From positions 860,001 through 924,000 of the forward strand of contig SMMW01000125.1 in NCBI GenBank assembly GCA_004794655.1: a stretch of DNA of 64,000 nucleotides, in the 5' to 3' direction. A program made the position numbers and the translations under genes. The notes below the pieces were generated by a model. That model did no database searches, was not told the origin of the DNA, and saw nothing but the letters and a program-made list of their open reading frames with translations. Shown one piece after another: positions 1 through 64,000 of this stretch; position 1 is the first letter of the stretch, and every line of letters starts with the position of its first letter. This DNA is from Marisa cornuarietis (taxonomy: Eukaryota; Mollusca; Gastropoda; Architaenioglossa; Ampullariidae).

Positions 1-359
1 TCTAAGGGAGTACACATTATTAATCACTATTGAAATGCTGCAGAAATGTTGAGAAAGACGGACGTATATTACCAGGAATACAACTTATTTTGTAGTTAAA
101 CCTATATCTCTGTTGCTGCTGCATGACTTCTTTATGTATAATTAATTGTGAATCAAGCACCATCTCTTACATACTATCATAATAAATTAATTTAAACATA
201 AGGATTATTAAAGTTTCACAACTAAGTTAACAGTGATTAAAAGTAAACTCATCATATCGCTCTAAAAACGGCTTAAAGACAAAATCATAAGTGCAAAATC
301 TTACATGTTGTTTGGTAAATGTTTGGACAACAACAGTGATGACTACATGTTTTTCTCAG
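1..359 (+). other. Intron 1 of THAP copy A (its exon 1 lies off the window)
   Basis: This stretch has no coding signal of its own. It resembles the intron between exons 1 and 2 of copy C (about 11690-12078): both contain a recognisable run around 'gaaatgctgcagaaat' and both end in a T-rich acceptor before the same exon. The THAP exon 1 of copy A should therefore lie upstream of the window. Confidence 0.6.
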
Positions 360-3300
360 ATCAGAAATTGGACAAAGGTTTGTAGCAGGCACTTTGTGCC
401 AGAAGATTTTCGCCCTAAAAGCTTAAAAGGAAAACAACGAAGACTAAAGCCAGATGCTGTACCAAGCTTGTTTACATGGAACAACTTTCAGCGTCAAAAA
501 GAGAGAAAGCAACCCACAGTCCGCCATCCCCTGTCACAAGCACATGTCAACACAAATCAGAGGTAAACTTGCTTTTGTTGCATTGTATTAGTGGATAACC
601 TCATATGAAAGCAGAGTGTGATTAATTAATCTTTCTTCTCTGTAGAGGTTAATGTTTGGTGAAATGTGTCGCCAGGCCGATCAGACAAATCTGACTGATA
701 TTGATGCTGAGAAAGGCCAACTTTGTTTTGAAGACTTTGACCTGATTATTGTATTTATTTATCTTGCTGAAACAAAAAAGATGGTAAAGTTCCTAGATTC
801 AAGATTGACAAGAGGCTAAAGACATGCAAAAGTTATTTCAGACAAACCCTTACAAAGCATTGTGCTTGTTCCAAACCTCAACTGTCTGATTCTCCAACAG
901 CAAGCCAGCCTTACATCACATCCCACCACTGGCAGAAGGGGTCCGACAAGTTCTAGTGTTCTGATGAAGGGACGAGCTGTGGCGAGCCGCAGATCTCCCT
1001 GTCATCATCATCAAAAGTGGTCATCATGTAGTTTGACAGTGTATTCTGTGTCTGTTAGCTGTATGCTGTGACATGCGAAGATCACAAAGATCCAACCAGA
1101 GTGCATCCAGCTCAGCACTCGGCAACAGGACTGCAGATGGCTGTTAAATGGATTGATTTAGAAAACTTAGATCATGAGTTTTCTTATGTTACAGAAAGAA
1201 GTTGAATTAACCAAGCAGCTACAATATGAGACTATTCTCCTACATTACTGTAGCTTCGTCCATCACCATGAACTGTGGGCTATGTTCTTGCCGTGACCTG
1301 CTGCATGCCACCGAATTGCCCTCCGGGACAAATAAAGTATTATCTTATCTTATCTTATCCTATTTCACAACAGGACTGCCAGAGCTAGCAGTCACACATA
1401 TCTTGCGGGATGTACTACATGGTCTGAAATACTTGCATAGCGGAGGTGTCATACACAGAGGCGTGTCTCACTGGCCTCCACAACTCTCTTCACAATCGAG
1501 GGGGATCAGTGCCTGTGAACAGACTATAACATGCTGTTGATTGCCTCCGGTGGTTCAGTCCTGAAATTATGGAACAGAATCTGGCTTTTATGGTGATTGT
1601 AAAACTAGCCTGATGATCTTACTACAAGATTTCGGCTATTTTCAGTGATTCTAAAACTAATCCCATACAGCTGTAAACACATCCATGTCACTGTTTCTTC
1701 ACTTTTACATCGTCCCTGGGATGGACTTTACACCAGTGCCAGCCAGTCATGCGCTTCAACATTTTACTGCAATTTCTGCTTTTGTGATCATCTGGATATT
1801 CTCCTGGTGATTTGATCGACGTGTTTGATTATTGATGTACTCTGCTCCAGTCCATTGACTGTACATCTGTCTTACTGACATCTTGGTCTATGAATGTCGC
1901 CAGCTGAAGAACGACCTGGCATTCCTATTAACAGAACCACAGGAATTTTGTCTGCTTGTGCTTTTGTGTTTGGAATGCACGGAGACCCTGGCTTTGGCTG
2001 GGAAACCATGCTATAAACGCTCAAATTATTATTATTATATTTAGCATGAGAAATGTCAACAAATCGTAGTTGGTCATATAGAACTTTAGGTACAAATATA
2101 ATCATTTCAAGCCTCTCTGATTCTATTCAATTAGAAATGAAATGAGTTGAGACTTGCCACTCTCAAATGTGTAAGCTTTCCGCTTGAGACAGTCATTTTA
2201 CAACATTCAAGCCAAGAGTATTTATTTCATATATATGTAATTTTATGTAGCTCATACTATTTTCACAATGTAAATGATATCCATGCTGGTTGCTTTTTCT
2301 TTTAAGGTTTTTTATGCTTGCAACTGTGCTGCAATAGTCAAAATTGTTTTGTCTTGTTATCACATTTTGTAGAAATTACCCTTTCTGTTTACTCTACATC
2401 AGAATGTGCATCTTAAAGAAAAAAGTGTTATTAGGTGCAGATGCATTGTTCTTGGAGATTATTACCCAAAGTGTATATCACACAGAAAAATGAATGCCAG
2501 GTGGTTTAATAAATACAATTTCATAACTTAATCATAAAAAAGTTGTTAAATAATATGTAGCAATATCAATACATGACAAAAATAGGAATTATGTCATTAT
2601 TTTTCTTAGAGGTCACCTATTGGGAAGTCTGTTAACCTTTTCTTGGCAACTTAAAACTTAAAACATGTGCCCATTTCCCATGTAGCCACAAGATGAAAAA
2701 AAATCAACATATCAGTTTTGCAAATGACCTATTATTTACTGAAATTAGTAGGTCAACTTTAATGAATGAGGCTGTTGCGTGATAGGATCGCAGAAATTAT
2801 TGCCAGTTATTCCCTGTCAAATAATGTTTAACAAACAGTGCAGAATCAGTCATTTCATGTGGTCCTGTTTTTTTTTCATCAGTGCAAACATGGATGCTGA
2901 GCCTGCAACAATATGGGTGCCAAGACTGCTGCAATGGAAACAGTCAGCAACCCTTTCATCAAAAGTAAAGAAACTGCCCAAGGCAAAGATAACTGCCCAA
3001 TAGGTAACTGTATTTGTTCACTTACGCACAATACTTCTTATATAGTTAAAACTAAACTAAGTTTGATTATATATATATATATGTTTTAAATCATAATATT
3101 TATTGTCAGAATATTCAGTTTTAAGCAAGTGGCAAGGCAGCAAACAAAGTCATCATGCCTGGAAAGTTGCAATGTGAAGTTTCCATCATAATTGGTTAAA
3201 AGAAAAAAGACTATAACAACTGTATATTGTAGGACAAAAAAAGACAAAAGCATAGTGTGTAATTTATAAAGTATTTATAAATATTGCTTCTATGACTGAA

Positions 3301-5005
3301 GCTAGTTTAAAAGCACATATGAAAACAAAAAATGATCGGAAGAATAAGAAACTTAAAACTGAAACTTACTTCTTCATCCCTGATGAGAAAATTTGCTAAT
3401 AAAAATTGTGCACCATGGTATATCCTCTTTCTTTTAATCTATACATCTGTAATAAATGAAATAAAATGAGTGGCAGATGATCTGTAGTTTGTTTTTTTTT
3501 GCACGTTACAAAAACATCCTTGATTGGTCCTTAAAATAGGGTTCCAAATCCTTTATAGGTCCTTATTTCCATTTTGGTCAGACCTATGTGAATCTTGTTT
3601 AAGTAATCATATATCAAATTCTGGTGAAATATTAATCCTTATAGCACCATGAGCCATGATCGTGGCTTTGCAAGAGAGGCACAGGAAAAATTTTCATTAT
3701 CTTTATTGCAAATCATTCTGTCGTCTTCACAGTGCTATGCTATAAGGGTTAAGTGCATTTTCTTTCTTTTTTTTTTTTTTGAGTTTTCAGAAATAAATTC
3801 AGCAGTTTTATTTGTTCTGCTGCTTTCAAGTTAAAATTCAGATACAGCAATGTATTTTATGCTGATTTTGACAAAATAAGATTCGGCAACTTTTAAATGC
3901 ACCATGTTCATCATTTCATGCATTACACTCCAGTTCTTGAAAGGCGAAATCTGAGGCATGTTGTCAAAATAAATATGCTTCATTTGCAACGAGTGTTCAG
4001 AAAAAATTTAGAGGGGTTTTTAGGGTTCTAGCCAGAAATTAGTGACTTAAATATGAAAAATATAAGGGAGTTTCACAAAGTTCTGATCTGCAATATAATA
4101 TTTTTTCAGATGCAGCATCTTCCGTACCCTGTCAACAGATTTTAGTTTCTAATCAGCGGTACATGGTTGTTGCCATGGGTGACTTGCTGAAACCATTTTG
4201 CATAATCTATCCTGCTGACCGAAGCACAAGTTGCCAAGAACCAATCAGTGTGCACAGAAATGGAAATAATACAAGTGTCAGCAGACAGCACCAGACATGG
4301 ACCACCACAGGTGACCAACAGTCAACAGACTTTCATTATACTGCAGAGGTGAAACAAGAGGTCAGCAGTGATCTAGAAGAAGGTGCTGAGCAGCGTGAGA
4401 CTCATGCTGTGAAGAAAGAGGCAGAATCGGAGCTTATGGCACCACATTGTTTTCTGCATCAACGGACTGTGAAAAATGGAATATCAAGCAGTGAGGTTAG
4501 ATTACTTCAGCCAAAGTGTGAACCACGAAGTCCAAACACTTTGGAATATTCACAGTATTCAGTGACAGACAGTCACGATCATCACATCAATGTCATAAAT
4601 CCTGCTTACATAAAGAAAGAACCTGAGGATTTTGAGCCTGTGAAACAAATTTGTAATCATAGCCCTGGGATCAACACAAGAGCCAAGATTTTAAAGCTTA
4701 AAAGTGAAGAAATACCTTTCTTGAACATGTTACACCCTGATTCCATTAAAAAAGAACCTGAAGACTTTGAGACGTCACGGAATGTAGAGAAAGCAGCAAA
4801 TACAACTCACTGTAGTTTTGAAAGTAAAGTAGAGACCGAGATTTATCCGACAGGATTGTACCACAATGTTCACTATGCTCAGCTTAAATCTAGTGTAGAT
4901 GCCAGTGATAGTGTGAATGAAGTTTCTTGTGCAGGTCATGCTTCTAACCAGTGTACACCATCTCTGCATGAGATCAAAGCAAACAAACATCTTTGTCACC
5001 TTTGA
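360..5005 (+). pseudogene. THAP-domain gene copy A (exons 2-4; frameshifted in exon 3)
   Basis: Exons deduced by splice signals and by comparison with copy C are 360-562 (C-terminal half of the THAP domain, with VCSRHF and the AVPSLF motif), 2883-3003 and 4110-5005. Exon 3 is 121 nt, against 119 in copy C. A 2-nt gain (acaatatggg against acaatggg) shifts the frame and produces a TAG exactly at the exon end, so a normally spliced message would stop there. Exon 4 still has a clean open frame of about 300 codons with several SUMO-consensus motifs (VKQE, VKKE, IKKEP twice, LKSE) and ends in a normal stop followed by AATAAA at 5164. The intron between exons 2 and 3 holds a 1.5-kb insertion with STRAD-like sequence. 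A THAP transcription-factor origin is secure. Pseudogene status rests on the exon 3 frameshift, which an assembly error could mimic. Confidence 0.75.
634..2203 (+). pseudogene. Insertion carrying a STRAD-like pseudokinase pseudogene (copy in A)
   Basis: Compared with intron 2 of copy C, this block is extra: the flanks 'gtgattaattaat' and 'acattcaagcca' are adjacent in C. Between about 1090 and 1590, broken frames encode kinase-like segments: an ATGLQMAVKWIDL-like stretch, CSFVHHHELW, LPELAVTHILRDVLHGLKYL, a VIHRGV motif where active kinases have HRD, and WFSPEIMEQNL. These match, in order, the family features of STRAD (STE20-related adaptor of LKB1), whose equivalents are HRSVK and WLSPEV. 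Stops and frameshifts interrupt them, and a (TATCT)n-tailed repeat end interrupts the copy at about 1320-1370. The segments run on without introns, which fits a processed copy, but I cannot prove that. About 1870-2040 looks like a LINE 3' end with an (ATT)n tail. Confidence 0.7.
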
Positions 5006-5163
5006 TAAAGCTCTTGAAATTAATTTCAAACCATAAAAAACCATTTTGTTTAGTTATCTATTTATTTTGTTTCCAGATAATGTCCAACATTTACTGTTTT
5101 ATGTTTTACATTTTTTTGTGAGAAAGATATATAGGCAGAATGTGTACAATGTATGTTGTTGAA

Positions 5164-5169
5164 AATAAA
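5164..5169 (+). terminator. Polyadenylation signal AATAAA of THAP copy A
   Basis: The canonical hexamer lies about 160 bp after the copy A stop codon. The same 3' UTR sequence, with the hexamer, recurs after copies B (10513) and C (15954). Confidence 0.6.
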
Positions 5170-5271
5170 AATATGTTAAAAATAACAGGAGTTCTATAAT
5201 CTAGTACAAGGTTGTTTTTGATTTGTTACTCATTTTAGCTGTGAGTGATATTTCTCTCATTCTACTTCAGA

Positions 5272-5326
5272 CTTGGTTGGTTGGTTGTGTTTTATGCCGT
5301 GCCAGCAACTAAGGCTATATCACGGC
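5272..5326 (+). repeat. Dispersed repeat end upstream of copy B exon 3
   Basis: The motif 'ggttggttggtt...atgccgtgccagcaac...ggctatatcacgg' recurs in inverse orientation at about 18866-18908, so it is a dispersed element end. It lies exactly where copy B exon 3 should have its splice acceptor, which is no longer present. Confidence 0.55.
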
Positions 5327-5562
5327 AAGAAAAAACTGCAAACATGGATGCTGAACCTGCAACAATGGATGCCAAGACTGCTGCAGTGGAAACAGTCAGC
5401 AGCACTTCCATCAAAAATAAAGGAACTGCCCAAAGCAAAGAAAGCTGCCTAATAGGTAACTGTAATTGTTCACTTACGTCTATACTTCTTATATAGTTAA
5501 AATTAATTTTGATGATTTATATATATATGCACAGGTTTTAAATCATAATATTTATTGTCAGA

Positions 5563-7577
5563 GGACTTCAATCGAGTCTTACAGGAAACAGGAGAGAAAA
5601 TACTGGGCTTCCAACGAAAAAAGAAAGAATAGTGGATTAGAGAAGCGACATGGAAAAGGATAGAAGAGAGAAAGTCAACCAAGCAGAAAATCAACAACAC
5701 CAGATCTGAACGTCTGAAAGAACAACACAGACAAAGATATACAGAAATAAACAAAGAGGTAAAGAGGATGATCAAAACCGACAAAAGGGACTACATAGAG
5801 AAACAGAAGAAGAAGCAGCACGAAAAAATGACCTGAAGACACTATAAAATCAATAAACAGCTAAACAACAGGTTCAAAAACTGAAGTACCAGTGAACGAC
5901 ATGAACTGAAATGTTGTCCAGGGAGAGGCAGAAAAACTACAGCGCTGGAGGGAGCATTTTGAGTCAGTTCTAAACAGACCAGACCCCCCTCAGCTCGCAG
6001 ACATCCAGCCAGCAGATACAGACCTTGACATCTGCACAGACCCGCCAAGCCTGGAAGAAGTGACAGCAGCAATCAAATCAATGAAAAGCGGCAAAGCACC
6101 AGGGGCAGATAGAATAACAGCAGAGATGTTGAAAGCAGATGTGAATGTAACAGCTCCCATGTTGACTGAAATCTTCAGGCAAGTTTGGGAATCAAGACAG
6201 ATCCCCGAGGCGTGGAAGACAGGGCTCATCTTCAAGTTACCCAAGAAAGGAGATCTTGTAGACTGCAATAACTAGAGGGGTATAACACTTCTTTCCATCA
6301 CCAAGGTCTTCAGCAAGATTGTTTTGTCAAGACTGATGGCAACCGTTGAGAAAGACCTCCGGCCCCAGCAAGCAGGATTTTGCCCTGGGCAATCCTGCTC
6401 TGAACTCATTTTCACTCTGCGTCAGATTCTGGAGCAGAGCAATGAGTGGAACACACCGCTGTACATCAACTTCATCGACCTGGAGAAGGCTTTTGACAGC
6501 ATCCACCGCGAGTCCTTATGGAAGATCCTGAGGCATTATGGAGTCCCTGCAAAACTTGTCTGGGTCGTTGCAATGCTGTACAGCGACTTCAAATGTCAGG
6601 TGGTCTGTGACACGGAGCTCACAGCCCCCTTCAACGTCAGTACTGGGGTGAAGCAGGGCTGCATTCTGTCGCCGTTCCTCTTCATGCTGGCCATTGACTG
6701 GATTATGAAGAATTCCACCGACAGAGAGAGGAGAGGGATCATATGGACCATGACTATGACAGCAACAACAATGCTGGAAGACTTGGACTTTGCCGATGAC
6801 ATTGCCCTGTTATCACACCGCCACCAAGACATGCAGGAAAAAACAAATGCCTTCTCAGAAACAGCTGGAAACCTTGGCTTGAAGGTCAGCACAAAGAAAA
6901 CGAAAAGTATGAGAGTGAACGCCAGAGTCCAAGAAAACATCAAACTAAATGGAGAAGAGATTGAGGAAGTTGAGTTTTTCCTATCTTGGGTCCAAGATTT
7001 CAAACACCGGGGATGCGGAGGTGGAGATTCGAGCCCGACTGGCAAAAGCCAGCCATGCCTTTGCCTCACTCAGGAGCACATGGAAGGCAAAAAACATCAG
7101 CCAGAAGACCCAACTGAGAATCTTCAAGTCGAATGTGATCAGCACCCTCCTTTATGAATCAGAATCATGGAAGATTACCCAAAACATCGGTAACAGGCTT
7201 GATGTCTTCCAAAACAGATGCCTCAGGCGCATACTTAACATCTTTTTGGCCAAACACCATCACCAATGAAGAACTCCACCGAAGAACTGAAACCAAATCC
7301 ATCACCACGCTGGTTCAACGAAGGCATTGGCGATGGATTGGACATGTGCTTCTCCAGCAGACAGCAGACCTCTCCAGAATCGCCCTAAGATGGACTCCAG
7401 ACGGCCGAAGAAAACGAGGCCGCCCAAAGGAAACATGGAGAAGAACAGTGGAAAGGGAGATGAAAGGAAAGGGCTGGACATGGGGTTGCCTCGAGCGAGT
7501 TTCAGCCGATCGACATCAGTGGCGGGCTCTGGTTGAGGCCTTATGTGCAACTAGCACGAAGAGGGTTGATTGATTGA
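5563..7577 (+). mobile_element. 5'-truncated APE-type LINE (reverse transcriptase), broken
   Basis: The element is flanked by a 12-bp target site duplication, TTTATTGTCAGA (5551-5562 and 7578-7589), and ends in a TTGATTGATTGA tail. The paralogous introns of copies A (about 3105) and C (about 13815) show the empty site. Coding remains include SGKAPGADRITAEML, the RT A motif FIDLEKAFDS, B motif GVKQGCILSP and C motif FADDIALLSH, then a C-terminal GRRKRGRPKETWRRT segment. A TAG breaks the frame at about 6271 (CNN-stop-RGITLL) and a frameshift lies near 6980. The endonuclease region is mostly missing at the 5' end. The family looks like the RTE/I-like LINEs with an APE domain; the clade is not resolved. 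Confidence 0.85.
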
Positions 7578-8823
7578 TTTATTGTCAGAATATTCAGTTT
7601 TATGCCAGCGGCAAGGCAGCAAGCAAAGTCATCATGCCTGGAAAGTTATAATGCGCAGTTTCCAACATAGATGGTTAAAAGAAAAAGACCTCAAAAATGT
7701 ATATTGTAGGACAAAAAAAGACAAAAGTGTAGTGGGTAATTTTTAAAGTATCTTTATAAGTTGGTTCTATGACTGAAGCTAGTCTAAAAGCACATATGAA
7801 AACAGAAAAAATATGGGAACAATAAAAAACACCAGTTAGCCAAAACTTACTTCTTCATCCCTGGTAAGAAAATTTACTAATAAAATTGTGCACCATGATA
7901 TTTTTTTTTTAATCTATATGTCTGTAATAAATGAAATAAAATGAGTGGCAGATGATATGTAGTCTTGTTTGTACATTATGAAAACATCCTTGATTGGTCC
8001 TTAAAATAGGTTTAAAGATCCTTAAAAGGTCTTTATTTCCAGTTTGGTCAGACCTATGTCAATCTTGTTTAAGCAATCGTGTATCACATTCTGGTGGAAT
8101 ATTCACCCTTAGGGCACGAAGGGCACGAATGTGACTTTGCCAGGGAGGCACAGGGAAGGCAATTTTCATTACTTTTATCATAAAGTTAAAGATTTCTCCT
8201 TTCCAGAAATGCATAGGTTTCTTGGTCTAATGTTTACCTAAGTGCAGCAATAATAACAACAAACATCACTTACTGTCATCTTCACAGTGCTATGCTATAA
8301 GAGCTAAGTGCATTTTAGTTCTTTTTTTTGAGTTTAAAATGAGTTTTCAGACATAAATTCAACAGTTTTATTTGTTCTGCTGTTTTGCAAGTTAAAATTC
8401 AGGTACAGCAAGGTATTTTGTGCTGATTAAGACAAAATAAGAAGCAGCAACTTTTAAATGCAGCATGTTCTTCCTTTCAAGCAATACACTACAGTTCTTG
8501 AGAGGTGAAATCTGAGGCATGTTGTCAAAATAAATATTCCTCATATGATATGAGTGTTAAGAAAATATTCAGATGGGTTTTTAGGTCATTTGTGGCCAGA
8601 AATTAGTGACTTAAATGTGAAAAATAGAAGGGAGTTTGACAAAATTCTGATATGCGATATAATTTTTTTTCAGATGCAGCTTCTTCCGTACCGTCAACAG
8701 ATTTTAGTTTCTAATCAGCGGTACATGGTTCTTGCCATGGGTGAATTGCTGAAACCATTCTCCATAATCTATCCTGGTGGCCCAAGCACAAGTTGCCAAG
8801 AACCAGTCAGTCTGCACAGAAAT

Positions 8824-9593
8824 ACTGTAGCTTCGTCCATCGCTATGAACTGTGGACAGTCATGGGCTATGGTTCTTGCTGTGACCTGCTGGTCATACAC
8901 AGGGGTGTGAAGACTACCCATGCTTTTATATCAGCTAGCGGACAGGTGTGTCTCACTGGCTTCCAGAACTCCACAGTCTACGACTATCCTAGCATACTGC
9001 TGATTGCCTCCAGTAGTTCAGTCCAGAAATTCTTGAACAGAATCTGGATATTTCTCAGTGATTGTAAAACTAACCTGATGATCTTACTTCCTTTCCATAT
9101 CCGCCACCTTCCTACAACTGAATCTTTCAAATCTGCACTGAAAACGCACCTCTTCCTTGAGCATTACTCCTAACACAGTCCACACAATGCTAGTCCTTCT
9201 TAACCCCGCCCCCTTCCCTCTTGCTACTTTACCCATCTTTCTTGCAGAATCACTATATTTTTCTGTTCCTGTTACTTGATGCCTTTTGTTATCTGTTTTG
9301 TCAGTACTGTCGTTTTCTTTCGTCCCCTTTGTTCTGTATCTACTTAGTCCACATCTCTTCCTCGTTTTAAGCGCTAAGAGCATGCTCTCTATGAGTGTGA
9401 ATATGCGCTATAAAAATCTTCACTATTATTATTATTATTATTACAAGAATTCTGCTATTTTTCAGTGATTTTAAAACTAACCCCATACACTGTAAACAGA
9501 TCCTTTTTTTTTTTTTTTTTTTGAAAAGCGCATTGAGTCGACTCTGGAGTTGAAAATTGCGCTATAATTCTGCTTTAATAAAATAAAAAAAAA
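8824..9593 (+). pseudogene. STRAD-like pseudogene plus LINE 3' end inserted in exon 4 of copy B
   Basis: The insertion joins the THAP-gene frame directly after SLHRN. About 8824-9048 encodes, in mixed frames, CSFVHRYELW, MGYGSCCDLL, VIHRGVKTTHAFIS, GQVCLTGFQNS, YDYP and FSPEILEQNL. These resemble the STRAD pseudokinase, with HRGVK replacing HRD and LTGF replacing DFG. Copy B retains the TTHAFIS to YDYP part that the copy in A has lost. At about 9089-9441 a LINE 3' end is inserted, ending in (ATT)n. A second element end (gcgcattgagtcgactctgg) with a poly-T/poly-A context lies at about 9503-9593. Confidence 0.7.
9089..9441 (+). mobile_element. CR1/L2-like LINE 3' end with (ATT)n tail
   Basis: The sequence encodes LPFHIRHLPTTESFKSALK, then THLFLEHYS and a stop, which is the typical C-terminus of CR1/L2-type reverse transcriptase proteins. 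A 3' UTR follows, ending 'gagcatgctctctatgagtg...gcgctataaaaat' and (ATT)n. The copy in A (about 1615) lacks this insertion, which marks the boundaries. A related 3' end lies at about 18344-18420. Confidence 0.7.
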
Positions 9594-10530
9594 GAAACAA
9601 TACAAGTGTCAGAAGACAGCACCAGACATGGACCACCACATGTGATCCACAGTCAACAGACTTTCATTGTACTACAGAAGTAAAACAAGAGGTCAGGAGT
9701 GATCAAAAACAAGGCACTGAATGCACTGAAATGCTAGAGACTTGTGGTGTAAAGAAAGAGGCAGAAATGGAGCTTCTGTCTCCACATTATTTTCCACATC
9801 AATGGACTGTGAAAAATGTAATATCAAGCAGTCAGGTTAGATTACTTCAGCCAATGTGTGAGCCACAAAGTCCAAACACTTGGGAATATTCGCAGTATTC
9901 AGTTACAGACAGTCAAGATCATCACATAAAGAAAGAACCTGAGGATTTTGAGACATTGTCACACACTGAGCCTGTAACAGAAATTGGTAATCAGATTCCT
10001 GGGATCAACACAAGAGCAGAGATTTTAAAGCCTAAAAGTGAAGATGTACCTTTCTTGAACATGCTACACCCTGATTCCATTAAGAAAGGATCTGAAGACT
10101 CAGAAATCATGGAATGTAGAGAAAGCAGCACTTTCAACTCCCTGTAGTTTTGAAAGTAAAATGAAGACCAAGATTTATTCTACAGGATTGTACCACAATG
10201 TTCACTATGCTCAGCTTAATTAAATCTGGTGAACATGCCAGTGACAGCAGGAATACAGTTGTTGTTTTTTCGCAGGTGATGCTTCTGACCAGTGTACACC
10301 AACTATTCATGAGATAAAAGCAAAGGATGATGCAAACAAACTTCTTTGTCACCTTGGTTAAAGCTCTTGAAATTACTTTCAACCCTATATTTTAAAAACT
10401 TATTTGTTTAAATCTTTATTTTGTTTCCAGATAATGTACAACATTTACTGTTTTATGTTTCATATTTCTTTGTAAGATATATAGGCAAATTGTGTAAACG
10501 TATATTGTTGAAAATAAAAATATGTAAAAG

Positions 10531-11320
10531 ATAACTGGAGTTCTGAATACAATGGATTGTACGTGCATGTACTGCATTATTACTGTAACTTAATTTCATT
10601 GCACGACTACACAAACAGAAAATTGTGCATTAGGAAAAGAAAGTTTATTATACGATCTCCTCTATGAACTTATTTCACTATGCCATTTTAACCATATTTG
10701 CTAGCTCGTTTTACTGAGAAGAAAATTTACACCGTCACTAACTTGTGTGTGGGGAATTCCAGTTTTTGTGTAATATCTGTAGCACCGAGATGGTTGCTCG
10801 ATCGTGGCAACCATTGTTGTAGGGATTCGATGCAACTGTTGTTTTTTTTTTTAATTCTGATAAATCCATATGCATAGAAAAACAGAAGAAGCATCACAGG
10901 AGCAGACACAAAATGATAAAATACCTCATATTAGTCATATAAAACAACAGTAAACAAGTATTTAAAAAAAGTTTGGACAGACGCCAGTTTACCGCAAATG
11001 TAAACAATGCAAGTTTTCACTTCGACTACTTAAAAATTCATTTTCTCCGACCAAAATCTACCTCAGTAGGCCTATATAATATAAATGCGATTTCAGAGAA
11101 TTATGCATGGATATTGTATCGTGCTGCGAGCTCTCAGCCGACCAACACAAGACACTGTGGAATTTGATGATTACTGTATTAATGTATTTGGTTCTAACAA
11201 AAGCAATTTGGCTAACCCGCCATCTTCAACATCACGGAAAATGTACATAAAGCCCCGGATGTCCCTACTGAGATAACTCTTATCATCACAGATATGACCT
11301 TCACCCCACCGAACTCCCGA
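10531..11320 (+). other. Intergenic DNA between THAP copies B and C
   Basis: No coding segment is recognised. It should include the promoter of copy C at its right end. Confidence 0.4.
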
Positions 11321-11323
11321 GCC

Positions 11324-11331
11324 ACTTCCGG
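11324..11331 (+). promoter_or_regulatory. ETS-like site ACTTCCGG upstream of THAP copy C
   Basis: A perfect ETS/GABP core lies 37 bp before the ATG of copy C. Such sites are common in TATA-less housekeeping promoters. The assignment is by motif only. Confidence 0.35.
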
Positions 11332-11367
11332 TTTTGCTTTTGTTGATACACGAAGCATTCTTCGACC

Positions 11368-14300
11368 ATGCCGGCTCTTACAAATAAGAATGATAATCGG
11401 TATTGCTGTGTACCTCAATGTACAGTTAAGGCCTACAAATGTCCAACATTATCCTTTCATGGAATTCCAAAGGATGAACAAATGAAGAAGCTTTGGCTTG
11501 TAAGAATTCGAAGAGACGAAGGGCCACTCTTTCGGGTAAGCATGATCGAGGTCTGAATGCCGTATCACCATTAGTCTTTTCTTCTCTCGCTGCATCACTT
11601 TTTTCATTCCATTTGAGCCATCATTAATCAATCTAGAGATTTAAAATTCTGATAGAATACTTATTGCGTTCGTAACTTATAGCACGTGGGCATAGCTATT
11701 TCTAATTGCCGAAAACGCAATCGCGCGTAACGGCATACATTTTATTACTAAAATGCTATCATATTGAAATGCTGCAGAAATTTGGAGAACGGTGGACATA
11801 TATTAGCAGTATCATAACTTATTTTGTTGTTAAACCTTTATCTTTGCTACTGCTTCATGACTTCTTAATGTATAATTGTGAATCATCGCCATTCCCTTGC
11901 ACAATGTCATCCATAATTTAAACATAAGGATTATTAAAGTTTCACTTCATAGTCAGCGGTGATTAAAAGTAAACTTAAGCATATCGCTCTAAAATGGATT
12001 AAAGACAAAATCATAAGTACAAAGTCTTACTCGTAATTTGGTAAATGTTTATGACAACATATGACTGTTTTTTCTCAGATCAGAACTTGGACAAGGGTTT
12101 GTAGCAGGCACTTTGTGCCAGAAGATTTTCGCCCTCCAAGCTTAAAAGGAAAACAAAGGAGACTAAAGCCAGATGCTGTACCAAGCTTATTTACATGGAA
12201 TAACTTTCAGCATCCAAAAGAGAGAAAGCAACCTGCAGTTCGCCATCCCCTGTCACAAGCGAATGTCAACACAGATCAGAGGTAAACGTGCTTTTGTTGC
12301 ATTGTATTGATGGGTGACCTCATAATGAAAACGGACAAAGCAGAGTGTGATTAATTAATAATTAACATTCAAGCCAAAAGTATTTATTTCATATTTATGT
12401 AATTTTATGTAACATGTAATATTTTTGCAATATATATGATATCCATGTTGCTTACTTTTTCTTCTAAGGTGTTTTTTTTTTTTTTTTTTTTTGCTTGAAA
12501 CTACGCTGCAATTGTCAGAATTGTTTTGTCTTGTGATCACATTTAATAGGAATTACCTTCCCTGGTTACAGTACATCAGAATGTGTATCTTAAATAAAAA
12601 AAAAGTATTAATAAGTTTAGATGCATTGTGCTAGGAGATTATTAGCCAGATTGTACATCACACAGAAAAATGAATGCCGAGTGGTTTAATAAAACCAATT
12701 TCATAACCTCATAAAAAGGTTGTTGAATAATATGTAGCAATATCAATACCTGACAAAAATAAGAGCTATGTCATTACTTTTCTTAGGAATCCCAGACACT
12801 TAATCCTCAAAATGAAATTTCAACTAAAAAAGTAATCAAGTGAATGAAAAACTTAATTCAAATTCAAATAATTATTTTCATGTAAACATCAAAATAAGTT
12901 TGACAATTAAAATAATACTTAACTTCAACATCTATAACATTAGTTAAAGTTCATGTGCGCTATTAAATTCAATGTTCTTCAACAATATGATATGAAAAGT
13001 GTTGTTAATCAATATGACAGGTAAGCTAATGATCGGAGGTACAGATGACAATCCATTGCCTCATATCGCTGTACAATGTTGCTAATTCTCATGGCCAATT
13101 CAGCGTACTTCCTCCTTGGATGTTTCTCTCCCCCGCCGCATGACTGTAGAATAGATGCCTTGTGTAGCTGACAATCCTTACGTAGACCAACAAGGAATGT
13201 CCACATTGTTGGATGGTGACAGGAGAAGGTTGGAGGGCGTGATGCCAACCCTCCACAGCATTGTTTGTTCATGCAACACCTCCATGCTTCCACCCCAAAC
13301 AACACCTCTGTGCTACCACATACACCCCCTTTCTTGCATAAGGGACCTCAGGCTTGTCAGCAAGCCACCCTAGACCTTAATTGGGGCAATTTTTACGTCT
13401 CATTAGAGTTACCATGCGACACATTTTTCTTACAGTTATAATATTTCAAGTTCACAAAATAGCAAGTTCACAAAAGTAGGTCAACTTTCATGAATGAGGC
13501 TTTTGCTTGATAGGATTGCAGAAATTATTACCAGTTATTCCCTGTCAAATAATGTTAACAAACAATGCGAAATCAGTCTTTTTTTATCATCAGTGCAAAC
13601 ATAGATGCTGAGTCTGCAACAATGGGTGCCAAGACTGCTGCAGTGGAAACAGTCAGCAACCCTTTCATCAAAAGTAAAGAAACTGCCCAAGGCAAAGATA
13701 ACTGCCCAATAGGTAACTGTATTTGTTCACTTACGCCTATACTTCTTATATAGTTAAAACTAAACTAAGTTTGATTATTTATATATATATAGGTTTTAAA
13801 TCATAATATTTATTGTCAGAATATTCAGTTTTAAGCAAGCAGCAAGGCAGCAAACAAATTCATCATGCCTGGAAAATTATAATGTGCAGTTTCCATCATA
13901 ATTGGTTAAAAGAAAAAGACCTAAAGAAAATGTATATTGTAGGACCAAAAAAGACAAAAGTATAGTGGGTAATTTTTAAAGTATCTTTGCATGTTGGTTC
14001 TATGACTGAAGCTAGTCTAAAAGCACATATGAAAACAGAAAAAAATATGGGAAAAATAAGAAACACCAGTTAGCCAAAACTTACTTCTTCATCCCTGGTA
14101 AGAAAATTTGCTAATAAAATTGTGCACCATGATATCACCTTTTCTTTAATCTATACGTCTGTAATAAATGAAATAAAATAAGTGGCAGACGATATGTAGT
14201 TTTGTTTGCATGTTATGAAAACACCCTTGATTGGTCCTTATTTCCAGTTTGGTCAGATTTATGTGAGTCTTGTTTATGTATTATGTATAATATTCTTGTG

Positions 14301-15795
14301 GGATATTCACCCTTATAGCACAATGAGCCACGAATGTGACTTTGCCATGGAAGCACAGGGAAGGCAATTTTCATTACTTTTATTGGAAAGTTAAAGCTTT
14401 CTCCTTTCCAGAAATGCATAGGTTTCTTGGTCTAATGTTTACCTGAGATCAGCAATAATAACCACAAACATCACTTATTGTCATCTTCACAGTGCTATGC
14501 TATAAGGGTTAAGTGCATTTTAGTTCTTTTTTTGAGTTTAAAATGAATTTTCAGACATAAATTCAACAGTTTTATTTGTTCTGCTGTTTTGCAAGTTAAA
14601 ATTCAGGTACAGCAAGGTATTTTGTGCTGATTTAGATAAAATAAGAAGCAACTTTTAAATGCAGCATGTTCTTCCTTTCAAGCAATACAGTACAGTGCTT
14701 GAGAGGTGAAATCTGAGCCATGTTGTCAAAATAAATATTCCTCATATGCCACGAGTGTTCAGAAAAAATTCAGATGGGTTTTTAGGTCATTTGTGGTCAG
14801 AAATTAGTGACTTAAATGTGAAAAATAGAAGGGAGTTTGAAAAAGTTCTGATCTGCAATATAATATTTTTTTCAGATGCAGCTTCTTCTGTACCCTGTCA
14901 ACAGATTTTAGTTTCTAATCAGCGGTACATGGTTGTTGCCATGGGTGACTTGATGAAACCATTCTCCATAATCTATCCTGCTGGCCCTAGCCCAAGCTGC
15001 CAAGAACCAATCAGTCTGCACAGAAATGAAAATAATACAAGTATCAGCAAACAGTACCAGACATGGACCACCACATGTGACCAACAGTCAGCAGACCGTC
15101 ATTGTACTGCAGAGGTTAGCAGTGATCGAGAAGAAGGCGCTGAGCAGCTAGAGACTCGTGCTGTGAAGAAAGAGGCAGAAATGGAGCTTCTATCACCACA
15201 TTGTTTTCCCAATCAAGGGACTGTGAAAAGAAAGGGAAAATTAGGCAGTGAGGTTAGATTACTTCAGCCAAAGTGTGAGCCACAAAGTTCAAGCACTTGG
15301 GAATATTCGCAGTATTCTGTGACAGACAGTCAGGATTATCTCATCAACGTCATTAATCCTGCTTACATAAAGAAAGAACCTGAGGATTTTGAGACATTGT
15401 CACACAGTGAGCCTGTGAAACAAATTGGTAATCATAGCCCTGGGATCAACACAAGAGCAGAGATTTTAAAGCCAAAATCTGAAGAAGTACCTTTCTTGAA
15501 CATGTTACACACTGATTCCATTAAAAAAGGACCTAAAGACTTTGAGACGTCATGGAATGTAGAGAGAGAAGCAAATACAACTCGCTGTAGTTTTGAAAGT
15601 AAAATAGAGACCGAGATTTATCCGACAGGATTGTACCACAATGTTCACTATGCTCAGTTTAAATCTGGTGTACATGCCAGTGACAGCTTGAACGAAGTTT
15701 CTTGCCCAAGTGATGCTTCTAACCCGTGTATAACTTCTCTGCATGAGATCAAAGCAAAGGATGATGCAAACAAACTTCTTTGTTACTTTTGTTAA
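11368..15795 (+). CDS. THAP-domain protein, copy C (intact, four exons)
   Basis: Exons 11368-11535, 12079-12281, 13594-13712 and 14876-15795 join with consistent phases (0, 2, 1) and GT/AG borders, giving about 470 residues. Residues 1-95 form a THAP zinc finger: CCVPQC near residue 14, FHGIPKDE, a conserved W in KKLWLVRI, VCSRHF near 65 and DAVPSLF near 86. The C2CH set and the closing AVPxxF motif are all present. The remainder is low-complexity and acidic, with VKKE, IKKEPEDFE and related motifs that fit the SUMO-acceptor consensus (hydrophobic-K-x-E). The LPxCEP and YSQYSVTDSQ blocks are shared with A, B and D. THAP proteins are sequence-specific DNA-binding nuclear factors; the target here is unknown. 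This is the only intact member of the A/B/C tandem set. One VKQE motif kept in A is deleted here, and one IKKEP has become IKKGP. Confidence 0.85.
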
Positions 15796-15953
15796 AGCTC
15801 TTGAAATTACTTTCAAACCAATACTTTACAAACTATTTTCTGCTTAGGTTTATCTTTATTTAGTTTCCAGATAATGTACATTTACTATTGTATGTTTCTT
15901 TTTCAATACTTAATTAAAGTTATATAGGCAAAATGTGTACTATGTATACTGAA

Positions 15954-15959
15954 AATAAA
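15954..15959 (+). terminator. Polyadenylation signal AATAAA of THAP copy C
   Basis: The hexamer lies about 160 bp downstream of the copy C stop codon, at the same place as in copies A and B. Confidence 0.6.
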
Positions 15960-16289
15960 AACATGTTAAAAAAAAATGACTGGAGTTCTATAATCTAGTG
16001 CAAGGTTGTTCTATTTTTGTTTTGTTAGTGTTTCTAGTTGGGAGTGTCACCCCTGATGGTGACATGGCTATATATTCCTCTCATCCTAATTCAGGGAGAA
16101 GAATCACCATGATATAGAGTCTGTCCACAACCATATTACTTTCTCTCAGTCTTTTGAGTTTGTAGAAAGTAGTCTGAAAATCTATGGCCATTCCATAACA
16201 CTACCTTGTCTCTACTGACCTCCCAGCCATCAGTAAGCTCGCCAACTTTGTTTTGCTGATTTTGAAAAATTTCTCATCACTATAGTGTG

Positions 16290-16545
16290 CTTACAAAAAC
16301 AAACAAAAAAAGCCTTCGTTAATCTTGATGATCTCAACATCCAGTTTAATGAGCAAGACTGTCCTGGCATTGGATTTTCTGTCTTACCACAACCTCCAGT
16401 AATTTGTCTCAGCCCACTGAGTCACTTTTTTTACACTCTTGGCATAATGCTGACTACCTTATTCTTGTTACTGATGTCTCTTCCCTTTCATCACTCTTCA
16501 AACTCTCCCTGACTTCTCTTACCTATCGCCTAGTCGTCAGGCATA
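16290..16545 (+). mobile_element. Possible LINE endonuclease relic
   Basis: Broken frames contain LDDLNIQFNEQDCPG and then a QPTESLFLHSWHNADYLILV stretch. These resemble the region after the DLNIH motif of CR1/L2-type endonucleases. The similarity is weak and interrupted. Confidence 0.35.
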
Positions 16546-16764
16546 ACATAAAAAAGCATTGTAGCAGGAATGTCAACTGCTGGCTGGCAGTGCTTTTAAT
16601 TACTTACTTTCCCTTTGCACCCCATCCCATCCCCATACATCTCGACTGGGCAAGGGTCGCAGTGAGTGTGTGCGAGTACTCCAATGATTTTGAAGGGATT
16701 GACGTGCAAGCGATCTACAGTGTAAAAAGCGGGCGAAAAAAAAAAACAAATCGTGTTTACATCT

Positions 16765-16925
16765 TGGTGGCACTCGGTTGTGTTGTGATTAAAAACACTC
16801 GCTTGTCACCACTGCAGTGAGAGATCTCGTCTCGGGACACTCTGTATGCGAGGTGTACAAGGCCAGCCATCAGGGTTTTTCTGCTGGTACGCTGGTCCCT
16901 GTCTTCCCCCATAATGCGAAATCAC
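16765..16925 (+). mobile_element. tRNA-derived SINE, family 1 (copy 1)
   Basis: It shares 'cttgtcac', a 'gagat/gatctc-gtctcgggacac' block, and the following 'tgtat-g..g-gcaaggcc' order with the minus-strand copy at about 40030-40180. The head resembles a tRNA-like A box region. Confidence 0.55.
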
Positions 16926-16929
16926 CTCA

Positions 16930-17060
16930 GTGGTGTAGGAAGATAGCTTTGTGGGTGGGGTAAACTCCATGCTAACAGTGAACGACATTCACATTCTTGC
17001 CCACCTCAGTATCTTTTTTGAGCGGGTGGATGCCAATTGCACCCTCCTCCCCGTTTCCCA
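16930..17060 (+). mobile_element. Degraded short TIR element (MITE-like)
   Basis: It starts CAGTGGTGTAGGAAGAT and shares 'ctccatgct' and 'attcacattcttg' with the element at 35003-35154, which has clear CAGTGGCGTAGGAA-type inverted ends. The right end here is not well preserved. Confidence 0.45.
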
Positions 17061-18340
17061 AACCATTGTACTTCTAGGTGGAAGCACTTTCCCGCCAGAC
17101 CTCGAGTTTGCTGTTGCCGGAGAGATCCATGATGGACTTTCGTGTGGCTTGAAAAAAAGAACGAGGAAATATGGGAAAGAACTTTATTAGTCATTCATTA
17201 TGTTTTCGTTATGCTTTTTGCAGGCTGCTTGATATCGTTACTTTATGTCAGACTGTATTTTTCGAGTCCCGTGAAAGACTTGGATTGTTTCGCTTCACTG
17301 GAGTTTTGTGCATCCTCCGCGCGTGCGAGTCACCTCTGCGAAGCGAGCGTCGTTCATCATCGCTTGGGGGGGGGGGGGAAGATCGACGCTGGAGACTATC
17401 CGAGCCTGAGGATAGTGAGTGATAAACCGATAAGCCGTCGTCAGAGTCGCCCCGAGTGCCATTTCCTACATTTCCTTAAGGAACACCTGTTTATGCCTAA
17501 CCCTTATCAGGCCTCTCTATAGCGTTTTGTGTTTTGATGTGGCAGCGATCGGGTAGTTATAAGCGGGTAGGCGCGTGAGAGCGAGGGGAAGAGGGGTGAC
17601 AGTAGAGGCGCACTGGGCTGGTGGCTGATTTTTTACATTGATGTTTGTTTATGTGTGATATTGCGTCTCTGTACTGTACGTATTGCTTGTGCGTGTAATA
17701 TCTTTTTCCTCTCCTGTTTTCACCTGTGTCAAATAAACTGTTCAAATAAATGTGTATTGTCAACAAATGTGTGATCTTGTTTACTGAGGGTCGACTGACA
17801 TTGTCGCTTGCTGCAGGTAGTTGAGTCGTTGCTGAATGTCGGGTGTGTGAGCGTGACTGCGAGTGTGGACTGGTTGAAGTGCGATAGACAGACTCAGGAC
17901 AATTTTTTTCTCTCTCTCTCTCTTTCACACACACACAGACACGCAGACTTGCTGGTTCTAAAAGACATGGCACATTGTTTTACCGCACTTACATAGAAAC
18001 CACTACCAATGCCTTAAAGCTTTTCCACGAAGATGTGAAATGCTTTTTTTAACACGTTGCCAATAAAGTAGGTTCGGGTTGCATGTGCACGAGGAATTGT
18101 GTTTAGTGACCTGACACAATGCTTGACTTCCCTCTAAACGGGCTTACACCTGAAAGGGTCAGCAACTATGAGGCTATTAAAAACTCTTTTCTACACCTGG
18201 CTTAGTCAATACAGAAAGAGGATCTATAACTGACTCCACCCATTTCTTCCTTGCTAGGGTGTAAACGTCAAGTGTGTATTTCTGTTTCTTGTTTTGACTG
18301 CGACAAACAGACAGAGTGGACACAAAGTGTGTTGTCCATG
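17061..18340 (+). other. No recognisable gene
   Basis: The open frames are short and overlap on both strands. A G10 run sits at about 17367 and CT and CA simple repeats at about 17910-17940. I see nothing assignable. Confidence 0.3.
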
Positions 18341-18420
18341 TCTTCTTGTCTCAAGCACTAAGAGCACCTCCTTACGAGTGTGAGTATGCGCTATAAAATC
18401 ACGCATTTATAATTGTCGAT
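18335..18420 (+). mobile_element. CR1/L2-like LINE 3' end remnant
   Basis: The run 'caagcactaagagcacctcc...gagtgtgagtatgcgctataaaat' is the same terminus found in the element at 9089-9441. Confidence 0.55.
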
Positions 18421-18865
18421 ATTTTTAAATTGTTGCTTGGCTACTTATTCTTTCTACACTTATTCGGGTTAAAGATCATTGATGGTGTATTAGCCATGGT
18501 CAGGCCGGTAAGTGAGGACAAACGGAGTCAGAAATACTGATGAAAACAACAACAATAATAACATGTTTATTTAAAGTGCCTTTACCGTCCCCCACCTTTC
18601 CCATGACAAAGGTGGACTCAAGGTGTTTACATACATGAAGTCGCACGAGATCACTTATCCGTAGGCAACAATTAAATGCGTCTATAATTTATTCTCCATA
18701 ATTTGAACCACAATACGGTCTTTCTTACACGTGCGCGCGCGCACACACACACACACGTGCACTGAGATGCAACCAATTCATTGCACTTCTGGTGCACTGC
18801 GTCTTTGATTTCCTCGCTGTATACTCCAAAGGTCATGTGTCCTTTTTATTTCCTTGTGTTATCAA

Positions 18866-18908
18866 GCTGTGATATGGCCTCGGTTGCTGGCACGTTAACC
18901 AACCAACC
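18866..18908 (-). repeat. Dispersed repeat end, inverse copy of 5272-5326
   Basis: Read on the minus strand it gives 'ggttggttggttaacgtgcc', then 'agcaaccgaggccatatcac', matching the repeat in front of copy B exon 3. Confidence 0.5.
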
Positions 18909-19535
18909 TTCGCTTTATTATCAACACGATCACTACTAGCGGCAGATTACTGTTGAATTAGACATTTGGGTTTTTACTTTCCATTTTTTCGGCAACTAAT
19001 AGCGAACCCCCCCCCCATACACCCCTCCCCCGCACGAAAACATTGCCATGAGTCTCTTTAAACTCGATGCAGTGATAACTGTCTCTTGGTGTGACAGCAG
19101 TTGATGGGGCTACCCAGTGTTGCCCGAGTACTCCAGTGCACAAATCGCTTTTCCTCAAATGTAGCTGTTTCAGGGCACGTTTCTTTGTAATGAGCTATTC
19201 AGCTATAGGTATAGCCAGGGAGACTAGATAATCTATATAGTCTCTCTCTTATATCTACGTGGCTACGCTGTATTACAGTCGGTCAGGGCGTGACTATAAC
19301 ATTGTTTCCCACATAAAGTTCTCCCGTATATGCGTCAACTGTCTTTTTCTTTAATGAAAGTTGCCTGTATATGGTCAGCAATGAAAATGCGCTACACACT
19401 TCATATATATACTTCAGTGTAACCGGTAACTGGTCGGGCTGAGGCTAATTATGTAGTGGCTACAGCAAAGGTTTGATTTCTAGCTAATATTTTTTCTTCT
19501 TTACTATACATGTTTTAATTTTTATTATGAAAATC

Positions 19536-19540
<5 letters not shown>

Positions 19541-19611
<71 letters not shown>
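19541..19611. repeat. (GT)n microsatellite
   Basis: About 35 uninterrupted GT dinucleotides. The apparent Cys-Val open frame over it is an artefact of the repeat. Confidence 0.95.
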
Positions 19612-19613
<2 letters not shown>

Positions 19614-19619
19614 CTTATT

Positions 19620-20983
19620 AACTTGACAACTGTTCATAAGACAGGATTGACGTTTAGGTTCAGGTTAGGATTAAGGTGTATAAATGCAAGTTGTTTTTCA
19701 TGCGTTTTTGCATGGCAGTGCTTGAACAAGCTACACGGAAATGAACTTTGTCGTGTGTAAGATTTATGCAGAAAGGACATTTGTTTGTACTCTGTGACTC
19801 GGTCCTAAACTGTACAAAACGATTCGGCAAGGCCCTTATCAGAAAGTTTGGGTACAAGTCCTCCCATATCCCAGTTTAATATTCTGAGACTTCCTTGTAT
19901 TGTAGAGACAGGTTGTATCGTTCCGTACCCGTTGCTGTGAAGCAGTTCAGTTACAGTTGATGTGGTCGTACTGTTTATGTCGGCGAAGTGGGTTTTGCCG
20001 ACTCCCTGTTTACCAGAGTTCTTATGATTAATATTCTACCCGTTTGTCGACAATCGTCGATCGTTGACCATACTGTCGGGTATACAAGTCTGATTTTTCT
20101 TGGGTTGTGGTGCTGTTCCAAGATGTGCCTGTCGTTGTCGGGTTGAATGTCGGATGGATTCCCCAGCACTACTCGACAGTCGGTTGTTGCAGTCAGGGCT
20201 ATCGTTCTTGCACAATAGCCAGCTTTCTCTCTGACAAAAATTTTTTTTTTAAAGAAGCCTGGCTTACCATCTTGTTTCGCTGTCTTCAGTTCACCAATTT
20301 TTGATAGAATCGAACGATTAGTGGCAAGGGAAGACTGCTCTTCTGGTCCTTCGACCCAAGTAGGTGGGTTCTCTCTATGTCGTCGATGTTCCAGAGTTTA
20401 TCAGTAAAGAAAATCACTCTCAAAAGACACGACTTTTTCGTATCTGGCTGGCGCTTAGACACAATAAGATTCACAAAGTCTTACACCAGATTTCTGCCAT
20501 TTTCTGACCACTCGCCAACGGCCCTCTTCTCTCGCGTTCAGGTCAAATGTTCACATAGTTCCTACATTGTCTCCTTACTGCTGTGTCATAAAATTACAAA
20601 GAAGGCCTCAGTGTAAAATTTTGAAAATAAATTGAACAAAGATGCTATATTTCTTTTTTGATTCCCACTCCACCAAGGGGAATTGGAAGAAGAAGGAACA
20701 AAATGTGGGTGGGTAGGTGGGTGGGTGAGAAAGAGACTTCAGGTAACGAAAGACCATTAGTTTTTGTGAGCAACTCACGTAGTCTGTTGCACACCTGGTC
20801 GTAAAGGTCACTGAATACCGAGCTTTATTAGCCTGGCTTGTGACTCGTAGGTAAAACCGATCAGTACCTTTTCCAGTGTCTTGATTTTGAAAGTAAACAA
20901 TGTACTCGAAGTAGTAGCAATAACAAATATTGAAACCGCAGATCTAGTAATATTAAATTTTACACCCAATTTCCCTCTCTCTG

Positions 20984-21014
<31 letters not shown>

Positions 21015-21850
21015 GCTCATTTCTATTGGTTAGTAGAGCAAATAATAAATAAAATTCAATCCTATTTGTTGATCGGTTCGCGTCCAGATAATACACCTTA
21101 ATGTAAAAGTACAGCCCATTACTCTTGATTTCAAATACACCAAGTCCTGCACATGTAAGGAGTTTGGGTTCCTCAGCTTATCTTTTGTGTTCGAGAGGCT
21201 TACCTGGTTGCTATAAACAGCAGGACCAACGTAGACTGCGCAAAATAGATTGCATGTAACTCAGTGTCCACCAAGCGGCCAACACAACTTTCGTTTTGTC
21301 AGGCGCGATGCAACCATAAAAGTGTCGATGTGCATGTATAGACATGTTCACGTGTTATTCCTGCTCTTTTTTTCGGAAATTAAGATTAAAAGTACTTTAC
21401 AGGCATGGACAAGCCGGTCTTTGATTCTGGCAATTCCGTCGATTACGTGTTCTGCTTACCTTTGCAATGATTGTAACGATAGACTCGTCGCCTGGACAAA
21501 GGTGTGAGCCTACACACAATTATAAACTATATGGTAAGACGTATACGGTCTGATAATGTGTCTCAAAAACATTACCAGATGGAGTTAGTAGGTAGTAGCT
21601 GCATATACTAACGATCTTTCTTGTAACCCCGTGTTTTGATGGCGAAAAGTTGAGACAGCGGACGATATCGTCTCTCTCAAACTCTCTCAAGGCATAAAGA
21701 AGAACAAGATGAAGAAGATGACTGCGATGACGATCCTGACCATCGTGATGTAGAAGCAGTCTGGATAAAGCCCTGCACACGTCAGCGTACACGATGTAGC
21801 AAGCAGTGGTAGGACCCTGACGACAGAGTGGTGATCACAGGGTGGCCCGC
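19620..21850. other. No recognisable gene upstream of the receptor gene
   Basis: Only short frames without family resemblance are seen, plus a GGGT-rich patch at about 20705 and a CT/CA repeat at about 20975-21015. The promoter of the gene starting at 21854 should lie at the right end. Confidence 0.3.
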
Positions 21851-21853
21851 ACG

Positions 21854-24381
21854 ATGGCTACCACTGGCCACGTGATGGGGGCTGCACGTGCTGTGGTCAC
21901 GGCTGCAGTCTTCATCTTCACCCTCCTTCTCTCGTCCAGCGCACAGCCCGTACAAGGTGTGTACATGGTGTGTACTAGGTGAGTACAAGGTGTGTACATG
22001 GTGTGTACTAGGTGTTACGAGGTGAGTACAAGGTGTGTACGAGGGGAGGATGATCCCACGATGATAACACGATAACGATGATTGTAAAGCTGAAAGTATA
22101 CGCAACAACAATTTATCAGCTATGTTTTAGTTTATGAAACAGTCCTTCAATTTAATTTATTTAAGGTAAGTTTAATTTCATGTTTACGGTACCTGTATTT
22201 AGATGAAATGTTGACTTCATAAGCAGTCAATAAATCATTGTACACGCGTCACTATAGATATTTGTGACACACGCATGCCACTAGGGATATGTGATGATAC
22301 ATGCCATTGTGGATATCGGATGACAAATACTTGGCACTGTGGATATCTGGTAACAAGCGCATGTTACTGTGGATCTCTGGTGTCAGGCATTACGTTGGCC
22401 ATGTTTTCTCTGGCTTGTATAGCCCTTGTGTTGTCTGTTGCACTTGTACACATACTGTGTTGTCTCCTCCCCTTGCCCACACACTGTGCTGTCTGTTGCA
22501 CTTGTACACGTACATGCTGTGTTGTCTCCTCCCCTTGAACACACTGTGTTGTCTGTTCCACTTGTACACATACATACTGTGTTGTCTCCCCTTGACCACA
22601 CACTGTGCTGTCTGTTCCACTTGTACACATACATACTGTGTTGTCTCCCCTTGACTACACACTTTGTTGTCTGTTCCACTTGTACACATACATACTGTGT
22701 TGTCTCCCCTTGACCACACACTGTGCTGTCTGTTCCACTTGTACACATACATACTGTGTTGTCTCCCCTTGACTACACACTTTGTTGTCTGTTCCACTTG
22801 TACACATACATACTGTGTTGTCTCCCCTTGACCACACACTGTGCTGTCTGTTCCACTTGTACACATACATACTGTGTTGTCTCCCCTTGACTACACACTT
22901 TGTTGTCTGTTCCACTTGTACACATACATACTGTGTTGTCTCCCCTTGACCACACACTGTGCTGTCTGTTCCACTTGTACACATACATACTGTGTTGTCT
23001 CCCCTTGACCACACACTTTGTTGTCTGTTCCACTTGTACACATACATACTGTGTTGTCTCCCCTTGACCACACACTGTGCTGTCTGTTCCACTTGCAGCA
23101 GCGACGTCGTCTTGTGATATTCCGTGTGTGATAGGAACGGGACCTACATCATTGACATGCACGTTTAGTGTTGATGTTAATGAAACCAAAAGCAACTTCA
23201 CAGTGGTCCGCCTCGGAGACGGGGATAGCAACGGCAACGCTCACATCATCAATACGGCTAATGTCAACTCCAGGGGCTGTAGTTATGAGGCGAGAGTAAG
23301 TCGTTTCCTCGGAGAGTGTCATCTTGTTTCCGATGTTTTGAAACAGTGTCCAGCCCACGGGGACACTACTTCATGTTTCTTTACCCCAAGGCATCTTTGC
23401 TACCGCTTAATAACTACGGACCTAGAGATAAAACAACATCATGGTTGGACGGATCTAGAGATAAAACAACATCATGGCTGGACGCAGCTTGCTGACCTCA
23501 GAATTGAATTCTTCCTGTTCCCGCAGACCAACGACTTATCCTCGCTTACTAAGTACGGCTTCTGGATGATGACTGAAAAACAATCTCTTTCACGGTGTTA
23601 AGTCTTATATCGCTAATTCACTGCCTTTTGTTCCTGCTCTGATAAATTAGCATCCATCTTGCTTCGTCGTCGTCGTCGTCGTCTTCATCGTGGATTGAAA
23701 AAAATCAGGAAAAAGTGCTTATAGAAGTTGATTATCTCTAACATTTTGAGAATCCAGTATAATTATTATAATAGTTACAGTATGGAGCAGGTAAAATACT
23801 TTTCGCGTGGTGAAAGAGTTCGCTGGACACAAAATAAGCCAGATTAAAGTTAGTTTTCAAAATAAGAAATAACAAATTTAGAACACATGTAGAATATTAA
23901 GCGGATCGTGTACTGACTATAACCTGAAAAGTTTTCCCCATCGGTGTTATTATTAAAACCTTTATCAAAATTCCGAATTTACAATTTCCCAGTCAAAATG
24001 AATAGACAAGAAAACGTGAAATATGAACGATGTCTGACAATCAGTCTGTAGACTCTGTAATTATGAAAACATAGGATACTTAACTTTAGTCTATTATATT
24101 TTTCAATGACAAATTTACCACTGAACTATTTTTTTCAAACTCTCGTTAAACACGGTAACTCCTTTCTGTTCCATCAGATCCAAAATCGTTTCTCTACAAA
24201 GTAACAACGACGTTTTCCTTAAACAAGTGAAATTTCTATCAGCACCGTTTTAAGAAGTTTCAAAATAATAATTATATATATATTTGTAAAAAATAATCTA
24301 TGATGATAAAGCTCAAGTGGAAACAAAGGATGGTGATAATGAATCAGAGAAGAGAGTTGGAGGGACAGACGTAACAACGAT

Positions 24382-24412
<31 letters not shown>

Positions 24413-27400
24413 TAGAGAGAGTTATGATTTGTATGATGGTGAATACATTTGTAAGATGCATTGTAGATTATATCTTCTGACTATGTGGTCGTGCAACTTA
24501 ATGTCTGTTAGTGCCTAGAGCCCAGTTATGTTGTTGATGAAGCTCTCTATAAATAAACTATATATATATATATATATAGACAGTAGGACTATTAGTACCA
24601 TTATTATTATTCTTGACATTACGAAACAGGCACAGTGGCTTATGATGAAAAGTAATGCAGACAGTAGGAACGACTTATCTCACCTGCTATGCCCCAAGAT
24701 ACATTTTCCCAGATCTGGCAACAACTAGCAAGTTCAGCTGAACAAAGTTATCTTCTTTTCCCGTAGGCGTCTGTCCTAAACGGTCTTTCTACGGGTTCTC
24801 CTTTCATTTATATGGAAGTGCTTTCATTTACAAAACTGTTTTTCTTGCTTTGCAGGTGTTATTTTACATTAAGATATGATCCTTTAGACCATTTTATTAA
24901 TCATATAAATGTTCCAGTCACATATATCTTCATACCTCCTAATCTAGGTGTCAGCATTGTGAGCTGCACCTGGCTAAAAGACCAACTGAGTTGCACCATG
25001 GCCCCGGGATACGAGATCAACAGCACAGTCACAGATCACCTCGTCATCAGAGTACCACGAGCATCACGTGACCACAGCGGAAGCTACGCTTGTCACGTGA
25101 CGGGCTCTAGGGTGGAGGGTTTTGAGCCTTGTGCTCTCATCGTCATGCCAGGTACGTCTTTTATTTTTGGAGGAGTGGAAGTTTATCATTACTCTCGTCA
25201 AAAAGTACACATAGTGGTGCGTCTAGTGCATGTCTCTGTGTCTTTAATCTCACATGTGCCCCCCATCAGCAGCTACACAGCCCTCGCCGCCCACCTGAGT
25301 CATGCTTCTTCAATAATTTTTACTCCAGAATCGTGTAAATAAAAAAAGTACAAAATCCGATCATTTAACTAAGCGAGCAGCATTTGAAATAATCATATTG
25401 ATTACATTATAAAACATCTCTTCCTTCCATGAAGTTTATAATTTTTGTAAATATTAAAATATTTGAATTTTTTATTTTGATTTAGGATGTAGCTTTTCTT
25501 TTATAGGTGACAATGCTGGTGTCATTATCGGCGTGACGGCTGGTTTCATTGGCATCGGATTTGCCATTGCCATCTACATCGTCAGGATATACAGACCTCA
25601 ATGTAGAAGTCACGTGTTCAGCTGGTATGCGTTTGTATTGTGGTTTGTGTCTTTTTTTTGCGGTTCTGTTTTTTCATTCGTAATGAAACAGTATGGATAC
25701 ATCATGCGTTTGTGATTTGTGATGTGTTGTTTGTAATATACAACGTGGTACATATATGATGCCTATGTGAAGCAGGTTGTGGTAGCTTTTGTTTATTCTC
25801 TTTGTACATATTGGAGTCATAGCGATATACAGGGGCTAATAAAAATTTATTTTATGTGTAACTTCTAATAACACTTTTTTAGTGCTAACTTCATATAAGT
25901 ATGGGCAATTTGGGATAATTATACATGCATTTGACTTTCACCCCAAGTTACGGGTTTGAATTCTTCCGGTTTTGATGGCGGCTTATCGCTTGGCGTGTAG
26001 TATGTAAATAATAGGCATATACTGTCAGGAGAGTTCTGTCAACATCCGTCTGGCCGCCGGTTGTGTGTGCCAGCATGCAGGACCAACAGATTGAGACTGT
26101 CCTTCGTTATGTCGGCCGTGCGACTTCTGAACGATACTGTGTGCAAATGAGTGAAGATGCTGCTCATAAGCGAGTCTGAATCATGACTGTATCAGGGTCT
26201 GTGTGGTGAAGCGGGTATAAACGTGTTACGTTATTGTTAATTGTTGTTGTTGTTGTTGTTCTGTGTGGTTCTAACCTTGCTTTTCTATAGAGTTGTTTCT
26301 AATTGCCATCCGGGGTAAATAGTCGTACCCTGTCTACAACGCCTGTGCTTACTACGAAACATTGTTGGGAAACTGCATTCAGCCTCCATTAGTTTCAACC
26401 TCGTTTCTCGTGAATTTTCCAAGCTAAATTTTGTGACTAACGTGTAGACGATGGGTGCCTGTAGTTTCAGCGAAGTGTCATGCTTCGTTTGCATCAAACT
26501 GCCTTTCGGATATCTTTACAACTTGTAAACGGGCAGACACTAAATCGTTATACTATTTAATATTCAGATGACTATAACTGATTTAGTTTGCTTTCTTACA
26601 GTGTAGCACGTCGTAACCTTCACAATCTTGATGAGATTCAACTGCACTTTTCTTTTCCCGGTATGATAGAGTGAATTACAGAAAAATACCGTTTCGTGGG
26701 AACTTTGTAATCAATTTAATTACCAATTGGTGTGAATAAGCATCGCACTTTTCCCGGTCATTTTCACAATTAGTGTCACAGTTATCCGGATTGCTCGACA
26801 AATGTTCACTTAATGTATGTTTGCTGATGAACCAGCAAATGAAGTTATGAATAGATTTTTCTTCCTATCCAAACGAAATATCCAGGACAGAATTTACATT
26901 TCATCAATTTAAAGAGAATTGTTGCGATGTTTTTGCTTCAGCTACGTTAACAAAAAGGACCGTTCACTGACCAAAAGAGCCTGACGATATAATATTCTTA
27001 GAAAATGTTTGGCGCACCAGATCGAAATGTTTGAGACTCTTCTTCTAAACATTTATCCGATCGAATGACTACACTGATCAAAACAACTTGAAACTAGGAT
27101 ATGTACCGACATTAGGTATGCACTGAAGCCATTAGTAAAACAGTCCTAGGGAGGCAGACGATCTATAAATTTTTTAATTGTTTGCAGGACAATTTCTAGG
27201 GCAAAAAATTGGTCAGATGATAAAGATCCTGCTAAGAAGATGACAAAACAACCAAAAGGAGAAAAAACTTCTACTGTGAATTTGATGACTCCAAAGGAGA
27301 AAGTAAGAACGTAAATAATCACAAGAAAAAAGAAACTTTCATTGACAAAATTCACCAGATGATATTAGCGACATTTGCATGATGCATTTTAATTCTTTCT

Positions 27401-30400
27401 TCTTTTTTTTGGTTTTGCCTAATTATGACAAAGATTACATGTTGTTTACCACTTGGCTGCGATGCTGCGAAATATACGTGTTACGTTCATATTAATATTA
27501 AATTAAATAATCTTTGTATTTGAATCAGAGTATATCTATTTTTGCAGACATTTTATTTCAGCCTCACGACAACTGCATTTGTGCTACGTCGTCCTGTCTC
27601 AGACATTAATTCTTACATAATGTTCCCAAGCAAACATTTACAAGACAATGAAACCTTACTTGGGACCTCATTTCTGGTCCGTCTGCTCAAGACGTCTACT
27701 CAACATTTTCCTTATGTAACACAAACATAAGTCAAGTGAACAGGGGCTCACGGATATCAACACAAAGAGAGCGAGAGAGCGAGAGAGAGAGAGAGAAAGT
27801 AGTTGTAGAATTGCAGATATAAAAAAGCGGAAGGGAAGGGATAGGAAGGGTAAAATAGACCATGAAACTAGCCGCCATATAAACCGTTGAAGTTGATGGT
27901 ACTTTATGCAGGGAAGTTGTCTTATAAACATGATGTAAACTATTTGTTTTCAGTTTAGTTTTAAGACCAACTTTTTAAACTTACGTGTTGATTTACTTTG
28001 CATTTCTTACCCAGAAAAATTTAACGAAAGAAAAGGTCCAAGAGTTCTGGATGAAGTGGGTAGAGGCCGTGTACCCTGATCTCGACTCTCGCGCCTACTT
28101 CCTGCCTCCTGTCTACATCAACCGGGTGCCGATGACCAGACAGTCGGTTGCTGGTCACGAAGTTCGGGTTCTTCAGCAAGCATCAGGGGGAGATGAGCCG
28201 GCGCCGCGTAAATCTGCTTCTACTCGACGTTCTGATCGACTTCCTATTGTACAGGACAGTGACATCAGAGATGACGAAGCTATGCAACGGATTTTCATGT
28301 GCCTACAGACAATGTCTGAAGAAAACTCAGAAGTGATGGTTGGAATAAGTCAGCTTCAGTTCGGACAATCCAAGGGTTACCGCACTTTACCTGGGAAAGC
28401 AGCGGCTGCTTTCCTTCCTAAATCCACTGACCTTTCTCCTGATCAAAAACAAAATATGAAAGAGGGGGATTTCGATGTGCTTCTTATTCACCGACATTAC
28501 GGTTTTGTGATCTTTGAGGTGAAATCAGTTGGTCGGTTTAATATGTCACAAGAGAAGCTTAACGAACTGATTAGAAGAAAGATAAGAGATGCCATTAAGC
28601 AGCTGAACAACGCGGAGGCCATGTTGTCTCACCTGGTGTCCGACATCGGGCCCGGTGTCCGCATCACTAAGACGATTGCGCTCCCGAACCTCACGGGTCA
28701 TCAGGTACAACAGGCCATCTTTGGCGACCATCAACTGACTACGGTAAGTAGGTCTTCCATTTTAGGTTTTGATTGGCCTCAAAAAAAGATAGAAGGCAAA
28801 AGTATTGCCGTTAATTGTCAGCCTAATTTATGGTTACATAATTTATAACGTAGTATGTGCAATAATATGTATCACATTGCCTATACTGATGTCAAATGAA
28901 AGGTAGAGTTGTGCAAACAATGAAATATCGTCAAGGATACCAATATATTTAATAAACTATTTTATTTCTTATTATATGGGAAGTCGGACAGGGCGCCTTC
29001 CTGGCGACTTCATCAAAAGCTACGGTTTCGCCTGGATTCTTTCTGGCTGCTTGGTGATGCCTGTCATACATACCGCGCTCTCTCTGTTTTACTCTAGTGA
29101 CCGTCTCATTTGCCCAGGTATTCTCTGTCTGTTTGTTCTGGTGACCATATCCACCCAGGTATTCTCTGTCTGCTTGTTCTAATGACCTTCTCATTCACCT
29201 GGGTATTCTCTGTCTGCTTGGTCTAGCAGCCTTCTTGTTGACCCAGGTGTTTTCTGTATGCGGCCCCAGATCTTAGGTCTTAGTTATGACATCGACCTGA
29301 TGGCAGCTAACAATAGTGAGCTGCAGGCTGTCGTAGATAGACCCGCTGCCAGCGCATACAGGATGAACATCAGCACGGACAAAAGCAAAGTAATGGTGAA
29401 CACTGTCGGAGAGGCAATCAATCCATGCATTGAAGAAAAAATGCTTCCCGGGACTGCTCCGAATCGCCTACAGGGAACAGAGTTCTAATGTGGGGTCCAG
29501 ATCACGCGGATGATGCTTCACCTTTGGGGTAGTGGGTAGTGGTTTTGAAAAGATAGCAAAATGATTTAAAGTTCCATTGATCATTACTCTCTGGGTCTGG
29601 AAACCGCTTCTGTGTTCCCTCAAGGATTCCATTCCCCCCCCCCCCCGGGGACAACTCTCGCTTCATGTTTAGAGCCTTACACGGAAACCTGATTAATTAA
29701 GGACTTCAAAAGGATTCTTCTTCACTTACGACTCACTGATCTTTCGTTAATAGGTCATCAAACCTCTCGCTTTTAGTGAGTCCCAGCATTTTTACAGTGA
29801 CTGAGATAAGGGACCTGCCTTGGAATGATACAGAAGAGCACCCATTTTTCTTGTCAGAATGTCGATATCCACACCTGAGAATCTATACTCACATCTTTCT
29901 CAGAGCAGTGAATACATACAATCATCGACTGCATTTAAAAAAAATACATAATGAGGTATTCTGTCCATTGACTAAGCCTGGAATGCTAGCAGTAAAAAAC
30001 TCACGGAACCCGACGTCAGTTAGACAACTGGAGAGACTCTAATACACACGGTGCCTGGTTTGTTGTTATCGTTTGAAGGGCTATCTGGAGAATATTTTAT
30101 ACCTTTCTATTAACCACTGTGGTAGAACCCTTGGTTTTACCATTGCGGAGTCTTACATTTATTGTCCGAAGGTTGACCAAGATTAAGGACAAGCCTGAGA
30201 ATGAGCCAGGATTTGATTGTTTTTCTTCTATTTGTTTTGCTTGAAAATGCTTATACCAATATGTTTCAGCCCTCAGAAAAGTGCCATCAACAACCCACCA
30301 CAATATAGTCTAATGCTTTAGTGAATTTTAATTCCTTCTATATAAGAATAATAAATTTTAACAGTACTTATGTTTATTATTTACAGGACCTGTGTCGATG

Positions 30401-32888
30401 TCTGGGAACAACAGATTCAGCAGCCGATATCGCTGGACTTTGTCTGTGCTCTGATCAGTTGTCTGACCTCAAGACCCCGTGTGACGTCAGTAGTCACGTG
30501 CTGAGGGAACTCGGACACTGGTGGCAGCGACGTGTGGCTGGGGCTGGACCTGACAGTCACATGACACCTGAGGTGTACAAGGCACTGGTAGCCAGGTTAG
30601 TGTAAGAAGGTTATGTATTACTGTGTACTTAGGTATACGCGTGCGGAGAATGTCATGTGCCGTGCATAATGTCTTTATAATTATAGCTGTCGCCTCACCT
30701 ACCACTGTTCTCGTAAGAGAAAGCGTGAGCTAATCGTAGTTAAAATGTGTCTGGTATTCACATACGATTTTAAGGGAACATCAGGGTTTAGTGGGAGCTG
30801 TACAGTAGCGTAGTGGTAGGATGTTCGCTTGTCACATAAACATATGATTGTCCTAGATTCTGTGGTCCGGCGACAACAGTGAGTGTGCCATGTACATGTC
30901 CTCCACGTGTGAGTGTCAAGACCCTGGGTCAGGCCGTGTGGTGGACAGGAGAGTGCTATACTGCTGCAATAACACTCTTCCCGGAGCAAGTCCTCCTGCT
31001 CAACAGGGCATCTCCCAGACAATTTGTGACTGGACCACCCGGTACAGGTAAAACCGTGGTGCTGTTGTTGATTGCTATACAATGGTTGTATAGTGGCCAC
31101 CACGTCTACATTGTGAGTACTTGGCTGGGGAACCGTGCAGTCTGCAGCATGCTCTACCACCTGTTGCTGAACACTCTCAACACGTACCGGTCAGCAGGTG
31201 CATCATCCGATCAGCTTCACCTCCTGCTGTATGATTTTGATGGCGGTAAAGATGTGGAGAAGGCCGTCAACGACTTGTCACAGGCGGCGAGCGGAGGGTC
31301 GTTGTACGTCATCGCTGATGAAGTGGGGCTTGAGTTAGGGTGAGTAGTACAGCGTGTGATGTGGTGAAAGATAAACAGGTAGACAGAGCTTTTTCGTGGT
31401 AATTACTGACTGGTATTTAATAGGTGATAATTTGTAGTTGGTTGTGACATCTGATGAAGATGTATACAGCCAACGACAGACAAAATTAGACATGTTTTGT
31501 TACTTCCGCTCTGGTAGCAAAAGATGTAATTGTTTTATCTAGTCTGTGATGACAAGTGAGCTGATTTCGTAACTTTGGTACACGACACACAAACATCAAC
31601 ACATATTAGTCAAATTAGACATTCTAGCGCGTTTTTCACTATCCGCTGTAACTCTCATTTCTGTGACAGTGAAAACAACTTCCAAATTTTCTGTTACGAT
31701 CTGCGGAGACAAGTTCCTCGTCTCCATCTTTGGGCGGCAAGTTGTTTCCATGGACACACACCCGCCGGCTGGCAAGTGAAGTCTTTAACCAGACCCCTCC
31801 GCTCTCCGCCAGCCGTCATCAGGGAATATGAGCCGGCTAGGTCTATCACTGACCTCCGCCATGTCCACCCGTATAGTAAGCGTGGTGTGCCCGACCACAC
31901 AGACGGCCCGCCAGTCAGACGACTGTATCACCGAGGTCAAAGTCAGCTAGGTGACTGGCCAGGTGACTGTGTCACGTGCGGTCGTGAGGTGGCCAGCTTC
32001 CTACACAGTCTCCGTGTTGGTATTCCGGGTAGGTGCGAGTATTATATATTGTAACTTCTGTTAACAAAACTGTCACAAATAACAATCAGGGGCCAGTTGC
32101 ACAACACATTTCTAATTTTAAACACCTTTAGGCCTTAACTCTATTTAGATAATTAGTTTAAAGTGCACACCACAATTTTAGAATTTTTAAAACTAAAACT
32201 GCTTTAAGTAAGATAAAGTTGTTTAAGTCTGACTTTCCGTCCTGTCAGTAAAATTTTTTATATGTTTTTCTTCAATGCATAAAAATGGCTAAGAAGAGAT
32301 TTTTCTTCTTTAGAACAGTTTTAAGGTTTAGAAACGTGTTGTGCAACTGTCCCCTGATATGAAACGGTCTGGTGTAGAAGACAGTGTTTTAGTCTGTGAT
32401 TTTACGTTATAACATTGTGATATCATTGTTTATATCTATGTGTCTGTCAGTGTGCACCTGTATTTGTGATAATGACTTACAGAAGAAACTAACTTTGAAT
32501 GTTAACAGCGCATGACACAGCGGCATCAGCCACCAGCGGCGGCACAACACCCCCATACCTGCAGTGGAGAGACGTGCTGGTGTTGTACTGGGCTGGCGTC
32601 GGTGACAACTCAGGATTGGTGAGAGCACTGAGGGGAGCGGGTATTCCAGTGCGGGTGATGAAGAATGATAACGATGACTTTGAGGACGTGGCCACGGCCC
32701 GCAGTGACGTGGTGTGGGTGGCTCTTGGTGACCAAGTTCGTGGATTGGAGAGAAAAATCGTCGTCTGTCTGGATGACAATGCCCGACTTCACTGCATGTC
32801 CAGGTGTACGTCACAACTTGTGATTATCTCTGCTGGCGACAAGCTGCATGAGCATGATTCAGGCTTCAACACCTGTCACCTATTGTAG
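21854..32888 (+). CDS. Ig-domain membrane protein with cytoplasmic NERD nuclease-like and SF1 helicase-like NTPase domains
   Basis: Deduced exons: 21854-21956 (signal peptide, VFIFTLLLSSSAQPVQ), 23099-23295 (Ig-like half, LTCTFSVDVNETKSNFTV with N-glycosylation sites), tentative 23527-23594, 24856-25151 (Ig-like: SCTWLKDQLSC, RASRDHSGSYAC), 25507-25624 (membrane helix GVIIGVTAGFIGIGFAIAIY, then basic RIYRPQCR), 26602-26660, 27188-27302, 28015-28743, 30387-30595, 30857-31339, 31670-32028 and 32509-32888. Total is about 1040 residues. The 28015 exon has EGDFDVLLIHRHYG and FVIFEVKSVG, the D...ExK pattern of NERD nucleases (PD-(D/E)xK fold). The later exons carry Walker A GPPGTGKT, Walker B-like LYVIADE, motif V-like QVRGLERKIVV and motif VI-like SRCTSQLVII. 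Phases agree throughout from 28015 to the stop, and from 21854 to 26660 if the 23527 exon is accepted. The join from 26660 (phase 1) to 27188 (needs phase 2) is unresolved, so the extracellular half could belong to a separate gene. Confidence 0.7.
21951..22045 (+). repeat. Tandem repeat of donor-like sequence at the 5' end of intron 1
   Basis: The exon-intron border (tacaag|gtgtgtac) recurs about three times as 'gtacaaggtgtgtac', interleaved with 'ggtgtgtactaggtgagtac'. Each unit offers further GTGTGT or GTGAGT donor-like sites. Confidence 0.75.
22426..23098 (+). repeat. 59-bp minisatellite ending at a splice acceptor
   Basis: The 59-bp unit repeats about eleven times. Units alternate between a 'gaccacacactgtgctg' and a 'gactacacactttgttg' version, giving a 118-bp higher-order period over most of the array; the first units are more variable. 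Every unit contains TGTCTGTTCCACTTGTACA. In the last unit this becomes TGTCTGTTCCACTTGCAG, the acceptor of exon 2. Long open frames across it on both strands are by-products of the repeat. Confidence 0.9.
23421..23480. repeat. Short direct duplication
   Basis: The run 'tagagataaaacaacatcat' is present twice in tandem, about 33 bp apart, inside an intron of the receptor gene. Confidence 0.7.
24384..24412. repeat. (GT)n microsatellite
   Basis: An intronic GT repeat of about 14 units. Confidence 0.9.
29117..29262. repeat. 41-44 bp tandem repeat, four copies
   Basis: Copies of 'ggtattctctgtctg.ttg' start at 29117, 29158, 29202 and 29246. They lie in the intron between the NERD exon and the 30387 exon. 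Confidence 0.7.
29275..29420 (+). mobile_element. LINE reverse transcriptase fragment
   Basis: The frame reads DIDLMAANNSELQ, then MNISTDKSKVMVNT. This resembles the region following the RT catalytic motif (DD changed to YD here) in RTE/I-type LINEs. It is a short relic inside an intron. Confidence 0.6.
30797..30845 (+). mobile_element. SINE head fragment
   Basis: The run 'agcgtagtggtaggatgttc', then 'gcttgtcac', resembles the tRNA-like head of the SINE family at 16765 and 40030. It ends about 10 bp before the acceptor of the 30857 exon. Confidence 0.4.
32088..32357. mobile_element. MITE with CAGGGGCCAGTTGCACAAC-type inverted ends
   Basis: The left end CAGGGGCCAGTTGCACAAC and the inverted right end CAGGGGACAGTTGCACAAC differ at one position over 19 bp. 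AT flanks both sides, which would fit a 2-bp duplication or a slightly longer inverted repeat. It lies in the last intron of the receptor gene. The superfamily is undetermined; ISL2EU/Harbinger-like elements are candidates. Confidence 0.75.
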
Positions 32889-34890
32889 TCTTGTGTGCGT
32901 CGCACACTTGTCTTCAGTTTTTATTCTCTTCTGCTTTTGCACCAGTAACACAACATGATGTCATACACATGGTGTAATTATATTTTCTTATAGCACAAAA
33001 TCCTGTCCGTGTCTCTGTTTACACAACAAGTGTCACCATCAAGATCATACAGCTTACATACTATGGCTTGTTTTACTGAACAACAGGAATAGGGTTAGTG
33101 GCTGGAGCTGACAACTATATTAACAGGCTGTATTATATTGTGTATTTTTATTTGAAATATATGTTTGTGAGTCTTCCTTATGTCCATGTCATTTTCATTC
33201 CAACAATTTTTTTTAGCGTGTGCTTGTCTGCGCGTGTGTACGTTTGTGTGTACACACGCGTGCGCTTTCCTGATAGGAGATGGAGTCAATGCTAGTGCAC
33301 GATGGCCAAAATTGCAAAGGGCTTGTCTTGACCTCTGTCTGCATGCATTCGGTTTCTGTCAATGCTAAGAAAAAATAATTAAAAATTCTATTAAAACCAT
33401 TGATAACCGAGCATCGTTGTGGGGACATGAACTAGGATGAGAGCTCCTGTTCATTCATCAAAAAACTCGGCAACGCCGATATTCAACAGATCATCCGTCG
33501 TTTATTCTAGAAATTGCGCAAACTGTGAGAACACACACCTGTTGCATATTACAATAACCTGTTGCATATTATAATAACGCAATAAAACACTCCGGCGTAC
33601 CACCTGGCCCACTACACTTACATTTTGTTCCTGAAAACAGTGGAGAAAGCCGCGAACACATGTCGTTAAGCATCATCGTTGATGGAGAGGGGTCTAAGTA
33701 CACGTGAGCTGTATGACGATTAATGCGATAAGTTTAATGATGGGGATAGCAAACTTGGGATTTGGACAGTGAGGTGTTACAGACAACACTTTTGCTGCAT
33801 AGAAGCGTGCAGAAAAGGACGGAAAAACGGAAAAGTGCATTAGAATCGAGGGATAAGGGTAACTGCTTTGAAGTGGAAACCATGTACAGTAGCTTGTTGT
33901 TTGGAATTAACAATTGTTTGTGACACCAGTCCCATTACTTTTCAGGCAGACCTCGTAAAGACCAAACGTCTTCTCTCATCTATTTGGCGAATGACAGGTA
34001 GTTCCTTTCACTACTCTGGGAATGTTTTGGAACCCAGGTGGGAGCCGCAAGACTATTTTTAAGTTCCAAAATCCACAGAAATCAAAGCAATTTCGGGTTA
34101 GAAATGCCTTGAAAATCTGAAAAAATGCGTCTGGCTCGGTGAGAGCAGGATCATATATATATATATACATGGCGCATATACCACATCACAGACTGCTGTG
34201 AAGGACCGCATGTTAACACTATGGCATCATTAGGATGCGTACCCGTAAGAAGTAAAGAAAGATGGAGCGGTATCCACTAGTATTGAAGCAGCAAATGCTA
34301 ACGCAAAGGGTATCGCCGAGTGAAAGCGTAAGATCAGTCAGGAGAAGCCTTCAGACTACCTCTGTCAAGACAGCATATAAAATCTGATTGAGATGAAAGA
34401 AGCACCTTAGGTAAGAATGGTACTCTTATTTTTTATGTACGTGATATACTTTTATGAAAACCATAAAGTTTTGATATGAATCTCCATCCACGTTCTTAAT
34501 AATTTTGTGTGAATTATATAGTTTCTTTTATATACATAAGTATAGAGTATTATTTGTTTAAAATTAAGCACAGAGTGTATACTTTTGTGCCAACAGGGCT
34601 TCATGCTGCTGAACCAGTGTTGGCTAGTATTTAGAAACCGTAAAAATTGCCGCTTATTGCTTATTTTAATCGAATTTTTTCTGAGCGATGTGTTTCAATC
34701 TACTGTCCTAACATTTCAAAACTTTTCCAGGTCTGGAAAACGGTTTACCAGACTTATCCAGACTTTCACAACTCTGTACGAACCACATTACTATAGTTGC
34801 TACACTATGCGCCTTGATTCATCCTTTTCGCACATGATCGACGACGCAGCTCATAATAAATAAAATCTACCAATAAGATGAACTGCGAAA
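32889..34890. other. No recognisable gene
   Basis: This is AT-rich sequence with CA/GT patches near 33225-33260 and an (AT)n run at about 34155. The frames are short. I see no family resemblance. Confidence 0.3.
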
Positions 34891-34899
34891 TTAAAATCC

Positions 34900-35301
34900 T
34901 GGGGCCAGTTGCACATGTTTCTAAACCTTAAAACGTTTTTAAAGAAACAAAATCTCTCTGCCATTTAGAAAACATACAAAAAATTGTACTGGGTGGACGC
35001 AATGGCGTAGGAAGATGCTCGGCTTTGGGGGGGGGCGGGGGGCAAGCTCCATGCTGACAATGAATAACGTTCACATTCTTGATTTCCCAGCATCTTTTTT
35101 TGGGGGGGGGGGCGGCTGCCCCCCACCCCGGTTCCTACGCCACTGGGACGGAAAGTCAGACTTATACATCTTTATCTTACTTAAATCAGTTTTAGTTTTT
35201 AAAATTATAAAATTGTGATGTGCACTTTAAACTGATCATCCAAATTAATGTAAGGCCTAAAAGCGTTTAAAATTAGAAATGTGTTCTGCAAGTGGCCCCT
35301 G
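34900..35301 (-). mobile_element. Second copy of the 32088-type MITE, interrupted
   Basis: It has the same GGGGCCAGTTGCACA-type ends and internal blocks as the copy at 32088 but in inverse orientation. The internal 'ttaaagtgcacaccac' block appears as its complement near 35215. A different short element sits inside it at about 35003-35154. Confidence 0.7.
35003..35154. mobile_element. Short TIR element nested in the MITE at 34900-35301
   Basis: Its ends are CAATGGCGTAGGAA on the left and the inverse of CAGTGGCGTAGGAA on the right. The interior has G runs and shares 'ctccatgct..caatgaa' and 'attcacattcttg'-like blocks with the element at 16930. A hAT-like origin is a guess from the ends. Confidence 0.65.
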
Positions 35302-35478
35302 TAAAAGTTTGCTCAATTCTAAACACATCCCTCTAAACATTAAGCAACAGTTTCGAAACCAGCCTGTTTTCATTTCACTTTCTATGATCTGTGATATACA
35401 TCCGTGGTCATATGTGGTCTGCCTCCTTTGTTTAAAAAAAAATCGGAAAGGGGAAACCACAGATTTCTGTGGGGAAAA

Positions 35479-35606
35479 CAATCACAAGCGCTCTCTATCT
35501 CCCACGCGAAAGATTTGTCAAGGGAAAGCAATCACAAGCGCTCTCTGAGCTCGGTCTATCTCCCACGCGAAAGATTTGTCAAGGGAAAGCAATCACAAAC
35601 ACTCTG
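35479..35606 (+). repeat. Promoter-proximal tandem repeat of THAP gene H
   Basis: The blocks 'aatcacaagcgctctct' and 'tctcccacgcgaaagatttg' occur in about 2.5 copies, at 35479, 35530 and 35591. The array ends 73 bp before the ATG of gene H. Unit lengths are 51 and 61 bp because of a 10-bp insert. Confidence 0.75.
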
Positions 35607-35678
35607 TTGGTGAACCTCGTGTAGTATTACCAGTGAGAAATACTATCAGCAATAACAAGACTATTGCGAGCTAACAAA

Positions 35679-38576
35679 ATGCCAAGAGTGTGTGCTTCTG
35701 TCAACTGCAGAGAGTTGGGTATAAAAGGCTCGCCTTACAGCTTTCATCATTTCCCCAAAGATCCGAAACGTCGACTCCAATGGGCGAGAAATTTAAACAG
35801 AAAGCAGCCAGAGAGCGGAAAGCTGTGGATGCCACAAATTCACGACGTCATTTGCGCCAAACATTTCACAAAAGAATCTTTCACCATGCAGACTCGCATC
35901 AGTAGAGAAGGCGGCATTCCCTTTCTACCAAGACTTGAGCCAGACGCTGTGCCAACAATTTTTGTTCGTAATAAAGAGACTCGGAACACACACCAACCAG
36001 CATCAGATCCCCAGCTTAAAAATGCGACAAGTACAGAGCTGCAAAACAAAGTATGTATTGTGATCACCAGATATAAATATAGATATAAATATTTTAAGTT
36101 GCTAAATACACCTCTTTGTGCATTGTAAAAATATGCAGGTCCCAAACGTGTTAAAAGTTAGAGCAATATGTGAATAAAACGCATAAGTGGCTTTTATTTT
36201 GTAACAGGTGAACGTGACAACTTCAGCAGTCTCTAACAGCCGTGCTAATCTCTACAAATCTCTCTTTGACTTGTACAAATTGCCAGATGTAACAAAACCA
36301 CGGGGAGCATATATAAAACGAGAGCACCAGCGAGTAAGTAGATAAATGCTAAAAATGAAATAAAAAAATGCACTGACTATACTGCTAACTTGTAATCAAG
36401 TTTGACTAGAAATATTATTACCTCATTGTGACTAGAGATGTGTTGACTAACCAAGTAGATGAAGGGTTGGGTCTAATTTATTATCCTTTCTGTGAGCTTT
36501 TGTTCATGGTGTTCCCATTTCCTTCCTCTTCAAGTGAAACCACAGCAGAGATCCTTCAATCCATGGCCTTGGTCACAAACATGTAGACACTGAAGCCTGA
36601 GTGATACTTTTATCATGAAAAGTTTTCACCCAGGAGTGTCCTGAAAGCATCATGATTTTCTGTTGGGGTTTAGTCCCATAGCGCTAATCTTTTTCCAAGA
36701 TTACCTACAAGGCAGTAGAACCAATTAACCGTTGGGTGAAGGTGGTGCAGCTTGCAGAAGGAACCCATTTTTCCTAGAACACTCAACCACTTGGATATTT
36801 AATAGTTAGCAAGAAGTTTAACCTACATATAGTTCTTGTTACCTTTATGAGATGTGTATGAATTTTAACCCCTTTACCCATTGAGCATTTGTGTGTGTGT
36901 GTGTGTGTGTGTGTGTGAACTGCTGGCTTGGAGAAGATTTTTGATCACTCAGCCATCAGGGCAAATGATCTTGTAATAATAATAATGATGGAAACAGTCT
37001 AGAGAAAAGTGTCATGCACATGATCATGTTTTAAACAGAGGTAGTAAAGCCCTACAAAACACTTTATGTTACCATATAAAGGCTTTGATAAGGCTGACTT
37101 TACTATTCCTGCTCAAAGTCTTGTCATGAAACCACGAACATGTATAGGTGGACTGATGACTGTCTGCCAAGACCAATGCTTAGCCTCTTGCGAAGTTCTC
37201 CACTGTTAGTCTCAGCGAGCTTAAACCATGAATGTGACTAAACCGAAAGCTTTGTGCACAAAAGCCTTGTTCTAGCAGTCAACTGAAAAAAAATCGTCTC
37301 CAAGCAGTCCATTAATACAAGTTCGTGATGAAACCCATGTTATATAGCCTTCTGAAACAAAAGGGTTTTGAGATAAAGGTAAGGCACATTCTCCCATGAC
37401 TGTTTCTTAGAATACAAAAGTTGCGATCGAAAAAAAAAAAAGAATACAAAAGTTAAAGTACACTTTTTCTCATTCTTCGTGTCAAAAGTTTTACCTGCAA
37501 ATCCCAATTTCCAGTGCCAGCCATACTATGCACTCACAGTCTGTGAGAACAGTGATGAGTACAAATTCAGCAGTCACTAACAGTGCTGTCCGTCGCTGTT
37601 GTCTACTCTTGTGCTTATACAGGTTGCCTGGTGTAATAAAACAGCAAGGAGCATATGTAGGAAGCAAACATCACTTACATAAATAAACCACTGAATGCTT
37701 TGGACATAATCATTTGAAAATTATCTAGATCTATTTTCATTTTTTTTCCTTCTATATATGAGCCCCTGCATAAATGATAGAACTGTCTTTCTGAGATTGT
37801 GCTTTTTTTGTCATTGTCTTCTGAAATTGATGATTTTCAGCTTTTAAAATATTTTGTGCACTTACAGTTTGAAAATTTTCATTTCTTATGCAAAAAAAAG
37901 CAGGTTGATGTTTGATTTTATTTACAAACAGGTTTTGAGCGACATTTTTGCATCTCAATCAGATGTCAGCATGTCTACATCTGAGGTAGCAGCAAAAGAT
38001 GTTGATGGCTGTAATAATGGTGTGACCCTTTTTATTGCTCACCATCAAAGCATAAAGGAAGCTGAGCAGACAGACACAGTGGTAATAAAATTTAGTAGTT
38101 TGAATATTCAAAAGGTTGGATGGAGAAGGACAAAACTGCTTGAGCTTAAGTCATTATAACCTACACAGTAATGGTTGTCCAAGGGAATATATGATGCAGT
38201 CTGTATGTGTCTGAAATAGTCAATACTGGATTGGGTTTATGGTTTAGTCAACATTTAGACTTTGGAAAAAAATTTCTTGTGCATCTTTAAAATTGATGAG
38301 ATTTATTGAAATTTTAATAATTTCTTGTGCAGCTTCTACTGCTAAATGCATGCTTTTTTTTTGTTACTAGTCATGAAGTTCACTTTGGTTTGATTAAACC
38401 TTATAGTTAAAAAGGAGTTGGATACACAATACTATTACTGGACTGAAAATTTCTTTTCCAGCGTTCAGTTCATCATTCAAGTGCACATGGAGAAACAGAA
38501 CAGGTAACTGAATGTTTATCAACTGTTGCAGTTATGGCTAGTAAACAAACTGTCACAGAGTTCTGAGACACATGTG
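35679..38576 (+). CDS. THAP-domain protein, gene H
   Basis: Exon 1 (35679-36050) encodes a complete THAP domain: MPRVCASVNC, YSFHHFPKDP, a conserved W in RLQWARNL, VICAKHF and DAVPTIF. Further exons chosen by splice sites are all phase 0: 36208-36333 (YKSLFDLYKLPDVTKP, ending IKREHQR), 37932-38081 (VLSDIFASQSDVSMS), 38462-38503 and perhaps 38532-38576. IKRE fits the SUMO consensus. I do not see a convincing last exon or stop, so the 3' end is open. The THAP exon is most similar to F and G (the MPRxCA and F-TM-Q pattern), so H, F and G form a second THAP subfamily in the window. The role is probably as a DNA-binding nuclear factor; the target is unknown. Confidence 0.75.
36895..36918. repeat. 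(GT)n microsatellite in an intron of gene H
   Basis: About 12 GT units. Confidence 0.9.
37540..37680 (+). pseudogene. Decayed duplicate of gene H exon 2
   Basis: The translation NSAVTNSAVRRCC, LYRLPGVIKQQGAYV is collinear with exon 2 of gene H (TSAVSNSRANLYK, LYKLPDVTKPRGAYI). The upstream phrase 'gtgatgagtacaaattcagcagtc' also aligns with 'gtgaacgtgacaacttcagcagtc'. It lacks the donor used by the original, since 'gcgagtaag' has become 'catcactta'. Confidence 0.6.
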
Positions 38577-38579
38577 GTA

Positions 38580-40000
38580 ATACAATCCATCTTTGCTATT
38601 ACCAAAGTGTTAATTCTGCTGCCACAATGTTTTCCTAGCACATCAAACACCTTCAAATATACCTCACTTAAATCACTCCTTAGTGGCCATTTTGGCATGA
38701 TTCTGTTTTCTACACCTTTATACAAAGCAAAAGCTCTACACACAAACTTGCAGAAAGATTACACAAGTTTTGAAAAACTAAAGCATATTTTTGTTTACAG
38801 TACTACTGTTAAGTAAAAATATGTATGCTGTGCAGTTGGTTATTTTCATCCACTTGCATAAATGTCAGATAGTCCTGTTCCATTCTGCATCCATGGTAAT
38901 ATCCCTGTGAGGTTCCTTAGTTTTGTGCTTTTGGATGACCAGTGAAAAACTAAGATATTGAGAACATCATGCAGTTTTATTTTTGTGCAATCTGTTCAAA
39001 GAAAAAAACAAGATCAAAAATTAATAGTAACAGTAGCAGTGTAAATTCAAGCACGAGCCCAATGGTTACAATATCTTCCCAAGCCAAGGATGCTGAAAAC
39101 AAACTTGATCCTATTTTCTAGTCTCAATGCTAAAAGTCAAAATTCTTATGATTACAGAAAAAGATTTATGATACATTCAGATACAAGCTGTGGTAGCCGG
39201 CTTCACTCAAGCTGATTTCTTTGGCACTTTGTATTCTTGCACTTGCTGTACTATTAATGCCCCTTCCTTAGCTTGTTGATGTTGACAGCTCATTTTAGGT
39301 AAGGAAGAGGAGTGTGACATGATGTTTCTAGTGAAGGAGAGCTAAACAGTAATTATAATGGCATACTTTGATTACATTCTGACAGTACAGAGCAGATCCA
39401 GGAGAGGGTAGCAGCAAAGGGGAGGGACATGACAGATGCCACCATCTAGTGAATAACTCACTTGCTGCACCAATTACTATCTCTGCATTTTCAGAATTCA
39501 TTCTGCATATTTGATTTTTCTTTATTTATTTGCAGCAACCTCTAGCATCTTATAATGGGTGTAATAATTAGCTACTTGAAGCCACTTAGAGGCAGCCTGG
39601 TGGAAGGGCCAGGGGACAGTATTGTAGGCAGAAGGATCAGCGTATGCTAAGGGTCACTACTAGTCAGCAGAGTATATGAAATGTGGAGTCGGAGTGTATC
39701 AGCTGCTGAACGAAATAGGTGGGATGGAGTCTGGGGGATCGGTGATAGGCAGCCAGCGAAATAAGCACAGAAAGGGGCGGGGGGGGGGACATAATTAGTG
39801 ACGGGCAGCAGTCTTCTGAATGCGTTGAAGGGCGTGGAGTTAAGTTTTTTACGAAGGAGATGTGGGACTGTAGGGAAAGGGTGGAGTTATAAAGGATGTC
39901 ACAAAAGCGTGCTATCATGTGTTGTCAGTATATGCTCGAGACTCGTTGAAAATCATTTGGCTGGAGTCTTAGCTGCAACCATCGGTGACATATGCGGTAA
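38580..40000. other. No recognisable gene between H and D
   Basis: No coding segment is assigned. Any 3' exons of gene H would have to lie here. Confidence 0.3.
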
Positions 40001-40029
40001 GAAATAACGTCAATCCACGACTGTTTGGC

Positions 40030-40180
40030 AAGCGAGGGCAAGGAAACTGGAGTACACCGAGAAAATCCCCCCGACGACCGGCCCTGCAAACATACAGTGT
40101 CCCGAGATGAGATCTGAACAGGGGACCTCTCATTTAAGTTGTGACAAGGGAGTGTTAACCACCACACTACTAGGCATCCT
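40030..40180 (-). mobile_element. tRNA-derived SINE, family 1 (copy 2)
   Basis: On the minus strand it reads 'gatgcctagtagtgtggtgg', 'ttaacactcccttgtcac', then a B-box-like 'gttcagatctc' and a CORE-like 'ttttctcggtgtactccagt'. The plus-strand relative lies at 16765. Confidence 0.6.
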
Positions 40181-40436
40181 AAAAGATAATTTAATTCGCA
40201 ACAGTGATAACACCTTCGTTTAATTTTTATGTCATGCACACTGACACGGGTCGTGCGTACACTGTTCACAAAAAACAAAGGATTGCAACCTGCCTGTTTA
40301 GCATGTCTTTCACAGCTAAAGAAAATCGAACAACAAAATAATAATAATAAATAAATCAAGGAAGTAAAATATCTTTCAACTCAAAAAAACCACGCAAACG
40401 GTCTTGACCTTGTACTCGAAGGGAGACAATGCGAAA

Positions 40437-40449
40437 GTCGCCATTTTGG
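40437..40449 (-). promoter_or_regulatory. YY1-like element upstream of THAP gene D
   Basis: The minus strand reads CCAAAATGGCGAC, with the AAAATGGCG core of YY1 sites. It lies 25 bp before the ATG, the usual place for YY1 elements in TATA-less promoters. Confidence 0.4.
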
Positions 40450-40473
40450 AAGTAACCGCTCAGCTTCCTAAAC

Positions 40474-43400
40474 ATGCCGATCAAATGTATTGTGTACGGT
40501 TGTTCTGGTAAGAGTGCAACCATCCGAATACCCAAAGTAGTTACATATCAAGGCAAAGAGTTCCAAGAAGTGACCGAAAGGCGAAGGAGAGAGTGGATAC
40601 GTCAGATAAGACGCAAATCAGTGACATTTTATTCAGACAGGCAACACCACAGGCTATGTCGTCGTCATTTTCACACCGGTACGTTAATAATTTTCATTGT
40701 GTCATGATGTGCTTTCTTATGTCTATTGCAACTCAGTAGAGAAACATAATTATAAAAGTTGTAACTACAAAAGTGTAATTTTAATATGTTGTTTACATAC
40801 GCGAACTTATTACAAGATTTGTATTTTGTTTTCTACGGTCAGACCAACGCGTATCAGCTTATGTTAATCGTAACTCTGTATTTGATTCAGGACAGCCGGC
40901 AAAACCATGGGATCAGAACCATCCAGACTGGATCCCAACATTGTGTATGGGATATCCTGGTGCCAAGTCAACAGATTCAGCTAGGTATTTTTATGCTTTT
41001 CTATAATATCTTTACCTTATGATTATTTTTAAAGTGTGGAATTTGTTAACAACACACCCCTTTCCTATTCAATCTGGTCAGCTTCACTTGTACTCAATGG
41101 GCTCATACTTTATACCTCTGTTGAAGCACCCAATTTCTGTAACTCTAATCCTTGTCTCTGTGTATAACAGACACAAGCATGTCCAATCAGTACTGGTGAT
41201 CATGATCTCACCTACCTTCTAGAAGATAAGGCTTAGAGTGCCTTATGGCCTAGTGTTATACATTTGCTTGTAAATTTTTGCCTCAGAGTTCGTCATTGCT
41301 CATTCGTTTGGTTTTTTTTTGGTGTAAAATAGCAAGTTAGTGTAAATGAAGTGTGTCCACATCTTTATGTGTGCATGTATGTTCATGAACAGAATGGAGA
41401 GGCATTACATTGATGTCATAAATATTTTCAGGTATGCCAGGGCTGTTAGAAGGCGGTTAAAGAGTGTAAGGCCCCCAGAAAGAGAATGTACTTCATCATC
41501 CCAGCAGTGTGGTCATCATTTACAGGTTTCTCATGTTCATTGTATTGCTTGCTGAAATGTAGCTGTTTGCAGATGTTTTGTAAAGGCTGTGATTGGTGAG
41601 ATGTGATGCTCTCATAAGTCATGCTGGGATTGTTTCATCATCTGCAAATACCAATATTTAAAAAAAAACTATTTTAGGGCACTTGTTTTAAGTATGATTG
41701 ATGACTGTTGGACATGCCATCCCCTACCCACACTGGAAATGTAGCAGTATAATAGGTGCAACTAAGTTAAAATGAATATAGGGTGGCAGGTGTCTGCTAA
41801 TAATGAATGGAAATCTTATAAGGAGACTGTGACACTCTGTGTATATTAGTAGGTGGATGATGACAATGCGAATCTGTACTGATCCTAACCAAATTTTGCA
41901 GGGCTCAGAACTAACTGAATGCATTTAAATCTACAGTGTTTGATTTTATGAAACATTGCATGTCATGAGTGACAGTATAACTGCATCTTAATCATTAAAG
42001 GTCAATGGAAATTCGATTCCCGGTCAATTTGACTAGGGTTGATTCGCTTATAGGTTGGTTCGACTAGGGTCGATTTGTTGCTGTTTCTTTGTGACCATCC
42101 AACGCTGTGGTTGTTCTTCGATGACCTGTCCAAAGATATTGCAAAGCAAAAAAGCTGCATTTCTTCAGAGCATCTCAGGCACAGAACGTCCGACCAAAAA
42201 GGTGTTTGCTCGACTACATTTACGTGTTCAGCGTTGTACTAAGCATTGAGTCAGAGCAACATTGTTACATATCTGCGGGCTATAGCGTATCTCTCATACA
42301 GTTAGACTTATTAAAAGGTAATATTGTGCATTATTTACAGTTAATCTGTATTATGGATTTAAATCCCTTTTTTGAATTTTAGTGTGTCATTAGCACTGTG
42401 TTCAATATTATTAGACAGTAATATTGTGCCTTTTAATCACAATTCTTACATTTTCATTCCCTCTGTTCTATGTTATTAGACGGTAATACTATGCTTGTAT
42501 ATGTTACGGTAGATTTAAATCATTTAATAAAATTCAAATCGGTTCAATTTTTTCCATTTCATGTGTCCTAGAGATGAATCGGCACTAGTCGAACTGACCG
42601 TTAGACAAAACAACTTAGTCGAACTGACCCTAGTCGACTGGTTACTGGAAATTCATAAATTACCAGTCAATATCATTGGTGGAAATTACCAGAATTATTA
42701 TAATTTAGGAAGGAAACAGCTCAATTTTCATGTTGGTTTTTATTCCTAGGTTATATATTTGCTAAACTATTTTTTTTTAATATTAATAGCTTTCAGGCTG
42801 AATGTAATTTCGCTGCAGTATGGTGATGTTTTGTACTCCTCCAGGAGATAGGTTGAGTGTCATGGCCATAACCATGCAAGCATTTCAACTGAGCAGAAGA
42901 AATTGTGCACCTGTTTTTATTTCTTTCTTTGTAACTTCATGATTTCTGAGTTTAAATTAAATGCCATTAATTCTATGTGTGTGTATGTGTGTGCATGCAC
43001 ATGTATGCGCATGTACGTTTGTAATACTTCATTAAAATCAATATTTTTACAAGAATGTTTCTTTGGCTGCTTCTTGTGTAAATAATAAAAAGTGTTCACC
43101 TCTGCTGATTTGACCTGTGACAAGTAGCTCAAAACAGTTAGTACTAGAGTCATTCAGTCACCTAGAGGAAAACCATTTGTCTCAGAAATATTGCTGATCA
43201 CCATATTTTAGTCTAGAGCTGCAAATCACATTTGAGTTCAAACTCTGATATAAACTTGGTTCATAAACAGATGTCTGCGGCACATTTTTCTCCATATTCC
43301 ATAACTCTTCTCCTTTACTTAGTACCATTATTTGAAAGCATATGAATCCATATATCTGGTCTCATTTTCTACTCGCAGGTCTCCGACTGTGACAGTGTGA

Positions 43401-46400
43401 AGACCTGTAGACAAACAAGAATGAAGATGATATCATGCCATGAAAAGTGTAATGGAGCAGTTAAAGCACCAAGGTAAAATTCTTGTTTTATCTATATTAG
43501 GAGAAACCTTCAAACTGTTTTAATAATAATAATGTTGGCTTGTATAGCGCCAAATCCTGGCCTGTGGACAGCTCAAGGCGCCATTATTTGTATTTTAACT
43601 TGCTGTCTTAATTACATTTATGATTGAGGTTTCCATGAGGCCAATACTTGCTTTGTTAATAAGGTGCTTTAGGTTGTCATGACAAAAAGGGGGGCTAATA
43701 TGATGTGATCAGATCTGATGATAAAAAAAAATGTGTTCATGTGACTGAATTGTATTAGTGAAATGATTGGTTGGTCTTTGACCTTTTTCCATATTCAATC
43801 GAGCCAGCCACATTCCGTATACATTTCAAGTCAGAAGTTATAGAATGCAATCTATAAATATAGATTTCAAATGTATAGCTAGAATGCATTCTATAGCTAA
43901 AGAATTGAAAGGTATATATATAAAGTGAATTGGATAGCAACTTCTGAGTATAATATAAATGAAACACTTCGGTTTTTACCGTGTTTTTCTCTCTCTAGCT
44001 ATACATTAACTCCGCCTGGAAACCCCCCGGGTAACCTGCTGGTCCCAAGCCCGGATGAAGGAGGAGGGTTGGGCGTGGGGTTAGCAACCCCACCCTGTAA
44101 AACAACCCTTGCTACAGAAACTACAACTACAACATTACCAGAACGAGAGCCTGGACAGAAAGATCCCTCTTTGGAGGGGCCTATGACGCGTGCTGGCGAA
44201 AGCTTTCGGAAAGTCAGCTCGCCAACCTATCTTCTCACGGCCAAGGCAAAAACCAGGATAGGGACCTGGAACATCAGAACCCTATACGAGAGAGGGAAAT
44301 CAGCTCAGGTAGCACAGGAGATGAAGAACTATGGCATCAAGCTCCTTGGCCTGTGCGAGACCAGATGGAATGGTAGCGGTCAGACCAGACTCTCGTCAGG
44401 AGAGACTTTTATCTACTCTGGACATGAAGATCCTGACCATGACCACTCACAAGGAGTAGCAGTACTGATGACACAGGAGGCTGCAAGGGCACTAATATCA
44501 TGGGAACCAGTTTCCCCACGACTCATGTCAGCTCGGTTTAACTCCAAAGGAAGAAAGATCACCATCATCCAGTGCTATGCACCTACCAACGCAGCAAAAG
44601 AAGAGGAGAAGGAGGACTTTTACAACTCCCTACAAGCGCTGGTTGATCGTACTCCAAGACGAGACCTGAAGATCATCATGGGCGACATGAATGCCAAAGT
44701 TGGAGATGAAAACACGGACAAAGAACACATAATGGGAAAGCACGGTGTGGGCAACTGCAATGAGAATGGTGAGCTGTTCACAGATTTCTGCTTGTTTAAT
44801 GACCTTGTAATCGGAGGCACAGTCTTTCCTCACAAAAACATTCACAAGACCACCTGGACTTCACCAGATGGAAATACAGAAAACCAGATCGATCTGGATG
44901 TCAGGGTAAGGCGTGGTGCAGATGCAGCCTCAGACCACCACCTGCTTGTAGCAACTTTGAAGATAAAGCTGAGGTCCTTCCATGAGTCATCAGACAGACC
45001 ACACCACAAATTCAACGTGCAGTTTCTTAGAGATCGCAGGAAGCAAGAAGAGTTCAACTGTGAAGTCAAAAACAGGTTTGGGGCACTGGAGGGACTCTTT
45101 GAAGAAACAGTGGCCAACCACTGGACAGGATTACAGGAGACCTGGAAGGCTGCCTGCACACGTGTTCTGGGAAAGAAACAGAAACAACACAAGGAATGGC
45201 TGAGCATAGGGACCTGGAAAAAGATAGAGGAAAGGAAAGAGCTGAAGCAGAAGATCAGCCAGTGTCAAGACCAGCAGGAAAAAGAAGAGCTCAGAGCAAA
45301 GTACTGGGAGATGAACCGAGAAGTGAAGAAGAGTGCAAGAGGCGACAAGAGACAGTTCGCACACAGGATGACAGAAGAGGCAGAACAAGCAGCTGGGCAA
45401 AATAACATGAAAAGACTATACGAAATTACAAGAACTATGTCAGGACGGAAAAACATCAATGCATGCAGGCCAGTAAAGAATAAAACGTCATTACTGGGGA
45501 TGCAGAACAAAGATCTCGCTGGGCAGAATATTTTAAAGAAATACTGAACCGGCCACCACCAGCAACAATTTTGGACATTGCCCCAGCCACCGAGCAACTC
45601 CAGGTGAACACCAACCCACCAACCAAGGCAGAAATCATCAAAGCCATCAAGTCTCTGAAAACTGGTAAGGCGGCAGGCCCAGATGGCATTCCTGCAGAAG
45701 CACTCAAGGCAGATCCAACAGCCGCAGCAAAGATGTTACACCCCCTGCTGCAGAAAATTTGGAAGCAGGAGCAAGTTCCAGCAGACTGGAAACTTGGCTA
45801 TCTGGTAAAGCTACCCAAGAAAGGTGACCTGACCCACTGCAGCAACTGGCGTGTGATTATGCTACTGTCCATTCCCGGAAAGGTGCTGACCAGAATCATG
45901 CTGGACAGACTGAAGAATGCCCTAGACAAGAGACTGCGGCAAGAACAGGCAGGCTTTCGGCAGGGTAGATCATGCACAGACCATATTGCTACACTGCGAA
46001 TCATTATTGAACAATCCATCGAATGGCAGTCCCCACTATACATGACATTTGTGGATTTTGAGAAGGCATTTGACTCCGTAGACAGAGAGACCATCTGGAA
46101 GTTGATGCAGCACTATGGATTTCCACCAAAGTTCATTGCCATCATCCAACAGCTGTATGAGGACTCGACATGCCAGGTGATCCACCATGGGAAGCTGACG
46201 GACCCCTTTGCAGTGAGGACTGGAGTATGGCAAGGTTGCATGCTCTCGCCGACAATCTTCCTCATTGTCATAGACTGGATCATGAGAAGAACAACCTCTA
46301 ACAGCAACACAGGCATTCAATGGACCTTTGCCATGCAACTTGAGGATCTCGACTTTGCAGACGACATCAGCCTGCTGTCCCACAAGCAACAACATGCACA

Positions 46401-49159
46401 GACAAAGCTCACTCGGCTCTTAGAAGAAGCAGCGACAACTGGCCTGGCAATCAACATCAAGAAGACAGAGGTAATGCGGATCAACAACAAGCAAGAAGCC
46501 CCACTTCAACTACACGGGGAATGTATCACAGAGACTGACCGCTTCACCTACCTAGGCAGCATAGTCAGCAAGGATGGAGGTGCAGATGAAGATGTAAGAA
46601 GCAGAATAAATAAAGCCAGACAAGCATTCCATATCCTGCGACCCATCTGGAATTCCAAGGCATTATCTCAGCACACCAAGATCCGCATCTTTCATACGAA
46701 CGTAAAATCTGTCCTTCTATATGGGTCTGAGACATGGCGTGTAACAAACAACATCACCAGGACGATTCAAACATTCATAAACAGATGTCTGCGGCACATT
46801 TTCAACATCAGATGGCCTGAGAGAATCTCCAATGCATACCTGTGGGAGAGAGCCAACCAGAAACCTGCCAGCCAAGACATCGAGAAGCGAAAGTGGGTCT
46901 TGTCGGCCACACCCTGCGAAAGCCGGCCGAAAATCTAACACGACAAGCTCTGGACTGGAACCCACAGGGGAGACGCAGGGTTGGGAGACCCAGACAGACG
47001 TGGAGAAGATCGGTTCACGGCGAGGCGGAGGCAGCTGGAATGACATGGACCCAACTGGGGAGGGAGGCCCAGAACTGGGTTCGCTGGCGTGGTGCTCCAC
47101 TGGGGGCGAAAAGGAATAAGAAGAAGCTATACATTGCAATGTATAGTTACACATTGCAATGTATAGCTATACATTGCATTTTATACTTATAGAATGCAAT
47201 GTATAGCTATAGAATGCAATCTATAAGTATAGAATGAATTTTATAAATATAAAATGCAATGTACAGCTAGAAATAGCAAATTTAGAAAATTCCCCTCTTG
47301 GCGCCCCATAATCTCGAGCCAGCTATGTAAAAGGGACATTACTCTTTGAAAGAGAGGCCCTTCATGAATTTTGCGTGTGTGTGAAGCGTTTATGAACATA
47401 CAGATCATGAAGCTTATTCTGTTCACTCCCTACTCTCACTGTCCATCATTGAAAAGACTGCAGTTTGTCTGGGAATCACAAATCTCAGTTCAAAGGCTGC
47501 ATTAATCATAAAATTATTGCATTTTATCACAGAAGTATTTTTAATATTACCTTGATGCTAGCCTGTCATGATTCTAACTTGTTTTCATGCATTGTATTGT
47601 CATGCAGGTTTCCAGGCAATGATGCTGGCATTTGTGAGCTACCCCAGCAGGCACTGAAGGGGGAAAGAAATCCTGCAGTCGGTAAGTTTTGCTACATCTG
47701 GAGACTTCAGTGTTTAGAGGTCATGCAGCAATCTGAAATTATGGATGGTGTACCTTAGTTTGTTTCACTGTCCAAATTTCATTTCTCCTGGTGATGACCT
47801 AATGTGCGTTTCTTTCACTCTTTCCACCATTTTCTTCAGTCCTTTGCAACTGGTTTGGTCTCTTCGCATATGTAACTTTCTTCAGTAGCCTAAGTTTTCA
47901 TGGACTGTCTGTTGAAATGTTGTTTGATGCTTGTGTGCACTTTCACTGTTCCTTACATGTTCAGGACTGTATTCTAGTTTTGTAATATTTTTCAGCTGCT
48001 TGTTGTGAGTGTAGTGGAGAGCATATTAAATAGAATGTGATTTTGCCTCAGACGACTTTGTCATTCTGGGTTGAAAGAAAAACAGATCAGTTTAACAGCT
48101 GCATTTGTCCATGCAGGTAGATTTAAACCAATAAGAAATTTTGTGTGGTGTCAATTTCTTCATTTCTTGTGTTACTGCTGTTTTCACAGCTGTCTGTTAG
48201 TTATTATTGACTAATAAACAAGGCAGAGCTTACTAATTAGGGATACCACATTAAGGGATTTTTAAACTGTTTTATGTGGTTCTTTAAAAAGTGGCTTATA
48301 TTTTTTAAATATATATCTTACAGGCAGAGAACATTCCATTTCCAGTGAGCAAACTTTGGACAGCCCACTTCAATTCATGGTGGCCGAAATGGATGACTTA
48401 CTAGAACCTTACACTATTATACATCCTTCTTCTGGGACGACCACAGGTAGTGCAGATGCGCTGCATCTGCATGACAAGGGAAGTGATACTATTATGGGAG
48501 GATGGCACCATACCTGGTCCTCCATGGATAGCCAGCTTTCAGCAGATTTTGGCAATGATATTGAGGTGAAACGAGAGGTCATAAGTGATCAGGAAGAAGA
48601 CCTTGCAGTCAGTGCACCACTGGAGCCTTGTCCTACCAAAGAAGACATGATAGAAAACTCTTCACAATATTGTCGTTCACATCAAAGGAGACTAAAAAGA
48701 AAAGTAAGATCCTGCCTCAGTAGCAAGGTACAAGAAAATGGTCCTTTACTGCAGCCAAAGTGTGAACTGCAGAGTCCCAAAAAACTAACAAAGGCGAAGT
48801 CTCAGTGTTCAAATCCTGAAATTCAAGATCATCACACGAAGATGTTACAGTCTGTTGGCATAAAAAAAGAGCCCGAGGATTTTGACACGTCACGTGTGAC
48901 TCAGGCAGGAGATCATAATTTCAGTAATAAATCAAAGACACAAATATCAAAGTCTGCAAGTGACAACCACCCTTTTGTGAACGTGTTAAGTTTTGTTTCC
49001 ATTAAAAAAGAACCCCAAGACTTTGAGACATCATGGAATACAAGGAGTGTGACACAGACAACTCATCGTAACTTTGAAAGTGAAGCTGAGACAGAGGCTT
49101 ACCCAACTGGCATATATCACAATGTACACTGTGTTGAACTGAGAACAGCTGACCTGTGA
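40474..49159 (+). CDS. THAP-domain protein, gene D (six exons, relative of A/B/C)
   Basis: Exons 40474-40678, 40891-40984, 41432-41525, 43379-43473, 47608-47681 and 48324-49159 join with matching phases and GT/AG borders to 1398 nt (465 residues). Residues 1-98 are a THAP zinc finger: CIVYGCSG, RIPKVV, a conserved W in RRREWIRQI, LCRRHF, and DWIPTLCMGY in place of the usual AVPTxF end. The last exon parallels exon 4 of copies A and C: DDLLEPYTIIHPSS against GDLMKPFSIIYPAG, LLQPKCE, IKKEPEDFDTS, IKKEPQDFETSW and YPTGIYHNVHC. It carries VKRE and two IKKEP SUMO-consensus motifs. The third and fourth exons have no counterpart in copy C. A 3.1-kb LINE sits in intron 4 and a 0.6-kb MITE in intron 3. 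No frame lesion is visible, so I take it as an active gene. Confidence 0.85.
42015..42645. mobile_element. Non-autonomous DNA transposon with 9-bp TSD
   Basis: TGGAAATTC flanks both sides (42006-42014 and 42646-42654). The ends carry inverted, repeated GACTAGGGTCGA-like motifs: two at the left, two as complements at the right. A 9-bp duplication suggests a MULE-like superfamily, but the terminal bases do not match perfectly. It lies in intron 3 of gene D. Confidence 0.6.
43522..43585. repeat. Dispersed repeat end with (AAT)n
   Basis: The run '(aat)n..tgttggcttgtatagcgcc', then 'ctcaaggcgccatt', resembles the complement of a LINE 3' end. A related patch lies at about 18550-18640. Confidence 0.4.
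43835..43925. repeat. Left part of a quasi-palindromic AT-rich minisatellite
   Basis: Units of the type 'tatagaatgcaatctata' and 'ctagaatgcattctatag' are each nearly self-complementary. The array continues at 47125-47275, on the far side of the LINE. Confidence 0.65.
44008..47124 (+). mobile_element. Near full-length APE-type LINE with 11-bp TSD
   Basis: AGCTATACATT flanks both sides (43997-44007 and 47125-47135), so the insertion is about 3.1 kb, ending in an AAG-rich tail. The 5' UTR-like start (aactccgcctggaaacc) is followed by an endonuclease frame to about 45547 (GTWNIRTL, LCETRWNG, IMGDMNAKVG, ASDHHLL). The RT frame at 45571-46938 has FVDFEKAFDS, GVWQGCMLSP and FADDISLLS, and the C-terminus (GRRRVGRPRQTWRRS) follows in another frame. 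Lesions: a deletion between NQID and DVRVRRG in the endonuclease, a frameshift near 45510, W for the usual K/R in GVxQGC (a CGG to TGG change would do it), and a frameshift near 46895. It looks recent but incapable of moving itself. It is related to, but distinct from, the LINE at 5563. Confidence 0.9.
47125..47275. repeat. Right part of the quasi-palindromic minisatellite
   Basis: Units of about 19-20 bp, for example 'tatacattgcaatgtatag', alternate with A/T variants. Each unit can fold on itself. Confidence 0.7.
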
Positions 49160-50235
49160 CACTGGAGAATGTACTTTAAAACCTTAGTGATCGCTTTCTG
49201 TAAAGATTGACAATTCTCAACAGACAACCCGGTCTCCACAGTAATCTTGGTAAAAGTGTTTATGGCTTTCAACTTTCCAGAAAGTATATTTTTTCAAGAA
49301 TGTCCACATAAATGTTAAGTTTAAAGCATGGAGTTTTGTTTTGTAGGTGGTGGTGTGTGTGCAGATGTTGCTGTACGGCTGATCCCAACCGCATTAGCTA
49401 CAGAACTCGAAAATCTCTATTACTATGCTCTATCGCTCTCAGTTGATCATCTGTGTCAGACAGGTCCTTAGACACCTGAGTACATGCTGCTGTTTTGTGC
49501 CCAGTACCAGGAGCCCAGTGTAGGAAGCAAAGCACAATGGCAAAAGTCTGAGACTTTACCAAGAAAGTTCAGTGTCGCTAAAAAGAAAACCTTGAGAAAC
49601 AAACCTGGTGGTACTGTTTTTTTCTTCTGATGTTGGGTATGAGAAAAGAGACTATGATGACGCCTGCTTCTTACTGTACCACTGTCGATGACACACCACA
49701 TTGAATAGTCCTGGTCTTTAGCCACCGTCCAGCTCAATATACTAACTGAATATAAGTATCATCATCATTCCTTGTTACTCCTCAAGGAGCATAGGGCCGC
49801 AACAGACTATTACTATAAGCATCACAACCATTTACATATGATATTCAGCGTATTTCTTTTGGCCTGGCTTATTTTTTCCACATATAACTGCTTGTAGCCT
49901 CCAAAACTCATAAATGAAAGCATGATGAAGTTTGGACGATCCAGTTGTGGAAATGTGACCTGATTATCTAACAGTCTGTCTAAAACTTTTTTTTTTCTGT
50001 TTGTGCTGCTGGTAACTTCAAAGCTGACATAATCACCTAAGCATTCATCATTAATAGGAAAAATGCCTAACACAATCAGAATTATCTAAAATTGTTTACA
50101 CTAACTTTGTGTACCGTAGGATGATCACTTACTGATGACACCAGTTCTTAGTCTTATTTCCTGCACATACGACACATGGCCAGCTATCAAGATGGTGGAA
50201 GGAATTGCTGCTGTGCACTCAATGCATTGTATTCC
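49160..50235. other. 3' flank of gene D; no further gene seen
   Basis: The first part is presumably the 3' UTR of gene D. The rest has only short frames without family resemblance. Confidence 0.3.
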
Positions 50236-50513
50236 TGTAGGGGAAACGGATGGCCGAGTGGTTAGAGTGCTGGCGTCCGAACCAAGAGCGCACTGGATCA
50301 ATTCCCGATAAGCGCAGCAAACTTCCCCCAGTCAACCCAGCTGACGGGAATGGGTACCTGACTCCTTAGAGGGTTGGGGAAGGTAAGGCAGCGAGGGAGA
50401 GGAGATTGTCACCACCCTCATGTAAAAAGCTGGCCCCGAGAAAAGTGGGGTCTCTAACACCTCACTCCCCAACGACCTGAACAGGTTATGGGATGACCTT
50501 TACCTTTACCTTT
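50236..50513 (+). mobile_element. tRNA-derived SINE, family 2, with (ACCTTT)n tail
   Basis: The head reads GGAAACGGATGGCCGAGTGG, with an A box like a Ser/Leu tRNA. GGATCAATTCCCG follows as a B-box-like block, then a 200-bp body and a 'tttacctttacctttt' tail. No tRNA cloverleaf continues after the head. Confidence 0.75.
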
Positions 50514-51615
50514 TATTCCTGCACATGCCATCTTCAAACCAAATCAAGATCTAGTGAGCTGGTGACTGAAGCAAAGTGGAGTGGGAATTCACCATCCCAC
50601 ATTTATGATTTAAAAAAGGAACTAAAATGCTTTAAAAGTAACCATTTCTAGATTGATACTGGATTTTTGTTGCAACTGCAAAAACTGTTCATGATTGTTT
50701 ATGTGATACCATTTTGCTGCTGGTAACATAATAGCTTTGTAATGTGCTCAGGAAGCTGCATTTAGTAATAATGGGAGCCAAAGGCACATGTTTTCACATC
50801 ATGTGCTGCAGGCCTGTTTAACTTTTAAAAACTGTCTCAGCTCAAGAATAACTGACAATACAACCAACTTTACACAGAGTTTAGATCAGGATGAAAACTG
50901 TTTTTCAATAATGCATAGTATGCTTATGGCATACAGTAATGTAGGCTTATGTGTCAGCCTTTATTTAAATTTAATTTACATGATGGTAGGTTTGCACAGA
51001 GAAGCAAGCAGTAAACAAGAAATCAAAATGCAGTTGACATGTTTCATATATTTCTTTCATGAAAATAACCTTGAGAAACATTTACTACATCATTTATGAA
51101 CAAACTTGCAGATCAAAGTGCAGAGTCATAGTTCAGAAGTTCTGAACAGTAATACATATTATTAGCTGTAATTTGGAACTGTAAGGTTCTGTCTTATTTG
51201 TGTGACCATCAAAACTCGAGTGTAGGAAATCATCTCAGCTCAACTAAGAACATGGAAATCAAGAAAAATCCCATTTTGCAATTAATCTTCAGATACACAG
51301 GGAACAATTACCTTCATGAGCATTTCTTTTATCTTGTATACAGTGGTGAAAGTATTTGCTTCTCTATTTTCTGAATTATTATTCAACTGTTCACTGAGAA
51401 CGTTGTGTGGAAATTAATGAAAAATATCCTTTTTGGAGAGGCATAATATGCTTGTTCAGTTTCTACAGCATAAATATGAGTTATACTGAACGTTTTTGTA
51501 TTCTGAGTAGCAAATCAGAGTGAAATTGTCATGCCAGGTTAAGAGAATTTTTAATGCAATGTGCTTGATACTAGATCTGGGAAAAGGTAATTCCTGACAT
51601 ATGAGAAAATGAGTA
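50514..51615. other. No recognisable gene
   Basis: AT-rich unique-looking sequence. A 103-codon frame at about 50788-51099 has no recognised feature and is probably chance. Confidence 0.3.
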
Positions 51616-52033
51616 CTGTAAATTTCGATCTATTGAGCGCACCTGTAGCCGCACTCACTAAATTAAAAAAAAAATCTCTACTTTGTTCACAAATAACCCA
51701 CAAATATAAACAACTTATTCAATAGCAAGGTCGATCGCCTTCAACTTGAAAGCTGCGTCGTAGGCATTTTTTTCGTCTCTTTTTCGCCATGATTAGGGTG
51801 TGTGCTTCAGCAACTGATCTGAATAATGCTTTAGTCGCGTGTGGCTAATTTGATTTTTAAAATTTGAACAGTTAACACTTAATCATGAAGCTCATCGAAT
51901 TTTTTATCTGAATCGGAAAAATCCGCAAACAAGCCGCAGCGCTGTTTACCGCAGGGTTATACCCTCATATGCCTGATTAAAACAAAAACGATGGGGGAAA
52001 AAAGTCGCGGCTTATAATCCGAAATTTACGATT
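51616..52033. mobile_element. MITE with GTAAATTTCG inverted ends
   Basis: The left end is GTAAATTTCGATCTATTGAG followed by 'cgcacctgtagccgc'. The inverted right end is GTAAATTTCGGATTATAAGC followed by 'cgcgac'. The 'TAAGCCGC' style is typical of pogo/Tigger-like or related MITEs. It ends about 330 bp before the ATG of gene E. Confidence 0.6.
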
Positions 52034-52294
52034 GACACCTCAATGAATTTTAGTTTCAATAAGCATTTAGTTTAGAAAAAAAGTAATGGTTGTGAGATCC
52101 TAGCATGCTGAAAAGCAAATTAGAAACTAAACTTTGACCGGCTAATTTACAGTAATGTCTTGAACTTAGGAAAACTAAAGAAGATTTGTATGCCTTTAAA
52201 GAGCAAACTGAGATACATTTGAACCAGCTGCAGTCAAGTGTAAATATACTATGTCGCTGCCCTTAGTTCTTAGGTATTTTGTCCATTATTCAAC

Positions 52295-52334
52295 GCATGC
52301 GCAGTACACAATCGTCAGTGGTCAAAGCGGAAGT
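52295..52334 (+). promoter_or_regulatory. NRF1-like and ETS-like sites upstream of THAP gene E
   Basis: GCATGCGCA at 52295-52303 is the core of an NRF1 site, and AGCGGAAGT at 52326-52334 is an ETS core. Both lie within 75 bp of the ATG at 52367. Confidence 0.45.
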
Positions 52335-52366
52335 CGGGGTATCAGCCATTAGTGTTTACTACAGAG

Positions 52367-55300
52367 ATGGGTAAGCATGATCACTGTTGTGTTATTAACT
52401 GTCACAATCGTAGATCAAAACACAGAGAGGGAAGAGAACCGTTAACATTTTCTAGTATCCCGATGGGCAAAAGCTTAAAGGCCCAAAAAAGAAGGAAACA
52501 GTGGCTGCAAGCAATCAGACGAGAGAACTTTGTGCCGACAACGAACTCCAAAGTATGCGGTCGACATTTCGTGTCAGGATTTCAGATAAATGACCCGTCT
52601 TCAATCGACTACGTCCCAACGTTACATCTTGGGTATGAAAGATCAGTGAAAAAAAGGGTCAGTTCGACAAGCAAAAAAGCTTCTTATTGTACTCCTTTGG
52701 AAATCGTTCCCAGTCTTGGAGAAGACGGTCGAAATAAGTTGTGTGGACATGCCGCACCAGACATCGGTGCTGAAATAACAGAAGGCGGAAAACCGCGTAA
52801 GTGAACATTTTTCCTTTAGCAAAATTCCATCAATAAATTTCTACAAAACTTCTACATAAAACATAAGCAGGAACAAATACTACAGAAATTATTATCAGTA
52901 CATATATAATTATATAGTACAACAGTTTGGGATGTGCGTTGATGTTTTTCTGTGTCTTATTTTTCTTTCACCATGATATGAGGTCATCAAAAGAAAAGGA
53001 AAGTCTAATTCACCTGTAATAAAAAAAAGCAAGGAGTAAGACTGTTATTGCAGTGTCTCATATCAACCAGCAACACTACTCCCATCCCCATTGTCACATC
53101 CACATACAGTCACTATAAGCCCTCCTCTCCCCACAAATACACAGTCACTATAACAATCATACAAACACACAGTCACTATAACAATCATACAAACACACAG
53201 TCACTATAACAATCATACAAACACACAGTCACTATAACAATCATATAAACTTCTAAGAGTGGCATCCAATCTTTCCCATACATATTCTCACCAACACCAC
53301 TCACATACTAAAATCAAGAAAGGGCGAAGCCAGCACTAACTGGATTCATTTCAAGTATCATTTATTCAATCATAACATGCACTGGAATTCTAGTAACAAA
53401 TCAGGTATATTTATAAGAACTATGGTTCAGTTTCCTTGTGGTGTTGTCATGGGATGGTAAGACACAATACATGTACAGCTCATATATAACTATTCAAGCA
53501 GTCTATAGCTTCATTTCAGGTAATATAGTTATGTCGTTAGAAAATAACCAAGAAATCCATCCACAAAATGTTCATTCATATTCAAGGCCTGTGTAAATAA
53601 TTAATACATCAGAAAGTCAGACAACTGACTGTAATAATGAAAAAGAAATTGAAAACTCAAGAACAAGATCAAGGAACTATCACAAATCAACAAACTCCAT
53701 TCTAACATAATAAGACAGAGACAATGAAATCAGAGATCTGCACAGCAAACCACTTCAATTTCATCCAGACAGAATTTTGAACAATGATGGAGCTGTGCAA
53801 TTTTACATGTGTTTTAAAGACAGCTACTTATGATTATTTTTTTTTAACTATATTCAAACAAAAGCTCATCATTTTTGCTTCTGGGATGGTCAAGGGACTG
53901 ATTACAAAAAGCCCAGAGCCATACTTAATCCAAAGCGGATATCATTAGAAGCTCAATTTTTTAGCTACATTGATAAGACTGAAGGTTGGGCTGCATGCCC
54001 ATGATCTTGTGGCACAGATTGGGATAAGCCCATCTTAGTTCAGCCACGTTTACAACATTGGTTAGATTCTTATGTTTTAAACTGGAAGCGATTCATCAGT
54101 TTCCATCACTTGAGGAAGTAAGATATTTCATGCTATTGGACTGTGTAATATTCAAATCTCAGGGCAGTCATCAACTGCACTGAATTCTTTACTAAAACGC
54201 TGTCATTTTTGACTGCACAGTGAGAGACATGGTCTGCACATAAAAGCCACAACACTTACTATCATGTTGTGTACACTTAATTTTGTTCAAATTTACAGGT
54301 ATGTCTTCAAAGCTGCTGTATTTACTTCGATGTTTGTTAATGTTTATTTCAATGCTTGGCAAAAGTTTTTTCTGTGCACTGTTTAGCTCGCAAACCAGAC
54401 AGTTCTTCTTAATTCCTGTACCATACTTTCCCTCTAATGTACAAAATGAAGAAATTTTAAATAATGTATGCACAGAAATACACATGAAGGTGTGAATTTA
54501 AAGACACTGCTTGCTGTAACATGGTAAAAAAAACTCATACAAATTTATTAATCTGTGAGGGCATTTACTGGTAAGATTTATAGATGCTCGTGTGCTAGCA
54601 GTATACAGTATACATCACGGTTTGTTCTGCACACAGGCAAGACAGAGTGAAATATGCCCAAAATATGTCACAATCAAAGCTGAAGATCAGCTGCATACAA
54701 AATGTGACAATACTTAATTGTTTTCTCTTAAGGGAAAACTTTATTCTTAGCATTTTTAAGCATTTAGATGGGTAAAGAGTGGAAATAAAATTATGCTAGC
54801 TGGATATAAATGGACTTGATATTTATTATAAGTCAAATGTTACCTCGGATTTGTTACTGTGTAGTGCATTTTTCATCCAAAAAAATAATAATCCATTTTC
54901 AGGTTTTCATTGCATGACACTTGATAGTACCCTCTCCTATATGGCTATATATAAGGCATATATGGAGTTGCAGCTTCAGATAAACATGTGACCACTGACT
55001 GTGGCTTCCTAGAACCACTGCAACAGGGTGACAGCATAATGGCTGACAAAGGGTTTAATATTAGTGATTTAGTTAAGGAAAAACAAGCCTTCGTGGACAA
55101 CCTATATGCTCACCAAGGATGAGGTATTATAAAAAAAACTGTTCTAAGATCAGAAAAAGCATGTCCTTGGAAAGATATATTTCATGCGCAGAAATCATCA
55201 GAGATGCCACCAATTTAAACGAAAGACCCTCTTCTGGAAGCAGACTGAAATTAACAAGTTAAGATCATTAAAATCTATGTAGAAAATAATCCAAAAATGA

Positions 55301-56377
55301 TATTATATAAACATTTACAAAAAATAACAAAGCTGGGCTTAAAACTTAAAAGACATTGGTTGTCGTTTTACACTGGGCAGGAGTAAGTCAAAGTGATGTG
55401 GAGTGGCCCTATTAACAGGTACCAGATATTTGGACGAAACTTTCAATTGACCTTGAAACAACAGAAATGTGAGCACATTTTGTTTTGTCAAGCATCTATA
55501 CTGTTTACTGGTGAATCTATATGGTGCAGTTCGTCGGATACGTACTGTTGCAACTGGTGTTAAATAAAAATAATATCTTTTGTCTTTTCATGTAGCTCTA
55601 GCAGGGATAAATTAATATAAGGGATAGGTGCCCCTTATACTCTTACAAATGATTAATTCTTTTAATAACAGATCTAAACTAGCACTAACAGATGAAAGTT
55701 TATTAACAGACATCTGGCTGTAACTGGTGCCCTGCCCTGTAACTAAGTCAGATTTAAGGAAACCTATATTATCTGCATTATTTTACTTTGTTTTCATATG
55801 TCTAGCAATTTTGATTTGCCTGTAAAATTGAAACAGAGGACAAAGACCTGTGGAGTAATCTTAATAACTTCATACTATACTAACTTTACATGAAAATGAA
55901 TTTATGTATTTGCTTCCTGGCCACTGTCCAGTCTATGACCAAACAAATCTCTGGTGCTACATTGATGAACGTTTAGCCTGTGTGGTGTTACTACTTTATT
56001 TTGAAATAAACTATTCTTTATGGGTTTTTTAAACTGCAAAGGTGCTAGACAATTGTTGTTCATAAGAAAGTGTAAGTGTATAAACAGATTGTTGTACCCA
56101 AATGAGAGATGCAGTGGTTGGGGGGAGGTGGAGGTCTTTTAAGTGAACAAAATGATAACCTAGTAATAGCCATAATGTTAAATGGTGTCATCTTTGACAG
56201 AATACTACTTACTTATTGAATATTTGACTAAGACAAAGCTTTTTTGCAGGTCGATCAGAAGAAATAGTTCCAGAAAGTTTCCCAACAGAGGTTACATCAA
56301 ATAAAATTAAAAAGCTTAAGCCTCAGAGCAAGAAGGCAGCAGCTCCACCAGTTGTGAGTAGTGCTGTTACAGTCTAA
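52367..56377 (+). CDS. THAP-domain protein, gene E
   Basis: Exon 1 (52367-52796) encodes a THAP domain: HCCVINCHNR, TFSSIPMG, a conserved W in KQWLQAIRR, VCGRHFVSG, and DYVPTLHLGY at the end, the same DxxPTL variant as in gene D. It closes with a phase-1 donor (CCGC|GTAAGT). The next phase-compatible exon is 56250-56377, encoding RSEEIVPESF, a lysine-rich KIKKLKPQSKKAA and a stop; a GTGAGT at 56354 could instead splice onward. An alternative short exon at 52981 would end the protein in HQKKRKV, a nuclear-localisation-like tail. The long intron holds repeats and a transposase fragment. The THAP exon is well supported; the 3' structure is uncertain. Confidence 0.7.
53142..53250. repeat. 28-bp tandem repeat, four copies
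   Basis: Copies of 'cagtcactataacaatcata' start at 53142, 53170, 53198 and 53226. A partial copy sits at 53107. It is in the intron of gene E. Confidence 0.85.
55010..55125 (+). mobile_element. DDE_Tnp_4-type transposase fragment
   Basis: The frame reads EPLQQGDSIMADKGFNISDL, then VKEKQAFVDNL and a stop. 'GDSIMADKGF' followed by 'DL' is the hallmark segment around a catalytic Asp in ISL2EU/Harbinger-type DDE transposases. Only this short piece is clear; flanking sequence is degraded. Confidence 0.65.
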
Positions 56378-56590
56378 GTGATCAAAGCATCAGTGTGATT
56401 TGTGAGTGGTATTATTTCAGGCTTACTGATCACAGCATGACTGTGTCTTGTGAGTGGTACAGTTGTGAGTTAATACTATTACAGTCTTCGAGATCAAAGC
56501 ACCAGTGTGATTTGTTAAGGGTACTTGTTATTAAAGGCTTATTAATCACTGCATGACTGTGACTGATGAATGGTAAATATAGTGCTGTAA
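56365..56590. repeat. About 111-bp direct repeat
   Basis: Two copies of 'gatcaaagca.cagtgtgat' lie about 111 bp apart, each followed by a 'catgactgtg' segment. A third related piece is at 58900-58960, next to the left end of the P-type transposon. Confidence 0.6.
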
Positions 56591-56809
56591 TAGTTATTCT
56601 AACCAGAGACTTTAATTGTCCCGGGACAGGGTTTACAAACTACCTTAAATACTGAAAGACCGTTATGATTTTGAAAGTATACACTCTCCTGTAATCATTT
56701 GTATTAAAAACTTTCAAACTTTCAACTAAATATGCTTGTATAACGGTAAAATGCAAGCCGTTTCGCACAGAAGCGTTCGTCTGCTGCCTGGCCTCTCGGA
56801 GAATCTCGC

Positions 56810-56835
56810 GCGCATGCGCAGTGTTTAATGACGTA
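56810..56835 (+). promoter_or_regulatory. NRF1 site and CRE half-site upstream of THAP gene F
   Basis: GCGCATGCGCA at 56810-56820 is a perfect NRF1 palindrome. TGACGTA at 56829 is CRE-like. The ATG follows at 56908. Confidence 0.5.
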
Positions 56836-56907
56836 GACCCAGGAAAGCAGTCTCGCGTGTGATCACAATCGCTGTCAATCTTTTAAATAAAAGCCTTCTC
56901 GAAAAAA

Positions 56908-57327
56908 ATGCCACGCGAATGTGCTGCTATTGATTGTCGGGAATTTTCTGCCAAAGGCTCTCCTTACAGTTTTCACCAGTTCCCGAAAAATAAAGAGCTT
57001 CGCCTGCAGTGGGCACTCAACGTCAATAGAAAAGTTCATGGGACGGGAAAGCTGTGGATGCCTTCCGAGTACGATGTCGTCTGCTCGAAACACTTCACAG
57101 ACGAATGCTTCACGATGCAGTATAGGCTTTGCAAGGAGAGTGGGATTCCTGCTCTCCCACGGCTAGAATCCCACGCTGTCCCAACCCTGTTTAGCCATAC
57201 TGAAAAGAAAAGAAAAAGACAGAAAGCAGCATCTGATCGTAGATCTGCTGTTGCTGTCAAGAAGAAAAAGCGAGAGGTATGTCAAACAGTAATATTTGTG
57301 TCCAGTGTATTTGCATCACGCATTTAA
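56908..57327 (+). CDS. THAP-domain protein, gene F
   Basis: This is a complete THAP domain in one exon: MPRECAAIDC, YSFHQFPKN, a conserved W in RLQWALNVN, VVCSKHFTDECF and HAVPTLF. A basic tail (KKRKRQK, VKKKKRE) follows, which is a likely nuclear localisation signal. A good donor (GAG|GTATGT) ends the coding exon at 57276. If unspliced, the frame stops at 57327, giving 139 residues. The next gene, G, begins 323 bp further on, so unless F splices into G exons it is a short THAP-only protein. It is closest to H and G. Confidence 0.75.
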   Translation: MPRECAAIDCREFSAKGSPYSFHQFPKNKELRLQWALNVNRKVHGTGKLWMPSEYDVVCSKHFTDECFTMQYRLCKESGIPALPRLESHAVPTLFSHTEKKRKRQKAASDRRSAVAVKKKKREVCQTVIFVSSVFASRI

Positions 57328-57595
57328 ACAAATATATTTAAATAACTTTTTTTGCTTTCTAGTGATAGGAAATAGCAGTGGTGAACTGAGAAGGAAATAT
57401 GTTTTAATGGAAACAATTCTCAAGGCAAAATAAAACTGTTTAGAATCTCATAAAAAATATGATGAATTTGAATCTCATCAATTTTCGTGTCTATTCATAT
57501 GCATATAGTAAAAGGTTATGTAGGGTGTTGTGCTTAATAAGACAAGTTGGATGGGGACGCGCTTTCGTTTGTTTTAACGAAGTCTCGTTCTCCAT

Positions 57596-57615
57596 CACGT
57601 GACCTTATGACGTAC
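57596..57615 (+). promoter_or_regulatory. E-box and CRE-like site upstream of THAP gene G
   Basis: CACGTG at 57596 and TGACGTAC at 57608 lie 35-54 bp before the ATG. The TGACGTA motif is shared with the promoter of gene F. Confidence 0.45.
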
Positions 57616-57649
57616 GACCGGGATTGTTTTCCAAGGGAAACAGAGAATC

Positions 57650-58659
57650 ATGCCTAAAGAGTGCGCTGCACCCCATTGCGAAGAAAAGCAGTACAAAGAT
57701 TCGAAATATTCTTTTCACCAGTTTCCGAAAGAAAGAGCCTTACGAAAGGAATGGGCCATACGAATGGAAAGGCTCGATCCCCAAACGAACAAGCTTTGGG
57801 AGCCCAAAGACTCGGACACATTGTGCTCAAAGCATTTTGTTGACGAGTGCTTTACTAGCCGGGCCAGAATGAGCAAACAGTTAGGTTTTCCGTTCAAGGC
57901 CCAACTTCTGCCAGATGCACTTCCGACAATTTTTCAACGCAATGAAATTGCTCGAAATAGAAAGCGAAAAAGAAAGCGGCATTTATCTGACAGACGAGTT
58001 TCAGTCGCCAAACGACTACAGCGAAAACAGGTCACTGTTACTGTGTTTACAAACTGCGCTATTCATTATTGTTAGAGAACATTACAGAATACTTAAATAA
58101 AAGACTGCATATACGTAACAATGAAAGTGTTATTTATGGTACTTATAATAAACATGTGTTTAATATGTAAAACTAAGCAGTATACATGTATAATAATGTG
58201 AAAAATGTTAGCATCAAACTGCAAGTGTAAAAGAAATTACTGTTGTTGTGCTGGCACCAGTTATACTTTTAAATCAGATTGCTCTTTATAAAATAAAATT
58301 TTATTTTTTGATTCATATCATTGTAAAGATAGCCTCTTAAATTAAAAATCTTAAAACAATATTTAAAATACATGTAAAAGATATTTCCTACATAATGAGT
58401 GCATAGTGCATCAACAAATTAACAAATCGATCATATTGAAATTTTTGTGCAGTACAGTGCAGTAGTTAGAATTGATATTTTAGCATTTGAAACTTGAGTA
58501 AAGCTAATGATTGTGTTTAATGTGCAGAAATTAAAATAATAATTCTTACTGCAGACAATCAACATGCTACTGACATCGGAAAATAGTATAAAGCCAAGTG
58601 CAGTGAAGATCAGTCAGCAGGATGAAGAAAGCAGCTCATCAGAAGACTGCTGCTTTCAG
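57650..58659 (+). CDS. THAP-domain protein, gene G
   Basis: Exon 1 (57650-58030) encodes a THAP domain: MPKECAAPHC, YSFHQFPKER, a conserved W in RKEWAIRME, TLCSKHFVDECF and DALPTIF. A very basic RKRKRKR segment follows. The donor is at CAG|GTCACT, phase 0. A compatible exon at 58555-58659 encodes SENSIKPSAVKISQQDEE, then SSSSEDC; the S-E-D run looks like a CK2 or SUMO-interaction-type patch. No terminal exon is identified before the P-type transposon that starts at 58964, so the gene may be truncated by it or continue beyond 63207. It forms a head-to-tail pair with F. Confidence 0.7.
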
Positions 58660-58963
58660 GTTGGGCAAAGTGTTTTCTACCTTATTATGCCACTCTGCCC
58701 ATATATGCCTCAAAATATCAGACCTGTCAAGAAAGGGCAACTCCTCTTTTTTCTTTTCTGTAATGGTACTTCAATCCTGCTGAAATGGATAACAAAATGT
58801 TACAAAAGATAATGATTGATGTGTGAAATTTAATTTAGAAAAGTGCCTCTTTTAATCTCAGCCAGAAGCACCTATATAGTCCCTCGGAAGAGGATTTACT
58901 AAACACAGCATGACTGTGACTAGTGAATGGTACGGTAATGAGTAGTACTATCAGAGAGAATAG

Positions 58964-58982
58964 ATAATGAGAGGGTCAACTC
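58964..58982 (+). repeat. Left terminal inverted repeat of the P-type transposon
   Basis: 19 bp, identical to the complement of 63189-63207. The sequences diverge just inside. Confidence 0.8.
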
Positions 58983-59810
58983 CTTCTTTGTGCTTACTTG
59001 CTTAAGAAAAGTATTGACGCAGTTGCGTCCCTTCGAAAGTTGATGCTACGCGACAGTTGCTGCTATCAACCACTACTACACAAAGTCGTCGCTAGCAGCG
59101 TTTATCTTCAAAGTGAATGCCTAGGTGTTTGTGACATGAAATTACTTTCATTTAGAACAGGTTTTTATGTCTTGTATTCATGGGAATTGCTTAGATAAGG
59201 GGAGTTTGAGAGATGCATGACAGCTGACTATATTTAAAAAGGATAACGCTTATAAATTCAAACAGTAAATCCATGAGCACAAATTTGCATTTCTTTAAAA
59301 CCAATAAAATTCTAATTTATGAATATGAGAAGAGAAGTTAAAAACAGACTTACACATGAATATAAACATGACACAAACATGCTCACAATAAGAAGACTTG
59401 TTCACATGTTGAGACATATAGATTTCTGTTTACATATTTGACATACAAAAATGCAGCAATAAATTGTCACACAAATCATAATATTAGTAATAAACATATC
59501 AATGTATATACATTCATATCCATTATTGTAAGCATATTGGTGGACAATTTAAAGAAAACAGCGAGGGTTACTACGAAATATACAGCAAGACTCAAAGGGA
59601 CCATAAGTCATTTGAAAGCCTACAAATAATGTAAATTCAATATTTTTCTGTTTCGTTTTGTTCCTTTCTCAGAAAAGGACACAGAGCTATCTTTCAGAGA
59701 AAAATTAAGGGGAACATTGATAAATAGATTTATCACACTCCCTTTCAGATCACATGCATCAAGTGGACAACAGAGGTCAGTGCTCATTAGCTCTCCCTAA
59801 AGAAGTGGAA

Positions 59811-62800
59811 TCAACTTAGATTTAACTTTTTGCCAGGAAGTAACTCGTCAATATTTTTGCAATAGGCACACTCTAAAATCTTAACTGTCTCACTCAGAAT
59901 TTTACTTGGAATATAGAGTCCACCAAACTGCTTGTTTATTAGAAACTTTTCTGATTCAGATCCTGTGAGAGATCCTGCAATAGTTGTTTTACATTGATCA
60001 CAAATCTTTCCCATTAACTTTTTTACAAGATATCCTGAAATATAGTGGAACACATTTTCTTCTGCAATGCTTAAACATTTGTTTTTTGGTGGTGGTTGTA
60101 GACATGAAATGGCTAAAGGGTCACTATAGTTATCATTATCAAAGTTATTGGAACTGACAATGTTATTTACTCTATCACTAATGTCCTTTTCATTTAAACA
60201 ATCAATGTCATGGTCATAGTCATTCTCATCAATATCATTACACATTGTTATGTCCTGTTGTTTGTCATTGGTCACAGATGTCAGAGTCAATAAAAAACTG
60301 TCATTGTCTTCCTGGCAATTACTTCCACGACTGTGATGAAACAAGTTCTCAATCATGAGCAGACGGAAGAATATTCTAAACTGCTCTGCAGTGGGATTAT
60401 GTAGATGCCCCCCTTTTTCCCGAATGCAAGAAAAAAAGTTTTCTAAGCAGTCTTGATTCAGTCTTTCTGTAAGAAGGAATAAAACACCATGGTCTGTCTG
60501 AAGCTCATCAAAAAGCCCAATCAGAGCTTGCACAGTCATCTTCCAACCTGCCAGACAAAGTAGTGGATTGGATTAGGGTGTTTCAACAGTGTGAAGCCAT
60601 TGCAAAGTGTCCAAGAGAAACTCTTTATGCCCAGATGATGGTGACATTGCATGACCCATCTGTCTTCCTGAATTGAGTCTGCTGCTGTTAAATGCATTAA
60701 ACAGCTGGTCAAATCGTTCAATAAATAGTGCTGTTTGTTTAGCAGCATCAGGAAGTGTTCCAAACTGCACTAATGTTGATATCCCAGCTGCAACTGAGTG
60801 AGACAGTACCTGTGCAGCCAACTTAACATTCATTTTGCTAAACGGGGGAAGGGTCATATGCTTTTCAGTTAACTTTGGTGCCATTCGCACAGAATTTTGT
60901 TTGTCAGACTTGAAAAAGTTTTCCACATGTTCCCAGGAACACAAACTACCATTTACAAGAAAACCGTACTTCTTTAAATTGTTTCGTATATTTTTTAGAA
61001 GATGTGGGGGATCATACATAAAAAAGATCTTCTCATCATTATGTAATAAGAATGGATGGCTTTCTGAGATGTTAAATTGCTTTTCAAATGTTTTTCTATT
61101 GTTTGCCCCCTGGTCTGCTATGATCACCTTCACTTTCAAACCAGCATCCTGCACTTTATTCACACATTCTTTGAGCAGGTCAAACTGCCTTTCACTAGGG
61201 ATTGGTCCACTTGAGAGAAAATAGCCAACTGGCTGTTTCCAGGAAGATATCAATCCTCTCAACATAAACGTTGTAGCATGATTGGCTATGAGGTGTGTTC
61301 TTAAGTCACTCCCAAAGTCCTCAAAGCCTTCTATTTCATCTTTTTCTTCATTATATTTGACTTGTTCTTTAATAGTCATTTCATCCATTAGTAGAGCACA
61401 CAGATTTGAATTTGGAGGATATGCAGCTATTTTCACCTTAAGTGCTTCTATTATTTTATCACTAAATCCTGGGTAGATCTTGATTTTTTGCATTGTGTTC
61501 TTTAATGTTGATACACAAGGGAGCAAAAATATCTTCTTCAGCAAATGATAGGCCTTTGGGCTGGTATGAAGTAAAGAGAGAGCTGTTACTTTGTCACTCT
61601 CTGTCCACCTATATCCATTCTTGCTCTTATTAATTTCTCTTAGCTGTGATGAAAAAAATTTCATACACTCAGGTGGAAGAATGGTATGCAGCTGTTTTAA
61701 AATGGCAGCTTTCTTTACTTCTTTTTGCCTCTTTCTGTTTCTGCTATGCTTTTTCTTTTTCTCCTTTTTGAGCTCTTCCATCAGGCTGCTCAGCTTTTCG
61801 TTGAGATTTGTGATCTCCACCCTTAAGTCAGCTTTTGTAGGAGAATCTGCCACAGTGCTAGAGCATGCAGGCTCCACTGCAATGTCTGGTTGTTCTTCTG
61901 CAAAGAAAAGATGTACAAAAAATAAGATGCTTATAATGTGTTGGATAATATCACCCCTTCCCTTATAAATATTTTCTTAGTGGTGTGTGTGGGGGGGGGG
62001 TGAAATACCAAGAAGACATGATTTAACAAAAAATTACCAGGCAAGACTACAGCTTTCTGGGAAATCCTGGGCTGCTTTGCAGGGGTCGGTTTGGACATTC
62101 TGTCCATTGGTCGCTTTCTTGAAGAAGATACCTACAAATACAGGTATATGGCAATGTAATATGCAGGTTTTGCACTTATTAGCATAATGAAAAGGAGTTA
62201 ACAGTAGCCCAATTATCCTATATATCTATATGTAGAATCTGTACTAACATGCACACCTTCAAACAGACCTTTTGCACTGCAAGCTATGATCATTATCAGA
62301 CTTGTGTCAGAGTGACCTAGCATGACAAATGTTAAGTCAAAAAGAAAATATGACAAAAACAAAGGTCTATGAAGATAAAATTGGGGTTATTAGTATATAT
62401 GGAAATATATTATGATCTAGTAATTGTAAGTTATCAACCTTGCAAGGTGGATTTGGAATGGAGAAAACTGTAGGTACAGCATTCCACACAAGACTTTTTT
62501 TTGGGGGGTTGGACAGTTGTACTGACTTTCCTCAAAATGATCTGAACACAGACAGTAGCCTTTTCCATAAATGTCAGATGGCTTAAGGTAGTCAAAATCT
62601 TTCCTTCTTGTAAAATTCATCCATATCTTGCACCTGTTGCAATAATTGTTTCAATATATTAGTAACAAATATTTCAGTAATGCAAAATTAACCAGTAATA
62701 GCATTATGATACTGTACGTATACATAGGTGTACCAAACGTGACCACCAACACCTCACCCTAGTGATGAATGCCTTAAAGGATAATCCTATAAAAATTATG

Positions 62801-63126
62801 TTATGTTCATCATAGCATAAGTGACAATCCACCTCACACTTTCACAGTGAAATCAGTATAGTAATTTTAATATTCATAGTGACGAGCAACCGCTTGTAGC
62901 AAATGGCTTTCAACCAGAGAGAATAATCTATAGATTATATTCTGTGTCAACTACAGTACACAGCGTATATTGAGAATAAATACATAGCTTACCTCTCTTC
63001 GTCCTTCGGGAAGGTGTGGAAACTCTTCCCTTTCGAACTTAATTTAAATCTCGCGTTGTGACAGTTTATTGCTGAACAAAATTGTCCACCTTGCCTCACG
63101 CGGTCACCTTCGTTGGCTTGTGCCAT
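59811..63126 (-). pseudogene. P-element/THAP9-like transposase (two lesions)
   Basis: Exons on the minus strand are 63126-62993, 62633-62439, 62131-62038 and 61898-59811, about 840 residues in total. The THAP domain reads FCSAINCHN, FHTFPKDEE, a conserved W in CKIWMNF, LCSDHFEE, and an AVPTVF motif that is present but in a different frame. Between them, a C6A8 homopolymer needs one more or two fewer bases; downstream phases then fit perfectly. The last exon has a Lys-rich coiled segment (ELKKEKKKKHSRNRKRQKE) and the catalytic motifs LMDEMTIK (first D), IADQGANNRKTF (second D) and LNQDCLENFF (E). A TAA at about 60573 interrupts the spacer before GWKMTVQALI without changing frame. The two defects make it inactive as read, but a homopolymer error is possible for the first. 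An L-H-Y-SGYLVKKL segment near the C-terminus is also typical of the family. Confidence 0.85.
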
Positions 63127-63188
63127 GTTGCTTCTTAACATCCATCTACGAAAGATAACTCTAACCGACGAGTTTTCCCTTCACCCCA

Positions 63189-63207
63189 GAGTTGACCCTC
63201 TCATTAT
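63189..63207 (-). repeat. Right terminal inverted repeat of the P-type transposon
   Basis: Exact complement of 58964-58982. It lies 63 bp upstream of the transposase ATG. Confidence 0.8.
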
Positions 63208-64000
63208 GTAAGGTGGTCTAAAGTCTAGTCTAAATGTGATCAACAGCAGTGATGATGGGAGCGAACTTTTCTTTATGAGGCCTGTAAGGTTGACGTCATC
63301 AACTGCAAGTGACTTCCCTTAGTTGGGGTAAACAAAGCCACCAATTTCGTGAGATTCGAAAACTATAAGGCCAAGACATTATTGAGCTAGTGTTAAAAAA
63401 ATATGAATGGGCCCTATGCTCAATATGGAAATAAAGAAATAAGTTATTTGCATTTTTTCATCGTTTAAAGTCCATTTGTGCTAGTTCTGTTAGTAGAAGT
63501 GCAAAACTACGTCAGTTATGTTTACAACAGGTGACAGGTGAGCCGCCTGTACCGATCACTCGATCAATTCTTTATCAAAGCTTTTGCACCATCGGTCCTC
63601 ATTAAGCTCATACTCATATTAGTCCAACTCTGTGGTATATAAAGATGATAATATTTTATATTATGATATAAATATCTTAGATAAAAGCTGTATATTATGC
63701 ATCCTGTTTTCTGGAAAAATATGTAGTGACTGTTTATAACAGGGATGCCCAACCTACAGCCCGCAGTGCAGGAAATCGGCATGGTAATAATAATAATAAT
63801 AATAAAAAAAACGAAAAAAGGGGAAAAAAATTTCATTACCTTGGGGCGTCTCTCAATCTATCTTGGATGGATTTCATTCTTGATTTTCGTCTTGGGAGGA
63901 AACCAGTGTTTGAGAAAGAGGGACGCCGCATTCCACAGGAGATTAGTGATCTTTTGATTGGTTAATATTTGAATCAGTCGTTAAAGAGGTTGAAAATACA
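63208..64000. other. Right end of window; no gene seen
   Basis: A palindromic CRE (TGACGTCA) lies at about 63292. At about 63740, 'cagggatgcccaacctacag' followed by 'cccgcag' resembles a hAT/Tip100-type element end, but no partner is visible. An (AAT)n run lies at about 63785-63805. Confidence 0.3.

Follow-up and report, generated by a model that had tools for sequence, protein, structure and literature searches.

The window, a stretch of 64,000 nucleotides from the snail Marisa cornuarietis, likely holds at positions 21854-32888 of its plus strand one predicted gene of ten exons and 944 amino acids, a model read from sequence. We tentatively interpret this gene, at a little short of an even chance, as encoding a single-pass type I receptor with an Ig domain outside the cell and, inside it, a unit of NERD domain and Schlafen/UvrD-type SF1 NTPase, which would act on nucleic acid in defence or self/non-self recognition. 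Ig receptors, NERD-helicases and Schlafens are all known already, and we file the fusion seen here as a receptor with an enzymatic tail made of unusual parts. To our knowledge no receptor that combines an Ig ectodomain with a NERD/SF1 tail is known, and the papers listed by searches of open-licence literature include none on this family and name no such receptor.

Gene model and domains

The exon model (Table 1) was built from stop-to-stop frames and the sequence itself, and was refined by tblastn with homologous receptors. It gives, in order, a signal peptide, one Ig domain, a transmembrane (TM) helix, a juxtamembrane exon, a NERD/PD-(D/E)XK-like domain and an SF1-type NTPase, with no frameshift or stop within the 944 codons. 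A preliminary description of this DNA had listed, all on one strand, a signal peptide exon, Ig-like exons, a membrane helix, D...ExK motifs of NERD type and the GPPGTGKT/IADE module, and each of them was found on the plus strand at about the place it gave; the juxtamembrane exon that joins the TM helix to the NERD domain is an addition to its list. The splice phases, which it called mostly matching, agree at all nine junctions, although the boundaries of exons 2 and 9 had to be corrected for this. In the first splice model only the junction of exon 2 with exon 3 was out of phase. An exon 2 end at 23295 (donor GTAAGT) leads into exon 3 in the wrong phase and was rejected; the homologous receptor P0103 reads GGGDSKGVDIVTCTW, so the end was placed after ...GATAGCAACG (23233), where the exon closes on AACG and the intron opens with GCAACG, a GC donor instead of GT. 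The GC donor looks derived in the window copy because the one paralog read, L027, has the canonical GT at the same site. For exon 9, a start at 31709 was also rejected, as it drops 13 residues, among them ENNFQIFC, which matches the homolog P0002; the start at 31670 gives ELG-ENNFQIFC, as in P0002.

Table 1. Predicted exons of the putative receptor gene, and other features of the window
Feature	Position	Strand	Remarks
Exon 1, start codon and signal peptide MATTGHVMGAARAVVTAAVFIFTLLLSSSAQPVQ	21854..21956	+	donor GTGTGT, phase 1
Exon 2, Ig domain first half (CDIPCVIG...LGDGDSN)	23099..23233	+	tblastn with P0103, P0059, P0027, P0088; phase 1
Exon 3, Ig domain second half (VSIVSCTWLKDQLSC...SGSYACHV...)	24948..25151	+	similarity to receptor Ig repeats
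Exon 4, TM helix (AGVIIGVTAGFIGIGFAIAIYIVRIY) and start of cytoplasmic tail	25507..25624	+	Kyte-Doolittle 2.3
Exon 5, lysine-rich juxtamembrane linker	27188..27302	+	matches P0103/P0114 juxtamembrane stretch
Exon 6, NERD/PD-(D/E)XK-like domain, intact motif GDFDVLLIHRHYGFVIFEVK	28015..28743	+	
Exon 7, NERD-to-NTPase connector	30387..30595	+	54-79% identity to P0027/P0103/P0059/P0088, same place
Exon 8, NTPase first half: Q-motif-like LFPEQ, Walker A GPPGTGKT, Walker B VIADE	30857..31339	+	
Exon 9, NTPase middle (LHLWAASCF..LTRPLRSPPAVIRE..)	31670..32028	+	tblastn with P0027 back to 31680; start gives phase match
Exon 10, NTPase C-terminal part (GLERKIVV, MSRCTSQLVIIS) and stop codon	32509..32888	+	tblastn with P0027, 52%
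Tandem repeat of 59 bp, 11.3 copies (Tandem Repeats Finder)	22427..23095		intron 1, reaching the Ig exon acceptor
LINE-type endonuclease and reverse transcriptase frames	43901-46938, 6276-7157	+	Exo_endo_phos, RVT_1
P-element/TNP-like transposase frames	59811-61976	-	
Three THAP-domain frames	35637-36128, 52274-52804, 57611-58075	+	
Four similar long frames with IKKEPEDFE-like motifs	4046-5005, 9587-10147, 14710-15795, 48266-49159	+	motifs by eye; 14710-15792, the only one scanned, has no Pfam match

The Ig-like exons of the preliminary description are present, but the two are halves of one Ig domain, and a search of the window with six receptor queries gave no match to a second. Exon 3 shows 65-71% identity to the best Ig repeats of P0103 and P0059 and 45-49% to those of P0027 and P0088; a separate comparison with Ig repeats of P0103 and P0059 gave 64-68%. 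Its frame stays below the Pfam Ig cut-offs (best E 0.057; Ig_3 14.4 bits vs 30; I-set 13.1 vs 23.7), while the sister protein P0026 reaches V-set with 44.2 bits against a cut-off of 26; as a matter of sequence similarity, the window Ig exon is recognised through its relatives, not by Pfam alone. The signal peptide and Ig domain are closest to the P0057/P0103 group, and exon 1, with hydrophobic residues 7-26, shares 52% identity with the starts of P0057-P0059 (E 0.002). Three N-glycosylation sequons lie in the ectodomain. A sequence scan of the gene product found hydrophobic segments at 7-26 and 151-175 only, which within one open frame gives the ectodomain a predicted signal peptide on one side and one predicted TM helix on the other, the layout of a single-pass protein.

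Exon 4 is the sole phase-compatible TM-like open segment between exons 3 and 6 at the thresholds used, and its TM helix has no sequence match to the TM stretches of relatives. Exon 5 aligns with the juxtamembrane part of P0103 and P0114, two closely related proteins, and none of 2000 shuffles aligned as well; the exon shows no similarity to P0115, P0057, P0088 or P0111, so that two of the six receptors tested match. It also contains in-frame ATGs.

The window NERD exon falls just under the PF08378 gathering score (21.9 bits vs 22.1; P0002 scores 21.6), and relatives P0001, P0003, P0040, P0089 and P0096 carry the PF08378 label as a precomputed annotation. A PD-(D/E)XK fold, which is defined by an alpha-beta-beta-beta-alpha-beta core, had been expected for exon 6. 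The AlphaFold model of the NERD domain has this topology (H81-104, E108-117, E150-159, E163-169, H179-207, E217-222) with the D, ExK and Q in place, although its structure-database matches score only middling. In the A2 alignment (exon-6 numbering) E168 and K170 are invariant, and D154 and Q196 are kept in at least 90% of sequences. The connector that follows is mostly helical in the predicted model of P0002.

For exons 8 to 10 a RecA-type fold had been predicted, and the structure model is confidently of SF1/RecA type, though it is that of an 81%-identical homolog: it shows an SF1 fold with two RecA-like domains that aligns with human SLFN11 and SLFN14. Exon 8 matches SLFN-g3_helicase (PF09848) at E 6.8e-5 and 22.7 bits, under the gathering cut-off of 24, and 14 of 44 relatives match this family at E<=0.01. 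Assignment to the STAND NTPases was rejected, nSTAND_NTPase5 reaching 23.3 bits in P0002 and 19.8 in the window exon, both below 34. A phmmer search of the inner half against PDB sequences yielded no relative (PIF1 at E 0.53), and the NCBIfam comparison gave no lead on the family. The window NTPase has the Walker A, Walker B DE and Q motifs and the motif VI arginine (motifs named by eye), and is identical to P0002 at all 22 sites read. Positions kept at 90% or more in the A1 alignment are Q345, G360, K366, D455, E456 and S680, with R681 not among them; exon 10 carries the G661, R664 and S680 of P0002 (>=90% kept) as well as R681.

Relatives and recurrence in the genome

A search with the inner half found 113 homologous proteins at E<=7.2e-48; the named ones belong to Pomacea canaliculata, Littorina, Batillaria, Babylonia and Nucella, and three more are 'lgn' proteins. 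A profile search found 214 relatives, the best 120 of which come from the same named genera apart from one unnamed entry; both searches scored only candidates sharing most words. All five genera are caenogastropods. From these sequences the family is seen here to be large and partly arranged in tandem arrays, and the named relatives listed are all caenogastropod. A close bacterial or viral origin was considered and rejected: a scan of viral contigs gave 600 pattern matches and no relative, and in the scan of genome contigs the matches listed include seven loci whose ORFs are, by eye, ordinary SF1-type helicases, six of them matching only around the P-loop and the seventh, L032, spanning query positions 255-389.

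Most listed relatives are modelled without Ig and TM, some possibly being cut short at the 5' end, and the closest homolog, P0002, starts within exon 6; 7 of 44 relatives have an N-terminal KH domain. The NERD-NTPase unit, mostly modelled without Ig or TM, is in that form probably cytosolic, and its union with Ig ectodomains is best explained by a receptor branch. In P. canaliculata this branch (P0026, P0027, P0029, P0057-P0059, P0088, P0103, P0111-P0115 and P0142, assigned partly by eye) combines a TM helix and NERD with between two and five Ig domains; the NTPase region is also covered in P0026, P0027, P0029, P0112, P0113 and P0142, the other receptor models ending short of the P-loop. In P0122, Ig and NERD are present with no visible TM. 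The preliminary description had suggested looking for the same architecture in gastropod proteomes; several P. canaliculata models join Ig, TM and NERD, some with the NTPase. The 'lgn' proteins P0067, P0076 and P0087 were discarded as proof of fusion, all three being without Ig and TM. The receptor Ig search also brought up P0121 (P. canaliculata LOC112574800), in which Ig domains and a TM helix are joined to a cytoplasmic domain of DEDD-exonuclease fold (RNase_T 2.5e-7, above cut-off). We take the first motif of this domain, FHLETTGL, to be changed. With P0121 the same family of Ig ectodomains has a second kind of tail derived from a nuclease.

The snail's own genome was searched over 534 Mb in 572 contigs. 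The NERD frame has at least 135 matches, itself included (best 135 of 397 candidates scored), and the Ig exon at least 150 (best 150 of 316); an exon-only NERD query (best 150 of 398 scored) and a P0113-type query (best 44 of 1299 scored) were also run, and the counts are lower bounds because only the best candidates were scored. The matches of the NERD frame, together with the 113 homologs of the inner half, place the observation beyond chance. Merged by hand, the three NERD queries mark at least 195 distinct places, made up of 135 rows of the first query, 21 new ones among 25 exon-only rows and 39 of the 44 rows of the third, whose other five are NTPase-part rows.

In 22 of 72 scored Ig-exon clusters a NERD exon lies 1-8 kb downstream on the same strand, while none of the 72 has one within 10 kb upstream on that strand or on the opposite strand; around the other 50, no NERD exon was scored within 10 kb. 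At 15 kb the clusters with a NERD exon number 24 downstream, 5 upstream, 1 downstream on the opposite strand and 0 upstream on it. Measured between match starts, the pair in the window is 3032 bp apart, within a range of 1039 to 7982 for the 22. The clusters are not all independent because haplotype duplicates are possible (the NERD exons of L027 and L031 are 97% identical). Four sister loci, L027, L029, L030 and L031, have the exon order Ig, TM, NERD; L029 goes on to a connector and a P-loop exon, and the other three have neither within 1.3 to 2.9 kb past NERD. Among twenty ten-kb loci taken with 8-9 kb upstream of NERD exons, Ig exons were found in one (L027).

One array (G000:C442:948638-1595948) contains at least 37 P0113-type NERD exons, out of 44 scored matches, all but one on the plus strand; the remaining matches are the five rows of the NTPase part and two single NERD rows, of which C220 and C548 have one apiece. 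Six Ig clusters in this array lie 1-6 kb upstream of a NERD exon.

It is conceivable that the stretch holds two adjoining genes, a remnant Ig/TM receptor (exons 1-4) and a separate NERD-NTPase gene starting at exon 5 or at an unseen exon, and several features would suit this: the ATGs in exon 5, the GC donor of exon 2, a TM exon unlike that of any relative, and the prevalence of models like P0002 that begin without Ig and TM. We regard it as improbable, since the Ig-NERD order and spacing recur across the genome in one direction only and exon 5 matches the juxtamembrane sequence of two of the six receptors tested; the continuous phases and the P. canaliculata models that join the parts also count against it. 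The architecture put forward in the preliminary description, a single-pass Ig receptor with NERD and an SF1-like, Schlafen-like NTPase, is supported by genome recurrence, homologous gene models and structure prediction.

Catalytic residues and possible function

In the window copy the D, E, K and Q of NERD are intact, and so are the residues of Walker A, Walker B and motif VI. Its dN/dS against sister copies (NG86) is 0.41-0.45 for NERD and 0.25-0.41 for the Ig exon; the sister copies compared with one another give 0.36-1.08 for NERD and 0.19-0.84 for the Ig exon. The Ig exon is under purifying selection and not diversifying, and the low values for the window argue against a pseudogene and against fast diversification of its Ig exon. 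A decaying copy, one of an expressed family that is itself on the way to becoming a pseudogene and makes no working receptor, would account for the GC donor where GT is expected and for the presence of just one Ig domain, against two to five in relatives, and stops do occur in some NERD exons of the family in this genome; we give it little credence, as the 944 codons are open, dN/dS against sister copies is below 0.5 and the NERD and Walker residues are kept. An earlier indication that many copies carry stops was set aside because that query overran exon ends; with the exon-only query, stops appear in 6 listed rows.

The NERD D, E or K is changed in all 12 P. canaliculata Ig-NERD loci (P0142 judged by eye; P0122 without visible TM), and as far as sequence can tell these loci speak against nuclease activity as a general property of the receptors. 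Another P. canaliculata model, P0020, has D/E/K intact and starts within a TM helix resembling the one in P0026; it probably represents a receptor cut short, and counting it would give 12 changed loci out of 13. Among rows filed as non-receptor, a class that includes P0020, the three residues are kept in 85 of 108, changed in 13 and uncovered in 10; the 13 include P0120 and P0121, both lacking a NERD domain, as well as P0036 and P0108, which seem misaligned. The D..E.K is intact in all four sister receptor copies read in the snail's own genome, a biased pick made with an intact query, and these copies contradict the notion, which we dropped, that the window copy is the sole receptor with an intact nuclease site. 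Receptors with live sites and receptors with changed sites therefore both exist.

The chief rival to a nucleic-acid-enzyme tail is a real receptor whose inner half is a pseudoenzyme, NERD and NTPase serving as a scaffold that would signal by changing shape with ATP or by binding a partner, with no cutting of nucleic acid. The uniformly changed P. canaliculata loci agree with it, as do the lack of a Walker A consensus in P0113 and P0142, the changed Walker B of P0112 and the exonuclease motif of P0121, which we take to be altered. We consider such a switch possible but less probable than an enzymatic tail, given the residues kept in the window copy and its four sisters, in the probable receptor P0020 and in most non-receptor rows.

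If the tail is enzymatic, as we prefer, or an inactive derivative of such an enzyme, a ligand may cluster the Ig ectodomains outside the cell, the SF1 NTPase would engage nucleic acid with ATP, and paired NERD domains could then cut or hold it; the overall role may be defence or self/non-self recognition. We infer a transcript, a surface location, catalysis, a ligand and an immune role, the last because of the expansion of the family and its arrays, the coexistence of live and changed variants, and the parallels with Schlafens and bacterial NERD-helicases. Such a tail, if active, would form a direct switch from the outside of the cell to nucleic acid without a kinase or adaptor. More speculatively, and with clear doubt on our part, caenogastropods may have evolved a new class of innate receptor, in which arrays of Ig receptors bear a catalytically live nucleic-acid-enzyme tail related to the linker-helicase half of Schlafens and, switched on directly by ligand at the surface, cut or remodel RNA or DNA; sisters whose nuclease is dead would serve as decoys or regulators, and free NERD-NTPases as an effector pool. 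The at least 195 NERD-exon places, some perhaps haplotype duplicates, and the 22 Ig-NERD clusters make the question testable in snails.

Comparison with known systems

Group-3 Schlafens (SLFN5, SLFN11 and SLFN14) resemble the inner half in having a linker followed by an SF1 helicase, and the two are collinear, residues 1-692 of the model aligning with SLFN11 391-899. The NERD exon alone matches the linker region (SLFN14 379-526, SLFN5 344-498), and with the A1 profile SLFN5 comes up at E 0.001, its best stretch lying over the P-loop and the ArsA ATPase ranking ahead of it at 3.5e-6. There are also differences: rmsd is large and TM-score low over the whole length, and the NERD-NTPase of the window sits behind an Ig ectodomain and a TM helix, which take the place of the Schlafen core. 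That N-terminal, AlbA_2-like core is absent from the best 25 of 27 Pfam families matched at E<=0.01 by 44 relatives. We do not class the window protein as a Schlafen because this core was not found and the helicase model stays below its cut-off. NERD residues are present in the window protein, and we know of none in Schlafen linkers. Given the fold that they share, it is conceivable that the linker domain of Schlafens descended from a NERD-type nuclease.

Bacterial NERD-helicases (NERD+UvrD, RT-associated NERD-Hel and Nhi) have the same order of NERD and then SF1 helicase, and we know of no membrane receptor among them. In PADLOC the window exon itself matches nothing, and its relatives give weak matches (P0002 to NERD+UvrD, 0.016; P0086 to RTasNERD-Hel, 0.0037; P0067 to Nhi, 2.2e-5), that to Nhi being confined to the P-loop region. 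In its logic the putative receptor would be comparable to IRE1, which has a sensor in the ER lumen, with a kinase and KEN RNase inside: an outside sensor, a TM helix and an inside nucleotide-binding and nuclease module activated by clustering. The folds and the ER lumen location of the IRE1 sensor set it apart, and no homology is claimed. Among gastropod immune proteins, the FREP and CREP families (PMC9178244) have Ig-like parts. Their Ig is joined to fibrinogen or a C-type lectin, whereas the window gene joins its Ig domain to a TM helix and a nuclease-NTPase tail.
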